Source: Prosthecobacter sp.
GTDB lineage: Bacteria; Verrucomicrobiota; Verrucomicrobiia; Verrucomicrobiales; Verrucomicrobiaceae
NCBI RefSeq assembly: GCF_034366625.1
Contig: NZ_JAXMIH010000006.1
Location: 372,001 to 436,000 of the forward strand
DNA: 64,000 nucleotides
Direction: 5' to 3'
This document shows, one piece after another, positions 1-64,000 of this stretch. The notes beneath the pieces are model-generated. The model had not been told where the DNA came from. It did no database searches and saw nothing but the letters and a program-made list of their open reading frames with translations. Position 1 is the stretch's first letter; every line of letters starts with the position of its first letter. Position numbers and translations under genes: made by a program.

Positions 1-1
1 G

Positions 2-367
2 CTCGACGCTGGATTGAGCGGCTTGTTCCTCGCGCTGCATGAAAAAGGCCTGCTGGACTCCACGTCCGTCTTTGTCACCGGCGAATTCGGCCGCACGCCG
101 GTCATCAACACGCGCGGCGGCCGCGACCACTGGCCGCGCGCGATGTGCTGCCTCCTCGCCGGTGGCGGCATCGCCGGAGGCCGCGTGATCGGCGAATCCG
201 ACGCCAAAGGCGAAGGCCCGAAGGAGAAAGGCATCACGCCCGACGATGTCGCGGCCACGTTTTACCAGTCCCTCGGCATCGACCCGCACAAAGAATACCA
301 AACGCCGACCGGCCGACCGGTCCAGATCGTCCGCAACGGCACGCCGATTCGTGAGGTGTTGGGTTGA
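2..367 (+). CDS. DUF1501 family protein, C-terminal part (5' end outside window)
   Basis: The frame is open from the window edge, so only about the last 121 residues are present. The segment carries GEFGRTP and GRDHW, hallmarks of the C-terminal part of DUF1501 proteins, which have a sulfatase/alkaline-phosphatase-like fold and are abundant in Planctomycetes and Verrucomicrobia. They are usually Tat-exported and lie next to DUF1553/DUF1549 cytochrome-like genes; that neighbour, if present, is upstream of the window. Their substrate is unknown. The tail is complete and ends normally, 30 bases before the next gene on the same strand, so co-transcription is likely. Confidence 0.85.
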   Translation, partial: LDAGLSGLFLALHEKGLLDSTSVFVTGEFGRTPVINTRGGRDHWPRAMCCLLAGGGIAGGRVIGESDAKGEGPKEKGITPDDVAATFYQSLGIDPHKEYQTPTGRPVQIVRNGTPIREVLG

Positions 368-397
368 TCGGCCGTCTCAACTCCATCCGTGCTCAAC

Positions 398-1708
398 ATG
401 AAACATTGGTCTTTATTCCTCATCATCGCGACTACTGTCATGGCCGCAGACACAGAAAACTGGCCGCAGTATCGCGGTGCGAACGCCGACGGTCTCGGCG
501 AAGGCGCGACGTTGCCGGAGACTTGGAGCGAGACGGAGAATGTCGTGTGGAAGGTGAAGGTGCCGGGCTGGGGCTGGTCGTCGCCGATTGTTTGGGGCGA
601 CAAGATTTTTGTGACCTCGGCGGTCGGTGAGAAGGAAGTGCCAACGCCGCATGTGGGTGGTTACCCTGGCGGTCATATTGGGACCGGAGAGGTGCATCGC
701 TGGATGCTTTACTGCCTCGATTTCGAGACGGGAAAAATCCTCTGGGAGTTCGAGGCGCACCAAGGAATCCCGCCGCAGATGCGGCATCCGCGCAACTCCT
801 TCGCCTCCGAGACACCAGTGACGGATGGCGAGCGCGTGTATGCCTGGTTTGCGAACATCGGCCTCTTTTGCTGCGACATGAACGGCAAAAAACTCTGGGA
901 GCGCCGCTGGCCAAGCTACCCGATGCGCGATGGTTGGAACACCGGCACCTCGCCCGTGCTGCACGGCGAACGCGTCTTCATCCAGAACGACAACGACCAA
1001 GAATCCTGGCTCGAAACGGTGGACAAGCTCACTGGCAAAACGCTCTGGCGCGTGCCGCGCGATGAGCGCAGCACTTGGTCCACGCCGTATGTGTGGGAAA
1101 GCGGCCAGCGCAGCGAGTTGGTGACCATCGGCATGAAAAAGATTCGCTCCTATGCGCCGGAGGACGGTGCGTTGCTGTGGGAAATCAGCGGCACCGCCGG
1201 TCTCGTGAGCCAGATCCCGATTTCCAAGCACGGACTGCTCTACGCGGGCGCGGGTTATCATTATGGGCCGCTTTACGCGATCAAACCTGGCGCGAAGGGC
1301 GACATCTCCCTCACTGGCGACGCGACGAGCAACGAGTTCATCACATGGTCGCAGAAACGCGGCTCCAGCATCCATCCCGGCTACCTCATCAGCGGCGACC
1401 GGCTCTTTGTCTGCTACGACTCCGGCCTGCTCGGCTGTTTCAATGCGAAGACCGGCGAGGAGATCATCGCCAAACAGCGCCTCAACACGAAAGGCGGCCG
1501 ATTTTATGCCTCACCGTGGGCTTACAACGGCCGCGTCTTCATGCTGAACGAAAACGGCGACACATGGGTGATCGAGGACAGCTCCGAATACAAACTCGTG
1601 CGCAAGAATTCCCTCGGCGACGTCGCCTGGGCCACGCCAGCCATCGCACGCGGCAGTTTGTTCATCCGCACGTTCTCGTCGCTGTTTCGCATCCAAAACA
1701 AAAAGTAG
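398..1708 (+). CDS. PQQ-like (BamB-type) beta-propeller protein, secreted
   Basis: A 436-residue protein. I chose the ATG at 398 (MKHWSLF) over an in-frame GTG nine bases upstream because it gives a clean signal peptide ending near residue 16 (VMA/AD). The mature part opens with WPQYRG and has repeated blades of the type GKxLWE and GERVYAWF, each with a Trp docking position, typical of PQQ-like propellers. Many such proteins in this phylum bind no PQQ and act as periplasmic scaffolds, so enzymatic activity cannot be claimed. A second propeller with the same N-terminal WPQ(Y/F)RG start lies at 4679-5941, so the two are paralogues. It is probably in one transcription unit with its downstream neighbours. 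Confidence 0.85.
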   Translation: MKHWSLFLIIATTVMAADTENWPQYRGANADGLGEGATLPETWSETENVVWKVKVPGWGWSSPIVWGDKIFVTSAVGEKEVPTPHVGGYPGGHIGTGEVHRWMLYCLDFETGKILWEFEAHQGIPPQMRHPRNSFASETPVTDGERVYAWFANIGLFCCDMNGKKLWERRWPSYPMRDGWNTGTSPVLHGERVFIQNDNDQESWLETVDKLTGKTLWRVPRDERSTWSTPYVWESGQRSELVTIGMKKIRSYAPEDGALLWEISGTAGLVSQIPISKHGLLYAGAGYHYGPLYAIKPGAKGDISLTGDATSNEFITWSQKRGSSIHPGYLISGDRLFVCYDSGLLGCFNAKTGEEIIAKQRLNTKGGRFYASPWAYNGRVFMLNENGDTWVIEDSSEYKLVRKNSLGDVAWATPAIARGSLFIRTFSSLFRIQNKK

Positions 1709-1714
1709 CTAGCC

Positions 1715-2326
1715 ATGAATCTTCCGCGCATCCTCCTCATCTGGGCGGTCACCAGCGTCATGCTGCATGCCCAGGAATCGACGGTGATCAAAACTGTGAA
1801 GGACCGCGCCGAACGCGGCACGCTGAGCGATCAGCGCCAGCTTGTGCGCGGTGACACGGGCAAGTGGAACGATGCTGCCACGCTGCAACACGCCCCACCG
1901 CTCGCGCAAAAACCGCAAAGCATGTCGCTCGATGACTGGTCTGACGAGTTAAGCGAGAAAAAGCCCGCCACTACTGCCACCGACGACAACTGGCTGCTTT
2001 TCCGCACCCGCCAGCTCGACGACAACGACCGCGTGTGGATCGAGAAGATCGAGCGCAGCGGCAACGCGTTCACCATCACGATGCACGAGGCCATCTGGCA
2101 GGGGAACTACTTCAAAACCTTCACCTGGTATGAAGTCACGGCCGTGAACCTCGGCAAGCTGCCAGCGGGCGATTACACCGTGAAGTGGATCGTGAAGCCG
2201 CTGACCTTCAAACAGCTCGAAAAGCCGCGCGAAGCCCAGAACAACTACCAGACCAACTGGCCTACCGACGATCAACCCGGCAGCGGCAAGGCAGTCGAGC
2301 TGAAGGCCGCGTTTTCAGTTCGTTGA
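1715..2326 (+). CDS. secreted protein of unknown function
   Basis: A 203-residue protein starting at an ATG six bases after the preceding stop codon. Residues 1-19 form a signal peptide ending in LHAQ. The rest is polar, with a LDDNDRVWIEKIERSGN segment and a C-terminal beta-rich part (GDYTVKWIVKPLTFKQLEKP). I recognise no family. The tight spacing between the propeller gene and the pectate lyase gene suggests co-expression and a periplasmic or outer-surface role, but the function is unknown. Confidence 0.7.
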   Translation: MNLPRILLIWAVTSVMLHAQESTVIKTVKDRAERGTLSDQRQLVRGDTGKWNDAATLQHAPPLAQKPQSMSLDDWSDELSEKKPATTATDDNWLLFRTRQLDDNDRVWIEKIERSGNAFTITMHEAIWQGNYFKTFTWYEVTAVNLGKLPAGDYTVKWIVKPLTFKQLEKPREAQNNYQTNWPTDDQPGSGKAVELKAAFSVR

Positions 2327-2340
2327 ACAAACTCAATTCC

Positions 2341-3723
2341 ATGACATTCCAACGCATTCTGTCACCCGCCATCTCCATATTCGTTATCTTGCTGGGGTTG
2401 GTTGGGTTGAGGAGCGCCGCAGCGCTTCCTGCATTCCCCGAAGCACAGGGCTGGGGCACAGAGACGCCTGGTGGCCGCAATGGCAAGGTTATGTTCGTAA
2501 CGAGTCTCGCCGACAAAGGCGCTGGCACCTTGCGTGAAGCGCTGCTCACGAAGGGCGCGCGCACGATTCTCTTTCGCGTGGGCGGCATCATCCGGCTTGA
2601 GCAACCGCTGCGGATGAGCGGGCCGGATTATTCGTTCGCGACCATTGCGGGTCAATCCGCGCCGGGTGGAGGCATCGCGATCACCGGCAGCGATTTCATC
2701 CTAAACAACGGCCTGCATGACATCGTGTTCCGCCACGTCCGCTTCCGTGCGTGCGGCGAAGGTCCGACGGTGCATAGCAACTGCCGCAACGTCGTCTTCG
2801 ACCATTGCTCGTTCAGTTGGGCCGCCGATGAGAACCTCGACATCTACGTGGACACCACGGATGTCACGATCTCCCACTGCATCTTCGCCGAGGGCTTGAT
2901 CAATGGAGATCATGTTAAAGGAGCGGGACACAGCTGCGGCCTGCTCGTCGGCAAAGGCGTGGACCGGGTCTCGATGCATCGCAATTTCTTCACCGGCAAC
3001 AGCGCGCGCAATCCGCTGCTCCTCGGCGGCAATCTCAAGAAGTGGCGCGATGCGCATGTGCTCCATCCGAGCTTCGACGTGCGCAACAACCTGATCTACA
3101 ACGCGCGCGGCGGTCATCTGCACATCATGGCCGGCCCGCTGGTGAACGTCGTCGGCAACGTGTTCGTCCACGGACCGGATTCGATCCCGCACATCGCGGA
3201 GATCGGCCTGCCCGACCTCAATGACGAGGAAACGACGACTGAGGGAACGAAAGTCTTTGTCGCCGACAACATCGGCCCACATCTCAAGAACGGCGACCCG
3301 TGGTCCATCATCTACGATGAGCCGCACCATGTATGGGGACCGCGACCGGAGATGTATCGCACGGAAAAGCCGATCCCTGCGCCGCCTGTCACGACGGCGT
3401 CGAGCAAGGACGTGCCGCGCCTCGTTTTGGAGCAAGCAGGTGCGCTGCCGCACGATGAAACCGATCAGCGGCTCATCCGCGAGTTTCGCGAAGGCAAAGG
3501 CACTGCTGGCGCGCCCGACAGGCGACGCGACACGCCCTTTCCGCCACCAGCACCCGGAACACCTGCACCCGATCGTGATAATGACGGCATGACTGACGCG
3601 TGGGAAACGCAGCACCAACTCGATCCCGCCAGCGCCGCCGATTGCTGGACGGATCCCGACAAGGACGGCTACAGCAACCTCGAAGAATTCCTCAACGGCA
3701 CGAATCCCAGGAGGACCGAATGA
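2341..3723 (+). CDS. pectate-lyase-like right-handed beta-helix protein with calcium-repeat tail
   Basis: A 460-residue protein starting at ATG 2341, 14 bases after the previous stop; an in-frame extension upstream would overlap that gene and lacks a signal peptide. Residues 1-29 are a signal peptide. The mature start (FPEAQGWGTETPGGRNGKV, then GTLREAL) is the classical N-terminus of pectate lyase (PL1-like) proteins, followed by beta-helix rungs rich in Asn (VFDHCSFSW, NNLIYN). Residues about 405-455 hold two Asp-rich loops (DRDNDGMTD and DPDKDGYSNLEEF), thrombospondin-3/dockerin-like calcium motifs. It probably cleaves a uronic-acid polysaccharide outside the cytoplasm; the exact substrate is unknown. 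Its stop overlaps the next start (ATGA). Confidence 0.85.
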   Translation: MTFQRILSPAISIFVILLGLVGLRSAAALPAFPEAQGWGTETPGGRNGKVMFVTSLADKGAGTLREALLTKGARTILFRVGGIIRLEQPLRMSGPDYSFATIAGQSAPGGGIAITGSDFILNNGLHDIVFRHVRFRACGEGPTVHSNCRNVVFDHCSFSWAADENLDIYVDTTDVTISHCIFAEGLINGDHVKGAGHSCGLLVGKGVDRVSMHRNFFTGNSARNPLLLGGNLKKWRDAHVLHPSFDVRNNLIYNARGGHLHIMAGPLVNVVGNVFVHGPDSIPHIAEIGLPDLNDEETTTEGTKVFVADNIGPHLKNGDPWSIIYDEPHHVWGPRPEMYRTEKPIPAPPVTTASSKDVPRLVLEQAGALPHDETDQRLIREFREGKGTAGAPDRRRDTPFPPPAPGTPAPDRDNDGMTDAWETQHQLDPASAADCWTDPDKDGYSNLEEFLNGTNPRRTE

Positions 3724-4619
3724 ATCAAAAAAATATCGCGCTACTTGTCATCCTCTCGTCTGCTGTATGCGTCATCGCAGTTGCGCAGCAGCCCACCGGC
3801 CTCACCGCGTGGCCGAAGTCGCACACGATGACGTTCTGGACACAGGGCGGTGTTTACAAAGGGCCGGTGCAGGACGTGTTCATCGGCGATACACGCACGG
3901 GCGCGCCTCGTGGTTATCCACGCGCCGGAGCTTACACAAATCTATGGACGCTCCGCGCTGAATGGGAGCACGATCCGGGCGTGCTGCGACGGAAGACGTT
4001 TTTCGATCTCGAGAAGGAGCGCTACGATCAAATCGCCAGCGCGATCATCGGCACGGGCACCGGTGGTGTGGCGGACGGCTACGATGCGCGGCGGAAGCTT
4101 ATCGACTGTCGCAAACCCGAAGTCGAGCGCTGGATTCACTCCGAGGCGAAGCGCATCATCAAAGGAGGCTTCACGCGGGCGTTTTTCGACAACACGATGA
4201 TGAAAGTCACCGGCTTCTTCAAACCCGTCGATCCCGCGAAGCCGCTCAGCGACGCGGAAAACGTCGCCAGCATGGCAGCCGGCACGAAGGCCTTCGGCGA
4301 TGAATGCAAACACCTGGGCAAACCCATCGAGATGGTCATCAACCTTGCCGTGCCGTGGCATTGGGACGGCGCGCCGCGCTGGCAGGATGCGAGCGAGAAA
4401 TGCGTCGAGTTCTGGTGGAATCTCGGCGTGCGCGGCGTACTGCTCGAAAAACCCGAGGCACGTCCCGCCGACAGCGCCGCCTATCAAAGCATCGTCGCCA
4501 CCGGCAAAGCCTGGCTCGCACGCGGCGGCAATCTTTACGTCATCCTCGAAGATGAGGCGAAGGGTGTTGCTCTCGCTCGCGAGTGGGACAGCGAACGGAC
4601 GTGGGTCTATGTCCGGTAG
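3720..4619 (+). CDS. secreted TIM-barrel glycoside-hydrolase-like protein
   Basis: A 299-residue protein. The ATG at 3720 overlaps the lyase stop by four bases (ATGA) and follows a strong AGGAGG, so the two are translationally coupled. Residues 1-24 form a signal peptide. The body reads like a TIM barrel: FDLEKERYDQIASAI, a FTRAFFDNT segment with a likely catalytic-region Asp, EMVINLAVPWHW, GVRGVLLEKPE and NLYVILEDE. This is reminiscent of the hypothetical glycosyl hydrolase (GHL) and GH114-type families, but I cannot assign one. Coupling to the lyase suggests it processes the same polysaccharide. Function confidence is low; that it is a gene is clear. Confidence 0.65.
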   Translation: MNQKNIALLVILSSAVCVIAVAQQPTGLTAWPKSHTMTFWTQGGVYKGPVQDVFIGDTRTGAPRGYPRAGAYTNLWTLRAEWEHDPGVLRRKTFFDLEKERYDQIASAIIGTGTGGVADGYDARRKLIDCRKPEVERWIHSEAKRIIKGGFTRAFFDNTMMKVTGFFKPVDPAKPLSDAENVASMAAGTKAFGDECKHLGKPIEMVINLAVPWHWDGAPRWQDASEKCVEFWWNLGVRGVLLEKPEARPADSAAYQSIVATGKAWLARGGNLYVILEDEAKGVALAREWDSERTWVYVR

Positions 4620-4678
4620 TTCCAGATGCAAGCAATCACGGCTTTAACCGTTGAACATTAGCCAACCCACTCCAAGCC

Positions 4679-5941
4679 ATGCGCACACTTCTCCTGATCC
4701 TTGCAGCCTCGCTGCCATCCTTCGCCGCCGACTGGCCGCAGTTCCGCGGCCCCACCGCCGATGGCGTCACCACCGACACGAATCTCCCACTAACGTGGAG
4801 TGAGAAGGAAAATCTCGTCTGGCGCACCGAACTGCCCGGCCCCGGTTCATCCAGCCCCATCATCAGCGGCGACAAAGTCTTCCTCACCAGCTACAGCGGC
4901 TACGGCATCGACATCAAAGAGCCGGGCGACATGAGCAAGCTCAAGCGCCACGCCCTTTGCCTCGACAAAAAAACCGGCAAGATCCTGTGGGATAAAGAAA
5001 TCAAGACCGACCTGCCGAACAAGCCCTACACCGGCACTTACATCACCACGCACGGCTATGCGTCGAGTTCCGCCGTCACCGATGGCAAAGGAGTCTTCTT
5101 CTTCATGGCGAATGCGGGCATCCACGCCTTCACCGTCGATGGGAAAAAGGTCTGGGATGTCAGCGTCGGCGAAAAAGCGCACGATTGGGGCGTCGGCTCA
5201 TCGCCCATTCTGTATGGCGAGCTGCTCATCGTGAATGCCGCGCTGGAGAGCAATCAACTCCTCGCTCTTGACCGCAAAACCGGCAAGACCGTGTGGAGCG
5301 CCACCGGTTTCCCCGCGTCTTGGAACACACCCACCATCGTGAAGGTCGATGGACACGACGAACTCGTCGTGAACTCCAACGGCAAGCTGCGCGCTTTCGA
5401 TCCGAAGGACGGCAAGGAGTTGTGGTTCTGCAACAGCATCAAGGCCGCCGAGCTTTGCCCCAGCATCGTCGCGCATGAAGGCGTCATCTTTATCATCGGC
5501 CATCCCGGAGGCCAAAGTCAGGCGGTGAAAGCAGGCGGCAAGGGTGACGTGAGTGCCACGAACATCATCTGGCAGGCGCAGAAAGGCAGCAACGTCGGCT
5601 CGCCCGTTTATAAGGATGGTCATCTTTACTTCATCAACGACTCACGCGGCGTTGCCACCTGCCTCGACGCCAAGACCGGTGCTGTGGTCTATGAACAACC
5701 ACTCGCCTCCCGCCAGAAGCGCGACCGCTGGTATTCCACGCCGCTGCTTGCCGGAGATAGAATGTACTGTGTGGGCCGCGAAACCGGCACCTACGTCATC
5801 GCCGCGAAGCCGCAGTTCGAACTCCTCGCCACCAACGTCATCAGTGGTGACGACAGCATCAGCAACGCCAGCCCCGCCGTGTCCGATGGCCAGATCTTCC
5901 TCCGCTCGAACAAATACGCCTACTGCTTCGGCAAAAAGTGA
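4679..5941 (+). CDS. PQQ-like (BamB-type) beta-propeller protein, secreted
   Basis: A 420-residue paralogue of the propeller at 398-1708. Residues 1-17 are a signal peptide (MRTLLLILAASLPSFAA), followed by DWPQFRGPTADG and PLTWSEKENLVWRTELPGPG, which match the first blade of the paralogue. Blades show the repeating LDxKTGKxxW pattern (LDKKTGKILWDKE, LDRKTGKTVWSAT). The domain is a periplasmic propeller of the PQQ-repeat superfamily; no cofactor-binding residues can be confirmed. It is separated from the upstream hydrolase gene by 59 bases, so it could have its own promoter, and is followed closely by the AlkD-like gene. Confidence 0.85.
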   Translation: MRTLLLILAASLPSFAADWPQFRGPTADGVTTDTNLPLTWSEKENLVWRTELPGPGSSSPIISGDKVFLTSYSGYGIDIKEPGDMSKLKRHALCLDKKTGKILWDKEIKTDLPNKPYTGTYITTHGYASSSAVTDGKGVFFFMANAGIHAFTVDGKKVWDVSVGEKAHDWGVGSSPILYGELLIVNAALESNQLLALDRKTGKTVWSATGFPASWNTPTIVKVDGHDELVVNSNGKLRAFDPKDGKELWFCNSIKAAELCPSIVAHEGVIFIIGHPGGQSQAVKAGGKGDVSATNIIWQAQKGSNVGSPVYKDGHLYFINDSRGVATCLDAKTGAVVYEQPLASRQKRDRWYSTPLLAGDRMYCVGRETGTYVIAAKPQFELLATNVISGDDSISNASPAVSDGQIFLRSNKYAYCFGKK

Positions 5942-5946
5942 CCGCC

Positions 5947-6654
5947 ATGACTCTCGACGAAACCATGCAGGCGCTCGCCGCCAAGGCCAGCGCCACCACC
6001 AAGAAGACGCTGATGCGTCACGGCGCGCCGGAGCCGATCTTTGGCGTGCGCATCGGTGATATGAAGCCGATCCAAAAGCAGATCAAAGGCGATCAAGAAC
6101 TCGCCATGCAGCTCTACGCCACAGGCAACTCCGACGCGATGTATCTTGCCGGTCTCGTGGCCGATGGCAGCAAGATGACGCGCGCGCAGATCGAGCGCTG
6201 GGCCAAAACATCCGTCTGGCACATGCACTCCGGAACCACGGTGCCATGTGTGGCAGCCGAGCATCCCGATGCCATCGAGATAGCACTGAAGTGGATCGAA
6301 TCGCCGAAGGAATCCATCGCCGAGTCTGGCTGGGCCACACTGTCCAACGTGGTGATCACCACACCGGATGACAAACTTCCCATCAAGCAACTCGACACGC
6401 TGCTCACCCGCGTGGTGAAGACGATCAAGTCGTCTCAGAACCTCGTGCGTTACGCGATGAACAACTTCATCATCTGCTGCGGCACCTACGTCGCTCCTCT
6501 TGCCGACAAGGCTGTCGCCGCCGCGCGCAAGATCGGCCGCGTCGAGGTGGACATGGGCCAGACCGATTGCCAGGTGCCGGATGCGGAGACTTACATCATC
6601 AAAAGCCGTCGCGGCCTGCCCGTGGCTCCGAAGCGCAAGACAACACGCTGCTGA
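5947..6654 (+). CDS. DNA alkylation repair protein, AlkD-like (HEAT-repeat) family
   Basis: A 235-residue protein starting at ATG 5947; a GTG nine bases earlier overlaps the preceding stop and is less likely. The sequence is entirely helical, with AlkD-family features: KKTLMRHGAPEPIFGVRIGDMKPIQKQIKGDQELAMQLY split over helices one and two, then YLAGLVADGSKM, RWAKTSVWHM and a late NFIICCGTYV. AlkD-type proteins are DNA glycosylases that remove bulky N3/N7-alkyl purines without base flipping; some homologues in this clade may have lost activity. It is cytoplasmic and sits oddly among secreted proteins. A double-hairpin repeat follows the stop directly. Confidence 0.7.
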   Translation: MTLDETMQALAAKASATTKKTLMRHGAPEPIFGVRIGDMKPIQKQIKGDQELAMQLYATGNSDAMYLAGLVADGSKMTRAQIERWAKTSVWHMHSGTTVPCVAAEHPDAIEIALKWIESPKESIAESGWATLSNVVITTPDDKLPIKQLDTLLTRVVKTIKSSQNLVRYAMNNFIICCGTYVAPLADKAVAAARKIGRVEVDMGQTDCQVPDAETYIIKSRRGLPVAPKRKTTRC

Positions 6655-6656
6655 TC

Positions 6657-6708
6657 GTAGCACGAGTTTTCCAACTCGTGGCTTCACGGGCTAGAAAGAC
6701 CGTGCTAC
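6657..6708. repeat. REP-like palindromic repeat, two hairpins inside an 8-bp inverted repeat
   Basis: The ends are GTAGCACG and CGTGCTAC, exact reverse complements. Inside lies a perfect stem CACGAGTT-TTCC-AACTCGTG (6661-6680) and a second CACGG/CCGTG stem. It begins two bases after a stop codon and ends 16 bases before the next start. The layout resembles REP/BIME elements mobilised by RAYT transposases. It may also damp transcription between the two genes. Confidence 0.75.
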
Positions 6709-6724
6709 GTCGTTCAAGACCATC

Positions 6725-7588
6725 ATGCGCCATCTCTTTGCTGTTCTTCTGCTCCTCACCATTCCCGCTTCCACCCAAACACCCGCCAAGGCACCCGATG
6801 CCGTGGACATGCTGGCGAAGGATTTGAAGCCGACGCGCGTCCTCGTTTACAAGAAAATCGCCGACCGCGAGCTGCAGATGCACGTCTTCGAACCCGAAGG
6901 ATTCAAACCCGGCGACAAGCGTGCGTGCTACCTCATCATCCATGGCGGTGGATGGACCGGTGGTGCGCCGCCACGCATGTATCCGTTCGCCGCACATTAC
7001 GCGAAGCTCGGTCTCGTCGGCATCAGCATGTCCTATCGACTGCACAGCGCGAAGACGGGTGTCAGCGTCTTTGATTGTGTGAAGGATGCCCGTTCTGCCG
7101 TGCGCTACCTCCGCACCCATGCCGCCGAACTCGGCATCGATCCGCAGAAAGTCATCGTCAGCGGTGGTTCGGCAGGCGGCCATCTCGCAGTCTCGACCGC
7201 GCTGTTCGACAAAGTGAATGAAGACAGCGATGACCTCACGATCTCTGCGACTCCATCGGCCCTCGTGCTGCTCTTTCCGGTCATCGACACCTCCAAAGAA
7301 GGCTACGGCCAGGCCAAGATCGGCGAACACTGGCAGGAACTCTCACCCGCGCACAACGTCCGCGCCGGACTGCCGCCCACGCTCATCTTCCACGGCACCG
7401 GTGACACCGTCACGCCCTTCGCCGGAGCCAAGACCTTCCATGAAGCAATGGTCAAAGCCGGAAACCGCAGCGAACTCGACATCAATGAAGGCGGTGCCCA
7501 CGGCTACCTCATGCGCGACAAGGCGCTCTTTGATGACACGATGAAGAAGACGGACGCGTTTCTGAAGTCGCTCGGATTGATGCCGTGA
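6725..7588 (+). CDS. secreted alpha/beta-hydrolase esterase (BD-FAE/acetylesterase-like)
   Basis: A 287-residue protein with a signal peptide (residues 1-18). The oxyanion-hole motif HGGG is at 73-76, the nucleophile elbow GGSAGG at 147-152 (Ser149), the acid in GDTVTPF (Asp227) and the His in GGAHGY (His259), so the triad is complete. The HGGG plus GxSxGG pair places it with the hormone-sensitive-lipase/BD-FAE group, which includes carbohydrate acetyl- and feruloyl-esterases. Given the adjacent lyase and hydrolase genes it may de-esterify plant or algal polysaccharide; this is inferred from context only. Confidence 0.85.
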   Translation: MRHLFAVLLLLTIPASTQTPAKAPDAVDMLAKDLKPTRVLVYKKIADRELQMHVFEPEGFKPGDKRACYLIIHGGGWTGGAPPRMYPFAAHYAKLGLVGISMSYRLHSAKTGVSVFDCVKDARSAVRYLRTHAAELGIDPQKVIVSGGSAGGHLAVSTALFDKVNEDSDDLTISATPSALVLLFPVIDTSKEGYGQAKIGEHWQELSPAHNVRAGLPPTLIFHGTGDTVTPFAGAKTFHEAMVKAGNRSELDINEGGAHGYLMRDKALFDDTMKKTDAFLKSLGLMP

Positions 7589-7596
7589 TCAAAGTG

Positions 7597-7650
7597 GTCC
7601 GCACAGTCCCTTGTGCGGCTTCCCAATCACCGCACATGGAGTGTGCGGAC
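7597..7650. repeat. REP-like palindromic repeat, CCGCACA family
   Basis: Two hairpins, CCGCACA/TGTGCGG at 7599-7618 and again at 7630-7648, lie within an outer inverted repeat GTCCGCACA (7597-7605) / TGTGCGGAC (7642-7650). It fills the convergent gap between the esterase and L,D-transpeptidase genes and touches the latter's stop codon. It may work as a bidirectional terminator and has the architecture of a BIME. Its sequence differs from the repeat at 6657. Confidence 0.75.
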
Positions 7651-8114
7651 TATTCCCCGATCCAAACCTGTGTTCCCACCGGCACGAGATCGAAGAGTTC
7701 GATCACCTCGCGATTGCGCATGCGCACGCAGCCGTGGCTGCCGGGGCGACCGACACCGTTCTCGTCGTTCGTACCGTGGATGTAGATGTAGCGCTGGAAG
7801 GTGTTCGCATTGCGCGGCTCCAGACCGTGCAGCCAGAGGATGCGGGTGAGCACGAAATCGCTCTTTGAGTCCATTCCAGGCGTCCACAGGCCCACCGGCT
7901 GACGCGATTTGAAGATCGTGCCGCATTCAGCGCCGTCGCCATGCTTCTCCTTCACCACGAAGCTGCCCAGCGGCGTCTTGTTGCTGCCTTCGGTGAAGCC
8001 GATGCCAAACTTCGACGTGGAGCAGGCCCATTCTTTGACAAGCCGCGTGCCATCGAACAAACGCAGGCGCTGCGTGCCGATGCTGACTTCGAGGCGTGGG
8101 TTCGTGAGGTTCAT
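7650..8114 (-). CDS. L,D-transpeptidase (YkuD domain) family protein
   Basis: A 154-residue protein consisting almost wholly of a YkuD catalytic domain. His113 (HGT) and Cys129 in the signature SHGCVRM are the expected catalytic residues, and LWLHGLE and GRPGSHG are typical. The family makes 3-3 cross-links in peptidoglycan or attaches proteins to it. The ATG at 8114 overlaps the macrodomain stop by four bases (ATGA), so the pair is translationally coupled. No signal peptide or membrane segment is visible from this start; in-frame upstream extension would run into the macrodomain gene and adds none. Export is therefore unexplained. Confidence 0.85.
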
Positions 8115-8626
8115 GCGGTCTTCTGGCTCAACAGCTTCTCGTAACGGAGCCGATCCGCCTCCGAGAAGCAACAGAAGATGATTTTGCGCAACGATGAAGG
8201 TGCTGCGGTGAATTCACGCACGACACCAACGGCGATTACCGCCGCATCATCCGCCGGATAGCCATAAACACCGGTCGAGATGCATGGAAAGGCGATGCTT
8301 TGCAGTCCTTGGGCTGCGGCGATTCGGAGCGAGTTCTGGTAGCACGAGCGCAGCAGCTCCGATTCGCGCTTGCCGCCATCCACCCAGATCGGTCCGACGG
8401 TGTGGATGACATGCCTCGCTTTGAGACGATGACCCTGCGTGATCTTTGCCTCACCGGTGCGGCAACCGTTCAGCGTACGGCATTCCGCCAGCAGTTCGGG
8501 CCCTGCCGCGCGGTAAATCGCCCCATCGACACCACCACCGCCGAGCAGCGATGCATTGGCCGCATTCACGATGGCATCCACGTCGAGCGTGGTGATGTCC
8601 GCGCGGATGGCTTCAAGGGTGGTCAT
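8111..8626 (-). CDS. macrodomain protein, MacroD/YmdB-type O-acetyl-ADP-ribose deacetylase
   Basis: A 171-residue single macrodomain starting at ATG 8626 ([11 protein letters not shown]). NAAN at 21-24 and GGGGVDGAI at 29-37 are the ADP-ribose binding signatures, and [10 protein letters not shown] forms the distal phosphate loop. The family hydrolyses O-acetyl-ADP-ribose and mono-ADP-ribosyl-protein bonds in the cytoplasm. It is first in a two-gene operon with the L,D-transpeptidase, an unusual pairing, and is divergent from asd across a 117-base gap. Confidence 0.9.
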
Positions 8627-8678
8627 GGAAGCTGATTTCAGCCGGAGAAGGGCTTTCAGGCAAGCACCTTTCCCGTCC

Positions 8679-8706
8679 TTGCATCCGGCCCGCTTGCTCG
8701 TAGTAT
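8679..8706 (+). promoter_or_regulatory. candidate sigma-70-like promoter for asd
   Basis: TTGCAT at 8679-8684 and TAGTAT at 8701-8706 are separated by 16 bases, 37 bases upstream of the asd start, in the divergent gap with the macrodomain gene. This is a match by eye to the consensus only; in GC-rich DNA such matches arise by chance. Confidence 0.35.
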
Positions 8707-8743
8707 CGCGGCCCTTTTTCACCCCAAAACTCGTTAGAATACC

Positions 8744-9769
8744 ATGAGCACCCTCAAGAACGTCGCCATCGTCGGAGCCACCGGCGCTGTGGGCGCGGAG
8801 ATGATCCGTTGCCTCGAACAGCGCCAGTTCCCCGTCGGCCAGCTTACCCTCCTCGCCTCCGCACGCAGCGCCGGGAAAAAGCTGAAGTTCAAGGGCCAGG
8901 ACATCACGATCCAGGAGCTGACGCCGGATTCGTTCAAGGGCATCGACATCGCGCTGTTCAGCGCCGGCGGCGACATCTCGCGCGACTTTGCCCCGCATGC
9001 CGTGAAGGCCGGTGCCGTGGTGGTGGACAACTCCTCCGCCTTCCGCATGGACCCGGACGTGCCGCTCGTGGTGCCGGAGATCAATGCCGCCGACGTGAAG
9101 GGGCACAAAGGCATCCTCGCGAACCCGAACTGCACTACCGCGATCTCGCTGATGGCGTTGTATCCGCTGCATCAGGCCTTCGGCGTGAAGCGCATCTTTG
9201 CCTCCAGCTACCAGGCCGTGTCCGGCACCGGTGCGCAGGCGATCGAAGAGCTGGCGAACCAGTCCCGCGAGTGGGCATCTCAAAACCGAGCCTGGGACGC
9301 GGCGAAGCTCGACAGCAAGCCGCACGTCTATCCGCACCAGATCGCCTTCAATGCGATCCCGCAGGTCGATTCGTTCCTCGACTCCGGTTACACGAAGGAA
9401 GAGATGAAGATGGAGAACGAAGGCCGCAAGATCATGCACCACGACAAGTTCCGCGCTTCCGTGACCTGCGTGCGCATCCCGGTCTTCCGTGCTCACAGCA
9501 TCGCCATCAGCGCCGAGTTTGAAAAGCCCGTCACGGTCGAAGCCGCGCGTGAAGTGCTCAGCAAGGCTCCCGGCCTCGACGTCCTCGACGATGTGGCGAA
9601 CAAGGTCTATCCGCTGGCGCTCGACATCGCCGGCCGCGACAACTGCGCCGTGGGCCGCCTCCGCATGGACTGCGCCCTCGACAATGGTCTGTCCTTCTGG
9701 GTCGTCGGTGATCAGCTCCTCAAAGGAGCGGCGCTCAATGCGGTGCAAATCGCGGAGTGTCTGCTGTAG
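8744..9769 (+). CDS. asd: aspartate-semialdehyde dehydrogenase
   Basis: A 341-residue protein catalysing NADPH-dependent reduction of aspartyl phosphate to aspartate semialdehyde, the branch point to lysine/diaminopimelate, threonine and methionine. The nucleotide-binding GATGAVG is at 11-17, the nucleophile is Cys130 in ANPNCTT, and [10 protein letters not shown] follows at the substrate site. PHQIAFN and [10 protein letters not shown] are conserved family segments. The length is normal. It stands alone between divergent and convergent genes, so it is probably monocistronic. Diaminopimelate supply links it loosely to the neighbouring L,D-transpeptidase. Confidence 0.97.
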
Positions 9770-9798
9770 CCATGAGATTTCCCAGGTAAGCAGACTGG

Positions 9799-10557
9799 TC
9801 AGCGTGCAGGCGCAGGTGGCAGGATGCCTGCGGCAGGCTTGTTCCAGTGCAGCTTCAGCAGCTTTGAGACATCGCTGCTTTGCGCGGCGGGCGGCACATG
9901 CTGGTAGCAGAAGGAGATGAGCAGGTTGTCGAGTGGGGAGAGCTTGAGGTCGAAGGTGTTGTTGCCGCCGAAGGTGGAGTCGTGGAACTGCGGGCTGTTT
10001 TTCATGAAGCCGAACCCGGCCAGCAGGTTGTGAAACAGCACATGCTGCTGAAACTCCTCGGTTTGGTCCGGGCTGTCTTTGAGAAACACCAGCGCCTCCT
10101 TCAGGCTGTGATCCTTGTCCTGCCAGAACATGCAGCCGTCCTTGCCGACCATCTTGAGCTGCCGCCGTTTGGCGATGTCCAGCGCGGTAAAATCACGCGA
10201 AGTGCCGACGAAGACATGCAGAACGCCGTCGCCCGGCGTGTTCAGACCGGTGGCCTGGGTGATGCTGGCAAAACTGCTCTCCACAAAGCCCTTCAAGGCG
10301 GGTGAGGTGGCGGTGACCTCCAGCCGCGGCAGTGCCAGCCAGCGGGTGGTTTTGTTCTGGCGGCCGCACAAGACGATGTCGCGCACAAATTTGTCCACCT
10401 GCTGCGTGGGGGTCTGGTAGTCGAGGGTTGGTGCCAGGGCAGGGGATGACTGCGCGTCACGCGCACGGCGATCTGCGGCAGGCTGCCGTTCCCCGATGTC
10501 CTGCGCCGAAGCATGGGCTGTAAGACACATGGCTGCGAGAGTGGTGATGGCTTTCAT
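9799..10557 (-). CDS. secreted DUF2927-like protein
   Basis: A 252-residue protein with signal peptide [19 protein letters not shown]. The body has the pattern of DUF2927: a predicted beta-alpha start ([18 protein letters not shown]), a central GCMFW, a helical [15 protein letters not shown] region in place of the usual metallopeptidase-like helix, then DSTF and [18 protein letters not shown], which matches the DUF2927 ending (DS-F, L-LD-LL--LY-P). The function of the family is unknown. It is the last gene of the minus-strand series with two FecR proteins and a CHASE2 cyclase, 40 bases after FecR-1, so a shared envelope-sensing role is plausible but inferred. Confidence 0.6.
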
Positions 10558-10597
10558 GCGAGTGAGACGGTTGAAGGAACGGGATGGGCCGCCAAAT

Positions 10598-11926
10598 TTA
10601 CTTCGGCGTGGTCAGGAGCACGAAATCGGCGAGGTCCATCGCCATGACGGTGGCGGCGGTGGAGCCTTGCTTGAAGCTGCCGACCAAGGAAAGATGTGAA
10701 GAGGGAAAGTCTGGGATAATGCGTTTGTCGCGTATCATTATCACCTCAGTCCAGTCGCCATCATTGGCCGTCCCAGACCAAGCTTTGGCAAATTTCCTGC
10801 CTTCAACCCCTGCAAAGTAAGCAGCCGACACATTTTTACTCCGCGCTCGAAACACGATGGCCACTGGACTGCCAGTGAGGTTTTTCGGCATAGGACGAGG
10901 ATTTATTCTGTTTAAACGGCTGTAGCTGTCATCGCTGTAGTTGGTGCCGCTCTGGCCGCCGAAATCGAAGAAGCATTGATAAGCAGCGCCTGGCTGCTTT
11001 GCGGTCCAGACGTAACTCAGCATGCCATCAGCGGACAGCTTGGGTGAGACCGGGTTGCTGTTGCGGCCAGATTTAAGCACCCGCCAGTCAAGATATGGGC
11101 CGATCTTGGGATCCAGGCTGGTGCCGTAATGGACATGATCCACGCTCTCCTCACCAACGACGGACAACTGACCGTTTTGAAACAGCAGGATCTGCAGTTT
11201 CTTCGTGTTTGGCACCGGACTCTTGATGGCGACGGGTATGGGCGTCCGCACCAGGTCGGCGGCGGCGTATTCGGGTGCGTAGCCGTTCTCTTCATCCGTC
11301 ATTGCCCGCATCTCGCTGAGAATGCCGGGGCTGGCGCTCACGGCGTTGCCGGCTTCCAATATGACGCTTTTGCCGCTGCCGGGCTCCGTCACCGTCACGC
11401 TGCCTTCATGCACGCCGATGGTGTCGGTGCCGTCGGTGCTCACCGTGAAGAATTTGGTGCCTTTCACCGCGAGCAGCGCGGCGGGCGTTTTCAGGCGAAA
11501 CTCGCCTGCGGCACGTTTTTTGAGCTCTTCGCCGCTGATGTTCATAAAAAGCCGGCCTTTGAGCAATTCCAGACTGTGATTCTTCTCGGTGGTTTCAGGC
11601 ACCTGCACCGCTGTGTCCGCACCCATGCGTGCGGTTCCGGTGGTGCCGAGCAGCAAGGATGTCGCGCTATTTGCCCCGGTGACAACCCTGCCGCCTTCGG
11701 CAATCAGCGTGGCAGGGATGGCGGGAGTGATGCTGGTTTCAGTCGTGCCGCCGGAGGGAGGAACCATGGCGGTGGCGATCTCGCCTTTCGCCAGCGACGT
11801 GACAGCCCCGCGGCTGGCGAAGGGCAGCGCCTGCGAAACTGTCACCACGGTTTGAGCACGAGCATCGCTGCACATGATCGAGAGCAAGACGGCCAGTGTG
11901 CAGGCGTGCAGATTCGCAGCTTCCAT
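10598..11926 (-). CDS. secreted FecR-domain protein (FecR-1)
   Basis: A 442-residue protein with a signal peptide ending near SDARA (residue 24). The FecR core covers about residues 70-200: ATLIAEGGRVVTGANSATSL, then SLELLKGRLFMNI and FRLKTPAALLAVKGTKFF, followed by GVHEGSVTV. The C-terminal 200 residues are an unassigned, probably beta-rich domain. FecR domains bind extracytoplasmic ligands or relay signals to sigma factors; here no sigma/anti-sigma pair is adjacent and there is no transmembrane segment besides the signal. It is a clear paralogue of the next gene upstream (12053-13315). Confidence 0.85.
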   Translation of the reverse strand: MEAANLHACTLAVLLSIMCSDARAQTVVTVSQALPFASRGAVTSLAKGEIATAMVPPSGGTTETSITPAIPATLIAEGGRVVTGANSATSLLLGTTGTARMGADTAVQVPETTEKNHSLELLKGRLFMNISGEELKKRAAGEFRLKTPAALLAVKGTKFFTVSTDGTDTIGVHEGSVTVTEPGSGKSVILEAGNAVSASPGILSEMRAMTDEENGYAPEYAAADLVRTPIPVAIKSPVPNTKKLQILLFQNGQLSVVGEESVDHVHYGTSLDPKIGPYLDWRVLKSGRNSNPVSPKLSADGMLSYVWTAKQPGAAYQCFFDFGGQSGTNYSDDSYSRLNRINPRPMPKNLTGSPVAIVFRARSKNVSAAYFAGVEGRKFAKAWSGTANDGDWTEVIMIRDKRIIPDFPSSHLSLVGSFKQGSTAATVMAMDLADFVLLTTPK

Positions 11927-12052
11927 AGGTGCATCGTGGGCTGCGCCATGGGTAGGTCAAGCATTTACCATCACGAACACCCCCTGTAAGCACAGAATGC
12001 TTTGGAACATAAGATCGGCATGTGCCCCGGTCTTTCATGGCAGCGGTTTGTG

Positions 12053-13315
12053 CTAATTCTCCTGCGTGATCAGCGTGATGCCGGTGATTTCGATGACGGG
12101 CTGCTTGTCGGGATCAGCATTGAACTGCCTGATGGAATCCAAGATGCCGCACTTCAAGAGCAAAGGGTTTGGCAACTTGTCAGTCTGGGCGCGGTCAAAC
12201 GGCACAACCACGGTCCATTCCCAGGTGTTCGATGTCTTTGGTGCGCTGTTCGAAGAACCTTGGAATGGCAGGTGATCATCGCCGCTCCTGGCAGACGAGG
12301 CTGTGAGAGCCGCAAAAAACGCTGCATTGGAAATGGAGATATGTGGCAGGTTCCAGCACCGCACCACCAGTTCCAGCGCCACGGCCTTGCGTTTGATTTT
12401 ACGGACGTCGAGTTCGAGCTCGGCTGCCACCGCAGGGATTGGCTGCTTGCCGTAGGCATTCACATCCAGGGCGAACTGATATTCAGTTCCAAGCTTGTTG
12501 TCGGGGTGAAAACTCTTGGTGCCCTTGCCATAAGGGTGCTGGGGTTGTTTCCACTCCGCTTTCAGCGGTTCGCGCCGCAGTTGTGCCTCGGCGTAGTTTG
12601 GCTCCAGTTTTTTCTCGTCGAGATTCAGGTTGCGAGGCTTGGAAATTTCCGTGGCGGTGACTGTCACCACCTGACCTGCGGTCAGGGCGACAGACGATTC
12701 ACCACCGGGATGATACACGATCACCTCGCCCTCATGCACGCCCACCACTTCCCCGGCGGGGGTGGTTTCGGCAAAAAACCGGGTGCCTTTGACGGCGAGC
12801 AGCGCGGAAGGCGTTTTGAGGCGGAAAGTGGCAGGCCCGCGCTGCTTCACCTGCTCAGGATCGATATTCAGGAACAGCCGGCCCTTGAGCAGCTCCAAAC
12901 TGTGACTCCTGCGTTCGTGGTCGAACTGCTCTTTCGGCGTCCATTTGGGATCAGGCTTCGGTGGCAGTCGAACCTCCGTTTCCGCACCGAGTTTCGCCGC
13001 TCCGGCAGTGGGCAAAATGATGGCAGCGGAAGAACCGGCCCCCGTGCTGATCGCGGCATTGTCACCAGCGGCCACAATGCCGGTGGTCTGATTCGCCTCG
13101 TTTGTGTCGAAATTGACTGTGCCGCCTTTTCCTGACGCGGTATCGGCTTTCACCATTCCCTTCGCGGCGTAAACGAGAACTTGGTCCGTGGGAACCGCGC
13201 CCTTGGTGAACCACGGGGGGGTGGGAGTGGTCGTTGTGGTCTGGGCTGAACAGAGGTGAATTTGCCATGACAGCCCTGCTGCCAGCACACTGATGCCACG
13301 AAGAAAAGTGTTCAT
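12053..13315 (-). CDS. secreted FecR-domain protein (FecR-2)
   Basis: A 420-residue protein. I start it at ATG 13315 (MNTFLRGIS), which yields a signal peptide ending near CSAQ; a longer frame adds eight residues that break it. The FecR region repeats the paralogue's hallmarks, SLELLKGRLFLNI and FRLKTPSALLAVKGTRFF, plus GVHEGEVIVYHPGG. A Thr/Pro-rich linker (TTTTTPTPP) follows the signal peptide. The C-terminal part (about 250-420) is not recognised. It starts 33 bases after the cyclase stop and likely belongs to one operon with it. The duplicated FecR pair suggests two ligand specificities or a heteromer. Confidence 0.85.
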   Translation of the reverse strand: MNTFLRGISVLAAGLSWQIHLCSAQTTTTTPTPPWFTKGAVPTDQVLVYAAKGMVKADTASGKGGTVNFDTNEANQTTGIVAAGDNAAISTGAGSSAAIILPTAGAAKLGAETEVRLPPKPDPKWTPKEQFDHERRSHSLELLKGRLFLNIDPEQVKQRGPATFRLKTPSALLAVKGTRFFAETTPAGEVVGVHEGEVIVYHPGGESSVALTAGQVVTVTATEISKPRNLNLDEKKLEPNYAEAQLRREPLKAEWKQPQHPYGKGTKSFHPDNKLGTEYQFALDVNAYGKQPIPAVAAELELDVRKIKRKAVALELVVRCWNLPHISISNAAFFAALTASSARSGDDHLPFQGSSNSAPKTSNTWEWTVVVPFDRAQTDKLPNPLLLKCGILDSIRQFNADPDKQPVIEITGITLITQEN

Positions 13316-13348
13316 TGAAGGCCAGCCTGCGACCGGCATGCGCGGCAG

Positions 13349-15250
13349 TCAAGCACCCACCACCTCGAACACCACCTGTGGCTCGGGAATGCCTTTGAGT
13401 GTGAGATCATGATGTGGTTTGGTCTGCACCTGCTCATGCACCAGCGAGTGCGTGCGGGCGGAGATGAGAATCTTGCCGCCGTCAGCCTGGGATTCGATGC
13501 GGGCGGCGAGATTGACGCCGCGGCCGATCACGGTGTAATCGAGAAAGGCCGCAGAACCAAAGCTGCCCACGGTGACATAGGCGGTATGAATGCCGATGCC
13601 GATATGCAGCGGCTCGTTGCCGTGCCTGGCCCAGTTTTCGTTCAGACGGGTCATCTCGCGCTGCATGTCGAGCGCCATGCGCACGGCACGCAGGGCGTGA
13701 TCCTCAGCTACTGCCGGCGCGCCGAAGAACACCATGATGCAGTCGCCGATGAACTTGTCGAGCGTGCCGCCGTGGCGCTCGATGAGCGGGGTCATGGCGG
13801 TGAAGTACTCGTTCAAACGTGTGGCGACCTCGTCCGGCTCGGCACGTTCGGTCCAGGCGGTGAAGCCGCGAATGTCCGAGAAGAAGATGGTGAGTTCACG
13901 GCGCTCGGTTGCGGCAGGGGTGGCTTGTTCCGTGTCCACCAAGCGTTCCAGCACTGGACGGGCGATGTAGCGGCCCAGCACACCGACCACGCGCGAGCGA
14001 TCCTGCTTAATGGCGGCGGCTTCCAGCCCCAGTAGGGCCAGCGTGGCCGTGCCAAAGGTCATCCAGGCAGGCACCACCGGCAGAATGAAGTTCGCGCTGG
14101 CCGCTAGGACGGCGACACCACTCCAGACGGCGGTCATCACAAGGAAAATGACAATTCCCAACCACGAGCGCGCGGGCCACATGCCGAGGCCGAGCAGCGC
14201 TCCCGCGAGGATGATGAGCAGCGCCTGCTGCCAGCGCGGCAGGAAATGCAGATGGCTGCCCGTCAGGATGTTGCTCACCACCGTGGCCTGCACAGCCACG
14301 CCCGGTACGCGACCGATGGAGGAACTGACCACATCGGTGTTGCCCGTGCTGACGAGGCCGACGAGAACGATGCGATCTTTCACCGCCGCCTCGACCTGAG
14401 CACCCAGTTCCTGCGACTGCACCGCTTGATAGAGATCGAGGTATTCAAACGCCGGCATGAAAACGCCGAGTTCACCGAGAAAATTGACCCGATACTGACA
14501 TTGGACATCGATGGGAATGCGCAGCGTGCCGCGCGGCGTGTCCACCAGCGTGACTTCCTTTCCCGGCACGATGTTGATTTGATCCGCACGCAGACCCAGG
14601 GCGGCAATGACCGTCTGCATCGCCAGACTGGGATACAAACGCCCGTCATGCGCAAAGAACAGCGGCACCCGGCGGATGACACCATCGGCGTCCGGTACGG
14701 CGTTCACCGCGCCATAACTGACCGGCAGCTTCGCGAAGGGCGCGACCGGCATGTGTCCGCGCACGAGATGCAGCTCGTTCACACGCAGGCCAAAGCGGCT
14801 GGCATCCGTGATGAAATGCGCGCGATTCTCCGCTTTGGGCGCATGCCAGTCAGGCTCGGCGGCCTCAAAGTGATAGGCCAGCGTGACATTGGTCTGCTTT
14901 TCGATGGCGGCCTGCAGTCGCGCATCCTGCTCCGCATCCGCCGAGGGTTCGGTGAACAGCACGTCAAAGGTGGTGTGCTTTGCACCGGCGGCGTTCAGAA
15001 TGCTCAGCACATCGCCATGCACCGCACGCGGAAACGGCCAGCGGCCAAGCTGCGAGCCGACATCGCGATCCCCGATGCCCACCAGCCGCACGTCATCGGA
15101 AACCACCTGCGGCTTCCGCAGGCGCAACCGGTAGTCCACCGTTAGATCCTCCAGCGAGTCCAGCGCGCCGCACCATGCCAGCGCGGCGAAGATCGTGCCA
15201 ATGAAACCGCCAAGGATGGCGCGTGCTTTGAGCAATAGCAGACCTTTCAT
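13349..15250 (-). CDS. CHASE2-domain class III adenylate/guanylate cyclase
   Basis: A 633-residue membrane protein; ATG 15250 (MKGLLLLK) puts the first transmembrane helix at the N-terminus. Residues about 30-320 are an extracytoplasmic CHASE2 sensor (DYRLRLRKP, FDVLFTEPS, VLVGLVSTGNTDV). Three hydrophobic helices follow (about 330-415), then the catalytic domain with FFSDIRGFT (first metal-binding Asp), FIGDCIMVFFGAP (second metal Asp) and VIGRGVNLAARIES. The purine-specifying residues were not resolved, so cAMP versus cGMP is open. It heads a cluster with two secreted FecR proteins, which could act as periplasmic ligands or modulators of the sensor domain. Confidence 0.92.
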   Translation of the reverse strand: MKGLLLLKARAILGGFIGTIFAALAWCGALDSLEDLTVDYRLRLRKPQVVSDDVRLVGIGDRDVGSQLGRWPFPRAVHGDVLSILNAAGAKHTTFDVLFTEPSADAEQDARLQAAIEKQTNVTLAYHFEAAEPDWHAPKAENRAHFITDASRFGLRVNELHLVRGHMPVAPFAKLPVSYGAVNAVPDADGVIRRVPLFFAHDGRLYPSLAMQTVIAALGLRADQINIVPGKEVTLVDTPRGTLRIPIDVQCQYRVNFLGELGVFMPAFEYLDLYQAVQSQELGAQVEAAVKDRIVLVGLVSTGNTDVVSSSIGRVPGVAVQATVVSNILTGSHLHFLPRWQQALLIILAGALLGLGMWPARSWLGIVIFLVMTAVWSGVAVLAASANFILPVVPAWMTFGTATLALLGLEAAAIKQDRSRVVGVLGRYIARPVLERLVDTEQATPAATERRELTIFFSDIRGFTAWTERAEPDEVATRLNEYFTAMTPLIERHGGTLDKFIGDCIMVFFGAPAVAEDHALRAVRMALDMQREMTRLNENWARHGNEPLHIGIGIHTAYVTVGSFGSAAFLDYTVIGRGVNLAARIESQADGGKILISARTHSLVHEQVQTKPHHDLTLKGIPEPQVVFEVVGA

Positions 15251-15324
15251 GCGGGATGGACCACGATATGCGTGATCGACACAAAGCCGCAAGGCGGTAA
15301 ATCAACACATCTGCGTTTTGTATC

Positions 15325-15717
15325 TCACAGCCCCAGCAGTGCGCGCATGCGTTCCTTCGGAATGCCGCCGACTTCGCGTCCAGTCTCACGACCGGATTTG
15401 TAGGCGATGAAGGCGGGGATGCCCCGCACACCATGCTCGCGGGCGAGCTTGGGCTCTTCATCGACGTTGATGCGGATCACGATTGCCTTGCCTTTCAATT
15501 CTTGCGCAAGCTCATCGACCATCGGGCCGACGACTTTGCACGGACCGCACCAGTCGGCATAGAACTCGACGAGCACCGGCACCTTGGCCGTGCGCACGGC
15601 GGAGAGCGAGGACGTGCCGCCCGACGATGATCCCGGCCGGTTCATGTCGAACACGATCCAGCCGATGTAGAGCATGACGGCTCCGACGAGCCAGAGATGG
15701 AAGTTGCCCTTGTTCAC
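15325..15717 (-). CDS. membrane-anchored thioredoxin-like protein
   Basis: A 130-residue protein. No ATG fits, so I chose GTG 15717, the first start after the upstream gene ends; it gives one transmembrane helix (about residues 7-21, LWLVGAVMLYIGWIVF). The thioredoxin fold follows with WCGPC in FYADWCGPCK and the cis-Pro in GVRGIPAF. The predicted topology (short cytoplasmic N-terminus, one helix) puts the active site in the periplasm, where it would reduce or exchange disulfides. It ends 74 bases before the cyclase start and begins 40 bases after the deacetylase-like gene. Confidence 0.8.
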   Translation of the reverse strand: MNKGNFHLWLVGAVMLYIGWIVFDMNRPGSSSGGTSSLSAVRTAKVPVLVEFYADWCGPCKVVGPMVDELAQELKGKAIVIRINVDEEPKLAREHGVRGIPAFIAYKSGRETGREVGGIPKERMRALLGL

Positions 15718-15757
15718 ACGGTACCATCCGGGCCGGTTTTTGATCTGGCAAGCAGGA

Positions 15758-17110
15758 TCACGCCTTGAAGTTGATCGTTGAGACTCCCTTGACCATTTTG
15801 AAACAGAGCAAGGTGGCGTCTTTTTCACGGCACCACATGCCGGGCTTGAGTTTGAGGCGTGAATCGACTTCCGTCAGCGATTCTGGCACTCCCACAGTCG
15901 CCGGCACCGCAAGCGTGAATTCCTCGCAGGCAAACGGTGCCATGAGTGTCACGGCACGCTTCGCCGTATCGAATTCGATGCGCGTCAGTTCCTTTGCGGC
16001 CCAGTAGCGGGCGATCTCGCTGAGTTTCATCCAGTGGAGGTGATCGAACGTCGCGTGGAGTCGCTTCACGACCTCGCGGAAGATTTCGAAACCGATTTCG
16101 AGGCCGTTCCAATAAATGCCGGTCCAGTGGCAGACGATGATCGCGGGTTCACCGCGCTGGATGACCTCGACCATGCGGCCGGATTTGCCGTCTGCGGTGA
16201 TGAAGGCGTCCGCGCCTTTCGGTGTCACGCAATCCCAGCCGCCGGACCAATCACCCGTGCAGCCGAGCACATGCACGACGCAGTGCGGATCGTCGGAATC
16301 GAGACCACTGGCGTTTTGCACGATGGGGGCCACGCTTTGCCCGCCCTTGTCATACAGATCGCGGAAGTAGTGCGGGATCTCCGCTTTGAAGACACTGCGA
16401 CACGATTCGAACGTCGCCTGCGCAAGCTGTGGCCGCGCCTTGCTGCCGAATCCGCCGGGCGTGGTGATGCCTTCGCACGGCAGGCCGATGTTTTTCAAGA
16501 TCGTGAGCGCATAGCTCATGTAATCGGCGATTTCGTCGGCGCTGCGGCCATTGCACCAGTCCCAGTTCTCCATGAAACACGGGCTGATCTCGGGATACGG
16601 GTGGCCGGTCTTCGTGTCGATGATGCGCGTGTGTGTGACCATCTCGGGATGGATGTCCCAGTTTGGCATGAGGCGCTCCCGCACGAGCTTGATGCTGTCC
16701 TGCAACTCACGCTGGCTCCAGCCGGGAATTTCGCGGTCGAGACGGCCAACGCATGCCGGAAACGGCACGATGCTGTACTTGCCCTTCACGCCATTCTCCG
16801 TGGCCCAGTCGGCGAATTTGCGCACGAAGCTGTCGGGAATCTCATCCGGCCAGCTTTTCCACGGGTAGTGGTCGTAGCGCCCGGGATTCGCCACCGCGAA
16901 CTGCGGGATGGCGAACTTGTTGAGGTTTACCAAGCACGTCGAATCATCAATGATGATGCTCACCGGCACACGGGCGCGTGGATTGAGCACTTTCACCGCC
17001 GCGTCCTGCCTTGGGCGGTCACCCGGCACTTGGCCGAGCAGTTGGGAACCGAACGTGAGTGCGGAGGCCTCAAGGAAACGGCGGCGGGAAAGGTGGAACG
17101 GCATGGCCAT
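15758..17110 (-). CDS. Tat-exported polysaccharide-deacetylase-like protein
   Basis: A 450-residue protein with a Tat signal ([12 protein letters not shown]). The mature region begins with [12 protein letters not shown], the Asp-rich first strand of NodB-type carbohydrate esterase 4 folds, and continues with [23 protein letters not shown] (candidate metal-ligand His) and [15 protein letters not shown] near the end of the barrel. These fit a deacetylase-like (beta/alpha) barrel but the standard MT1-MT5 set is not intact by eye, so activity is uncertain. The C-terminal 80 residues look like an added beta domain. It is divergent from the transketolase gene. Confidence 0.65.
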
Positions 17111-17241
17111 TAAACGTCCGAATCGCCCCAGTTTTCGGCCTTGAATCCACCCCCTGCGCCGGTAAAGAACGCTCCCCCTGCGCCTGGCCGCCTCCGGTGC
17201 TTCTCCCCAACTCTCAGCCCTACGCTCTCAGCTCTTTGCCC

Positions 17242-19218
17242 ATGAACAAACCCATCCTCGCCCAAGCCGCCAACGAAGCCCGTGGTCTCGCCATGGACGC
17301 CGTACACAAGTGCTCCTCCGGCCACCTCGGCCTGCCGCTGGGTGCGGCGGAGATCGGCGCCGTCCTCTTCGGCCACGCCCTCCAGTGCGACCCCGCCGCG
17401 CCGAAATGGCTGAACCGCGACCGTTTCATCCTCAGCGCCGGCCACGGCTCGATGTTCCTCTATTCGTGGCTGCATCTGTCAGGTTACGACCTGCCGATGA
17501 AGGAGTTGGAAAACTTCCGTGCGCTGCACAGCCGCACGCCGGGCCACCCGGAATCCTTTGAGACGGTGGGTGTCGAATGCACCACCGGCCCGCTCGGCCA
17601 GGGCGTGGCAAACGCGGTCGGCTTCGCGATGAGCGGCAAGATGGCCGCGGCTAAGTACAACACGGCGGACCACAAGCTATTCGACAGCCACGTCTTCGTG
17701 CTCGCTGGCGACGGCTGCCTGCAGGAAGGCGTGGCGCGCGAGGCGGTCGCCTTTGCCGCCCACAACGGCCTCGACAACCTGATCCTCATTTTCGACTCCA
17801 ACGACGTGACGCTCGACGCCATGGCAAAGGTCACGCAGAGCGAGGACACGCATAAGGTTTACGAGGCGATCGGCTGGGACGCCATCACCATCGACGGCCA
17901 TGACATGGATGCCGTGCTCGCCGCCATCGACCGCGCCAAGATCAGCGACAACGGCAAGCCAAAGATCATCATCGCCAAGACCGAAATCGGCCGTGGCATC
18001 GTCGAAGTGGCCGGCACCGCCAAGGCGCACGGCGAAGGCGGCGCAAAATTCGTCGATGCCGCCAAGAAGAGCCTCGGCCTGCCGGACGGCGCTCATTTCT
18101 ACGTCAGCGACGCGGTCAGCACTTACTTCAACGAGCTCAAGACCAAGCGCGCCGAAGCCCGTGCCGCCTGGCAGAAGCGTTTCGAAGCCTGGGGTGCGGC
18201 CAATCCCGCGCTCAAGGCCCAGCTCAATGACGCCATCAATCACAAGTACTCGTCCGAAGAGCTGCTCAAGCTCGTCCCCGAGTATCCCGCCGAAGGCAAG
18301 GCCGCCACGCGCAACAGCGGCGGAGACATCCTCAATCACATCGCCAAAGCCATCCCGCACATGGTCACCGGCAGCGCCGATCTCTTCGGCTCCACGAAGA
18401 ACTATCTCAAGGACGGCGGAGATTTCTCCAAGAACAACCCGACCGGCCGCAACATCTGGTTCGGTATCCGCGAGCACGCCATGGCTGGCATCGTGAACGG
18501 CATCAAATACGACGGCCTGTTCCGCGCCAGCAGCGCCACTTTCCTCGTCTTCGCCGACTACTGCCGCCCCAGCATCCGCCTCGCCGCGCTCGCCGGCCTG
18601 CCCGCCACCTACATCTTCACGCATGACTCCGTCGGTGTGGGTGAAGATGGCCCGACGCATCAGCCGGTCGAAACCGTCAGCTCGCTGCGCCTCATCCCGA
18701 ATCTCGATGTCATCCGTCCTGGCGATGCCGAAGAATGCGCGGGTGCCTTTGCCGCCGCCTTCAGCCGCAACGACGGCCCCACGCTGCTCGCCCTCAGCCG
18801 TCAGGATTTGCCGCATCAAGGCCACGTCAGCGCCGCCACACGTCGTGAAGGCACGCTCAAAGGTGCTTACGTCCTTGTGAAGGAAACCGCGCCGCTCGAA
18901 GCCATCGTCATCGCCACCGGCTCCGAAGTTCAGTGGGCCGTCGAAGGCGCGAAAGGCAAGCCCGGCGTCCGCGTCGTCAGCATGCCATGCATGGAGCGTT
19001 TCGACCGCCAGGACGCCGCGTATCGCGAAAGCGTGCTGCCCGCCGCCTGCACGAAGCGCATCGCCATCGAAGCCGGTGTCTCCGCCCTCTGGTGGAAATA
19101 CGTCGGCACGCAGGGCCAGATCATCGGCATTGACCGCTTCGGCATCAGCGCCCCCGGCAACACCGTCTTCAAAGAACTCGGCATCACCGCTGAAGCCGTC
19201 GCGAAGGCGCTGGCCTGA
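17242..19218 (+). CDS. tkt: transketolase
   Basis: A 658-residue full-length transketolase, a thiamine-diphosphate enzyme moving two-carbon units in the pentose-phosphate pathway. ATG 17242 gives the family N-terminus ([18 protein letters not shown]). The ThDP-binding motif GDGCLQEGV begins near residue 154, GIREHAM is the conserved glutamate region of the pyrimidine domain, and [17 protein letters not shown] is the transketolase signature. The usual SGHPG is SGHLG here, a minor change. The 130-base leader upstream is pyrimidine-rich with CCCCTGCGCC present twice. A strong intrinsic terminator follows. Confidence 0.97.
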
Positions 19219-19228
19219 TAAGGGGAGC

Positions 19229-19246
19229 GCGGACACTTTTGTCCGC
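19229..19246. repeat. short palindromic hairpin (GCGGACA family)
   Basis: GCGGACA-CTTT-TGTCCGC, a perfect 7-bp stem, directly after the transketolase stop and just before the terminator. The GAGCGCGGACA context resembles the other intergenic palindromes of this window. Confidence 0.6.
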
Positions 19247-19265
19247 TTCCGCGTCACAACTCACG

Positions 19266-19294
19266 AAGGGAGGCTGGCAACAGCCTCCCTTTTT
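19266..19294 (+). terminator. intrinsic terminator after transketolase
   Basis: GGGAGGCTG-GCAA-CAGCCTCCC gives a perfect 9-bp stem (extended by flanking A/T pairs) with a tetraloop, followed by TTTTTC on the plus strand. It is the clearest rho-independent terminator in the window and separates transketolase from the secreted unknown that follows. Confidence 0.9.
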
Positions 19295-19333
19295 CTTGGC
19301 GTCAATTGACGGCACTTGTGGCAAAATGAGGAC

Positions 19334-19948
19334 ATGAAAACAATCTTCAGCCTTCTGTTTGCAGTCATTCCGCTCATGAGCCACGCCCAGACAGCACCCA
19401 AAGAAAAAGACATGAGCAAAACGGACAGCATGACCTTCACCCGCGACACATCGGTGATCGAGGAGCAACGGCGCGACGGGAAACACGCGGATGATTTCCA
19501 AAAGTCGTTCCCAGCGATGAAAATCGACCCACAGACGATGACAGCGATGAAAACCACGGCGGAGTTCCGCCTCGACGACCAGCCGCTGCTGTGGTTTGCC
19601 GCCGACAAATCAAATGCGGTGCTGGATGAGCGCTGTTTTGGCGAACTGACGATGGTGAACGTCACCACCCTGGCCAAAGACGGCAAGATCACGCTGGGCC
19701 AGCTCAAAGAACCAGGCCGCAAGCTCACACCACGAGCCGTCGCATGGTTTTTGATGCGCGCCGGTGTCGTCCAGACCTTCGTGCATCTCGAAGCCACCGT
19801 GCATCTGGACAGCGAGAAGCATGAGGGTTCGCGTTACGAGGCGGTCTTTTCCGGCAAGCACCTCTTTTACACCAACGAGCGCCACGAGTCGGCCTTCCGC
19901 TTCCGGTTCATCATCGAAGAGGATGGCACGATGCGTGTGGAGGTTTGA
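19334..19948 (+). CDS. secreted protein of unknown function
   Basis: A 204-residue protein starting at ATG 19334, preceded by a GAGGA-type ribosome site, with a signal peptide ending in SHAQ (residue 19). The mature part contains AEFRLDDQPLLWFAADKSNAV and a beta-rich C-terminus (FRFRFIIEEDGTMRVEV). No family is recognised. The upstream terminator means it has its own promoter or is read together with the beta-helix gene 67 bases downstream. Confidence 0.7.
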   Translation: MKTIFSLLFAVIPLMSHAQTAPKEKDMSKTDSMTFTRDTSVIEEQRRDGKHADDFQKSFPAMKIDPQTMTAMKTTAEFRLDDQPLLWFAADKSNAVLDERCFGELTMVNVTTLAKDGKITLGQLKEPGRKLTPRAVAWFLMRAGVVQTFVHLEATVHLDSEKHEGSRYEAVFSGKHLFYTNERHESAFRFRFIIEEDGTMRVEV

Positions 19949-20015
19949 CGAGGAGCCCGGCGCCATGGCGCACAGCAGGCTGGACATGGTTCCCTGTTCC
20001 TGCTGGGATAGGCTG

Positions 20016-22643
20016 ATGCATGCGTCACGCTTCCTCCTTGTGGCCTTTGTCCTGCCAGTTTTGCAGGCATCGGCGGAATGGGTTTCCCATCCGCCGATGC
20101 GCCCCCTGCCGGTTGTTTCAACACGACCTTTGCCCGCTGGTTCGCTCAAGTTTGTCGATGCAGTAAAGGGAAACGATGAGCACGATGGTTCTGAGACAAA
20201 GCCGTGGCGCACGCTGGGCCTCGCGGTGACGAAACTGGCTCCGGGCGACACGCTGGTGCTGCGTGGCGGGATTTATCGAGAGCATGTGACCGTGCGCTGT
20301 GCCGGGACACATGAGAAGCCGATCACGATTCGCTCACATCCGGGTGAGTTGGTGATTTTGGATGGTGGCCTCTCGGATTTCTTCGAGGCACCGGAGACGG
20401 CGTGGGAACCGTTCGCAGAAGGTGCGCCGGGGGAGTTTCGCTCGACGAAGACGTATGAGAACGCGGGCATCGCGAGCACGGACGACCAGATGGAGACGAC
20501 ATTGCTGGGCAGTTTCGCGGATTCGATGGTGCCGCTGCAAGGCTGCCATGCGATGGGAGATCTGCGCAGCACAAACATGTTCTGGACGCTCGGCGGCGGT
20601 GACAAGGTGAGCAGGGAGAAGTTCATCTACTGCGGCCCGAGCATCTGCTACGATGTAAAGACGCAACGCATTCATGCCCGCTTTGCCCACACGACGCTGC
20701 AAGGCCTCGGCGCGGACAATTATCGCGGTGAAACCGATCCGCGCAGACTGAAGCTCGTCATCGCGACGCTGAACGCAGGTCCGGTGCTGACGCTGCGTGA
20801 GGCGCGGTATGTGCGCGTGCAGGACATCGTGGTGCGCGGCGCGCGCATGGCCACGGTGGATGTGGAGGACTGCGCGGGCATCGCGTTTGAGAGTATGACG
20901 GCCTACGGCGGCGCGGCGGCAATTCGCGTGCAGGGAACGAAAAGGCTGCGCATGTCGAATTGCGCGCTGCGAGGCATTGCGGCACCGTGGACGTTCCGCA
21001 GCAGCCTGAAATATCGCTCCATCGAGGCGCGCATCTTTTCGGCGAGCAGTTGGACGCCGAGTGGCGGTGACAACGAAGATTTCGAGATCGCGAACTGCGA
21101 GTTCACCGACTGCGTGGACGGTGTGTTCATCGGCAATGTGCGCGACGTGAATTTTCATCACAACCTCGTCGCCAACGTCAGTGATGACGGCCTGTTTCTC
21201 ACCTGCGGCACCGCGCCGGATGGCACGACGCACGGCGGCAACGTGCATCTGTGGCAGAACCGTTTTGAGCGCTGCCTCACGGTGTTTGCCTTCGGCGTCG
21301 GGCATGGACGGCAAAAGATGCTGCCCACCGGCAGCCAGACCGGCGCGGGCGTGTGGGCGCACAACAACGTCTTCGATCTGCGGCAGTGGGTGCCGTATTT
21401 CCAGCCGCACAGCGCGGAAGAGCCGCAGGATTTCACCTTCACCGGACGCATGTGCGGGGATCACGGCAGCCCGGCATGGGAACCGCTGTTCTTTTATCAC
21501 AACACGATCCTGGCGGGCAATGAGCCGTTTCGCGGCGTGTATCTGGATGGACTCGGACGTGGCATCGCGAGCGGTTCGCCGCGTCGATTGCTCAACAACA
21601 TCGTCGTGCAGGCCAAGGGTGTGCCTGGCACGGTGTTGCAGGAGAACAAGCCGGATTTCATCGGCGATGGCAATCTCCACTGGAGCGCCGCCAAGGACAG
21701 CGCGGTGAATGCGGAGGAGTTTCTGCGTAAGCTGCGCGGCGCGCGGACCGCGCAGGAGCTTCAAGCGGCCACGCATGATCTTTATGCAGATCCATTGTTC
21801 GATGCCGACTCGCGTTTGCAGCCGCAAAGTCCGGCGATTGGCGTGGCTGTCGCGATTCCAACGGAGTGGCCCGCGCCGCTGTCTTCGAAAGACCTCGGTG
21901 CTCTGCCCGCTGGAGTCGAAGCGTGGCAAATCGGCGTCAAAACCGGTGATCATTCGAGCCTGCCGCTGCCACAGATCGAGATGAAGCCCACGACCGGCAA
22001 ACCGGTCGCCGTCGTTGAAGGCTATCCGGCGTTTGATGCACCGCTGGTGCGCTACGCATTGCGCAAACAAGGGCGAAAGGCCGAAGTCATCGAGCGTGCA
22101 TGGTTGGACACAACGCGCTTGCCGGAGTTCTCGATGGTGGTGTATGCCGGAAGCCTAGCGCGTGCGAAATCACCGGTGACGAAATTCAGCGCGGAGGATT
22201 TGCCGCGTGTACGTGCTTTCCTGGAGCAAGGTGGCACGCTGGTGCTGCTGCGTGCAACCAATGAGATGTTTGCCAGCGATCACGGCAAATCGTTTCTGAA
22301 CGAGCTGTGCGGCGAAACGCCCAAACTCGCCGCCGCACCGTCACAACTGCTGCTCCCGCAACATCCGTGGGTGAAGCATCTCGATTCCTCGTCTCATCCA
22401 TGGCTCTCCGCAAAAAATGCTGTGCCATTACGAGCCGTGAAGGGCGAGCGCATCCTCGGCACGCCGGAAGGGCTGACGACGTTCTGCCGCATCGCCGTTG
22501 GCAAGGGATCTCTCATTTACATCGGCTGGGAGATCGCCGAATCCATCCCGCATGGCCGACTCAAAGCGACGGTGGAAATGGAACGCATTTACGAAGAGCA
22601 GTATCGTGTGCTGGAGAAGGTGCTGAGCGCAGATGTGCCATGA
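20016..22643 (+). CDS. secreted right-handed beta-helix protein with C-terminal class-I-amidotransferase-like (ThuA/DUF4159-type) domain
   Basis: An 875-residue protein; ATG 20016 gives a signal peptide (MHASRFLLVAFVLPVLQASA). Residues about 45-110 match a DUF1565-like start of beta-helix proteins (FVDAVKGNDEHDGSETKPW, then TLVLRGGIY). Rungs continue to about 600, with right-handed helix repeats such as FEIANCEFTDCVDGVFIGN and NNVFDLRQW. The last 200 residues form a different, alpha/beta domain: FSMVVYAGSLARAK, RVRAFLEQGGTLVLLRAT and LIYIGWEIAESIPHG, like the Rossmann-type ThuA/glutamine-amidotransferase-like fold. The helix probably binds or cleaves a polysaccharide; the role of the tail is unknown. 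Confidence 0.8.
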   Translation: MHASRFLLVAFVLPVLQASAEWVSHPPMRPLPVVSTRPLPAGSLKFVDAVKGNDEHDGSETKPWRTLGLAVTKLAPGDTLVLRGGIYREHVTVRCAGTHEKPITIRSHPGELVILDGGLSDFFEAPETAWEPFAEGAPGEFRSTKTYENAGIASTDDQMETTLLGSFADSMVPLQGCHAMGDLRSTNMFWTLGGGDKVSREKFIYCGPSICYDVKTQRIHARFAHTTLQGLGADNYRGETDPRRLKLVIATLNAGPVLTLREARYVRVQDIVVRGARMATVDVEDCAGIAFESMTAYGGAAAIRVQGTKRLRMSNCALRGIAAPWTFRSSLKYRSIEARIFSASSWTPSGGDNEDFEIANCEFTDCVDGVFIGNVRDVNFHHNLVANVSDDGLFLTCGTAPDGTTHGGNVHLWQNRFERCLTVFAFGVGHGRQKMLPTGSQTGAGVWAHNNVFDLRQWVPYFQPHSAEEPQDFTFTGRMCGDHGSPAWEPLFFYHNTILAGNEPFRGVYLDGLGRGIASGSPRRLLNNIVVQAKGVPGTVLQENKPDFIGDGNLHWSAAKDSAVNAEEFLRKLRGARTAQELQAATHDLYADPLFDADSRLQPQSPAIGVAVAIPTEWPAPLSSKDLGALPAGVEAWQIGVKTGDHSSLPLPQIEMKPTTGKPVAVVEGYPAFDAPLVRYALRKQGRKAEVIERAWLDTTRLPEFSMVVYAGSLARAKSPVTKFSAEDLPRVRAFLEQGGTLVLLRATNEMFASDHGKSFLNELCGETPKLAAAPSQLLLPQHPWVKHLDSSSHPWLSAKNAVPLRAVKGERILGTPEGLTTFCRIAVGKGSLIYIGWEIAESIPHGRLKATVEMERIYEEQYRVLEKVLSADVP

Positions 22644-22646
22644 AAG

Positions 22647-22735
22647 AAGCCGCGCAGGTTTCCCCGCGCGGCTTGGTGAAAGTAGCTTTGTTGCTGCGCA
22701 ACAAAGGCCCGGAGACCTGTTGCACAGCAACAGGT
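22647..22735. terminator. three tandem hairpins in a convergent gap
   Basis: Three perfect stems follow one another between the stops of the beta-helix gene and metK: AAGCCGCGC/GCGCGGCTT (22647-22674), CTTTGTTG/CAACAAAG (22686-22706) and ACCTGTTG/CAACAGGT (22715-22735). None has a long T run, so they may act as bidirectional termination or transcript-end protection signals. Confidence 0.6.
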
Positions 22736-22740
22736 CAACT

Positions 22741-23961
22741 TTACTTCGCGGCTTTCTTGAGGGCCTCGGCCTTGTTGGTGATTTCCCATGTGATGTCGGG
22801 ATCACCGATCTTGCCGAAGTGACCGTAGTTGGTGGTCTTCGAGTAGATCGGGCGGAGCAGATTGAGCTGCTTGACGATGTCGGCAGGCTTGAAGGAGAAC
22901 ACTTTGAGGACGGCGGCGAGGATCTTGCCGTCGTCAATGGTGCCGGTGCCGAAGGTGTCGATGTGGACACTCACGGGCAGCGGATGACCGATGGCGTAGG
23001 CGAACTGCACTTCGCACTTCGAGGCGAGGCCGGAAGCGACGACGTTTTTGGCGACCCAGCGGCCCATGTAGGCGGCGCTGCGGTCCACTTTGGACGGGTC
23101 TTTGCCGGAGAAGGCACCACCGCCGTGACGGCCCATGCCGCCGTAGCTATCGACGATGATTTTACGACCGGTGAGGCCGCTGTCGCCCTGCGGGCCGCCG
23201 ACGACAAACTTGCCGGTCGGGTTGATGAGATACTCGGTGTCCTTGGTGAGCATGTTCTTCGGCAGCACCTTCTTGATGACCTGCTCGATGCAGAACTTTT
23301 CGATCTCGGCGTGGCTCACGTCCGCAGCGTGCTGCGTGGAGATGACGACGTTCACGATGCGGGTGGGTTTGCCATCGACGTATTCGACGGAGACCTGGGA
23401 CTTGGCGTCGGGGCGCAGCCACTTGGCGAGTTTGCCGGCCTTGCGGATGCGTGTCAGCTCACGGCCGAGGCGATGGGCAAACATGATCGGTGCAGGCATG
23501 AGTTCCGGCGTTTCGTCACAAGCATAACCAAACATGATGCCCTGGTCGCCAGCGCCTTGTTCGCCGTGCTTTTTGCCTTCGGCTTCAGCGGCATCGACGC
23601 CTTGGGCGATGTCGGGGCTCTGGATGGTGAGGTAGTTGTTGATGAAGATCTGGTCGGCGTGGAAGACGTCGTCCACATTCGTGTAGCCGATGCCACGGAC
23701 AGCGTTGCGGATGATCTGGCCGACGTTGATGACCTCATCAATGGGCTTGGTGGTGCCGAGCTTCTTGTTCTGGAGCTTCGGAATGGTGATCTCACCACCG
23801 ACGACGACGATGTTGCTCTTCACGAAGGTTTCGCAGGCGACGCGGCTCTTGGAGTCGATGGCGAGGCAGGCGTCGAGGATGGCGTCGGAAATGGTGTCGG
23901 CAACTTTGTCAGGATGGCCTTCGCCGACGGACTCGGACGAGAAAATGTAAGAGCGGGACAT
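22741..23961 (-). CDS. metK: S-adenosylmethionine synthetase
   Basis: A 406-residue protein forming S-adenosylmethionine from ATP and methionine. ATG 23961 ([20 protein letters not shown]) matches the family start; an upstream in-frame ATG adds 11 unrelated residues. [30 protein letters not shown] and [17 protein letters not shown] are the ATP/methionine signatures. The 182-base gap to the divergent sulfatase gene holds a possible leader hairpin (CCCC-CGCTTT-GGGG on the minus strand) but I see no SAM riboswitch. The gene is monocistronic here. Confidence 0.97.
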
Positions 23962-24143
23962 GGTGGTGGTCTTTTGGTTATATGGACGAATCATGATTTG
24001 ATGATGCGTCTTGGAGGGAGAGTATTCCCCAAAGCGGGGGCGTCAATGTGGATTTCGGGGCCGGGAGGCGGTGTGATCTGGATAGTTGATGGATGAACGA
24101 GGCCGATAAGGCGCCCTTTCGCCGCCGTTTGGCATGAATCCTC

Positions 24144-25472
24144 ATGCGTTGCCTGCTCTCTGTCATCCTCGTTGCCCTCTATAGTTGGGCTGGTGCTGCC
24201 GAACAGCCCAATGTCGTCTGCATCCTTGTTGATGACTTTGGCTGGGCTGATCCATCGTGCTTCGGCGGCAAAGTCCCGACGCCGAACATCGACCGGTTGG
24301 CGCAAGAGGGGATGCAGTTTCGGCAGTTCTACGTGGCCTCGCCGATTTGTTCGCCATCTCGATGCGGTGTGATCACAGGGCAGTTCCCGGCGCGGTGGAA
24401 AATCACGAGTTATCTGCAAACCAGGGCGGGCAATCGCGAGTGCGAGCAGGCGGATTTTCTCGATCCGAAAGCACCGTCGCTGCCGCGTGTGTTCAAGGAG
24501 GCGGGTTATGCCACGGCACACATCGGCAAATGGCATCTCGGCGGTGGTCGCGATGTGACGGAAGCGCCGAAGTTTGCCGCGTATGGCTACGATCTCGGTC
24601 TTGGCACGTATGAGAGCCCGGAACCGACGGCTGAACTTGGTTTGATGACGACGCCGTGGGAGAGCCAACGCGAACCGCAGCAGGTGCCACGTCATGAACG
24701 CACGCGCTGGATGGTGGATGAAACGCTGAAGTTCATGCAGCAGCAAGCCGACAAGCCCTGTTTCGTGAATCTCTGGCTCGATGACACGCACACGCCCTTT
24801 CGTCCGCAGGAAGGCGAAGATGCTCGCGAGTTGTCTGCAAAGTATCGTGACGTACTGACCACGATGGACACGCAGATTGGCCGCCTGATCGACGCCATGC
24901 CGCAGGACACGTTGATCCTGCTCTGCGGCGACAACGGCCCTGAGCCGAGCTTCGACCGCACACGCAGCGGCGGCCTGCGCGGCATGAAATGGAGCCTCTA
25001 TGAAGGCGGCATTCGCACACCCTTGATCGTGCGCTGGCCTGGCATGGTGCCAGCAGGCGTCGTGAATGAGACCACGGTGGTCAGCAGCGTCGATTTCATG
25101 CCCACGCTGTGCGCTTTGGCCAAAATTCAGGCACCTGCGGCTGAATACGATGGCGTGGACATGAGCGCGGCGTTTCGTGGCGGGAACGTCGTGCGTCAGA
25201 AGCCGCTGTTTTGGGAGTATGGCCGCAAACCAGGCTCCGCTGGCAAGGTGAAGGGCGGATTTCCCTACCCGAACGAGCCTGGCTCGAAATCACCCAATGT
25301 CGCGGTTCGTGACGGCGACTGGAAGTTGCTCGTAAACGCTGATGGCTCGCAAACCGAGCTTTACCACCTCGCCCGTGATCCCAACGAGACGAAAAACCTC
25401 GCCGAGACAGAATCCGCCACGGTGGAACGCCTGCGGAAAGCCGCTTTGGCGTGGCGGGCTGCCATGCCATGA
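24144..25472 (+). CDS. secreted arylsulfatase-family protein
   Basis: A 442-residue protein with a signal peptide (residues 1-19). The sulfatase core is intact: [13 protein letters not shown] with metal-binding Asp30/Asp31, the signature Cys69 in [11 protein letters not shown], which is the cysteine converted to formylglycine, then HIGKWHLGG and [11 protein letters not shown]. Such enzymes remove sulfate esters from marine or plant-associated polysaccharides. Maturation needs a formylglycine-generating enzyme, which must be encoded elsewhere because the FGE-like domains in this window lack the catalytic cysteines. It is followed by hisG after 58 bases. Confidence 0.92.
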
Positions 25473-25530
25473 AATTCCCCTCGCCAGCCGAAAATATGCC
25501 GCTAGGATGCGCGCCCCTTTCCCCCCACCC

Positions 25531-26415
25531 ATGGCCGACCCCAAGAACATCCTCCGTCTCGGACTGCCCAAAGGCAGCCTGCAGGAGCCGACGCTTGAAT
25601 TGTTCAAGCGCGCGGGGTTCAACATCGTCATTTCCTCCCGTTCCTACCGTCCTTCCGTGGATGACGAGGAACTGGAACTGCGCCTGCTGCGGGCACAGGA
25701 GATCGGGCGTTATGTCGATCATGGCTTCCTGGACTGCGGCATCACCGGACGCGACTGGATCGTGGAAAACGGAGCGGATGTCGAGGTCATCACCGACCTG
25801 CGCTACAGCAAGGCCACCTCATGGCCCACCCGCTGGGTGCTGGTGGTGCCTGAAGATTCGCCCGTGCGCAGCGTGAAAGACCTGCAGGGCAAACGCATCG
25901 CCACCGAGGCGGTCGAGATGACGAAGAAATACCTCGCCAAGCACGACGTGCAGGCCGAGGTCGAATTTAGCTGGGGTGCCACCGAAGTGAAGGTGCCGGA
26001 AATGGTCGATGCCATTGTGGACATCACCGAGACCGGCTCCTCCCTGCGCGCGAACAAGCTGCGCATCGTGGACACCCTGATGGAAAGCTACCCTCAATTT
26101 GTCTCCAGCAAACCTGCCGCCCGTGATGAATGGAAGCGGCAGAAGATGGAGACGCTCGTGCTGCTGCTCAAAGGTGCGCTCGAGGCCCGCCACAAGGTGG
26201 GCCTCAAGATGAATGTGCCCGCGAAGCAGTTGCAGGAGGTGGTCGCATGCCTGCCGTCGCAGCGCTCGCCCACGATTTCACAGCTTGCCAGCCAGGAATG
26301 GGTGGCGGTGGAAACGGTCATTGACGAAGCCACCGTGCGGGTAATCATCCCGCGGCTGAAGTCACTGGGCGCCGAGGGAATTGTGGAATACCCACTGAAT
26401 AAAGTCGTCCACTAG
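25531..26415 (+). CDS. hisG: ATP phosphoribosyltransferase, long form
   Basis: A 294-residue protein catalysing the first step of histidine biosynthesis, condensation of ATP and PRPP. ATG 25531 ([18 protein letters not shown]) is preferred over an ATG 24 bases upstream that adds only Pro-rich residues. [20 protein letters not shown] and [17 protein letters not shown] are the substrate-binding signatures. The C-terminal 80 residues (KVGLKMNVP to [11 protein letters not shown]) form the ACT-like regulatory domain, so it is the hexameric long type that does not need HisZ. It stands apart from other his genes. The bS22-like gene lies 29 bases downstream. Confidence 0.95.
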
Positions 26416-26444
26416 ATCAAAGCAACACACAGGAGAACACGAAC

Positions 26445-26549
26445 ATGGGATCGCTCAAAAAGCGGAGAAAAACGAAGATCAACAAGCACAAGCGCAAGAA
26501 GCGCATGCGTGCGAACCGCCACAAGAAGCGTTTGCGCTACAAGGCGTAA
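26445..26549 (+). CDS. 34-residue bS22-like ribosomal protein (AURKAIP1/COX24 domain)
   Basis: A very small basic protein beginning MGSLKKRRKTKINKHKRK and containing an RxNRHKKR core; over half its residues are Lys, Arg or His. It starts at ATG 26445 after a good AGGAG at 26431. The pattern matches bacterial AURKAIP1/COX24-domain proteins, whose mycobacterial member is ribosomal protein bS22 in the 30S decoding region and whose mitochondrial relative is mS38. I therefore infer a small-subunit rRNA-binding protein. It is too short for most gene finders and is placed 29 bases after hisG, probably co-transcribed. Confidence 0.85.
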   Translation: MGSLKKRRKTKINKHKRKKRMRANRHKKRLRYKA

Positions 26550-26664
26550 ACGTTAGCCTCACCGCATGGCTTGTCTCCGCAGCGCGAATCGATGGCATCG
26601 ATGCGCCGGACGTTGTTTCATGCACTGGTGCCGCTCGGCAGACAGGGTTTTTCGGCCCTGTCAG

Positions 26665-28404
26665 ATGGTCCGCATGGCTGCGTTTCTCGGCGCGGTCCTC
26701 TCGCTTCGTGCCGCCGCGCCGGCGGATCTGACGCTGGGCGTGAAAGCGCCTGAAAAATCAGACCTGCAGCTTTCACGCGGCGGTGAGGTCTATGCGGACG
26801 TGCTGGCGCATTACAGCGCCGCCCTGCAGTTCGAATCCTCCGGCAAACTAAGGCAGGCGCTGGAGCATTACCTGGCCGTGTTCAAGGCCGACCCGACCAA
26901 CGCGGACCTGGCCGCACACACCGCCGGAATCGCCATGCAGTTCCAGGGCCGTGAGGCGGCGGTGAATATTCTCGAAGACGCCGTGCGGGCCAACCCGCGC
27001 TCACCCGCGCCGCTGCTGCATCTGACACGTTTCGCCAGCACCTACCCGCCGGAGGATCTGTTTGAAAAAGACGAGCGACCGGCCAAGGCCATGGCCGAGG
27101 CACTGGAGAAATTCCCCATGCATGCGGAGGTTTACGAGGTGGCGGTGATGCTTCACCTCACCCAAAACGAGCGGGACAAGGCCATCGCCGTCATGGACCA
27201 GGCCGCGAACCAAAACAGCCGTGATCCGCAGTTCTGGCTGGCCACGGGACGCACCGCCGAGCGCGTCTGGCCGCTGGGGCAGGCCGAGTTCCGCCTGGAG
27301 TACAGCCAGCGCGTCGCACCGTTCTTTGAAAACGCCCTCAAGCAGGTCACCAAGGCTGACGCGGAGCAGGTCACGCTCGAAGTCGCGCAGCAGTACCTCC
27401 TGACGAACGATCCGGAGCGTGCCCGGCAGCTTTGCGAAAAACTGGCGGCGGAGCACAACAGCCTGGATGCGCGCAAGCTGCTCTACCGTCTTTACGGAGC
27501 CGCCGAGCAGAAGGACAAGGCGCTCGCCACGCTGGAGCAGATCGTCAAGCAGGCTCCTGACGATGCCGAGCAGCGGCGTCTGCTGGCCAACGAATACGAC
27601 AAGCTCAAGCAGCCTGAAAAAGCCATCCTGCACCTTGAGGCCGCCATTCAAAATGGCGGCGGCGAGATCGGCGACTATGTGAAGCTCGGCTGGGAGCTTT
27701 ACCAGACGCAGAAATACGAGGACATGGTGCGTGTCGGCCAGCGCAGCGTGCGGCTCTTCCCCGATCATCCGCTCGTTCACTACCAGCTCGCCATCGCACA
27801 TCGTGCACGCGAGGAGTGGGCCTCTTCCGTGAAGCACTTTGCCGAAGCCGAGCAGTTCGCCGGCTCCACGCAGACGGAACTGCTCGATCATCTGTTCTAT
27901 TATCAATACGGCGTCACGCTGGAGCGCATGGCCCGCTACGAGGACGCCTCACGCATGCTGGAGAAATCCATCACGCTCACACCGCGCGAGGAATCGAAGG
28001 CGGCGGCGAACACGCTGAACTTCCTCGGCTACATGTGGCTGGAACAGGGCTCGCACCTCGACAAAGCGGGCGAATTCATCACCAAGGCCAACGAACTGCT
28101 GCCCGACCAGCCCGCCTACATCGACAGCCTCGGCTGGTTCCATTACAAGAAGGGTGACTACACCACCGCTCTCAAGGATTTGCAGCGCGCCGAGTCCCTG
28201 CTGGAACAAATCCAGCCTGAAGACGCCGAAATCCTCGAACACCTCGGCCTCGCCCATCAGTCGCTCGGTGACAAAGCGAAGGCGCTCGAATATCTCGAAC
28301 GTGCCAACGCCTTGAACACACCCGATCTGAAAGCGCGCAAGCGCATCGAAGAGGCCCTGAAAAAACTCAAGGGCGGCGGCAAGACCGACACCGAGAAGAA
28401 GTGA
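26665..28404 (+). CDS. tetratricopeptide-repeat protein, probably exported
   Basis: A protein of about 579 residues. The start is uncertain: I use ATG 26665, which precedes a short hydrophobic stretch (MAAFLGAVLSLRAAA) like a signal sequence, but an ATG at 26566 is also in frame. TPR units run through most of the length, e.g. ALEHYLAVFKADPTNADLAAHTAG, KALATLEQIVKQAPDD, SEEE-type helices near 200-330 and a final KAKALEYLERANALNTPDL. The last repeats (LGYMWLEQGSHLDKAGEFI, AYIDSLGWFHYKKGDY) are typical of BamD/LapB-like scaffold arrays. Probably a periplasmic or membrane-associated scaffold; partners unknown. Confidence 0.8.
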   Translation: MVRMAAFLGAVLSLRAAAPADLTLGVKAPEKSDLQLSRGGEVYADVLAHYSAALQFESSGKLRQALEHYLAVFKADPTNADLAAHTAGIAMQFQGREAAVNILEDAVRANPRSPAPLLHLTRFASTYPPEDLFEKDERPAKAMAEALEKFPMHAEVYEVAVMLHLTQNERDKAIAVMDQAANQNSRDPQFWLATGRTAERVWPLGQAEFRLEYSQRVAPFFENALKQVTKADAEQVTLEVAQQYLLTNDPERARQLCEKLAAEHNSLDARKLLYRLYGAAEQKDKALATLEQIVKQAPDDAEQRRLLANEYDKLKQPEKAILHLEAAIQNGGGEIGDYVKLGWELYQTQKYEDMVRVGQRSVRLFPDHPLVHYQLAIAHRAREEWASSVKHFAEAEQFAGSTQTELLDHLFYYQYGVTLERMARYEDASRMLEKSITLTPREESKAAANTLNFLGYMWLEQGSHLDKAGEFITKANELLPDQPAYIDSLGWFHYKKGDYTTALKDLQRAESLLEQIQPEDAEILEHLGLAHQSLGDKAKALEYLERANALNTPDLKARKRIEEALKKLKGGGKTDTEKK

Positions 28405-28421
28405 AGTGATGCCAGCATCAC

Positions 28422-29711
28422 TCAGTCATGCAGCCGCTCTTCGGAGTTGATGAAGAACCAGCAACCGGCACCGAGGAAGTAGGCCACGGCAAAAAGCGTG
28501 ATGTTCATGCTCCAGTCATTGTCTGTGGCGGCAAGCACGAGAGGCACCACCATCGGGGCGATCGCACCACCGGCATTGCCCATCATGTTCATGCTGCCGG
28601 AAAGCGCCCCGGCATGACGTCCGCCCACATCCATGCAGGCACCCCAGGCACCAGGCATGGCGAGGTCGTTGCACAAGGCGGCGAGCCCGATGGCCAGCAC
28701 CGACGCGAGCGGTGCATCCGTTTGCATCGAGATCAACAGCATGACCCCGGCAACACTCATGCCAAGCACGCCGAGCCAGCGACGCGTCCGCGCGATGCTG
28801 CCAAACATCCGATCCAGCCGCGCGGAGAGCATCCCGGCGGTGATGCAACCGATGCCGCCGAAGAACAGCGGCACGCAGGCAAGCAGGGCACGCTCCATGT
28901 CCGTGAGCGTGGTGAACTTCTCCTTCAGATAAGTCGGAAACCAGGTGATGTAGAAATACCAGGCGTAGGACATGCAGAAGTACTGCGCCCACAGCATCCA
29001 GACCGTGCGTGAGGCGACCAGCCGCGCCCACGGCATGGCGTGATCACCGGGAGGCTCCGTTTCACCGATGTGCGCCAGCTCGGCGGCACTCACCGACGGG
29101 TGATCCTTGGGATGATCGCGGAACCAGTGGAAAAACGACAGCGCCCACACCACGCCGAGCAGTCCGAAGATCAAAAACACCCACTTGTAGTGCAGTCCGA
29201 GGCCGACTTTCCCTTCCGTGCCGCTCGCGAGCATCCAGCCGACGAGCAACGGCGTGAAGGCCCCGCCCCAGCGCGCGCTGAGCCAGAGAATGCCCTGCGC
29301 TTTCACACGCTCGGCCACCGGGAACCACAGCGTGAAGGCCTTGGTCAGATTCGGGAAGCAACCCGCCTCTCCCACGCCAAAAAGGAAACGCGAAACGACC
29401 AGCGAAACCAGATTCCACGCCCAGCCGGTGGCCACAGTGAAGATGGACCACATCGAAACCACCCGCATCAGCACTTTTCGCGGCCCGATGCGATCGCCCA
29501 GCCAGCCGCCGGGGATTTCAAACAGCGCATAGGCCCAGCCAAACGCCGCAAAAGCATAGCCCATCTGCGTCTTCGTCAGCCCCAGTTCCTCCTGCATCAT
29601 CGGCGCCGCCTGCGAGATGCACACCCGGTCGATGTAAGTGATGATCGCCAGCGTAACGGCAAAGAAGAGCACCACCTGACGGGCGCGGGAGGGTCGAAGG
29701 GTGGATTCCAT
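28422..29711 (-). CDS. MFS transporter, ACS (anion:cation symporter) family
   Basis: A 429-residue protein with 12 predicted transmembrane helices. The loop-2 motif GGWLGDRIGPRKVL and the segment RFLFGVGEAGCFPNLTKAFTLWFP are diagnostic of the ACS family (hexuronate, glucarate and tartrate transporters). It would import sugar acids, fitting the polyuronate-degrading enzymes elsewhere in the window. It lies on the minus strand, convergent with the TPR gene (17 bases between stops), and is preceded by a 540-base stretch holding a TPR remnant on the opposite strand. Confidence 0.9.
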   Translation of the reverse strand: MESTLRPSRARQVVLFFAVTLAIITYIDRVCISQAAPMMQEELGLTKTQMGYAFAAFGWAYALFEIPGGWLGDRIGPRKVLMRVVSMWSIFTVATGWAWNLVSLVVSRFLFGVGEAGCFPNLTKAFTLWFPVAERVKAQGILWLSARWGGAFTPLLVGWMLASGTEGKVGLGLHYKWVFLIFGLLGVVWALSFFHWFRDHPKDHPSVSAAELAHIGETEPPGDHAMPWARLVASRTVWMLWAQYFCMSYAWYFYITWFPTYLKEKFTTLTDMERALLACVPLFFGGIGCITAGMLSARLDRMFGSIARTRRWLGVLGMSVAGVMLLISMQTDAPLASVLAIGLAALCNDLAMPGAWGACMDVGGRHAGALSGSMNMMGNAGGAIAPMVVPLVLAATDNDWSMNITLFAVAYFLGAGCWFFINSEERLHD

Positions 29712-29816
29712 GAACGGTTGGGAAAAACGGCGATGCTGTCACGCGGCAGGCATCGGCGTCAACAGTTCAAATGCCTGCATCATGGGCAACTGAGCGAATG
29801 GGCCAGGTCCTCCGGG

Positions 29817-30116
29817 TTGTGGGCAGGGCAGATCGAAACTTACGAGCGTATCCTCGCGCTCAATGCCCAGGACCATGAGGCCAGGCGTCTGCTGGCTGAT
29901 GGTCTCAACCAATGTACGCTCGCTCTCGGCAGGCAGCACAGGCATGCTGACGCTGTGGCAATGCTCACTAGGGCGCTGCAGATTCTGGAGCAGCTTGAAA
30001 CAGACGGCAAGCTGAGTGGCAAAAGTCTCTCGTGGCCGGCCAATGTGCGGGCAAATTTGACCAGAGCCAGCGAACTGCTGGAGCAACAACAGCCACCGGA
30101 AACAACGAAGCCGTAA
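29817..30116 (+). pseudogene. remnant of a kinase/TPR C-terminal tail
   Basis: The 541 bases between the MFS and kinase genes contain no intact gene. From 29817 to 30116 the plus strand reads YERILALNAQDHEARRLLADG, ALGRQHRHADAVAMLTRAL and ILEQLETDGKLSGKSLSWPA, the TPR-like pattern that closes many Ser/Thr kinase-TPR proteins of this phylum. There is no Met start and no kinase part, so I read it as the stump of a former kinase gene, now directly upstream of an intact one. It could alternatively be a short translated ORF from TTG 29817, but I consider this less likely. Confidence 0.5.
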
Positions 30117-30253
30117 TCATGCCGGCGTCAAAGCAGGAGCTGAGAAGTGCAGGAACACCCTCTGCCTCCCAAGCCAAACCCGCTCCAAATGCCGCTCATG
30201 AACAGAGTGCTCGACTTCCAGCAGCGTTCTGCTGAAGCTCCTGTCTCGACCCC

Positions 30254-33200
30254 ATGTCCGACCCTGCTCCTGCAAGCTCCGAAAACTTCACCGATGCCTT
30301 GTTTGCGCAGGCATTGGAAGCTGATGACGCGAAAACCATCATCGACCATCATTCACCGGGCAGGATCTACGAGCAGCCCGGTCAGGTGATCGGCCGCTAC
30401 ACGTTGGTCGAAGTGCTCGGTGAAGGCGGCTTCGGTTCGGTGTGGCGCGCGGAGCAGTCGAAACCGGTGGCACGGCAGGTGGCGCTGAAAATCATCAAGC
30501 TCGGCATGGACACGCGCGAAGTCATCGCCCGCTTCGAGCAGGAGCGCCAGGCGCTGGCGATCATGGACCACCCGAACATCGCCCGCGTGTTCGATGCCGG
30601 GGTCACGGACGCCGGACGGCCCTACTTCGTCATGGAACTGGTGAAGGGTGAACCGCTGACCACCTACTGCGACCGCAACCGCCTGACCATCCGCCAGCGG
30701 CTGGAGCTGTTCATTCAAGTCTGTCAGGCCATTCAGCACGCGCACCAGAAAGGCGTGATTCATCGTGATCTGAAGCCCTCCAACATTCTTGTGAGCGAGC
30801 ATGATGACGCGCCGGTGGTGCGCGTCATTGACTTCGGCGTGGCAAAGGCCACCGAGCGCAGTCTTACCGCTGAAACACTGCAAACCCTCGCCGGACAGGT
30901 CATCGGCACGCCCGGCTACATGAGTCCCGAGCAGGCGGACCCACTGCACCAGGACATCGACACCCGTTCGGATGTGTACAGCCTCGGTGCGGTGCTCTAC
31001 GAACTGCTCACCGGCACCCTGCCACTGGATGATGCAGGATTTGTTCACGTCGCGCTGGAGGCCATCCTGCGCCGCATCAGGGAACAAGATCCGCCGCGTC
31101 CCTCGAACCGCATCACGTCACTGGCAGCGGACCAGCAAGCCACTGCTGCGCAACGGCGGGGAATGGAATCGACTCGTCTTCCCCATGCCGTGCGCGGTGA
31201 TCTGGACTGGATCGTGATGAAGTGCCTGGAGAAGGACCGCCAGCGTCGCTACGAGACCGTGTCGGGCCTCGCGGCAGATGTGCAGCGGCACTTGAATGAC
31301 GAACCCATTACCGCACGACCACCGAGCGCGGCCTATCGCATCCGCAAGACGGTGCGGCGCAACCGACTGGCCTTTGGAGCTGCTGCGGTGATCACGGTCT
31401 CGCTGATTGCAGGACTGGTGGGGACCAGCATGGGACTGGTTCGAGCCAGACGGGCGCAGGCGGCCGAAGCCGAGCGGGCGGATGGCGAGCGACGTGCCAA
31501 GGAACAACTGGCCTCTGAGAAAGCGCGGCAAGACGAGCTTCTGTGGAAAGCGAGCCGCAGTGATCACGAAGCTGCCGTGCGTGCTTTTTATGAGCACCGC
31601 AATGGCGAGGGGCTGGCTTACATTGACCGTGCTCTAGAGTATCGCCCAATGAATACCACCGCCTTGGCGGCAAGTGCGGCCAATGCCTTTGGGACCAGCG
31701 CCCCCATCTGGCGCACACGATCGGTCTCGGCTTTTGCGGGGGTGGTAAACTGCATCGCCTTCAGCCCCGATGGCCGCTACTTGGCAGCGGGAAGCGAGGA
31801 CAATACCGTGCGTGTGATTGAGGCGGCTACCGGCAAGGAAATGAGCAAAGCGAAGTTTGGCGATCAAGTGTGGTCGGTGAGTTTCAGTCCCGAGGGCCGC
31901 TCCTTCGCGGCGGGCAGCGCGGACAAGACCGCGCGGGTGATTGAGGTGGCCACTGGCAAGGAAATGAGCAAAGCGGAATTTGGCGCTGCCGTGACCTCGG
32001 TGAGTTTCAGCCCCGACGGCCGCCACCTCGCGACGGGCAACTCTGACAAAACCGTGCGTGTGGTCGAGGTGGCCAGCGGCAAGGAGATCAGTAGAATGGT
32101 ATTTCGCGGTTCAGTGAGTATCAGCAGGGCGGAGTTTGGTGGTTCCGTTACCTCGGTGAGTTTCAGCCCCGACGGCCGCCACCTCGCAGCGGGCTGTTCA
32201 GACAAGACCGCGCGGGTGATCGAGGCGGCCAGCGGCAAGGAGATCAGCAGGGCGGAGTTTGGCGGTTCCGTGACTTCGGTGAATTTCAGCCCCGACGGCC
32301 GCCACCTCGCAGCGGGCAGCGCGGACAAGACCGTGCGGGTGATCGAGGCGGCCAGCGGCAAGGAGATCAGCAGGGCGGAGTTTGGCGGTTCCGTGACTTC
32401 GGTGAATTTCAGCCCCGACGGTCGCCACCTCGCAGCGGGCAGCGCGGACAAGACCGCGCGGGTGATCGAGGCGGCCAGCGGCAAAGAGATCAGCAGGGCG
32501 GAGTTTGGCGGTTCCGTGACCTCGGTGAGTTTCAGCCCCGACGGCCGCTATCTCGCAGCGGGCTGTTCAGACAAGACCGCACGCGTGATCGAGGCGACGA
32601 CCACCAAGGAGATTAGCAAGGCGGACTTTGGCGGTCTCGTGACCTCGGTGAGTTTCAGCCCCGACGGCCGCTACCTCGCGGCAGGCAGCTCGGACAAGAC
32701 CGCACGCGTGATCGAGGTGGCCAGCGGCAAGGAGATATGCACGGTGGAGTTTGATGGCCCAGTGAAGTCGCTAAGTCTCAGTCCCAATGGCCGCTACCTC
32801 GCGGCGGGGTGCAGGGGCAATTCCGTGCTGGTGATCGAGGCGGTCAGCGGCAAGGAGATCAGCAGGGCGGAGTTTGGCGGTTCCGTGACCTCGGTGAGTT
32901 TCAGCCCCGCCGGCCGCCACCTCGCAGTGGGCTGCTCTGACTTTACCGCGCGGGTGACCGAGGTGGCCAGCGGCAAGGAGATCAGCAGGGCGGAGTTTGG
33001 CGGTTCCGTGACCTCGGTGAGTTTCAGCCCCGACGGCCGCTACCTCGCAGCGGGCAGCGCGGACAAGACCGTGCGGGTGATTGAGGCGGCCAGCGGCAAA
33101 GAGATCAGCAGGACGGAGTTTGGCGGTTCCGTGACTTCGGTGAATTTCAGCCCCGACGGCCGCCACTTCGCAGTGGGCTGCTCTGACTTTACCGCGCGGG

Positions 33201-33787
33201 TGATAGACTGCACGTGTCTCGGCGAGGTAGATGCAGCGATCTCGCAGGAATGGTCTGCTGCGCTAAGCCTAGCCTCTGGACTGCGATTCCAATCCAACGA
33301 GCAACTACACCCCGTTCCCGCAAATGAACTTGCTCATGCCCAAGACGTGGTTCATGCCTTCGTTGCCCGTCCGCCAAATGACGGTGAATACTGGCAGCAC
33401 GCCATCCTTAAGTGGTCCCAAATGCTGCCGGAAGATCGTACTACATCACCTTGGACCGATGACCCCATTCGCACCGCCATTGGCCGCTGGCTGATACAGG
33501 CACGCATTTATACACCCACCATCACCGACTGCGCTGACCAAGCGCCATGGCATCCCTTGGTACCGGTGTCGTTGGCTCGCAAAGAGACGTTGGACATCCA
33601 GGACGCCGCACAGAGGAAGGTACGGACCACGTTTCTCGCTCGCCTCACCCTCAAGCGGCTGCGGGATGCGGACGTGAATATCTACAGTGCCGACGTGCTG
33701 ACGGCTTATGCGGCCAAGGCTGCCGACTGGATGCTGGAGCTGGCTCTCCCCCAGGAAGCGGCGGAGGCACGGGCGCTGAAGTGGTAG
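30254..33787 (+). CDS. membrane Ser/Thr protein kinase with extracytoplasmic WD40-type propeller
   Basis: A 1177-residue protein. The kinase domain (about 49-350) is complete: Gly-loop GEGGFGSV 56-63, Lys79, HRD 170-172, DFG 193-195 and SPE 224-226. A transmembrane helix follows (about 373-395, AFGAAAVITVSLIAGLVGTS), then a charged coiled coil (RARRAQAAEAERADGERRA) and a WD40 array (about 497-994) of 12 units, nearly all 41 residues. The last 180 residues are unassigned. Kinase-TM-propeller architecture is common in Planctomycetes/Verrucomicrobia; the propeller would sense an extracytoplasmic ligand. An 11-residue insertion breaks the period after repeat 3. Repeats 5-6 are nearly identical in DNA. 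Confidence 0.92.
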   Translation: MSDPAPASSENFTDALFAQALEADDAKTIIDHHSPGRIYEQPGQVIGRYTLVEVLGEGGFGSVWRAEQSKPVARQVALKIIKLGMDTREVIARFEQERQALAIMDHPNIARVFDAGVTDAGRPYFVMELVKGEPLTTYCDRNRLTIRQRLELFIQVCQAIQHAHQKGVIHRDLKPSNILVSEHDDAPVVRVIDFGVAKATERSLTAETLQTLAGQVIGTPGYMSPEQADPLHQDIDTRSDVYSLGAVLYELLTGTLPLDDAGFVHVALEAILRRIREQDPPRPSNRITSLAADQQATAAQRRGMESTRLPHAVRGDLDWIVMKCLEKDRQRRYETVSGLAADVQRHLNDEPITARPPSAAYRIRKTVRRNRLAFGAAAVITVSLIAGLVGTSMGLVRARRAQAAEAERADGERRAKEQLASEKARQDELLWKASRSDHEAAVRAFYEHRNGEGLAYIDRALEYRPMNTTALAASAANAFGTSAPIWRTRSVSAFAGVVNCIAFSPDGRYLAAGSEDNTVRVIEAATGKEMSKAKFGDQVWSVSFSPEGRSFAAGSADKTARVIEVATGKEMSKAEFGAAVTSVSFSPDGRHLATGNSDKTVRVVEVASGKEISRMVFRGSVSISRAEFGGSVTSVSFSPDGRHLAAGCSDKTARVIEAASGKEISRAEFGGSVTSVNFSPDGRHLAAGSADKTVRVIEAASGKEISRAEFGGSVTSVNFSPDGRHLAAGSADKTARVIEAASGKEISRAEFGGSVTSVSFSPDGRYLAAGCSDKTARVIEATTTKEISKADFGGLVTSVSFSPDGRYLAAGSSDKTARVIEVASGKEICTVEFDGPVKSLSLSPNGRYLAAGCRGNSVLVIEAVSGKEISRAEFGGSVTSVSFSPAGRHLAVGCSDFTARVTEVASGKEISRAEFGGSVTSVSFSPDGRYLAAGSADKTVRVIEAASGKEISRTEFGGSVTSVNFSPDGRHFAVGCSDFTARVIDCTCLGEVDAAISQEWSAALSLASGLRFQSNEQLHPVPANELAHAQDVVHAFVARPPNDGEYWQHAILKWSQMLPEDRTTSPWTDDPIRTAIGRWLIQARIYTPTITDCADQAPWHPLVPVSLARKETLDIQDAAQRKVRTTFLARLTLKRLRDADVNIYSADVLTAYAAKAADWMLELALPQEAAEARALKW
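31742..33235 (+). repeat. 12 tandem 123-bp repeats encoding WD40 units
   Basis: The period is 123 bases (41 codons; the first unit is 126) with the consensus VTSVSFSPDGRHLAAGSADK, then TARVIEAASGKEISRAEFGG. Units 5 (32267-32389) and 6 (32390-32512) differ at only three bases by eye, and several others differ by few, so the array has expanded recently or is kept uniform by gene conversion. Unit 3 carries an extra 33 bases. Confidence 0.9.
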
Positions 33788-33819
33788 TTCCTGCTTGAAG
33801 TTCCACACTCGACAGATCC

Positions 33820-34635
33820 TCATGGGTTCGCGTTTGGAGCACTGGTGCTGCTTTGCTGTTTGATCGCCGTCTCCGCTGCCTCACGCAAAGGCTGCCCCGT
33901 CGCGTCCGATGCAGCCATTCCGGCCAGCAGGGTGCCAAGCTCGGGATTCCTCAGCGCGGCGATCATCTGCGCAATAATCACACGCTGACCAGCACTGGTT
34001 TCGGGTTCCTGAAACATGCCGACGAGATCACGCAACACCGGCTCATCCCCCAGACGGCCCACGGTTTCGACCACTGGTGCCAGCAGCGCCGGATCATCGG
34101 TGATCAGTGCTGCGCTGGCGAGCAGGCCGGCGGCTTCCGGTGATTCAACACCCGCAGTGAGGCCGGAGATCAGCGCGTTGCGCGTGGCGGGGTCTGTTTC
34201 CGCGATTACGGCGTCCATCGCGGCCTGGATGCCGCCGTCGCTGCCGATCCTGCCGAGGATGTTGGCGATGCTGCCGCGCACACCTGCTGGCAGCGGCTCT
34301 TTGAGGGCGGCGATGAGGCCAGGCTCGGCCGCTTTGCCCTGGGCAGCAAGCTCCCCGCTGATTTGAATGGTTTCCTCGGGCGTGGCCTTGGCAAGTCGTA
34401 TGCCGAGGGCAGTCACGTCCGCCGTTTTAACGGATGACGCCGAAGGCTGAACCTGCTCCGACAGCGGTGCGGCGGCGCTCGGCGGAGAGGTGCGGGACGT
34501 GCGCATCTGCGGCTGCAGGGGCTGCGCGAGCGGCGGCTTGGGTTCCTTGAACATAAAAAAGCCCGCCACGCTGGCAAGCCCCACCAAGGCAGCGCAGGCG
34601 GCGATCATCAGAGGGAAGGGAAAAGACGTTTTCAT
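33820..34635 (-). CDS. membrane-anchored helical (HEAT-like) repeat protein
   Basis: A 271-residue protein. Residues 7-28 form one transmembrane helix (PLMIAACAALVGLASVAGFF) with the bulk outside, then a Pro/Ser-rich linker (about 30-65). The rest is short amphipathic helices (ETIQISGELAAQGKAAEPGLI, VRGSIANILGRIGSD, TRNALISGLTAGVES, RVIIAQMIAALRNPELGTLL) that pack as HEAT-type repeats. It resembles the two proteins at 50195-52457 in layout and helical pattern and likewise follows a secreted hydrolase gene (CHAP protein, 95 bases upstream). No enzymatic motif is visible; a partner or chaperone role is an inference. Confidence 0.7.
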   Translation of the reverse strand: MKTSFPFPLMIAACAALVGLASVAGFFMFKEPKPPLAQPLQPQMRTSRTSPPSAAAPLSEQVQPSASSVKTADVTALGIRLAKATPEETIQISGELAAQGKAAEPGLIAALKEPLPAGVRGSIANILGRIGSDGGIQAAMDAVIAETDPATRNALISGLTAGVESPEAAGLLASAALITDDPALLAPVVETVGRLGDEPVLRDLVGMFQEPETSAGQRVIIAQMIAALRNPELGTLLAGMAASDATGQPLREAAETAIKQQSSTSAPNANP

Positions 34636-34655
34636 GAGCGGTGTTGCAGGGAAAG

Positions 34656-34687
34656 GCCCCGGTGAAGCAGAAGTTCTTCACCGGGGC
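34656..34687 (-). terminator. strong hairpin between CHAP and helical-repeat genes
   Basis: GCCCCGGTGAAG/CTTCACCGGGGC, a perfect 12-bp stem with an eight-base loop, in the 95-base gap. On the minus strand it is followed by CTTTCCC, a poor T tract, so it may attenuate rather than fully terminate, giving less helical-repeat protein than CHAP protein. Confidence 0.65.
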
Positions 34688-34730
34688 GGGCTTGTCAGCA
34701 AGTGTCGTGGGTTCGGTCGCAGAGCGCGGT

Positions 34731-36113
34731 TTACTGGCTGCCTACAGAGTACCACGTCCCGCTCCACAGATACCACACATTGTTGGTGCCGGTCTGGTTC
34801 GCCAGCCAGACGCCGCTGCTGTAATAGCGGTAGGAGAAGGTGCTGTCCTGATGGGTGGTTCCTGTGAAGGTGCCCAGCCAGCTCGTGTTTTTCGCGGCAT
34901 AGCGCTCCATGGCACTGGTGGTCGTGATGGTGGTGCTGCCGCCCTGGGCGGTGCCGGAGATGGTGAACGAGTAGGGGTTTTCGTTGGAGTCGTTGTTCGT
35001 CAGGTTCAACGTGCAGTTCTTGGTGCCGGCACTGGTGGGGCGGAACTTGATGGAAAACGAGGTCGTCTGGCCGGGGGCCACACTGGAGGCAGGGTAGGCA
35101 TAGATGCTGAAGTCCGTCGTGTTGCTCAGATTCAGCGCTCCCACCGTCAGCGTGCCGGTGCCGGTGTTCGCAATGGTGTAGCGATTGTACTGCTCGGAGC
35201 CGACCGTGGTGCTGGTGAAGTTCGCCGCCGAGTTCTGGCTGCTATTGCAGGCAATCTGCGTGCCGGAGATGCTGATGCCAATCTCCGGGGCGGAGGTTAC
35301 GGCGGGCTGGTTGTAGGGGAAGGAATTGCTAAACCGGTCGCCGCTGCTCAGCCACGCACTGTCAAAGGCCCGGACTCCTGCCGTGTAATATGAACCATTG
35401 AACAATCTGCCGCGCAGGTTTGCCGCCGGGATGACCACCCGGTGAGCTCCCAGGTTTGAATTGTTGGTGGTCGCAACATAAGTTCCAGTGATGGCAGTAG
35501 TGCCCAACCGCACCCAAACATCCGTCTGAGCAACACGATCGCCGGTGGTGTCGTTGACGTTGAAACTCACGATGACATTACCCAGGTAATCTGAGGAGGC
35601 TGAGAGGTTGGCAATGACCGGGGCGGTGTTGGGGGGGGTGCGAGAAATGAACCCGTTTACCCGCCATGAGGTGCTTCCGTATTTGATCGTGCCATTGACC
35701 ACATTCCCATATTGAACTTTAACACTCGTCCAATTCCCGCCGGACAAGTCTTTCACATAGATGCCTGTGTAAACTTTTCCGTCCACAGCACCAAGCGGAG
35801 ACCAATTTGCATGGTCGATTTTGATGACGTCTGATGAGACGATCTGGGACACATAAGCGACATGTCCGTAAGTGGCCATTCCTGTCTGGCGGGGCCAGAC
35901 AAGCACCGAGCCAACACGAGGGGTGTTGCTGACGTGATAGTTGCCTCTGATGGCGGAGTCCCACCATGTCCAGGCATCTCCATAAATCGGGATGCCTGAC
36001 CGTTCGCGTGCGTACTCAACACACTGCTTTGCCTGCACTTGCAGAGGAGCAAGCATCATTGCGGCAATGGTGAACAGAAGGATTTTGACCGTATTGTTTG
36101 TTTTTGTTTTCAT
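34731..36113 (-). CDS. secreted CHAP-domain peptidase/amidase with adhesion-type C-terminal domains
   Basis: A 460-residue protein with signal peptide (residues 1-28). The CHAP domain (about 29-165) has the triad Cys31 (CVEYAR), His84 (YGHVAYV) and Asn103 (HANW), as in peptidoglycan amidases/endopeptidases. Residues about 175-260 look like a fibronectin/Ig-type domain (APVIANLSASSDYLGNV), 275-400 like a choice-of-anchor-D/ASPM-SPD-2-HYDIN domain (RYTIANTGTGTLTVG), and the last 60 are Trp/Tyr-rich (YYSSGVWLANQTGTNNVWYL). Likely a secreted cell-wall hydrolase. It is divergent from a sigma factor and followed by a helical-repeat membrane protein. Confidence 0.85.
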   Translation of the reverse strand: MKTKTNNTVKILLFTIAAMMLAPLQVQAKQCVEYARERSGIPIYGDAWTWWDSAIRGNYHVSNTPRVGSVLVWPRQTGMATYGHVAYVSQIVSSDVIKIDHANWSPLGAVDGKVYTGIYVKDLSGGNWTSVKVQYGNVVNGTIKYGSTSWRVNGFISRTPPNTAPVIANLSASSDYLGNVIVSFNVNDTTGDRVAQTDVWVRLGTTAITGTYVATTNNSNLGAHRVVIPAANLRGRLFNGSYYTAGVRAFDSAWLSSGDRFSNSFPYNQPAVTSAPEIGISISGTQIACNSSQNSAANFTSTTVGSEQYNRYTIANTGTGTLTVGALNLSNTTDFSIYAYPASSVAPGQTTSFSIKFRPTSAGTKNCTLNLTNNDSNENPYSFTISGTAQGGSTTITTTSAMERYAAKNTSWLGTFTGTTHQDSTFSYRYYSSGVWLANQTGTNNVWYLWSGTWYSVGSQ

Positions 36114-36216
36114 AGGAGTGAAGTGATCTTCAAGTGCCTTTGCCGGACCGCCCGCCGCCTTGTGACAAACAAAGTGAATTTCTTTTCAGCCTGCCTGTGG
36201 CAGGATCGGGGCCGCC

Positions 36217-36963
36217 ATGCCTGACGCCTCGCTGAACCCTGGAAACTCGCCCTTCTCCCCCACCCGCTGGAGCATGGTCGCCCAGGCCCGCGGATCGCGG
36301 GAGCGGCAGACGGCCATGCGGGCGCTGGGAGACTTTTACACGGCCTACTGGTATCCCCTGTATGCCTTTGCCCGGCGCAAGGGCTGGCGGGAGGAGGATG
36401 CCCGGGACCAGACGCAGATTTTTTTCCAGCGGCTGATGGAGAACGACCTTCTCGACAATGCCGATCCGGCACGCGGTCGGCTGCGGACGTTTCTACTGCT
36501 GTCGTTTCAAAGCCAGCTCTCCCATGCAGCGGAGGCCGCCGCTGCCCAAAAACGCGGCGGTGGGCGGGAAATCCTCTCGCTGGAGCTAGAGACGGCAGAG
36601 GGCCGCTACCAGGTGGATGCCATCGATTCCGCCGCGACGCCCGAGATGGTCTTCGATCAGGCGTGGGCCAGGATGATGATTCAAGCGGCGGTGGATCGTG
36701 TGGGTGAAGGTGCTGCCGCCACTGAGTTCAGCGTGCTGCGTCCGTTCCTCACCGGGGGTTCCCCAAAAGACCTGTCCTATGCCGATGCGGCTCAGGCGCT
36801 GAACATTACGGAGGACAATACACGCCAAAAGATTTCGCGGCTGGCCAGACGTCTACCACAAGCCCTGCGCGATGTGGTTCGGGAATCGCTGACAGATCCC
36901 GCCGACGAGCTGGTAAATCAAGAAATCACCAGCCTGCGAGCGGCCCTGCGCAACCAAGCCTGA
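36217..36963 (+). CDS. RNA polymerase sigma factor, ECF-like
   Basis: A 248-residue sigma-70-family factor. Region 2 spans about 25-90 (LGDFYTAYWYPLYAFARRKG, then DARDQTQIFFQRL), and region 4 about 185-225 (LSYADAAQALNITEDNTRQKISRLARRLPQAL) with a helix-turn-helix. The spacing and short region 3 fit a planctomycete/verrucomicrobial ECF-type factor; no anti-sigma gene is adjacent. It is divergent from the CHAP gene (103 bases apart), so it may control that operon, as is common for divergent sigma/target pairs, though this is only positional evidence. YmdB follows convergently with one base between stops. Confidence 0.8.
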   Translation: MPDASLNPGNSPFSPTRWSMVAQARGSRERQTAMRALGDFYTAYWYPLYAFARRKGWREEDARDQTQIFFQRLMENDLLDNADPARGRLRTFLLLSFQSQLSHAAEAAAAQKRGGGREILSLELETAEGRYQVDAIDSAATPEMVFDQAWARMMIQAAVDRVGEGAAATEFSVLRPFLTGGSPKDLSYADAAQALNITEDNTRQKISRLARRLPQALRDVVRESLTDPADELVNQEITSLRAALRNQA

Positions 36964-36964
36964 T

Positions 36965-37786
36965 TCACTCATGCCACGTCCGGGCGATGCGCTCGATGCT
37001 CAGCGCCTTGCCGGTGGCGGGATCGATGGTGATCAGGGCGCCATTGACGCGCACCGCGCCGCGACCAACGCCGAAGCGCGTGGGCATCATCGTGTGAAAA
37101 CGTTCGAGCACAGGCTCGATCTGGCTGCCGATGACGGAATCCATCGGGCCGCACATGCCGGCATCGCTTTGAAACGCGGTGCCCTTTGGCAGCACACGTT
37201 CATCAGCGGTGGGCACATGCGTGTGCGTGCCGACGACAGCGGAGACCTTGCCGTCGAGATGCCAGCCCATGGCGACTTTTTCGCTCGTGGCCTCAGCGTG
37301 GAAATCGACGAAGATCACCGGCGTCTCCTCACGGAGTTTTTCGACACAGGCGGCGATGGCGGGAAAGGGATTGTCGAGCTGCTGGTTCATGAACGTGCGC
37401 CCCTGCAGGTTCACCACGGCCACTTTGCACTTTTTTGACTCCAGCACGATGAAGCCGCTGCCCGGCGTGCCTGCGGGATAGTTCATCGGCCGCAGCATGC
37501 GCGGCTCCTCGCCGAGATAGGACACGATCTCCTTCTGATCCCAGATGTGATCCCCGCTCGTCACCACCGCCGCACCGGCGCGCATCAGGCTGATGGCGAT
37601 CTTCGGCGTGATGCCGCGGCCTCCGGCGGAGTTCTCGCCGTTCACGACGACGAAGTCGATTTTGAGCTCCTCTTTGAGCAAGGGCAGCAGCACGGCGACC
37701 GCCTTGCGCCCCGGTTCGCCCACCACATCGCCCAAAAAAAGCAGGCGGAACAGTCCGTCCGCAGGGTCAGCCGTGTTGTCGTTCAT
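36965..37786 (-). CDS. ymdB: YmdB-type metallophosphodiesterase
   Basis: A 273-residue cytoplasmic protein of the TIGR00282 metallophosphoesterase family. ATG 37786 (MNDNTADP) is used; the upstream in-frame extension lacks homology. LFLGDVVGEPGR, VVNGENSAGG, TSGDHIWDQ, DFHAEATSEK and VVGTHTHVPTAD are the dinuclear-metal motifs in the expected order. Bacillus YmdB hydrolyses 2',3'-cyclic nucleotides and influences development and biofilms. It is convergent with the sigma factor and divergent from the amidase gene. Confidence 0.93.
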   Translation of the reverse strand: MNDNTADPADGLFRLLFLGDVVGEPGRKAVAVLLPLLKEELKIDFVVVNGENSAGGRGITPKIAISLMRAGAAVVTSGDHIWDQKEIVSYLGEEPRMLRPMNYPAGTPGSGFIVLESKKCKVAVVNLQGRTFMNQQLDNPFPAIAACVEKLREETPVIFVDFHAEATSEKVAMGWHLDGKVSAVVGTHTHVPTADERVLPKGTAFQSDAGMCGPMDSVIGSQIEPVLERFHTMMPTRFGVGRGAVRVNGALITIDPATGKALSIERIARTWHE

Positions 37787-37840
37787 CGTGCCGCTACTTA
37801 GTAGATGATGAAGCCGGGGATCAAGTCTAGGATGCACTTT

Positions 37841-39262
37841 ATGATGAAACGAATGATGCGCGCTTGTTCGCCGGCGGCGGTCATGTTCGCGTGCTTGATG
37901 GCGACGCCGGGCATGACCCAGACGATCGCGCCCGCTCCACCACCTGCTGTTCCCTCAGCTCCGGCACCCGCGCTCACGCCTTCACAAATCACACCAGGCG
38001 CGGCTCCTGTGACGACGCCTCTGGTCGCTTCGCCCATCACTCCGCCCGTTGCACGGCTGGATCGCCTGAGTGCTCTCGGCACCAAGCCGGACTGGGCCAA
38101 ATTGCAGGCGTTTCATCAAACGCTGACGCGCGCCGAGTTTGAAGCCGTGATGCGGGATATTTATTCCGATCTTTCACCCCTGCCGCCGCCGTGGAAGCTG
38201 GAATCCGACGGTGTGGTGGTGAAAACCGGCGACCCTTCGAAGCCCGAAGCACGCATCGGCTTCGCCACCCGTGCGGAATCCCCCCTGCCCGGCACGCGCA
38301 CCTGGCGGCGTGCCGCCGAAATGCCGCCGCTCAAGGGCCGCCCGCCGTTGAGCGATGTCCACATCGCCATCGACCCCGGCCACATCGGCGGCGGTTATGC
38401 GCAGATGGAGGAGCGCTATTTGAGCTTCGCACCCGGCGAGGCCATCCAGGAAGGCCAGCTCACCCTCATCACCGCCCAGATCCTCGCCGAACGGCTCAAG
38501 GCCCTCGGGGCCTACGTCTCCCTCGTGCGCGACCGTACGGAGCCTGTCACCGACCGGCGTCCTGCCGACTTGGCCGATCCCGCGCGTCAAATCCTCACCG
38601 AGGCGGGCTTTCCGCAGCCGCAGGAGAACTACAACAATCTCACTGGCGATGCGAAGATCCTCACCGTGCAATGGCAGAGCGAGAAGCTCTTCTACCGCGT
38701 CAGCGAGATCCAGGCGCGGGCCAAAAAGGTCAACGAGACCATCAAGCCCGACGTCGTGCTCTGCCTGCACTTCAACGCCGAGGCCTGGGGCGATGCCACC
38801 GCGCCGCAGTTCTCACCGATGAATCACATGCATATCCTCGTGAACGGCTGCTACTCACCAGTGGAACTGGAGCAGCAGGACGTGCGCTTTGAGATGTTCC
38901 ATCGCCTGTTCTCACGCATTCACGAGGAGGAACTGCCGCTCGCAGAAGCCGTGGCCAATGGCATGCGGTCTGCGACGGAGCTGCCCGCCTATGTTTATAC
39001 CACGCCCAACGCACGCCACGTCGGCTCGAACGCCTATATCTATGCGCGCAACCTCCTCGCCAACCGCCTGTATCAGTGCCCGGTCGTTTACCTCGAACCT
39101 TTCGTCATGAATCACGAGGAAACCTACCGCCGCCTGCTCAACGGCCACTACCTCGGCCGCACGCTCACCGCCGGACGGCTGCAGACCAGCGCCGTCGAGG
39201 ACTACGTGCGCGGGATCGTGAGCGGCATCCTCGCTTATTATCAGAAACACCGTCCCTCATGA
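37841..39262 (+). CDS. N-acetylmuramoyl-L-alanine amidase (Amidase_3)
   Basis: A protein of about 473 residues; ATG 37841 is the chosen start, with others within 10 codons. A signal-like segment (CSPAAVMFACLMATPG) is followed by a Pro/Ala-rich linker and a region matching the Amidase_3 fold: IAIDPGHIGGG (zinc His), EGQLTLITAQILAERL (zinc Glu) and VVLCLHFNAEAWG (second His). It cleaves the amide bond between muramic acid and the stem peptide in the periplasm. Insertions after the last His make it longer than usual. Its stop overlaps the next start (ATGA), coupling it to the SDR-shikimate kinase fusion. Confidence 0.88.
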   Translation: MMKRMMRACSPAAVMFACLMATPGMTQTIAPAPPPAVPSAPAPALTPSQITPGAAPVTTPLVASPITPPVARLDRLSALGTKPDWAKLQAFHQTLTRAEFEAVMRDIYSDLSPLPPPWKLESDGVVVKTGDPSKPEARIGFATRAESPLPGTRTWRRAAEMPPLKGRPPLSDVHIAIDPGHIGGGYAQMEERYLSFAPGEAIQEGQLTLITAQILAERLKALGAYVSLVRDRTEPVTDRRPADLADPARQILTEAGFPQPQENYNNLTGDAKILTVQWQSEKLFYRVSEIQARAKKVNETIKPDVVLCLHFNAEAWGDATAPQFSPMNHMHILVNGCYSPVELEQQDVRFEMFHRLFSRIHEEELPLAEAVANGMRSATELPAYVYTTPNARHVGSNAYIYARNLLANRLYQCPVVYLEPFVMNHEETYRRLLNGHYLGRTLTAGRLQTSAVEDYVRGIVSGILAYYQKHRPS

Positions 39263-40695
39263 AGGTGCTCATCGCTGGTTGTGGTTTTGTTGGCGAACGT
39301 GCCGCCGATCTCCTTCACGCCGCCGGGCATGAGGTGATCGGTCTCACCCATTCGCCCGAATCCGCCGCACGTCTCGCCGCCAAACCCTGGCGCACCGAAG
39401 CCTGCGACATCTCGGATCGCGATTCCGTTGCCAAACTCAATGTCACCGGCATCGACGCCGTCATTCATTGCGCCAGTTCCAGCCGTGGCGGCGCCGAAAT
39501 GTATCAAGCCGTCTATGTCGATGGCATGCGCCATCTGGTGACGGCGTTTCCGCAGGCTTTCGCGCTCTACAGCAGCAGCAGCAGCGTCTATCCGCAGGTG
39601 AGCGGCGAAATCGTCGATGAAAGCAGCCCCGCTGAGCCGGAGCGCGACACAGGACGCTTGCTGCGTGAAGCTGAGAACATCGCATTAAACGCGGGTGGAG
39701 CCGTCGCCCGCCTCGCGGGTATTTACGGGCCGGAACGGTCCTTCGTTTTGAAAAACCTGCTCGAGGGCAAGGCGGCCATCGAAGGCAACAACGGCCAGGG
39801 TCGCCTGCTGAATCAAATTCATGCCGACGATGCCGCTGCCGCGCTCGCCCATATCGTCACACAACGTCTGGGCGGCATCTTCAACGTTGTCGATGACGCC
39901 CAGATGACGCAGAAGCAATGCTCCGAACGCTTGTGTGCTATCTTTGGCCTCAAACTGCCTCCCGTGCGCGAGCCCGATCCCAATCGCAAACGCGGCTGGA
40001 GCCACAAGCGCGTCTCCAACACCAAACTTCACGCATCAGGATGGAAGCCGCGATATCCAAGTTACTTTGATGCCCTGCGAGACGACCCCGATCTCGTCCC
40101 GTCCATCTTCAGCCTCGTTCAGGGTGCCAGCGAAGTTCCCCTGCCCCGCCAGCCGAACATCCTGCTCATCGGCCTCATGGGATCGGGAAAAACCACCGTC
40201 GGTCGCATCGTCGCCCAGATGATCGGCTTCCAGCTCGTCGATACCGATCATCTCATCGTCGAAACCGCCGGAAAGAGCATCCCCGACATCTTTGCCAGTG
40301 AAGGAGAGGCCGGATTCCGCCTGCGTGAATCCACGGCGCTGCGCTCATTGCTCGGCAGACGTGGCTGCGTCATCGCCACCGGCGGCGGCATCGTCACACA
40401 GCCGCGCAATCTGCCGCTCTTGCGTCATCTCGGTTACACCGTCTGGCTGGATGCCGATCCCGAGCGCCTCGCACGCCGCACCGCGATGAACTCCAACCGT
40501 CCGCTGCTCAACGGCGAGGAAAATCCCAAGGCCAAGCTCGAACGGCTCCTCGCCGAGCGCAAACCACTCTACAAATCCCTCGCCGACCTGCGCATCCAGA
40601 CCGCCGAACTCACGCCGCAGGAGACCGCTTATGGCGTCATGGAAAGCGCCCGCGTGTTCTTCGCCCGTCGGCAGAAACTCGAATCAGTGGGCTGA
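39259..40695 (+). CDS. aroK: fusion of an SDR-like (YeeZ-type) protein with shikimate kinase
   Basis: A 478-residue two-domain protein. Residues 1-280 are an extended-SDR Rossmann domain: GCGFVG at 7-12, DAVIHCAS and a NAD-binding pattern, but the usual Tyr-x-x-x-Lys is replaced by GRLLREAE (132-139), as in YeeZ proteins. Residues about 298-478 are a complete shikimate kinase: Walker A GLMGSGKT at 305-312, DTD at 328-330, Arg354, GGG at 375-377 and the lid Arg in NRPLL. It phosphorylates shikimate to shikimate-3-phosphate, in the aromatic pathway. Since the kinase half is complete it is probably the cell's working enzyme; the front domain's role is unknown. ATGA overlap with the amidase. Confidence 0.88.
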   Translation: MKVLIAGCGFVGERAADLLHAAGHEVIGLTHSPESAARLAAKPWRTEACDISDRDSVAKLNVTGIDAVIHCASSSRGGAEMYQAVYVDGMRHLVTAFPQAFALYSSSSSVYPQVSGEIVDESSPAEPERDTGRLLREAENIALNAGGAVARLAGIYGPERSFVLKNLLEGKAAIEGNNGQGRLLNQIHADDAAAALAHIVTQRLGGIFNVVDDAQMTQKQCSERLCAIFGLKLPPVREPDPNRKRGWSHKRVSNTKLHASGWKPRYPSYFDALRDDPDLVPSIFSLVQGASEVPLPRQPNILLIGLMGSGKTTVGRIVAQMIGFQLVDTDHLIVETAGKSIPDIFASEGEAGFRLRESTALRSLLGRRGCVIATGGGIVTQPRNLPLLRHLGYTVWLDADPERLARRTAMNSNRPLLNGEENPKAKLERLLAERKPLYKSLADLRIQTAELTPQETAYGVMESARVFFARRQKLESVG

Positions 40696-41673
40696 AAAAC
40701 TCAACTCCAACTGATCCTCCGCGCCCAGCGCCCGCGCATCATGCCCGCGTGCGCGCAATTCCGCCGCAAACTCCCGCGTCGAGCCATGCACCAGGTAAAT
40801 CCGGCGCGGCTGCACCCGTTCGACCGTCTCGTGCAGCTCGGGATGATCCGCGTGATCGCTCAGCGCAAACACCGCATCGACGCCATAGCGATACTTCGCG
40901 CTCGATTGCAACGCCCAGCCCGACAGCATCGCCGTGCGGATCTTGGGCAGCTCGATTTTCGCACCCGGCGGAAACACCAGCACATGCCATGCGGCCTCCT
41001 CCGCGTTGAAAAGCCGCCACTTCGGCAAAGCGCCCAGATGCGGAGCCAGCACCTCCGTGATCTGCGCCACACTCGGATGCACCATCACCGGCAGCTCCAC
41101 AGCTCGCAACGCACACAGAATCTCCTGCGCCTTACCGAGTGAATAACCCAGCAGCACCGGAATGCCTCCGTCACTCAACGTTTCACGCACAAACGCCAGC
41201 ATTTGCGCGATCACCTCCTCCGCAGGCGGAAAACGATACTTTGGCAGGCCAAACGTCGTCTCCATGATCAGCGTGTCCGCCTGCATCAGCTCACAACGTT
41301 CCGCGCTCAAGCCCTGCCGCAGCTTGTAGTCGCCCGTGTAGAGCAGCGTGGCTCCATCCGACTTCCGCGTCAGATGCAGCATCGCCGATCCTGTGATGTG
41401 CCCCGCCGGCAGCAGCCGCAGCTCCCAGCCTTCCCATTCAAGCACCCCACGCATCGGCAGCGCCTGCACCACGCCGGATTTCTTCACCACCTTCCTCACC
41501 GCCATGATTTGATGCGTGATTTCCGAACAAAACGTCAGATCATGCCGCGCCACATGATCGCTGTGCGCATGCGAAACAAACGCCCGCCTCACCCCAAAGT
41601 GTGGATCAAGCCACAAATCCGCCTCTGGGAGGTAAATCCCCTTCGGATGGGTGACTGTGATCAGCGGAGGCAT
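40684..41673 (-). CDS. metallo-beta-lactamase-fold hydrolase, ligase-associated exonuclease-like
   Basis: A 329-residue protein; ATG 41673 is chosen, with another 12 bases upstream possible. HAHSDHVA (motif II), LPAGHITGSAML, LYTGDYK and ALSDHADHPEL fit the beta-CASP/MBL nuclease group. The opening segment (GIYLPEADLWLDP) resembles the ligase-associated DNA exonucleases rather than RNase J. Genes for such proteins often accompany ATP-dependent DNA ligase in repair operons, but no ligase is next to it here. It overlaps the convergent kinase-fusion gene by 12 bases at the 3' ends and is divergent from the FAD oxidase gene. Confidence 0.8.
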   Translation of the reverse strand: MPPLITVTHPKGIYLPEADLWLDPHFGVRRAFVSHAHSDHVARHDLTFCSEITHQIMAVRKVVKKSGVVQALPMRGVLEWEGWELRLLPAGHITGSAMLHLTRKSDGATLLYTGDYKLRQGLSAERCELMQADTLIMETTFGLPKYRFPPAEEVIAQMLAFVRETLSDGGIPVLLGYSLGKAQEILCALRAVELPVMVHPSVAQITEVLAPHLGALPKWRLFNAEEAAWHVLVFPPGAKIELPKIRTAMLSGWALQSSAKYRYGVDAVFALSDHADHPELHETVERVQPRRIYLVHGSTREFAAELRARGHDARALGAEDQLELSFSAH

Positions 41674-41727
41674 GGGGAATCGCATTCTACGCGTTGCGCG
41701 AACGCTACGCTTCGCCAGTCTCCTCGG

Positions 41728-43101
41728 ATGGCCTCTCTCGCCGATCAACTCGTTTCCCTCCTCGGTCCCGACCGCGTTTCCGTCACGCAGGCGGACCTCG
41801 CCACGCACAGCACGGACAAATGGTTCGCCTCCAACGCGCCCGACGTCGTCGTACATGCCCAAAGCACTGAAGATGTCTCCAAAACGCTGCGCTTCGCGAA
41901 TGAGCACAAGATTCCTGTGACGCCGCAAGGTGCTCGCGTCGGCTATGTCGGCGGTGCGGTGCCGTTGAAGGGAGGCATCGCGCTTTCGGTGACCCGCATG
42001 AACAAGATCAAGGAGATCGCGCTGGAGGACGGCGTGGCTGTCGTCGAGCCGGGTGTGATCACGGGAGATTTGCAGGCTGCGGTACGCAAACTCGGTTGGT
42101 TTTATCCACCCGACCCGGCTTCGCTCAAAGAATGCAGCCTGGGCGGTAACATCGCCACCAACGCCGGTGGGCCCCGCTGCCTGAAATATGGCGTCACCCG
42201 GCACTATGTGCTCGGTTTGGAGGCGGTGCTCGCAGACGGTTCGATTGTGAAAGCGGGCGGGCGTTGTCACAAAAACAAGACCGGTTTCGATCTCGTCGGC
42301 CTCATGGTCGGCAGCGAGGGCATGCTCGGTGTCGTCACCGAGGCCACGCTGCGGCTGATTCCACATCCGCCGATGCGCGCAATGCTTTCCGCTGGTTTCA
42401 ATTCGTTCGCCGAGGCCGCGAATGCCGTGCAGCGCATCCTCGGCAGCGGTTTCCTGCCCAGCGCCCTCGAAATCGCCGACAAGTTCACGCTGCGTGCCGC
42501 CCGCGAGTATCTCGGTGCTTCCGTCACGCCTGATGGCGATGCGCATCTACTCGTCGAGATCGACGGCCAGGCCGATTCGGTCAAAGGCGAGCTGCAACAG
42601 CTCGCGAAGCTCGTGCGCGAGCTCGGCTGCATCTGTTTGCAGGAAGCGATGGGCGAGGAAGCCTGCGAGGCGTTCTGGAAATTGCGCCGCGAGTTCAGTT
42701 ATAGCCTGCGGAACACCGGTTTGATCAAACTGAACGAGGATATCGTTGTGCCACGCGGCAAACTCGTTGAACTCGTCGATTTCGCCGAGCAGTTGCAGGC
42801 CGAGTTCGGTTTCCCCGTCGCCAGCTTTGGACACGCGGGCGATGGAAACATTCACGTGAACATCATGGTGCCCACCATGGACGATGCCGCGATCCGCGAA
42901 CGCGCCGAGGCCGCGCTCGACCGCCTGTTCCATCAAATCATCGCCTGGAACGGCGCGATCACTGGTGAACACGGCATCGGCATCGCCAAAAAACGCTGGT
43001 GGCGTGAGGCCGTCTCTCCTGCCGCGCATGAAACGCACCTGCGGCTGAAAGCGGCCCTCGATCCGAACGGGATTCTGAACCCTGGGAAGTTTCTCGATTG
43101 A
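41728..43101 (+). CDS. FAD-linked oxidase, glycolate-oxidase (GlcD)-like
   Basis: A 457-residue protein. The FAD-binding PCMH domain covers about 40-215 (VTPQGARVGYVGGAVPLKGG, SLKECSLGGNIATNAGG) and the C-terminal oxidase domain about 220-455, with SFGHAGDGNIHVNI and GAITGEHGIGIAKKRW. This is the GlcD/D-lactate dehydrogenase group, oxidising 2-hydroxyacids and passing electrons to GlcF or the quinone pool. No glcE/glcF partner is adjacent. Start ATG 41728 is chosen because upstream sequence is not homologous. A 338-base repeat-rich gap follows. Confidence 0.92.
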   Translation: MASLADQLVSLLGPDRVSVTQADLATHSTDKWFASNAPDVVVHAQSTEDVSKTLRFANEHKIPVTPQGARVGYVGGAVPLKGGIALSVTRMNKIKEIALEDGVAVVEPGVITGDLQAAVRKLGWFYPPDPASLKECSLGGNIATNAGGPRCLKYGVTRHYVLGLEAVLADGSIVKAGGRCHKNKTGFDLVGLMVGSEGMLGVVTEATLRLIPHPPMRAMLSAGFNSFAEAANAVQRILGSGFLPSALEIADKFTLRAAREYLGASVTPDGDAHLLVEIDGQADSVKGELQQLAKLVRELGCICLQEAMGEEACEAFWKLRREFSYSLRNTGLIKLNEDIVVPRGKLVELVDFAEQLQAEFGFPVASFGHAGDGNIHVNIMVPTMDDAAIRERAEAALDRLFHQIIAWNGAITGEHGIGIAKKRWWREAVSPAAHETHLRLKAALDPNGILNPGKFLD

Positions 43102-43110
43102 ATGAAGTTC

Positions 43111-43370
43111 GATCCCGGAGGGATCAAAGAAGGTAGCCGGTGGTCGAAGCCGCGAAGCGGCTGAACACCACCGGACAAGGCGAAAACACCTCGTCGCCCT
43201 CAAGGGCGCATCCCGGAGGGATGCAAGAAGCCGTCAAAGGCTCCTCGTTCACGTCAAATTCGCAACGCTTCTCGCATGCCTCCGGCATGCGTCCTTGGGA
43301 GTGTTCGCTGTCGCGACTTGATCCAGGGGTCTTTGACCCCTGGCTACCCTCTTTGATCCCCTGCGGGATC
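43111..43370. repeat. array of palindromic hairpins in a 338-base gap
   Basis: Perfect stems in order: GATCCC-GGA-GGGATC (43111-43125); a nested CCGGTGGT...ACCACCGG enclosing AGCCGC/GCGGCT (43137-43174); CGCCCT/AGGGCG (43195-43208); GCATCCC-GGA-GGGATGC (43208-43224); GCATGCC-TCC-GGCATGC (43274-43290); CCAGGGGTC-TTT-GACCCCTGG (43323-43343); GATCCC/GGGATC (43355-43370). The shared CCCGGAGGGAT core marks them as copies of one repeat family. No gene is visible in 43102-43439. Confidence 0.85.
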
Positions 43371-43439
43371 GTGAATGATTTTGCAAACAGTCGCTGCCTG
43401 CAAGATCATCCGCCTCCACGTTGTTCCCTGCCAACCACC

Positions 43440-44702
43440 ATGACCAAACTGCTTATCTCCACCCTGTTGCTCGCGCTACCGCTGTGCGCCGCCGACCTGA
43501 AGTTCAAAAAGCTCACGCTCTCCAACGAGTTCTGGTGCGAAGGCGCGCACTTCGCGGATTTTGACCAAGACGGGAACAACGACATCTGCGCGGGGCCGTT
43601 TGTGTGGTGGGGGCCGGAATTCAAGGAGCGTTCCGCTTACAGCGCGCCGAAGGCTGAGCGCAACAAGCCGCTGACGGACGAGCAGTACGTTCCGAATCAC
43701 GCGAAGTTCATCGAGTCCGCGCCTGAGTACAAAGGCAAGGCCGTCGATCCGCTCGGCTATTCCGATTACTTCCTCAGCTACACGCACGACTTCAACGCGG
43801 ACGGCAAGATGGACATCCTCGTGTTCTCCTGGCCGGGCGACATCACGGCCTGGTATGAGAATCCCGGCAAGCGCACCACCGAAGCGTGGAAGCGTCACAT
43901 CATTTTCGACGTGACGGACAATGAATCCCCGCAACTCGGCGACATGGACGGCGATGGCAAACCCGAGCTGATCTGCCACACGGGTGGCCGCCTTGGCTAT
44001 GCATCCCTAGACTGGGCGAATCCCACGCAACGGGGAACCTATCACGCCATCGCCAAGCCGGACATCAAGCGCTACTTCCGCTACACGCATGGCTACGGCT
44101 TCGGCGACATCAATGGCGACAAGCGTCCTGACATCCTCGACAAGGACGGCTGGCGCGAGCAGCCGGGCACGGCTTCGGAAGAGTGGGCATTCCATGAAGT
44201 GCCTTTTGCCCCTGCCGGTGCCCGCGGTGGTTCGCAGATGCAGGTCTATGATGTGAATGGCGATGGCCGCAACGACGTGCTCACGAGCTGGGACGCGCAT
44301 GGCTACGGCTTCGCTTGGTATGAGCAGAAGGCTGATGGAAGCTTCGCCACGCATCAGATTCTCGGTGAGAAGCCGGAGGACAGCCCGCACGGCGTGAAGT
44401 TCACCCAAACCCACGCCACCACGCTGGCGGATGTCGATGGCGACGGCGTGCTCGATCTCATCACCGGCAAGCGCTACTGGGCGCACGGCCCAAACAAGGA
44501 CGCCGAACCCGCTGCGCCCGCCGTTTTGTATTGGTTCCAGATCAAACGCGATGGCAAAGGCAGCGCTGATTTGATTCCGCATCAAATCGACAACGACAGC
44601 GGTGTCGGCACCCAGGTTTCCGCCGGTGACGTGAACAAGGACGGCAAGACCGATGTGATCGTCGGCAACAAGAAGGGCGTGTTTGTCTTCTTGCAGGAAT
44701 AA
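43440..44702 (+). CDS. secreted VCBS/FG-GAP repeat protein
   Basis: A 420-residue protein with a signal peptide (MTKLLISTLLLALPLCAA). At least six FG-GAP/VCBS units are visible, each with an Asp-rich calcium loop: DFDQDGNNDICAG, DFNADGKMDILVF, DMDGDGKPELICH, DINGDKRPDILDK, DVNGDGRNDVLTS, DVDGDGVLDLITG and DVNKDGKTDVIVG. They make a seven-bladed integrin-alpha-like propeller. The protein is exported and probably binds a ligand or polysaccharide; no catalytic site is seen. It is preceded by the hairpin array and followed by fmt on the other strand with six bases between stops. Confidence 0.88.
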   Translation: MTKLLISTLLLALPLCAADLKFKKLTLSNEFWCEGAHFADFDQDGNNDICAGPFVWWGPEFKERSAYSAPKAERNKPLTDEQYVPNHAKFIESAPEYKGKAVDPLGYSDYFLSYTHDFNADGKMDILVFSWPGDITAWYENPGKRTTEAWKRHIIFDVTDNESPQLGDMDGDGKPELICHTGGRLGYASLDWANPTQRGTYHAIAKPDIKRYFRYTHGYGFGDINGDKRPDILDKDGWREQPGTASEEWAFHEVPFAPAGARGGSQMQVYDVNGDGRNDVLTSWDAHGYGFAWYEQKADGSFATHQILGEKPEDSPHGVKFTQTHATTLADVDGDGVLDLITGKRYWAHGPNKDAEPAAPAVLYWFQIKRDGKGSADLIPHQIDNDSGVGTQVSAGDVNKDGKTDVIVGNKKGVFVFLQE

Positions 44703-44708
44703 TCCGGC

Positions 44709-45638
44709 CTACAACAACACATCGCCCGCTTGCAGCGGGTGCCCGCGCAAGAAGTCGGCGGCAGACAAACGTCTGCTGCCTTCGATTTGGACTTCGAGCA
44801 GGTTCAGCAGGCCGCTGCCGCAGCTCACGACGATGCCGTTGGCATCAGCACTGACAATCGTGCCGGGTGATGGGCAGACTTCGGCATCGGGGATGACTTG
44901 AGCACGATGGATCTTCATCTGTGCATCCTTGAGCACGCAGGAAGTGCCTGGCCACGGCGTGAACGCGCGAATGAGACGGTCGAGTTCGATGGCGGGACGA
45001 TTCCAGTCGATGCGGCCGTCCTGGCGGGTGAGTTTGCGAACATGCGTGGCCTCGGCGTCGTTTTGCTTCTCACGCGGTGGGTTGCCCGAGGCGAGGAGAT
45101 CGAGCGCTTCTTCGAGCGCGGCGGGGGCTTGAAGCGCAAGCTTGTCATGCAGGCTGCCGCCAGTGTCGTCAGCGGCGATGGGCAGGCGCTTCATCAGCAG
45201 GATGTCGCCGGTATCGAGGCCTTCATCCATGAACATGATGGTGACGCCGGTTTCTGTGTCGCCATCGCGAATCGCGGCCTGAATGGGAGCGGCACCGCGG
45301 TGACGGGGCAACAGCGAGGCATGGATGTTCAGGCAGCCGAATCTCGGCACGTCGAGCACAGCGCGGGACAAAATCTGGCCGTATGCCACGACGACGGCGA
45401 CATCGGCGTTGAAAGCCTTCAACTCCTCGACGGCATGACGAATTTTAGGCGGTTGGATGACGTGAATGCCTGCGGCGAGCGCACACACTTTGATCTGTGG
45501 CGGGGTGAGCACCTGTTTGCGGCCCACGGGCTTGTCCGGCTGCGTGACGACGCCGACGACTTCGTGTTTGGTCGTGTTGAGCAGCCATTCCAACGAGGGA
45601 AGGCCGATGTCGCCGGTGCCGATGAAGAGGACGCGCAT
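44709..45638 (-). CDS. fmt: methionyl-tRNA formyltransferase
   Basis: A 309-residue enzyme adding a formyl group to initiator Met-tRNA from 10-formyl-THF. The N-terminal formyltransferase fold starts MRVLFIGTGDIGLPSL; NIHASLLPRHRGAAPIQAAI holds the catalytic Asn-His pair, and DEGLDTGDIL the Asp. The C-terminal OB-like domain begins around residue 205 (ACSFTPWPGT-like region). The usual partner def is not next to it. It follows the adenylate-kinase-like gene by seven bases. Confidence 0.95.
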   Translation of the reverse strand: MRVLFIGTGDIGLPSLEWLLNTTKHEVVGVVTQPDKPVGRKQVLTPPQIKVCALAAGIHVIQPPKIRHAVEELKAFNADVAVVVAYGQILSRAVLDVPRFGCLNIHASLLPRHRGAAPIQAAIRDGDTETGVTIMFMDEGLDTGDILLMKRLPIAADDTGGSLHDKLALQAPAALEEALDLLASGNPPREKQNDAEATHVRKLTRQDGRIDWNRPAIELDRLIRAFTPWPGTSCVLKDAQMKIHRAQVIPDAEVCPSPGTIVSADANGIVVSCGSGLLNLLEVQIEGSRRLSAADFLRGHPLQAGDVLL

Positions 45639-45645
45639 CGCAGCA

Positions 45646-46281
45646 CTAGATCCGCAGCTTTTCCTGCTCGCGCCAGACTTCCAGGGTCATGACGCTGCCG
45701 AGGATGTCGTAGAGCACCTTGGCGGGTGACTGGCTGGCGTCGATATCGACGATGCGTTCGCCTGCGTAGTGATCGAGGATCGGCTTGGTTTCGGCTTCGT
45801 AGGTGGCAAAGCGGTTTTGAATCACGCTTTCGTTCGCATCATCGAAGCGGTTGTCCTTGAGCGCGCGTTTGCGCAGGCGGCGGGCCAGTTCGGTACGGTC
45901 GGGACAAGAGAGGTGGAAAACTTTGAGCACCTCGATGTCCTCTTCCATGTATTTGGCCTGCTCGACATTGCGCGGGATGCCGTCGAGCACGAGGAAGTCG
46001 ATCTCGGGCTTGAACTGATGGGAATCCACTCGCTGAATGATGTTCGCGCGCCAGAGCTGCACGGTCACATCGTCAGGCACGAGCTCGCCACGGCTGGAGT
46101 ATTCGACAAACTTCTGGCCGAGCGTCGTGCGGGTGTCGAGGGAGCGAAAAACGTCTCCACAAGCGAGGTGGTGAAAACGGGGGATGGAACCAAGCACCTT
46201 GCCCTGCGTGCCCTTGCCGCTGCCAGGAGCGCCGAGGATGAGGAAGGTGCGGAAACGTGCGGTTTTTTTGTCGTCGGACAT
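45646..46281 (-). CDS. adenylate-kinase-family nucleotide kinase
   Basis: A 211-residue protein with P-loop GAPGSGKGT at about 18-26, CGDVFRSLD, DGIPRNVEQAKYM and RLRKRALKDNRFDD, the order expected of adenylate kinase. The LID is short with no zinc-Cys set, so it is the short bacterial form. It would interconvert ATP, ADP and AMP; a second adk may exist elsewhere since some phyla keep divergent copies. It lies seven bases before fmt and 18 bases after the GT9 gene on the same strand. Confidence 0.85.
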   Translation of the reverse strand: MSDDKKTARFRTFLILGAPGSGKGTQGKVLGSIPRFHHLACGDVFRSLDTRTTLGQKFVEYSSRGELVPDDVTVQLWRANIIQRVDSHQFKPEIDFLVLDGIPRNVEQAKYMEEDIEVLKVFHLSCPDRTELARRLRKRALKDNRFDDANESVIQNRFATYEAETKPILDHYAGERIVDIDASQSPAKVLYDILGSVMTLEVWREQEKLRI

Positions 46282-46299
46282 GAGAGAGATGCTAACACG

Positions 46300-47193
46300 C
46301 TACGATTTTGACACAACTTGCGCAGCGGCCAATTTCACGCGCTCAAAGGGCAGCGAGGACAAATCATGGCTCTCCTCGCGCAAAATTTGCACCCATGGCT
46401 GGGGTGGTGCCCAGACGGCCGGATCGGTGGGGCCGAACATCAGTAACGAAGGCACGCCGCACGCGGCGGCGAGATGCGAGATGCCGCTGTCGTGACCGAG
46501 AAAGGCCGTGCAGGTGCTGAGGCGGGCGGAGAGTTCGGAGAGCGGCAGGGAATGCCAGTTCGTGTGCTGCGGGATCTTCACACCACGGGCTTCTTCGGCT
46601 TCACCGGTGATGAAAATGACCTCGTGATCGGAAAATTCGTCCGCAAGCCGCAGCCAGTGCTCCAGCGGCCAGTTTTTCTTCTCCGAACCGCTGCCGGGAT
46701 GGATGGCGATGCGCGTTTTGTCATCAAGGCGGCGCTCGAAATGCGCTCGGTGCAGGTGATCGTCCTCCAGGAACATCGCGAGCTTTTCCAGGCCCTTCGC
46801 GAGCTGCTTCGATGCGTGTTCACCTTCGCTTTGCACGCGTGGTGAACATTCGATGAGCGTTTTGACGCCGACGCGTTCCATGCTGGCGCGGAAGAGGCCG
46901 TCGGGGTCGTAAAGGAAGCTGACGACGAGATTGAAGCTGCGCAGGTGCTCCGCAAGCGCTTCGTCGATGGGCGCGGTTTTGGCGAACAGCGGGGCCATCG
47001 TGCGGTGTTCGAGACTACGCACGGAATCCGCGAGACCGGCGGTGCGGGCGAGTTCGGCGATGGCGGGGTAGCCGATGACTTCAAGGTGACATCCAGCAAT
47101 GGTTTCGCGCAGCAGCCGGATCGCGGGCAGCGTGAGGATGAAGTCGCCAATCGCGCCGCCACGAATGACGAGGACGCGGGGCTGTGGCTTCAT
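46300..47193 (-). CDS. glycosyltransferase family 9 (heptosyltransferase-like)
   Basis: A 297-residue GT-B protein. RVLVIRGGAIGDFILTLPAIRLLRE is the N-terminal signature; IAIHPGSGSEKKNWPLEHW and FLGHDSGISHLAAACGVPSLLMFGPTD are the donor-binding parts of the ADP-heptose:LPS heptosyltransferase family. It probably adds heptose or a related sugar to the lipopolysaccharide core, consistent with a Gram-negative envelope. It begins at ATG 47193, sharing one base with the stop of the upstream membrane-protein gene (TGATG). Confidence 0.88.
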   Translation of the reverse strand: MKPQPRVLVIRGGAIGDFILTLPAIRLLRETIAGCHLEVIGYPAIAELARTAGLADSVRSLEHRTMAPLFAKTAPIDEALAEHLRSFNLVVSFLYDPDGLFRASMERVGVKTLIECSPRVQSEGEHASKQLAKGLEKLAMFLEDDHLHRAHFERRLDDKTRIAIHPGSGSEKKNWPLEHWLRLADEFSDHEVIFITGEAEEARGVKIPQHTNWHSLPLSELSARLSTCTAFLGHDSGISHLAAACGVPSLLMFGPTDPAVWAPPQPWVQILREESHDLSSLPFERVKLAAAQVVSKS

Positions 47194-47783
47194 CAGTAGA
47201 ACAGAATCGCCGTCACAAGCAGCACCACGCCGTAGGCGATGCCGGAATACGTCGCGAGTTTCCAGCGCTGCGGTTTGGCGACGACCCAGTTGATCCAGTC
47301 ACGCATGAGGAAGGGCATGCCGATGAAATACATGCCGACGATGATCCAGACGTAGGCCAGGATGGGCAGCAGCAGGCGGCTGGTCTGCGGCTGTAGAAAG
47401 GCGGCGGTGAGCACGGGGCCGGCGACCAGCAGCATGAGCGCGCCAAGAGCACGCACGGCGAGGAATTCCTTCACATAGATCAGCACCGCCACGAAACCGC
47501 CGGCGACGATCATGATGAAGGTGCGGCGCATGTGGAAGAACTCGCCCATGTCCATGTTTGCGAGGGCGAAAACGCTCCAGAGAAAATCAATCGTGAGAAG
47601 AATCACGCCCCACTTGAAAGTGCGGGGGAAGGTTTTGAGGAAAGCCTGGGTCTTGGCGGTGTTTTTCAGCGCCCAGCCATGCGTCGCGATGAGTGCGAGC
47701 GCCACGACGATGCCGGTTCCTTTCAGCGGAATGCCGCCGGCGGGAGCTTGGTGGTAGAGATAGTCGTAGAGGTCGGCAAACAT
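47193..47783 (-). CDS. integral membrane protein of unknown function
   Basis: A 196-residue protein with about six hydrophobic helices (GTGIVVALALIATHGWAL, WGVILLTIDFLWSVFALA, IMIVAGGFVAVLIYV, ALGALMLLVAGPVLTAAFL, AYVWIIVGMYFIGMPFLM, GIAYGVVLLVTAILFY). ATG 47783 is chosen (MFADLYDYLY). I recognise no family. Its TGATG overlap with GT9 suggests a role in LPS or envelope assembly, such as transport or ligase-associated work; this is inferred only from position. Confidence 0.75.
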   Translation of the reverse strand: MFADLYDYLYHQAPAGGIPLKGTGIVVALALIATHGWALKNTAKTQAFLKTFPRTFKWGVILLTIDFLWSVFALANMDMGEFFHMRRTFIMIVAGGFVAVLIYVKEFLAVRALGALMLLVAGPVLTAAFLQPQTSRLLLPILAYVWIIVGMYFIGMPFLMRDWINWVVAKPQRWKLATYSGIAYGVVLLVTAILFY

Positions 47784-47914
47784 GCGCTGCGGGCGGAGAA
47801 AAACGGGCGCATAGGTGGCGCAGACCGCCCAAATGCGCAAACGCGATGTTCCTGCGGGAGGATTGAGGTTGCCGTGGCAGTGTGAAGCGACAGTTTGAGG
47901 CCGTTCCCCCCTGC

Positions 47915-48463
47915 ATGAAAGAAAAGAAAGAAAACACCCTGGCATGGTATGTCGTCCACACGCGCCCGAAGTGTGAACACATCGCCGCCTCGATGATGGC
48001 GGGGCTGGAAGGCGTGGAGACCTACTGCCCGCGCATCCGTTTTCAAAAGAGCACACGGCGGGGCAAGGTCTGGTTCGTCGAGGCGCTGTTTCCGAGCTAT
48101 TTTTTCGCCCGGTTCATTCCCAGCGAGTCGATGCGGGCGGTGAAATACTCCCAGAGCGTGATCCGGGTGGTCGATTTCGGCGGAAGCCTCACTTCGGTGC
48201 CTGACAGGGCCATTGCGGAGCTGAAGAAGGAAATGCACGACGTGGAAATTTGCGAGGTGCTGGTGGACGTGAAGGTCGGAGATACTGTGGAACTGACCGA
48301 GGGGCCGATGCGCGGCCTGAAGGGCATCGTGAACGCGATGCTCAGCGGCGCGGACCGGGTGCGCGTCCTTTTGGAGTTCCTAGGCCGGGAAAATGCGGTG
48401 GAGGTGCCGCTGTCAAAAATCCTCACGGAGCACAAACCACGTGCAGTGGTGGCGCCACGGTGA
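47915..48463 (+). CDS. NusG/RfaH-family transcription antitermination protein
   Basis: A 182-residue protein starting at ATG 47915. An NGN domain (about 10-100: LAWYVVHTRPKCEHIAASMM, then LFPSYFFARF) and a C-terminal KOW domain (VKVGDTVELTEGPMRGLKGI) are present. It is not next to secE, rplK or rplA, so it is a specialised paralogue (RfaH/UpxY/LoaP type) rather than housekeeping nusG. Such paralogues aid transcription of long polysaccharide or secondary-metabolite operons. It is divergent from the envelope genes at 47193-47783 and followed by ABC-F after 12 bases. Confidence 0.88.
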   Translation: MKEKKENTLAWYVVHTRPKCEHIAASMMAGLEGVETYCPRIRFQKSTRRGKVWFVEALFPSYFFARFIPSESMRAVKYSQSVIRVVDFGGSLTSVPDRAIAELKKEMHDVEICEVLVDVKVGDTVELTEGPMRGLKGIVNAMLSGADRVRVLLEFLGRENAVEVPLSKILTEHKPRAVVAPR

Positions 48464-48475
48464 TACGCAGAGGCA

Positions 48476-50086
48476 ATGCTAACGATCCGCGACGTCACCA
48501 AGACCTTCAATGCACGCACGCTTTTCAGCGCCGCGTCGATGACCATCAACTATGGCGAGCGCGTGGCGCTGGTGGGGCCGAACGGCGCGGGCAAATCGAC
48601 CTTGTTCTCGCTGATCCTCAAAACGGACACGCCGGACGCCGGGGAAATCATCCGCGATGAGTGGACGACCGTCGGCTATCTGCCGCAGGAGAGCGAACCC
48701 GTCGGCGAGGAGACCGTGCTGGAGGTGGCGACGGGGAAGGCGGGCGAGATTGAGGCGCTGGAGAAGATTCTGCGTGAGTTTGAAGCCGCTGGCGATGTGG
48801 CCGGCCCGGAATACTTCGAGGCGCATGCCAAGCATGATGCTCTGGAGAACCCGCAGGCCGAGGCGAAGGCGAAACGCATCCTCAAGGGCCTGGGCTACAA
48901 GGAAGATGACTTCAACCGCAAGGCGCGCGAGTTCAGCGGCGGCTGGGTGATGCGTGCGCACATGGCGCGACTGCTGGTGATGGAGCCGGACCTGCTGCTG
49001 CTCGATGAACCGACGAACCACCTCGACCTGATCGCGCTCATGTGGTTCCGCAATTATTTGAAGAACTACCCCGGTGCGATCCTCATGATTTCGCATGACC
49101 GTGATTTCATGGATGAGCTGGTGCAGCAGGTCTATGAGATCGACGAAGGCCGCTTCATCGCCTACCAAGGCAACTACAGCGAGCATCTGGAACAGCGTGA
49201 GGCGAACTGGGAGCGCGCGAATCAGTCGTACAAGAACCAGCAGAAGGAGATCGAGCAGATCCAGGAGTTCATCGACCGCTTCCGCTCCGTGGCATCCAAG
49301 GCGTCGCAGGCGCAGAGCCGTGAGAAGCAGCTCGCGAAGATGGACAAGCTCGACAAGCCGCGGCCCCTGCGGAAACCCTTCCGCTTCAATTTCCCGCAGC
49401 CGCAGCGCAGCGGACAGCGCCTGATCGCGCTGACGGACATCCATCAGGCCTACGGCACGAAGCAGGTCTATCGCGGCCTTGACCTCGAAATCGAGCGTGG
49501 CGAGCGCACGGTGCTGGTGGGGCCGAATGGCTCGGGCAAATCGACACTGATCAAGATTCTGGCCGGCGAAGTGCCGTTTCAGAAGGGCGAGCGCAAACTG
49601 GGCACCAATGTGAAGCTCGGCTACTTCTCGCAGCATCGCGCGGACACGCTGGATCCCGATTGCAGCGTGCTGGAGGAGCTGAAACGCGTCGCGCCGGAAA
49701 TCCGCGAGGATGAAGCGCGCAGCATTCTCGGCTCCTTCCTCTTCAAGCGTGAGGACGTGCATAAAAAATGCCGCGTGCTCAGCGGTGGCGAGAAGAGCCG
49801 CGTGAACCTGGTCAAATTCCTCGTCGATCCGCCGAACCTGCTGCTGATGGACGAACCGACGACGCATCTCGACATCTGGGCCATCGAAGGCCTGATCCTC
49901 GCGCTGCAAAAGTTCGAGGGCACACTCGTCTTCATCTCCCATGACGTGCATTTCATCCGCTCATTGGCGACGAAGGTCCTGCACATCACCGAAGGCAAGG
50001 TGACCACCTACTCAGGCGATTACGACTACTACCTGCAAAAAACCGGCGCGGAGGAGAATGCGCGCGCGGCGGTGATTGCGGGGTGA
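48476..50086 (+). CDS. ABC-F ATPase (Uup/YbiT-like)
   Basis: A 536-residue soluble protein with two ABC domains and no membrane segment. Walker A: GPNGAGKST and GPNGSGKST; Walker B: LLLLDEPTNHLD and LLLMDEPTTHLD; signature: FSGGW and LSGGEKS. The linker (about 240-310) is charged, as expected of ABC-F proteins that act at the ribosomal E site. Family members rescue translation or give resistance to ribosome-targeting antibiotics; which applies is unknown. The final 106 bases are repeated, with a frameshift, at 54631-54737. Confidence 0.93.
   Translation: MLTIRDVTKTFNARTLFSAASMTINYGERVALVGPNGAGKSTLFSLILKTDTPDAGEIIRDEWTTVGYLPQESEPVGEETVLEVATGKAGEIEALEKILREFEAAGDVAGPEYFEAHAKHDALENPQAEAKAKRILKGLGYKEDDFNRKAREFSGGWVMRAHMARLLVMEPDLLLLDEPTNHLDLIALMWFRNYLKNYPGAILMISHDRDFMDELVQQVYEIDEGRFIAYQGNYSEHLEQREANWERANQSYKNQQKEIEQIQEFIDRFRSVASKASQAQSREKQLAKMDKLDKPRPLRKPFRFNFPQPQRSGQRLIALTDIHQAYGTKQVYRGLDLEIERGERTVLVGPNGSGKSTLIKILAGEVPFQKGERKLGTNVKLGYFSQHRADTLDPDCSVLEELKRVAPEIREDEARSILGSFLFKREDVHKKCRVLSGGEKSRVNLVKFLVDPPNLLLMDEPTTHLDIWAIEGLILALQKFEGTLVFISHDVHFIRSLATKVLHITEGKVTTYSGDYDYYLQKTGAEENARAAVIAG
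49981..50086 (+). repeat. ABC-F 3' end, original copy of a 106/107-bp direct repeat
   Basis: This stretch from GCACATCACC to the TGA stop of the ABC-F gene matches 54631-54737 with about six substitutions and one inserted base. Homology begins sharply at the sequence CTGCAC and ends at the stop. Confidence 0.85.
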
Positions 50087-50194
50087 CTCCCGAGTCTTGG
50101 AGGAAGGCGGAGACATTGATCTCTTGGCGGCGACGGTGCCGTATGGCCGACTGCGGAGTTTGAGCCGGTTTGGAAATTCCGCTTTTGGCGGTTT

Positions 50195-51211
50195 CTACTT
50201 GTTCAATCGTCGCTGAATCTCGCTCAGGATTTCCTTGGCTGAGGATGCAACCTCCTGCTGCGGGTCATTGCTCAATGCTCCCAGCAGTTCTTGAGTTTCC
50301 GCAGAGGGATGATTCAATAAAGCCCCGATGGCAGCCACTCGGGTGCGCACATTGGTGGCAAACTTGCTGTTGCCTCTTGCCGCTGTGTGCAGGCTTGGCT
50401 CAGCAACGGGATTTCGAATGCCCGCTATCTGCTCGGCGATGATGCCGCCAGCGGCATCGCTCTGCTCGGAGTTCAGCCGTTCGATCAGGGCATCCACAGC
50501 CGGTGCGGTGCCCATCTGCCGCAATGCCTGGGCGCTTGCGCGGATCATGCCGTCTGTTGTCGGCATCGTGGTGTCCATCACCACAAATTTGAGAGCCGGC
50601 AGCGCTTCCTCGTTGGAGATGGTGGCGACCGTTCTTTCCAGGCGGTCACGCAAGGCGGGGTCAGTCGAGTTATCATGCATGTCCAGGATGGACTGCATGG
50701 TTTCGGTAGTCGCTAGTTTGGAAAAAATCTCCTGGCACATGCGGATCACACCCGCGTCTGCGGAAGATTGGAGCAGTTTCAAGGCAGCAGGCACGGCGGC
50801 GGGGTTGCTGATGGCAGAGGCGAGACGAACAACTTGTTCACGAATGGCTCCTGGAGGGAGGCCCGCGATTAAAGCGGCGAGTTCGTGTAGCGCCTCTGGC
50901 GTGCCTTGGGCAGCCAGCCTTTGTGCAGCTTCCAGCGTGGTTGTTTCCTGGCCTGAACGCAATTGGAACCGCGCAGATGTAAACTCATCGCCAGTCTGTG
51001 CCATGGGCATGATGGGGTGCCGTCTTTCTTTGGTTGCCGGGCTGGCTTTTGAAGTCGAATTCACCCTGTCCAGGTGCGTTGTTAATTCGTGGTCGTTGGA
51101 TGAGAATCCGAAAAGGTAGATGGCATAGACGCCCCCGAGGCTAAGCAAAGACGCAACCGTTGCGGTTGACCTAGCGGAAAATTTCTTTTCGCGATCCGTT
51201 GGCATCGACAT
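50195..51211 (-). CDS. membrane-anchored helical (HEAT-like) repeat protein, downstream copy
   Basis: A protein of about 338 residues; ATG 51211 (MSMPTDREKKF) is chosen, with a TTG two codons earlier. A single N-terminal transmembrane helix (about 17-33, TVASLLSLGGVYAIYLFGF) precedes a linker and repeated helices: LEAAQRLAAQGTPEALHEL, REQVVRLASAISNPAAVPAALKLL, LRDRLERTVATISNEEALPALK and PSLHTAARGNSKFATNVRTRV. The pattern resembles 33820-34635. It lies 67 bases after the neighbouring helical-repeat gene and forms the end of the lipase operon. No catalytic motif is visible. Confidence 0.75.
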   Translation of the reverse strand: MSMPTDREKKFSARSTATVASLLSLGGVYAIYLFGFSSNDHELTTHLDRVNSTSKASPATKERRHPIMPMAQTGDEFTSARFQLRSGQETTTLEAAQRLAAQGTPEALHELAALIAGLPPGAIREQVVRLASAISNPAAVPAALKLLQSSADAGVIRMCQEIFSKLATTETMQSILDMHDNSTDPALRDRLERTVATISNEEALPALKFVVMDTTMPTTDGMIRASAQALRQMGTAPAVDALIERLNSEQSDAAGGIIAEQIAGIRNPVAEPSLHTAARGNSKFATNVRTRVAAIGALLNHPSAETQELLGALSNDPQQEVASSAKEILSEIQRRLNK

Positions 51212-51278
51212 AAACAAGAGATTGCAAACTGGAAAATCTACCTTTGGTGCTTCTCAACTTCTTTGAGCGCTCTCGCTC

Positions 51279-52457
51279 TCATTGGTCAACCAGGGGCCTG
51301 AGATTCTCGCTTCGCTGGGCGAGCCAAGTAGCGAGAGTGTTTGAAAGGGCGGCTCTGTTTTGAGGGTTCGCAAAACTATCTGTCTTGAGCAGCGCATCCA
51401 CCAACTTTACTGATTGTTCGTCGCGCATTTGTGAAAACCATGTTTCAACGTGTGGAGTCAGATCATTTGCATTTGCTTGGACGTATTTCAATAAGACTGC
51501 GGTAGCTTGGGGATCTCCCATCTTCGCTAGACTATAACCGGCAGCAGAACTCGTGATGGAGTCTATGGCGCCAGCCCACAGCTCGCCCTCCATGTATGAC
51601 GATGCGTCAGGGTTAGACACATGCTCCAAACTCGAGAAGGCCACCCATGCTCTTTCCCCCGCATTTTTCTCAAACTCGCTGACCGTCAATCCACCCTGTT
51701 CGATTTCGGCAAAAAGTAAGTCGAACGCCTTGTCTGATCCGACTGAGGCCAGGGCGAACCCCAAGGTGGGCAGGACGTCAGGCTGCGAGGTTTCCTGCCA
51801 CGCTTTGGTGAGCAAATCCGTGAATTCCTCGTGAAAATGTCCTGACCAGTTGTTTTGCGATGCCTGCGCAATCTGATCCAAAAGCCAGCCCCTAGGTTCA
51901 GGTTGATTTGTGGACGCAAGCAAAGACAGAAGTGTCCCAACTGTTTCTCGGGTTGCTGCCTGTCCTAAAATCTGTGCAGCCTGCCAGCGAGCAAAAGGGA
52001 TGTTGCTTGCGTCCATGAAGACCTCCCGAACCTGCTGGAGTACCGCGGTTAAATTGCCGGTGGGATCACGCAGCTTCATCGCAAGGGCGTTGGCGATGAA
52101 ATCCAGTTTCAGCGGATCATCTGCGGCTTTGAAAGCCTCGCGCCACAAGGCCAGCAAATCATTCGCTGACTTAGCGTGCATATTAGCGGCGTATTCCATG
52201 CGGATTGCGACCGGTTGTTGCGCCAGAGCCCCGCTGTTCGGTGCAAAGGTGGCTGGAGGCGGCGGCGCAGAAGTATATTTGGGGATCTGCCGGTTAGGAG
52301 ATGGTGCCGACTTTGACCGGGTATTTCGGGCGGCAATTTCAACTCCATTTAGTTTCTTCGTGGAAGCATCAACTGCCAGATGAACCCAAAGGCCCACGCC
52401 GAGAATGGCAGTTAATAAACAACTTCCAACGAGAACCCGATGTGTCCTAGCGCTCAT
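51279..52457 (-). CDS. membrane-anchored helical (HEAT-like) repeat protein, coupled to lipase
   Basis: A 392-residue protein. The ATG at 52457 shares one base with the lipase stop (TAATG), so translation is coupled. Residues 8-28 form one transmembrane helix (VLVGSCLLTAILGVGLWVHLA), then a Pro-rich linker (SAPPPPATFAP, about 60-85) and a helical array (NDLLALWREAFKAADDPLKLD, ARWQAAQILGQAATRETVGTLL, AVLLKYVQANANDLTPH). The layout (N-anchor, Pro-rich linker, helical domain) and position directly after a lipase recall lipase-specific foldases, though I see no family signature. Confidence 0.75.
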   Translation of the reverse strand: MSARTHRVLVGSCLLTAILGVGLWVHLAVDASTKKLNGVEIAARNTRSKSAPSPNRQIPKYTSAPPPPATFAPNSGALAQQPVAIRMEYAANMHAKSANDLLALWREAFKAADDPLKLDFIANALAMKLRDPTGNLTAVLQQVREVFMDASNIPFARWQAAQILGQAATRETVGTLLSLLASTNQPEPRGWLLDQIAQASQNNWSGHFHEEFTDLLTKAWQETSQPDVLPTLGFALASVGSDKAFDLLFAEIEQGGLTVSEFEKNAGERAWVAFSSLEHVSNPDASSYMEGELWAGAIDSITSSAAGYSLAKMGDPQATAVLLKYVQANANDLTPHVETWFSQMRDEQSVKLVDALLKTDSFANPQNRAALSNTLATWLAQRSENLRPLVDQ

Positions 52458-54556
52458 TAATTCCACCAGTTGACCAAGCCTTTCATGGCAGTGCGGATGT
52501 CGATCTTCTGCTCCGGCTCTTTGGTGTGCAAGATCCCTTGGGTGTTGGCGAAAGGGGTGACAGAAATGCCACTGCCTGAAAACGTCTGGCTAGCGAAGGG
52601 AACGATACCATCTCCACGGTTGGCAGCGATTGACGTGCCGCTGACGATGTAATTTCGTGCTGCGTCTGTCAATGCGCTAAAGGTATAGGGCCCAGCGCCG
52701 CCTCCGAAGAACACAGAAACAAATCCCGACTGAACGCCGGTGGGTTCATTATGAACCACTCCAAAGGCCTGCCCATCGAATTGGACAGTCCCGTATTTGA
52801 TTCCCACTGGCAGGTTGCCGGTGCCTTGGGCGAGAAGATCGATTGGAGACGGCGGATTAGGAAGTCCTGGACCTGACGCGAGGTCGCCAATTGTTGGTCT
52901 GCGCACATCCAAACTATTCTTATAGGCACCATAACCAGCAGCGCCACGGAGTTCATCCACGAGTCTCCAGTCATTCGAAGTTGTACGCGGGTTGTCTTTG
53001 AGGAATTGGTAGATGCGCCCGAGGGGGCTGCCCAAGTGCGGGGTGCCTACAGTCAGGAGACCCGCTACCGCATTACGTTCAGCAGAGGAAGCGGCACCTT
53101 GGAGGAATGATCTTCCCGCGATGCCTCCGCGGCTATGACCCACCAGGAGAATTTTGGCATTGGCAAAGCTGGTTCGAATATTAGCAATCGCATCTCTGAC
53201 TTCGTCGGCGTGGTTAGTGAAAGAACTGAAATCTCCACTTTCTCCTTGGGAGGAGGTTGAGACAACATTTTCCAAACCCGTCCGGCCGGGATTGCGATCA
53301 TACTGGCCGAACTTGACCCGGTAATAACGAACTCCTTTGTTGTCTGGAGTCGCCGGTTGGGGAGGGAAACCTTGACCTTGTATCACACCCGCATAGATCG
53401 TGGGCACACTGGGGACGATATAAGGAGCATAATTGAAGTAAGCCGGGTCACTGATGAAGCTATTCCAAGTGAATGGGTCGCTGTTCATTCCATGAAGCAG
53501 CAGCACCACAGGGGTTTCTGTCGTGACCGTCAGCGAAATGCTGCCGCTGCTGCCACTGAATCCATCCACTGCAATCTGGTAAGCCACGCCTGCCGTCACG
53601 GCAATATTGATCTGACTGGTATTCGAGCTGCCAAAATCGTCATTGCTGCCCAACGGCACCGGCGTCAGCGCGGAGACTGCACTGCCCGTGTAAACCGCTA
53701 GCAGCGTGTCGAAGGAACTGCCTGCCGTGCTAATGGTTGCCCTACCACTGGCTGATGGCGTCCAGGTCCACCACACCGACCTGCCACCCGCATTGCTTGC
53801 GTGGCTCGGTTCCCCGCTCTCCTTGGTGGCGTTGGCGTTGCTCCCGCTCACTACGCCTCCGGCACTGGTGATCGTCATGCGGCTGCCAAAGTTGTTGTTG
53901 GCGGGACCGGATGGAATGCTGATGGTGTACGAGGTGGTGGCAACCCCGCTGTCGGTCATCCCGCTCTTGAACGCCCGCGCCTTGACCGTGGCTGAAGTGC
54001 TCAAGGGAAATGCGCCGACGTAAGCCGTTGAACCGGAGGTCGGGTCGCTGCCGTTGGTGGTGTAGCGGATGGTCGCGCCGCTGGTGGCGCTGCTCATCGA
54101 CACGGTCACCGCGCTCATCGTGCTTTGACTGCCGGGATTGATCACCGGCGTGGCCACTGCTGCCGCCGCAACGGGGCCGGTGTAGGCGGCCACCAGCGTC
54201 AGATTGGAGTAGGCCGCGTAGGCACGGACCAAAATGAACCAGTCGCCTGGGGAGGGGTTGTACATCGTCACGGTTTCCGTGTTGCTGCCGCTTTGGCCGG
54301 AGAGATCGTAGCTGGAGGTCGTTGGCAGCGCTCCACGCTTGACATAGAGATCCGCGTCACCGCTGCCGCCATAAGTTTTGACCTCCAGCTTGGTCTGGCC
54401 CGTGGGCACCGTGATGCGGTAAGTGCGCTGGCTGCTTGTGCTGCCACTCAGGCCGATGACCATTTGACCATTGTTGAGGGTTGTCTGCGAGAACCCGGAC
54501 GCTGTGAAGACAAGTGAAGCGATAGTCAGAATGACGGCAATAAACGTGTGTCTCAT
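52457..54556 (-). CDS. secreted lipase/alpha-beta hydrolase with PPC and CHB_HEX_C-type domains
   Basis: A 699-residue protein; ATG 54556 gives signal peptide MRHTFIAVILTIASLVFTA. Domains: a pre-peptidase C-terminal (PPC) domain at about 30-125 (YGGSGDADLYVKRG), a chitobiase/hexosaminidase C-terminal-type domain at 135-212 (ATIRYTTNGSDPTSG), a second PPC-like jelly-roll at 218-345 (VWWTWTPSASG, SNDDFGSSNTSQ), then the lipase from about 348: oxyanion HG at 355-356, Ser475 in GHSRGG and GTPHLGSPLG. It cleaves ester bonds outside the cell. AT content and codon use appear higher and less biased than in neighbours, suggesting recent arrival. Confidence 0.85.
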   Translation of the reverse strand: MRHTFIAVILTIASLVFTASGFSQTTLNNGQMVIGLSGSTSSQRTYRITVPTGQTKLEVKTYGGSGDADLYVKRGALPTTSSYDLSGQSGSNTETVTMYNPSPGDWFILVRAYAAYSNLTLVAAYTGPVAAAAVATPVINPGSQSTMSAVTVSMSSATSGATIRYTTNGSDPTSGSTAYVGAFPLSTSATVKARAFKSGMTDSGVATTSYTISIPSGPANNNFGSRMTITSAGGVVSGSNANATKESGEPSHASNAGGRSVWWTWTPSASGRATISTAGSSFDTLLAVYTGSAVSALTPVPLGSNDDFGSSNTSQINIAVTAGVAYQIAVDGFSGSSGSISLTVTTETPVVLLLHGMNSDPFTWNSFISDPAYFNYAPYIVPSVPTIYAGVIQGQGFPPQPATPDNKGVRYYRVKFGQYDRNPGRTGLENVVSTSSQGESGDFSSFTNHADEVRDAIANIRTSFANAKILLVGHSRGGIAGRSFLQGAASSAERNAVAGLLTVGTPHLGSPLGRIYQFLKDNPRTTSNDWRLVDELRGAAGYGAYKNSLDVRRPTIGDLASGPGLPNPPSPIDLLAQGTGNLPVGIKYGTVQFDGQAFGVVHNEPTGVQSGFVSVFFGGGAGPYTFSALTDAARNYIVSGTSIAANRGDGIVPFASQTFSGSGISVTPFANTQGILHTKEPEQKIDIRTAMKGLVNWWN

Positions 54557-54630
54557 TTTGTGATTCCTTTCATTCAAAATCAATATGTTCGATTAGAGGG
54601 CATAGGTGAAATAACGCAATTCTTTTTTCT

Positions 54631-54737
54631 GCACAGCACGGAAGGCAAGTGTGACCGCCTACTCGGGCGATTACGACTACTACCTGCAAAAAACCGGCGC
54701 GGAGGAGAATGCACGCGCGGCGGTGATCGCGGGGTGA
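54631..54737 (+). repeat. truncated, frameshifted copy of the ABC-F 3' end
   Basis: About 93% identical to 49981-50086, with an extra T after AAGGCAAG that breaks the reading frame. No part of the gene upstream of this is present, and the copy ends in the same TGA. Its position beyond the lipase operon makes the two copies direct repeats flanking about 4.5 kb. Confidence 0.85.
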
Positions 54738-54766
54738 GCCTCCTGTAAAGAGAGAGAGTTTGGCCG

Positions 54767-54868
54767 CCCGCCGCGCGCAAACTCCGCCAGCAGAGCGGCC
54801 CGCCGTTCCGGCGGCGTGCGCACCCGCCCACGACTGTCAGTCTTCAATACGAGAGTCGGCGTGTCCAT
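54767..54868 (-). pseudogene. 5' remnant of an IS66-type transposition accessory gene
   Basis: From ATG 54868 the minus strand reads MDTPTLVLKTDSRGRVRTPP, then ERRAALLAEFARGG, the typical start of the small helix-turn-helix accessory protein of IS66-like elements in this phylum (usual pattern RGRVRTPxERREALLDEFERSG). After FARGG homology stops where unrelated sequence begins, so it is a broken fragment. It lies 30 bases from the duplicated ABC-F tail. Confidence 0.6.
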
Positions 54869-54870
54869 AT

Positions 54871-54898
54871 GCGTCGTATAGCTAATCAGCTACGACGC
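54871..54898. repeat. hairpin adjoining the IS remnant
   Basis: GCGTCGTA and TACGACGC are exact complements around an inner TAGCT-AATC-AGCTA stem. It lies immediately upstream of the IS accessory fragment and may be part of the element's end or its regulatory region. The remaining bases to 54964 show nothing recognisable. Confidence 0.55.
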
Positions 54899-54964
54899 TT
54901 ACGATGCCAGTGCTCTCAGACGGTGCTTGGCGTGACGCTAACGGCGCTGTGGGTTCACTTTCGT

Positions 54965-55459
54965 TTATTTTTTAACCGGCTCCTCTATCTGAATCAGATA
55001 ATCTTCAAACCCAGTGCCCATGTGCACTGAGATAAGATATGTGGTTCTTCGCCAATTCGACCCATTGCGTTTAATTACACCCTCTCGTTTCCATCCATGA
55101 TCCACGTCCGATGCCTTGATCTTCTGCCATTCAGGTGAGTGCTGGAAAAAACTACCAATCAATCGCACATCTGTAGATGTGTCCTCAACGGTATTAAAAG
55201 TCACATTGACGCCCATCGCTTCTACTAACGCTTGATGAGTAGGCGCATCTATTTGCAGAACACAAGCATACGCACCCACCATTATTCCCTCGTAGGACTC
55301 CCAGTTGACGTTCTTCTGAAATTTGCTCCACCCAGCGCCAATAATCACAGATGAAGGAGGCGGCCCTTTGTCGTCAACGCACGCACTCAAGAGAGTAAAA
55401 AGCAGAAGCAGAAAGCTGCGGATCCAGCGGCAAAAAAGCCCTTTTGTTATCAATGTCAT
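54965..55459 (-). CDS. lipoprotein of unknown function
   Basis: A 164-residue protein. ATG 55459 gives a lipoprotein signal ending in LLSAC (Cys about residue 27), so it is likely acylated and membrane-anchored. The rest contains GIMVGAYACVLQIDAPTHQA and VRLIGSFFQHSPEWQKI. No family is recognised. Base composition is more AT-rich than the chromosome average here, like the neighbouring islet. It stands alone between the islet end and the small HTH gene, with a 145-base gap upstream holding nothing I could identify. Confidence 0.65.
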   Translation of the reverse strand: MTLITKGLFCRWIRSFLLLLFTLLSACVDDKGPPPSSVIIGAGWSKFQKNVNWESYEGIMVGAYACVLQIDAPTHQALVEAMGVNVTFNTVEDTSTDVRLIGSFFQHSPEWQKIKASDVDHGWKREGVIKRNGSNWRRTTYLISVHMGTGFEDYLIQIEEPVKK

Positions 55460-55604
55460 TAGATGTCTGTGGTTAGGGCTTGGGCCAACCTTGCTGCCAT
55501 TGAAGCTGGCCTGCTTTTGGACCAATGTAAAATCGGGCTAGCCAAGGTCCAGATTCGGAGGAAACGGTTCAAGCTGCAACTGCCTGACAAAAGGTCTGCA
55601 TTCA

Positions 55605-55814
55605 TTATTTCGGCGCATCAGCTTCCTCCTGAAAGTGCTTCAACTCCTCGGGGGCCTTCTTCATCGCCTGCTTCCGGTCAAGACGCCTGAGTTGCTGGCT
55701 TACATTCGCCTCACTCTGCATGTGGAGCTTTTCCGCCAGCCACTGCTGCGACACCACCGTCCGCCGCCACAGCAGAGCCGCCAGCAGCAGCTTTTGCGGG
55801 TCCGATTCTTTCAT
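55605..55814 (-). CDS. small HTH-like protein, probable RAYT C-terminal remnant
   Basis: A 69-residue frame from ATG 55814. LLLAALLWRRTVVSQQWLAEKL and SEANVSQQLRRLDRKQAM resemble the C-terminal helix-turn-helix of REP-associated tyrosine transposases in this phylum, minus the HUH catalytic domain. It may be a stand-alone regulator or a relic. It begins 31 bases after the kinase gene stop. Confidence 0.55.
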   Translation of the reverse strand: MKESDPQKLLLAALLWRRTVVSQQWLAEKLHMQSEANVSQQLRRLDRKQAMKKAPEELKHFQEEADAPK

Positions 55815-55845
55815 GGCTTCCAAGAGTGTCCTTCGTGCTTCTTTC

Positions 55846-58800
55846 TTACTTCGGCGGCGTGGGGACGAGTTTGGCGGAGCGCTCGGCGGCTTCTTTGTCC
55901 TTGGGACGATAGCGCAGGTATTCGCGGGCGGCGGCGGGGGAACCCTGTTCCTTGAGTGCGCGGAGGTATTCCTCAAAGGGTTTGTCCTCCTGCGGTGAGA
56001 GCGGGCGTGTGGCGGCGGCGGCGAGCAGCCAGTTGGCCCAGCGCGCGGCGGCTTCTTCGTCCTTGGCGGGTGTTTTGGGAATGGCGGCGACGGCGGCCTC
56101 GTAATCCGCCAACGTCAGCTCCTCGGTTCTGCCATCGGGTGTCAGGCGGCGGCGGGCGAGGCTCTCCGCGAGTTTGAGGAACCATTCGGGAAGCGGCGCG
56201 CCTTTCGGCGGCATGGGCGCGCTGAAAAAGCCGTGGCCGGAGACACGGAACAGAACGCTCTGCCCGTCCTCGGACACACGGGCGACCACGATGCCTTCCT
56301 CCTCGCTGCTGCTGCGTGGCGTGTCGCGAATGGCCGGCGTGAGACAATCGCCGGTGCGCAGGTTCCACACGCGCAGCTCGCCTTCGTCGGTGACGGTGAC
56401 GAGGCGTTCGTCATCGGGACTGAGCGCCAGCACCGGCACGTAGGAGTCGTGACTCATGGTGACGATGTTTTGACGTGTGGCGATGTCCCACACACGCACC
56501 TCACGGTCACGACCGGAAGTGATGAGCAGCTTTTCGTCCTGGGTCAGAGTCACCGCACCGACCGCCGGCGGATGCTGGAAGGGCGCGCCGATGGGCTTGA
56601 GCGTTTTGGCATCGTAGATGAACACCGTGCCGTCAGGATCGGCGGCGGCGTACATGGTCTTCTTGCGATTGGCGCCACCGGCCTCGGAATCGCGCAACTG
56701 CCGCGGCGAATTGTCCGGCCCTTTGATGCGGGTGATCAGATCCTTGTCGAGCACATCGACGAATTTGCGGCCCGACATGCGCTCGTGGATGTTCCAGACC
56801 TGCACGAAGGGGATGCCGCCGGGAGCGAGGGCGAGCATGGAGCCATCGCGCGTGATTCTGGCGTCGTTGACGGTCTGCTGGAGGCGTGTGGAGAGCACCG
56901 CGCCGGTCTGGACGTCAAACACGCTGACCTCACCATGCCGCGACACGCTGGCCACGAGACTGGTATCCGCAGCAGGCATGGCCCGGATGACTTCACCGTC
57001 ATGCTGGCGGGTGGGGAAACGCAGCTTGCCATCACTCAGATTCCAGATGTGAACGTAACCGCCGCCGTCGCCGACGATGATGGATTTAGCATCCGCGCTG
57101 AAGGCCAGCGAGGTGACCGAGGACGGATGAGTGATCGGCGGAATGTGTTCACCACCATTGCGGAAGCTGCCGACAAAAACGGTGCCGTTGTTCATGCCCA
57201 ACGCGATGAGTTCTTGCTTGGGTTCGATGGCCACATGCAACAAACCTTTGTCCACCTCAATGGGATCACCAATGGCCTGCCCGAGACGGAGATCCCAGGT
57301 GGTGGCAGCGCCGTCGTCTCCTTCGGGATTGATGGGATCACCGCTGTAAATGGAGGCGGCGAAGATGCCGTCATCATCCACCGCGATCTCACTCACCACG
57401 CCTTTCTGCTTCATCACGAGGGCGGGTTCCTGCGGCTTGCGCAAATCCCAGAGGTGGATGTGGCCCATGCCGTCCGTGTCGATCTCACTGCCCGCGAGGA
57501 GTTTGGTGCCGTTGCCAGAGAAGGCGATGCAGGTGACGATATTCGGCAAACGCGGCTGGAGATTGCGGCGCTTGCCGTCCTTGAGCGACCAGAGCTCCAC
57601 ATTGCCATCATCACGCGCGATCACGGCCTGCTGGCCGTCGGGTGTGACATCCAGGCAGGTGATCTCGACACCGGGAGGGACCGGATGATCGGTACGCTCA
57701 CCGGTTTTCATGTTCCAGGTGGAGAGGATTTCACGCATCGACACGGTCTGCCCCGGCGCGGGCATGACTTTGGGCGCGATGCGGCAGACGGCCAGCGCCA
57801 CACCCGTCTCGCGGCTGATGGCCACTTTGGACGCCTCATTGGCGCCTTCGGGCAGCGCCAGAGGCGCGGTGTCAGGACGGATGAGATGCACGTTCGCCAG
57901 CAACGAGAGCAGATTCGTGGAGGCAAGATCGTTGGCTGGATTGGTGCGCAGAGAGCGGACCAGATAGGCAACAGCATCATTGTACTGGCCGCGCTCCGTG
58001 AACTGGCGGGCCATCTGCTCGTCGGAGCGGCTGTAGGATTTGATCAGGTTCGTCCGCCCAAGCTCGGCTTCGATGCGGTTGCGTTCCGCCTTGAAATACA
58101 TCGCGGTGCTGGTGATGCCGCCGATCAGGACAGCGAGCGAGATGGCGATGGCAGCTGCGACACCGACACGATGACGGCGCACGAACTTCGTGATCAGGTA
58201 ACGCCTGCTCGGCGGACGTGCGGTGATCGGTTCGAAGCTCAGGTAGCGCGTGATGTCGTCGGCGAGATCGTCCGCGCTGCCGTAGCGACGGTTGGGGTCA
58301 CGCTCGAGCGCCTTGAGCGCGATCCAGTCGAGATCACCCTGAACGGAAGGCTCGATGGTGGAAGGCTTGGGCGGGTCTTTCTCCGCCAGATCACGCAGCA
58401 GGACGTGGATCGGCTTCTGCGCGATGTCCGAAGGCGTGATGAGCGCCCTGCCACAGAGCAGTTCAAAAAAGACGCCGCCCAGCGCATAGACGTCGGAGCG
58501 TGTGTCCACATGCGAGCTGCCGTTCTCGATTTGCTCCGGGCTGATGTATCCCGGCGTGCCGACGAGTTGATCGACGCCCGTGGCGATGGTATGGCCGGAG
58601 CCTTCGCCTTCGAGAACCTTCGCGATGCCGAAGTCGATGACCTTGGGCACCGCCTTGCCGGCCTCGTCCATCACCATGATGTTGCCGGGCTTGATGTCGC
58701 GGTGGATGATGCCCTTCTGATGCGCGTGATTCACCGCACGGCAGACGGGAATGAACAGCGCCAGGCGCTGGCGCAGATCGAGATCGTTTTGTTTGCAGTA

Positions 58801-59565
58801 GCTGGTGATGGAGCGCCCCTTCACCATCTCCATCACGAAATAGGGCGCGCCGATGTCCGTTTCACCCGCATCGAGAATGCGCGCAATGTTCGGATGCTCC
58901 ATGATGGCGAGCGTCCGCTGCTCGATGGCGAAACGGCCCAGGATGTCCGCCGAAGCCACGCCCGCCTTCACAATCTTGATCGCCACGATGCGGTGAATCG
59001 GTTTCACCTGCTCCGCGCGATAAACGACACCGAAGCCGCCCTCGCCCAGTTTATCGAGCAGACGGTAGCGGTCGCCGATCCAGCCGTCATTGCCGGTGAG
59101 CGACTCCATGTGCGATCTGGGCTTCGAAGTGCTGCCCATGGAAGCCATCGAGCTTCCAGTGGCGGCCGGCAGACCACCGTGACTCGGCATCGTCGCCGCG
59201 CCAGGCATCGTCGGCTGCTTGTTCGTCGGAATGGCGATCGTCATGTCCTCCGGGCCGAGGGTGATGTTCCCCGTGTCCGCAAGCGAGCGCGGCTGGCTCG
59301 AACCCATCGTCGCCGCAGGCAGCGAGCGGCTGGGATTTGGAATGGCAATGGTCTGGTCTTCCGGCCCCAGCGTGACATTCCCCGTGCTCAACTCCGTGTC
59401 AGGCACCGGTGCTGCCGGTGATTTGGCCGGTGGCACGCTGCTCTTCAGGCTCGGCACCGCGATCGTCATATCTTCCGGCCCAAGCGTGACATTTCCCGTG
59501 TCGAACGACTGCGGTTCCTTGGGATCAGCGGGTGAGGGGGAATCCGGATTGGGTTTCACAGGCAA
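55846..59565 (-). CDS. membrane Ser/Thr protein kinase with WD40 propellers and threefold N-terminal motif
   Basis: A 1239-residue protein. No ATG fits; a TTG at 59565 (or GTG two codons on) is used. The N-terminal 155 residues are disordered and carry TGNVTLGPEDMTIAIP-type motifs at 22-38, 60-76 and 97-113. The kinase domain (about 166-440) is complete: GEGGFGVV 174-181, Lys197, HRD 288-290, DFG 311-313, SPE 342-344. One transmembrane helix (about 485-510) separates it from an extracytoplasmic WD40 part with two or more propellers (TVSLSAD-type blades, e.g. VTSLAFSADAKSIIVGDGGG). The C-terminal 130 residues are helical. It is probably an envelope sensor; substrates are unknown. Confidence 0.9.
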   Translation of the reverse strand: MPVKPNPDSPSPADPKEPQSFDTGNVTLGPEDMTIAVPSLKSSVPPAKSPAAPVPDTELSTGNVTLGPEDQTIAIPNPSRSLPAATMGSSQPRSLADTGNITLGPEDMTIAIPTNKQPTMPGAATMPSHGGLPAATGSSMASMGSTSKPRSHMESLTGNDGWIGDRYRLLDKLGEGGFGVVYRAEQVKPIHRIVAIKIVKAGVASADILGRFAIEQRTLAIMEHPNIARILDAGETDIGAPYFVMEMVKGRSITSYCKQNDLDLRQRLALFIPVCRAVNHAHQKGIIHRDIKPGNIMVMDEAGKAVPKVIDFGIAKVLEGEGSGHTIATGVDQLVGTPGYISPEQIENGSSHVDTRSDVYALGGVFFELLCGRALITPSDIAQKPIHVLLRDLAEKDPPKPSTIEPSVQGDLDWIALKALERDPNRRYGSADDLADDITRYLSFEPITARPPSRRYLITKFVRRHRVGVAAAIAISLAVLIGGITSTAMYFKAERNRIEAELGRTNLIKSYSRSDEQMARQFTERGQYNDAVAYLVRSLRTNPANDLASTNLLSLLANVHLIRPDTAPLALPEGANEASKVAISRETGVALAVCRIAPKVMPAPGQTVSMREILSTWNMKTGERTDHPVPPGVEITCLDVTPDGQQAVIARDDGNVELWSLKDGKRRNLQPRLPNIVTCIAFSGNGTKLLAGSEIDTDGMGHIHLWDLRKPQEPALVMKQKGVVSEIAVDDDGIFAASIYSGDPINPEGDDGAATTWDLRLGQAIGDPIEVDKGLLHVAIEPKQELIALGMNNGTVFVGSFRNGGEHIPPITHPSSVTSLAFSADAKSIIVGDGGGYVHIWNLSDGKLRFPTRQHDGEVIRAMPAADTSLVASVSRHGEVSVFDVQTGAVLSTRLQQTVNDARITRDGSMLALAPGGIPFVQVWNIHERMSGRKFVDVLDKDLITRIKGPDNSPRQLRDSEAGGANRKKTMYAAADPDGTVFIYDAKTLKPIGAPFQHPPAVGAVTLTQDEKLLITSGRDREVRVWDIATRQNIVTMSHDSYVPVLALSPDDERLVTVTDEGELRVWNLRTGDCLTPAIRDTPRSSSEEEGIVVARVSEDGQSVLFRVSGHGFFSAPMPPKGAPLPEWFLKLAESLARRRLTPDGRTEELTLADYEAAVAAIPKTPAKDEEAAARWANWLLAAAATRPLSPQEDKPFEEYLRALKEQGSPAAAREYLRYRPKDKEAAERSAKLVPTPPK

Positions 59566-59677
59566 AAAAATGGAAATACCGCCGCACTGTTTCAGAGAAC
59601 GGCGCGGCGGGCAAGTCTTGTGAACGAGTGCGCAAGAAAAGATACCGCCGCCACTGCCTCAACCTCGGTTGCTACGT

Positions 59678-62600
59678 TCAGCCACCCGGCGGAATGCCCG
59701 CCAGTCGTTTTTTCTTGATGGCATCAAGGTAGGGACCGCCGGTGTAACTTCGCATCTGCTGTGCGTCTGGACCGAGAATGGCCTCCCAAGTCAGCAATTG
59801 CTCCATCGAAAACTGTTCGAGTACATCCCGCAACGCCTCACCGTGCAGTTCCACCACCTGGTTGGAGCCGCCGCCGTTGGCCGCCTCGCGAATCCTCACC
59901 AAGCCACAGTCGGTCTGGAGTTTTTCGTCACGCTTTTTGATCCACGCCTCCTGCTCTTTGGACAATTGCAGAGCCACCTTGATGTCAGTGGCGATGACTT
60001 TCACGATGGACACCCCTCTCCGCGCACGATCTTTGGCAGACTCGGGCATGCTGGTGAGCGGGAATGCTTTGGCGGCGGCTGCCAGCCGACTCACTGCCGG
60101 GTCGGCCTTGGCCGAAGATGTCGAGTTTACAGGCTGAACTGTCGAAACACTGCCGCCAGCAGGGGGTGAGACGGTGCTTGTGGCAGGCTGCGCAGTGGTG
60201 GCAATTGATGACTGGCCTTCAGCCAACACGCACCTGAAACCGTAGGTTGCAATGTGGCAATCAGGCCGGTTGCTACTGCGGCTGGAGGACAGCGGCGGCT
60301 CGCGGTCGAGTGCACAGCAGCCACCACGCAAAACCCGAGCCTGCATGGATGGATGAGGGTGATCCTGGCACCACTCCCATGCGTTTCCGCCCATGTCATA
60401 GAGGCCCAGCGCGTTGGGCTTGAAACTCATCACCGGCGCAGTCCAGGAGTAGCCGTCATTCACGATGCTGGCGACGTAATTTCCATCCTGTGGCGTCGGC
60501 GGATAGTACCCTCCCCATGGATACACACCCTCGATCTTCCCAGACTTATCTTGGGGACTGCCCTTCGGGGTTTCCTGCGCTTCCCTTTCGCCAATGCCCA
60601 CCGCGTAGCTCCATTCCTCATCGGTGGGAAGCCGGTAGGCGTGTCCTTCCTTCTTGCTCAACCATGCGCAGAACCCATTCGCATCCTCCCAGCTCACTCG
60701 CACTACCGGTTGCTGCTCCTGGTCGTCACCCTTCTTCCAACTGGTGTCCACATTGGCGGCGCTGGCCGCATAAGCGGCGTAGTCCGCCTTCCGTGTCTCA
60801 TGAATGCAGAACAACACCTTGATTCCTGGCACCGGCACGAACTTCATGCCGAGAGTGTTCACGAAGGGCTTGTCCTTGGTGGCTGAGAGCAATGGCGACT
60901 CCGTGGATGACGACTGGCTGGTGGTTGTGACCACCGCCTGGGATGTCTTGAACACGGCCATCATCTGCTGCCGATAGGTTTCCACCGTCTTCGCGGCGTT
61001 GGCATTCGCGGCGGTTGTCAGCGAGGCATGCACACTGGCGAGAGACTGGTCCAGGCTGGTGACGAGGGTTATTTCGATCTTGGCAGTCTCGCGCACGAAG
61101 ATGTCGCGCAACTCCTTGAGGCGTGGCGGTGCCGGATCTTTCAGAGCCGGGAGTGCAGGAAGAGGCACGACTGCTGTGGCGCTCAAATTTTTCTCGATCA
61201 CCGCTACGAACGCCGTGGCGTGGGCGATGGCGGCATCCGCAGCAGCAGCCTCGGTCAGCACGCCGCTTTTGACCGCCGCATCCTTCGCAGTGACTAGTGC
61301 GGCACGGTATTTCGTGGTCAGATCACTGAGCTGCGCATAACGTGCCTTCTGGTAGTTGGCGACGCGGGTGCGGAAATCGGGGAGCTGCTGAAGATCGAAA
61401 GCGGGCGCGGAAACGATGGTCGCTGGAGTGGGCGCGGCAGATGTGGCGGTCGGTGGCGTGGGAGTGGTAGGAGCGACCACACAACGAAAACCGACATCGC
61501 TGAGGTGGTAAGCGGGCTGGAAGTCACGCCGCCATGATGACAACAGTCCGATGCGGCTACCTTCTTGCCACGATGCACCGCGGACCACACGAGAGGTGCT
61601 TTCGATGTCAAAAATATCTTCACACCACTCCCAGACGTTTCCACCAATGTCATACAAACCGAACCGGTTGATCGCAAAGCTGCCCACGGGCGCCGTCGCC
61701 GGAAACCCATCCCTATAGCCGGGCACCGCTGTCATATTTTTGTTCAACTCTGATTCGATAATCTCTTCGCCCCTGTAATTGCCCGCTCCATCAGGCGGCG
61801 GCCATGCGCCGTCCCATGGAAACACTTCGGGGATAACGCCTTTCCCATTCACTGTTTTCCACGTCCCTTTTTCTTTCGGCCTTCTTGCCACGTTTTCCTG
61901 CCCGCCGATGCCCACGGCACAACTCCACTCATGATCCGTCGGCAGCCGGTAACTCTCCGCTGTACCGAGCCGTCCAGCTTTGTGCTCGCGATCCGTGAGC
62001 CACACACAGAACGCTTGTGCATTGTCCCAACTCACCGCCACCATCGGATGCATTGGTCCCTGCTCAAATTTCACATTCACTCGTGCGAGCTTGGTCTCCT
62101 GCATGAACACCTCGTAGTCCTGCACGCGAGTCTCCCACACGCTGAAAAGCACGCGTTGCTTATCCGTCGGCCCACCAGTGATCGGCACGGGCAAGAACTT
62201 CATCCCGAGGCTGTTCAGGAAGGGCGGCTCCTTCGTGGCGGAGATAGTGCCGCTGCTTTGGGGAAGTGTGCTGGCAACCGCCGGACTGGAGCTGGCTACG
62301 GGCGCGATTTCGGGCGATGGGACGCCGCTGCCGCCTGAATCCTTGAGGAACAGCCACCCTGCAACACCGCCTATCGCAATCAGCGCCGCCCACAACAATG
62401 GGGAGCTGTTCTTTGCGGTGCGAACGACGATTTGAGGCTGCTGCGGACGATACGGCTGCCCGCCGGGATGTTGGGGGCGCGCTTGCGTGGGCAATGCGGC
62501 AGGAGCTTGCTTGGCGTTTTCCTCCACTTTCACCACTGGCTGCGTCAGGATGCTGTCGAGATTCTGCCGCATCTCCAGCACACTCTGGTAGCGCATCTCA

Positions 62601-63391
62601 CGGTCATCCCGCAGCGCTTTGGCAATGATCCCGTCGTAGCGCGGGTCGAGGCCCGGCACCTGCAGCGAGGGCAGCTCAAACATGCCCTGCGGCAGCTTGC
62701 CAGTGAGCATTTGATACAGCATGACGCCCACCGCATAAATATCGGCGCGGTGATCCACGCCAGTGCCGAGCATGAGGGCTTCCGGAGCCATGTAGCACAA
62801 CGTGCCCATTGCCATGCCGCTCTGGGTCAGGCCGCTTTCCCCGCTCTGGGTCATCTTCGCCAGACCGAAGTCCGCCACCTTCACCACGCCGTCATAGCCG
62901 ACCATGATGTTCGCCGGTTTGATGTCGCGATGGATGATACCGCGTTCATGCGCGTAGGCCAGCGCGTCGCATACATGCGCGGTGATCGCCATGGCATGGT
63001 CCGTGTGCAGGCGCTTCTGCTGGGCGATCATGCGCGAGACATCCGTGCCCTCAACGAACTCCATCACGATGTAGAGCAGCCCGCTCGCCGTCTGGCCGAA
63101 ATCATATACCGCGACGATGCCGGGGTGGGTGAGCTTTGCCATGGCGCGCGCCTCGTTCTTGAAGCGCTCCGCAAAGCTGGTGTCGGCCTCATCGAGCGTG
63201 TTGGAAAGAATCTTAATGGCGACAGGACGGTCCAGCGAGATCTGGCGCCCCTTGTACACCGCCCCCATGCCGCCACGACCCAGCAACATCTCGATTTCAT
63301 ACTGCGGCAGCATCGCCGCAAGCTCCTGTGCCGTCGGCGGCTGCCAGGAGGCGGATGACCGCGTGGCAGGAGGATTCGAGTCGTGACTCAT
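59678..63391 (-). CDS. membrane Ser/Thr protein kinase with two FGE-sulfatase-like domains
   Basis: A 1237-residue protein from ATG 63391 (MSHDSNPPATRSS). Kinase (about 30-300): GRGGMGAV 38-45, Lys60, HRD 154-156, DFG 174-176, APE 202-204. A transmembrane helix follows at about 335-358. Two FGE-sulfatase-like domains follow (about 400-650 and 830-1060), each with LGMKF, YRLPTDxEWS and GLYDxGGNxWEWCxD. The Cys pair needed for FGE chemistry is absent in both (RGASWQEGSRIGLL; RGGCCALDREPPLS), so they are probably binding modules. The C-terminal region is helical and unassigned. Confidence 0.9.
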   Translation of the reverse strand: MSHDSNPPATRSSASWQPPTAQELAAMLPQYEIEMLLGRGGMGAVYKGRQISLDRPVAIKILSNTLDEADTSFAERFKNEARAMAKLTHPGIVAVYDFGQTASGLLYIVMEFVEGTDVSRMIAQQKRLHTDHAMAITAHVCDALAYAHERGIIHRDIKPANIMVGYDGVVKVADFGLAKMTQSGESGLTQSGMAMGTLCYMAPEALMLGTGVDHRADIYAVGVMLYQMLTGKLPQGMFELPSLQVPGLDPRYDGIIAKALRDDREMRYQSVLEMRQNLDSILTQPVVKVEENAKQAPAALPTQARPQHPGGQPYRPQQPQIVVRTAKNSSPLLWAALIAIGGVAGWLFLKDSGGSGVPSPEIAPVASSSPAVASTLPQSSGTISATKEPPFLNSLGMKFLPVPITGGPTDKQRVLFSVWETRVQDYEVFMQETKLARVNVKFEQGPMHPMVAVSWDNAQAFCVWLTDREHKAGRLGTAESYRLPTDHEWSCAVGIGGQENVARRPKEKGTWKTVNGKGVIPEVFPWDGAWPPPDGAGNYRGEEIIESELNKNMTAVPGYRDGFPATAPVGSFAINRFGLYDIGGNVWEWCEDIFDIESTSRVVRGASWQEGSRIGLLSSWRRDFQPAYHLSDVGFRCVVAPTTPTPPTATSAAPTPATIVSAPAFDLQQLPDFRTRVANYQKARYAQLSDLTTKYRAALVTAKDAAVKSGVLTEAAAADAAIAHATAFVAVIEKNLSATAVVPLPALPALKDPAPPRLKELRDIFVRETAKIEITLVTSLDQSLASVHASLTTAANANAAKTVETYRQQMMAVFKTSQAVVTTTSQSSSTESPLLSATKDKPFVNTLGMKFVPVPGIKVLFCIHETRKADYAAYAASAANVDTSWKKGDDQEQQPVVRVSWEDANGFCAWLSKKEGHAYRLPTDEEWSYAVGIGEREAQETPKGSPQDKSGKIEGVYPWGGYYPPTPQDGNYVASIVNDGYSWTAPVMSFKPNALGLYDMGGNAWEWCQDHPHPSMQARVLRGGCCALDREPPLSSSRSSNRPDCHIATYGFRCVLAEGQSSIATTAQPATSTVSPPAGGSVSTVQPVNSTSSAKADPAVSRLAAAAKAFPLTSMPESAKDRARRGVSIVKVIATDIKVALQLSKEQEAWIKKRDEKLQTDCGLVRIREAANGGGSNQVVELHGEALRDVLEQFSMEQLLTWEAILGPDAQQMRSYTGGPYLDAIKKKRLAGIPPGG

Positions 63392-63460
63392 GGCAGCAAA
63401 ATGGACAGGAGACGTGCCCTGACGCAAGCCCGCATTTGCAACTCTCCGCATGCAGCCCGC

Positions 63461-64000
63461 TCACTTGAACCACCGCAGGCGCAGGCTGTTCAGGATCACG
63501 GAAACACTGCTCAGCGACATCGCCACGCTGGCGATCATGGGATTGAGCAGCCAGCCGGTGAGGGGATAGAGCAATCCGGCGGCCAACGGGATGCCGAGAC
63601 CATTGTAAAGGAAGGCAAACCACAGGTTCTGACGGATGATCTTCATCGTGGCACGGCTGAGCGCAAAGGCTTGATGCAAGGCGCGCAGATCGCCCTTCAC
63701 CAGCGTGACGGCGGCGCTTTGGATGGCGACCTCGGTGCCGGTGCCCATGGCGATGCCGACATCGGCGGCGGCGAGCGCGGGCGCGTCATTGATGCCGTCG
63801 CCAGCGAAGGCCACATACCGGTCTTTGCCCCGGGCCTGATAAACGTGCAGCAGTTTTTCCTTTGGCGAGACTTCGGCGGCGACTTCGTCGATGCCCAGAT
63901 CCTTCGCCACACGCTGCGCGGTGGGCAGCGCGTCGCCAGTGATCATCTGCAGCTTCAAACCGAGCGCATGGAGCGCTTGGATCGCCTGCGGTGCGCTCTC
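63461..64000 (-). CDS. copper-type P-ATPase, C-terminal part (runs off the window)
   Basis: The minus-strand frame enters from the window edge and ends normally at 63461. It covers the P-domain hinge [20 protein letters not shown] and the last two helices ([42 protein letters not shown]), which match CopA-type heavy-metal ATPases. NxxxASxxMSxSS is the Cu(I)-coordinating signature of the sixth/eighth helix region. It would export monovalent copper from the cytoplasm. The N-terminal metal-binding and A domains lie outside. Confidence 0.9.

Follow-up and report, generated by a model that had tools for sequence, protein, structure and literature searches.

Predicted membrane-anchored HEAT-repeat proteins recur beside secreted modular proteins in Verrucomicrobiota

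Results

We analyzed a 64,000-nucleotide stretch of a Prosthecobacter sp. contig (the window), which carries on its minus strand a three-gene block in the order lipase, HEAT1, HEAT2. The features of the locus are as follows.

48476-50086, plus strand: resident ABC-F ATPase gene
50000-50086, plus strand: last 29 codons of the ABC-F gene including the stop, direct repeat copy 1
50087-55845: insertion with no counterpart in the closest sister species, low in GC and GC3
50195-51211, minus strand: HEAT2, 338 aa; predicted N-terminal membrane anchor, disordered linker, HEAT solenoid (Pfam, hydropathy, AlphaFold2)
51279-52457, minus strand: HEAT1, 392 aa; predicted N-terminal membrane anchor, Pro-rich linker, HEAT-like helical domain (Pfam, hydropathy)
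52457-54556, minus strand: secreted lipase, 699 aa (open reading frame list, Pfam)
53123-53140, minus strand: GHSRGG nucleophile motif, lipase residues 473-478
53918-54487, minus strand: PPC-CHB tandem module of the lipase, residues 24-213
54629-54737, plus strand: ABC-F 3' end, repeat copy 2, 109 nt
54965-55525, minus strand: 186-aa lipoprotein-like open reading frame within the insertion (open reading frame list)

The three open reading frames, the GHSRGG motif of the lipase and the TAATG shared by the lipase stop and the HEAT1 start are all as the original prediction described them; HEAT1 and HEAT2 are separated by 67 nt. The N terminus of the lipase resembles a signal peptide (judged by eye) and is followed by a PPC domain (residues 44-112) and a CHB_HEX_C domain (residues 146-207), both recognized by Pfam, a third beta domain (about residues 215-345), a stretch found again in relatives, and an alpha/beta-hydrolase domain (about residues 346-699). 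The solved structures nearest to the lipase domain are 1qge_D (triacylglycerol hydrolase) and 9g8u_A (lactonizing lipase), which we take to be Lif-dependent lipases. A plasmid search with the lipase domain gave no match. In the closest sister species, a convergent kinase gene directly follows the ABC-F gene. The insertion found in the window contains the lipase/HEAT block and the 186-aa open reading frame, which has no Pfam match above cut-off; the 87-nt core of repeat copy 2 (54651-54737) is 95% identical to copy 1.

No family had been assigned to the two helical proteins when the locus was first described. This view was overturned: both match HEAT_2 (PF13646) above its gathering score of 27.7 bits (HEAT1, 32.3 bits; HEAT2, 45.7 bits). 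The expected single N-terminal hydrophobic segment was recovered in each protein by hydropathy, at residues 8-26 of HEAT1 (mean Kyte-Doolittle, 1.99) and 18-36 of HEAT2 (1.64), and no later 19-mer in either exceeded 1.14 in the same scan; both segments are predicted membrane anchors. Pro accounts for 7 of the 45 residues that follow the anchor in HEAT1 and for 3 of 45 in HEAT2, so that HEAT1 has a Pro-rich linker and HEAT2 barely does. Likewise, the proposed alpha-helical array was confirmed for HEAT2, whose AlphaFold2 model stacks 16 helices (residues 73-337) as a confident solenoid (pLDDT ≥90 for 217 of 338 residues), but the HEAT1 model was poor (pLDDT 52). Residues 1-77 of HEAT2 have pLDDT <50, and with helix 1 beginning at residue 73 the linker spans ∼36 residues. 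HEAT1 has one relative among 387 genomes of the phylum, and the neighbor of that relative is divergent, with no paired client. Because of this single relative, the case made here rests on HEAT2. The best fold-search matches (Foldseek, VIA) came from designed alphaRep binders and deoxyhypusine hydroxylase (4zv6, 4xl5, and 4d4z), which are generic HEAT folds, and the absence of Lif and CpaB from the fold-search lists proves nothing.

By HEAT similarity alone, 24 HEAT2-type loci were found outside the window (5 + 19, the search giving the 19 having scored at most five candidates per genome). At two of these, L066 and L076, the contig breaks off at the HEAT gene; the other 22 are informative and were counted. 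Because sequences of the window, L068, and L069 had served as seeds for the local domain profiles, we used Pfam for the association test. PPC, CHB_HEX_C, or CARDB was detected in the upstream gene at 13 of the 22 loci (in L015, the PPC match, at 25.6 bits, falls short of the 25.9-bit cut-off). For comparison, 20 control genes were hand-picked from the HEAT_2 list, small proteins first; for two, the stretch taken contains no upstream gene on the same strand, and in 6 of the remaining 18 that gene lies >500 nt away. These domains were found upstream of none of the 18 controls (Fisher P = 8e-5) and none of the 12 in which that gene is no more than 500 nt away (Fisher P = 6e-4), and local profiles applied to the nearest open reading frame on either strand also gave 0/20. 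When the controls were restricted to the small proteins, only four of which had an upstream gene, the comparison with 13/22 was not significant (P = 0.1). Two genera each contribute a trio of loci, paired in g73 and unpaired in g127: with the g73 trio counted once, 11 of 20 loci carry these domains upstream, and with both trios counted once, 11/18 compares with 0/12 controls (P = 6e-4).

A secreted modular or hydrolase-fold protein adjoins the HEAT gene in 15 of the 22 informative loci outside the window, so that partners standing alone, the outcome at odds with a partner system, are in the minority (7/22: L065, L073, L074, L080, L081, L082, and L083). Paired genes are co-directional, and they overlap or lie within 100 nt of each other in about 14 of the 18 paired loci, window included; HEAT start positions are uncertain in L067, L077, and L078. 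L079 carries two HEAT genes in tandem, the client lying upstream of the first, whose HEAT_2 score is below the cut-off. In a tree of the HEAT proteins, grouping partly follows client type. Together, these data provide good support for the pairing and recurrence of HEAT2-type partners with secreted modular proteins, the secretion of the clients being predicted from sequence.

The HEAT proteins themselves vary at the N terminus. A lipobox pattern was detected in those of L011, L014, L068, and L079, and by eye also in those of L070 and L174; such lipoprotein-like HEAT proteins could be located at the outer membrane. The pattern also matches HEAT1 at residues 10-13, too early for a likely lipobox, and the plain N-terminal hydrophobic helix of the window pair and of others points to the inner membrane. 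The N termini of the HEAT proteins of L067, L072, and L077 are suggestive, by eye, of an STN-like domain; the pieces from L072 and L077 have no Pfam match at E ≤10, and hhalign gave a probability of 34%.

Lipases are encoded upstream of HEAT2 relatives, as are M6, S8, trypsin, and M23 peptidases. Clients of such differing kinds rule out a partner specific for lipases; what stands of the originally proposed lipase partner is that anchored HEAT2 types are found repeatedly, across distant genomes, next to proteins predicted to be secreted. A hydrolase domain was recognized in only five of the 15 client-paired loci (L011 to L015) and is degenerate in L071. The lipase-like ends of the L012 and L013 clients score below Pfam cut-offs, yet GHSWG is present; the lipase-like client of L071 reads GHAWG, the Ser nucleophile being missing, and its HEAT gene is still kept. 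Clients without a known catalytic domain were found in L067, L068, L069, L070 (where the client is cut by the contig end), L072, L075, L077, L078, and L079, and these fit a binder of beta-sandwich clients.

The association was also visible from the client side. A HEAT gene lies downstream in the closest other-genome relatives of the lipase PPC-CHB module: the five strongest PPC-CHB places in the 387 genomes (E <1e-28, window excluded) all have one (5/5); the HEAT search had already turned up four of these, and L154 was the one addition. In a separate genome scan, L174 encodes an M6-PPC-CHB client followed by two HEAT proteins, as in the window. HEAT genes were absent at 19 of 20 PPC-CHB places, three of them with both domains; these absences, drawn from 24 of the 57 listed contigs outside the window, are not firm. 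No association with CHB alone was found: only L174 had HEAT genes among the best 80 of at least 435 scan loci, and the other 79 include the planctomycete tandem L175. Nor was one found with the third beta domain: scanned in every frame with the local HEAT profiles, 0 of 20 loci retrieved for this domain gave a match (19 of the set show the third domain, and L146 has CHB and CARDB instead).

With respect to secretion route, T2SSG-type pseudopilin genes were present in all 15 genomes tested, each with a pair; because they were sought only in such genomes, their presence may only reflect the phylum. At L080, the gene preceding a distant HEAT relative has a match to T2SS protein K that falls just short of the cut-off (24.2 against 26.2 bits). 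A lipase-specific foldase (Lif) had been proposed as the model for the partners. Neither HEAT1 nor HEAT2 matches the Lif profile PF03280 at E ≤1, and the foldase motif RxxFDY(F/C)L(S/T)A, as given in the cited text (PMC13381987), is absent from both and from 18 related HEAT proteins. The two proteins are thus not Lif by profile or motif. PF03280 was not detected at E ≤0.01 in the same genome; it gave a sub-threshold match in 1 of 15 genomes and none in 14 control genomes, hence no positive control.

Discussion

Our best explanation, held tentatively and at slightly less than an even prospect, is that HEAT2, and probably HEAT1, are anchored periplasmic partners that bind the secreted lipase, hold it export-ready, and hand it on. 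The lipase would first cross the inner membrane, after which anchored HEAT2 (probably with HEAT1) would bind it in the periplasm, keep it folded and ready for export, and pass it on. The recipient would most likely be a type II secretion-type machine, and the HEAT partner itself would not be secreted. We infer that the partners lie in the periplasm, bind the client physically, and act on it as a chaperone or escort, and likewise the route of secretion and the participation of HEAT1. The partners would act like Lif and CpaB, by means of a HEAT solenoid of unrelated fold, and they appear to be adapted to PPC/CHB/CARDB beta-sandwich clients, not to one enzyme. A HEAT-type partner that lies beside differing secreted enzymes and adhesion-like proteins in the phylum probably helps them to fold or to leave the cell.

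An unlikely alternative is self-protection, in which the anchored HEAT protein would act as an inhibitor or immunity protein and keep the hydrolase blocked while it is still in the periplasm. The domain content of 8 of the 18 paired loci, window included, fits such self-protection, for these carry a hydrolase domain (lipase, M6, S8, trypsin, M23, or GH25) that could harm the producer, and immunity proteins built of HEAT repeats are on record for polymorphic toxin systems, with verrucomicrobia among the organisms tabulated (PMC3482391). However, one HEAT family here serves chemically unrelated enzymes as well as clients without a known catalytic domain, which weakens the earlier suggestion that the partners neutralize the lipase, and the L071 client retains its HEAT partner despite lacking the Ser nucleophile. 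Moreover, the Imm-HEAT entry in that source lists Tox-REase-7 and Ntox34 and describes the family as not widely used across toxin types (PMC3482391).

We assign a similarly low likelihood to a surface tether, in which the anchored HEAT protein would catch an exported protein by its PPC/CHB/CARDB part and so keep the enzyme or adhesin cell-bound. Pairing does track the noncatalytic beta-sandwich modules better than any single enzyme, and lipoprotein-like HEAT proteins could reach the outer membrane; against this, the plain hydrophobic helix of the window pair and others indicates the inner membrane, and one-domain clients (L069) would require an outward-facing partner, of which there is no sign. 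Finally, passenger linkage, by which functionally unrelated genes share mobile DNA or an operon, is improbable: although the window block sits in a GC-poor insertion, 7 of the 22 informative loci are unpaired, and HEAT1 has its one relative, the pair recurs across genera with differing enzymes and flanks, its genes mostly overlap or nearly touch, and it can be predicted from either the HEAT or the client side.

A broader form of the partner reading is more doubtful, with the chances leaning against it. The anchored HEAT proteins may form an undescribed secretion-partner family across Verrucomicrobiota that recognizes PPC/CHB/CARDB modules, the catalytic domains being exchangeable and the two-HEAT form representing a partner pair per client. 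If so, the same handshake between module and partner would serve export while lipases, proteases, and peptidoglycan hydrolases are swapped. Few type II effectors are known to have a dedicated export partner: lipases have Lif and CpaA has CpaB, and each such partner has a fold of its own. Such a family would help explain how bacteria export very large secreted proteins, and its clients could be found by gene order; it might also be of use in producing difficult lipases and proteases. Our search of the open-licence literature returned no paper linking HEAT repeats with the pre-peptidase C-terminal (PPC) domain, which is no proof of novelty, and none linking HEAT repeats with foldases and type II secretion.

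Among known systems, the likeness to designed alphaRep binders and deoxyhypusine hydroxylase is that of the general HEAT-like fold, generic and uninformative on function. Imm-HEAT proteins are cytoplasmic and are not known to be anchored. They share with the present family HEAT repeats encoded beside a toxin gene, with Verrucomicrobia among the listed phyla, and differ in the toxin partners listed, Tox-REase-7 and Ntox34 (PMC3482391). CpaB is closer, an anchored partner encoded beside a secreted hydrolase, the metallopeptidase CpaA; in contrast to the HEAT family, it has an SRPBCC-type domain, and the text on CpaB describes one client, whereas the HEAT family has several (PMC4713064). The lipase-foldase layout recognized in the original prediction was upheld: like Lif (LipB/LipH), the window partners combine an N-terminal membrane helix, called from hydropathy, an unstructured linker (∼36 residues in HEAT2, within the roughly 30-55 expected of Lif), and a helical periplasmic domain predicted downstream of the anchor, in genes directly downstream of a secreted lipase. 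They differ in that Lif has an extended helical domain bridging two mini-domains, not a HEAT solenoid, and in that Lif clients are lipases, while HEAT-type partners serve nonlipases too. LipB, CpaB, and LipH share the layout of anchor, linker, and gene beside a secreted protein (PMC4713064, PMC13381987). LipB and CpaB are treated as one class in the portion of the source describing them, with further members sought by gene position and an N-terminal membrane helix (PMC4713064), and in the window and the paired loci alike, a predicted N-terminal membrane helix is found in a protein whose gene adjoins that of a predicted secreted effector.

Organization of the lipase gene and its two downstream partners

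The block comprises three genes, the last two of which encode helical-repeat proteins with a predicted membrane anchor:

52457-54556, minus strand: lipase, 699 aa
51279-52457, minus strand: HEAT1, 392 aa
50195-51211, minus strand: HEAT2, 338 aa

As the original prediction had stated, the lipase contains a GHSRGG motif (residues 473-478), and its stop codon overlaps the HEAT1 start within a common TAATG. Pfam detected a PPC domain (residues 44-112), a CHB_HEX_C domain (residues 146-207), and an alpha/beta-hydrolase part in which PGAP1 scored above its cut-off. Among solved structures, the hydrolase part came closest to 1qge_D, which is a triacylglycerol hydrolase (E = 5e-4), and to the lactonizing lipase 9g8u_A (E = 1e-3). 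Lipases of this kind depend on the type II secretion partner protein Lif.

Both HEAT1 and HEAT2 matched Pfam HEAT_2 above the gathering score. In each, hydropathy analysis revealed a single N-terminal hydrophobic segment with positively charged residues ahead of it, an arrangement that would place the remainder of the protein in the periplasm. The linker, described in the original prediction as Pro-rich in both partners, is so in HEAT1 but hardly in HEAT2. An AlphaFold2 model of HEAT2, based on three sequences, contained 16 helices (residues 73-337), with pLDDT of at least 90 at 217 of 338 residues and below 50 at residues 1-77; its top structural matches were generic HEAT folds. The HEAT1 model was of poor quality. 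Searches for HEAT1 across 68 family genomes and 387 genomes of the phylum, probably Verrucomicrobiota, returned the same single relative, in genome G002, where the neighboring gene for a secreted FG-GAP protein is divergent. Tandem HEAT genes also occur at loci L174 and L079 in other genomes. HEAT1 probably has the same role as HEAT2: it is encoded between HEAT2 and the lipase, has a predicted anchor too, and belongs to the same family.

HEAT2 relatives often lie downstream of predicted secreted modular proteins

Among the 68 family genomes, five HEAT2 loci were found outside the window, all five directly downstream of a gene for a predicted secreted modular protein (the client): an M6 peptidase with PPC/CHB arrays (L011), a beta-propeller protein (L012) and a protein with M23 and GH25 domains (L013) that both carry PPC/CHB and end in a lipase-like part, a subtilase with Ig-like domains (L014), and a trypsin with PPC (L015). 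A profile built from five sequences recovered 19 more loci in the 387 phylum genomes, giving 24 outside the window, of which two stop at a contig edge and 22 are informative. Pfam detected PPC, CHB_HEX_C, or CARDB in the upstream client at 13 of the 22 (L011, L012, L013, L015, L067, L068, L069, L070, L072, L075, L077, L078, and L079). Addition of L014 and L071 brought the paired loci to 15; the other seven had no such upstream client.

As controls we hand-picked 20 other HEAT_2 genes; for 18 of these, the stretch covered included an upstream gene on the same strand. None of these 18 upstream genes carried PPC, CHB_HEX_C, or CARDB, versus 13/22 (Fisher P = 8e-5), nor did any of the 12 lying within 500 nt (P = 6e-4). 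The loci share descent; with two genus trios each counted once, the comparison was 11/18 versus 0/12 (P = 6e-4). Most controls were longer proteins, and the four small controls alone gave P = 0.1.

In the reverse direction, the PPC-CHB tandem of the lipase (residues 24-213) was searched against the same 387 genomes, and 24 of 57 listed contigs were examined. A HEAT gene lay downstream at all five of the strongest places (E below 1e-28, window excluded; genome:contig G123:C9, G120:C79, G375:C395, G074:C11, and G087:C17). Four were already known from the HEAT search; at the new one, L154, a client with an M23 domain lies 315 nt from its HEAT gene. Of the 20 places examined beyond those four, L154 alone had a HEAT gene. 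The other 19 were weaker or partial matches, including three (in G312, G368, and G244) with both PPC and CHB yet no HEAT gene. A scan of genome contigs yielded two strong full-length tandems, L174 and L175, among the best 80 of 435 loci. L174, whose source MAG bears the name Akkermansia muciniphila and which carries a Verrucomicrobiota label in the HEAT tree, has the gene arrangement of the window: an M6 protein with nine PPC and eight CHB stretches, then two HEAT genes. L175, from a planctomycete MAG, had no HEAT gene, and the remaining 78 of these best 80 loci had no match to the local HEAT profiles. None of 20 loci retrieved with the third beta domain of the lipase (residues about 215-345) had a HEAT gene. 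Judged by eye from ORF starts, L012, L014, L015, L149, L150, and L153 have genes resembling ECF sigma factors in the neighborhood of a secreted protein of PPC type or with the third domain, and some have kinase-like genes too.

Clients differ in catalytic content and HEAT proteins group partly by client type

With the window, L154, and L174 included, there were 18 paired loci. Eight clients carried a hydrolase domain (window, L011, L012, L013, L014, L015, L154, and L174); that of L012 fell under Pfam cut-offs, but GHSWG is present. At L071, the lipase-like client (8288-10174, minus strand), which overlaps its HEAT gene by 4 nt, is probably inactive because GHAWG replaces GxSxG at the nucleophile position. 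The other nine clients had PPC/CHB, CARDB, or similar modules only, that of L070 being truncated by the contig end. Clients at L067, L072, L077, and L078 share some 130 conserved residues at the C-terminus; Pfam gave no match when this part of the L067 and L077 clients was searched.

In a tree of 24 HEAT proteins, the M6-paired members from G004 and L174 clustered (99/99), as did the two lipase-paired members of G029 (96/96) and those of the PPC-CHB-only loci L067, L072, and L077 (100/99). HEAT2 of the window and the L071 protein joined with less than full-threshold support (91/87), and many of the deeper branches were poorly supported. This grouping by client type suggests that HEAT/client pairs tend to stay together, and the recognized part may be catalytic or beta-sandwich. 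The L067, L072, and L077 HEAT proteins, whose clients are PPC-CHB proteins without a known enzyme domain, have an extra N-terminal region weakly resembling STN (a secretin/TonB receptor domain).

The block lies in an insertion behind ABC-F

The last 87 nt of the resident ABC-F ATPase gene (50000-50086) are repeated at 54651-54737 with 95% identity, and the full second copy of its 3' end spans 109 nt (54629-54737), beyond the lipase block. In G052, the closest sister genome, the ABC-F gene is 92% identical to that of the window, and its stop lies 13 nt from the end of a convergent kinase gene; the same kinase is found in the window at 55846. Because ABC-F directly adjoins the kinase in the sister, we read 50087 to about 55845 as an insertion relative to that species. 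The kinase lies within about 1 kb at 12 of 29 other ABC-F loci (one per genome), none with a lipase/HEAT match; the other 17 had no kinase match in the stretch covered. GC content was 0.557 in the lipase/HEAT block, 0.525 in the rest of the insertion, and 0.607 in the window; GC3 was 0.55-0.65 in the three block genes versus 0.71-0.83 in five neighbors measured. Other genes here are:

54965-55525, minus strand: lipoprotein-like ORF in the insertion, 186 aa, GC3 0.497, no Pfam match over cut-off
55846-59565 and 59678-63451, minus strand: tandem large Ser/Thr kinase genes; WD40 repeats occur in one, and the other is fused to an FGE-sulfatase (sulfatase-modifying factor-like) domain

Possible role of the HEAT partners

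T2SSG pseudopilin genes were found in all 15 of the pair-carrying genomes that were checked. Together with an anatomy like that of the type II secretion partners LipB, CpaB, and LipH, their presence leads us to favor, tentatively, the possibility that the HEAT partner acts as an anchored, client-specific chaperone or export escort. At L080 (8791-10947, minus strand), a distant HEAT relative lies behind a gene whose match to T2SS protein K falls just short of the cut-off; its same-genus relatives L074 and L083 have no such neighbor. Pilin-like genes, seen by eye from ORF starts, lie farther upstream at L080.

A HEAT partner that tethers the client to the surface stays a candidate because some HEAT proteins resemble lipoproteins, although we consider this unlikely. 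It is similarly doubtful that the HEAT partner inhibits its client or confers immunity to it, since clients without a catalytic domain still keep a HEAT gene.

For the chaperone or escort reading, two reports describe the anatomy of LipB, CpaB, and LipH as an anchor, a flexible linker, and a helical binder, with the client gene upstream (PMC4713064, PMC13381987). Compared with these descriptions, the predicted anatomy of the HEAT partners is the same.
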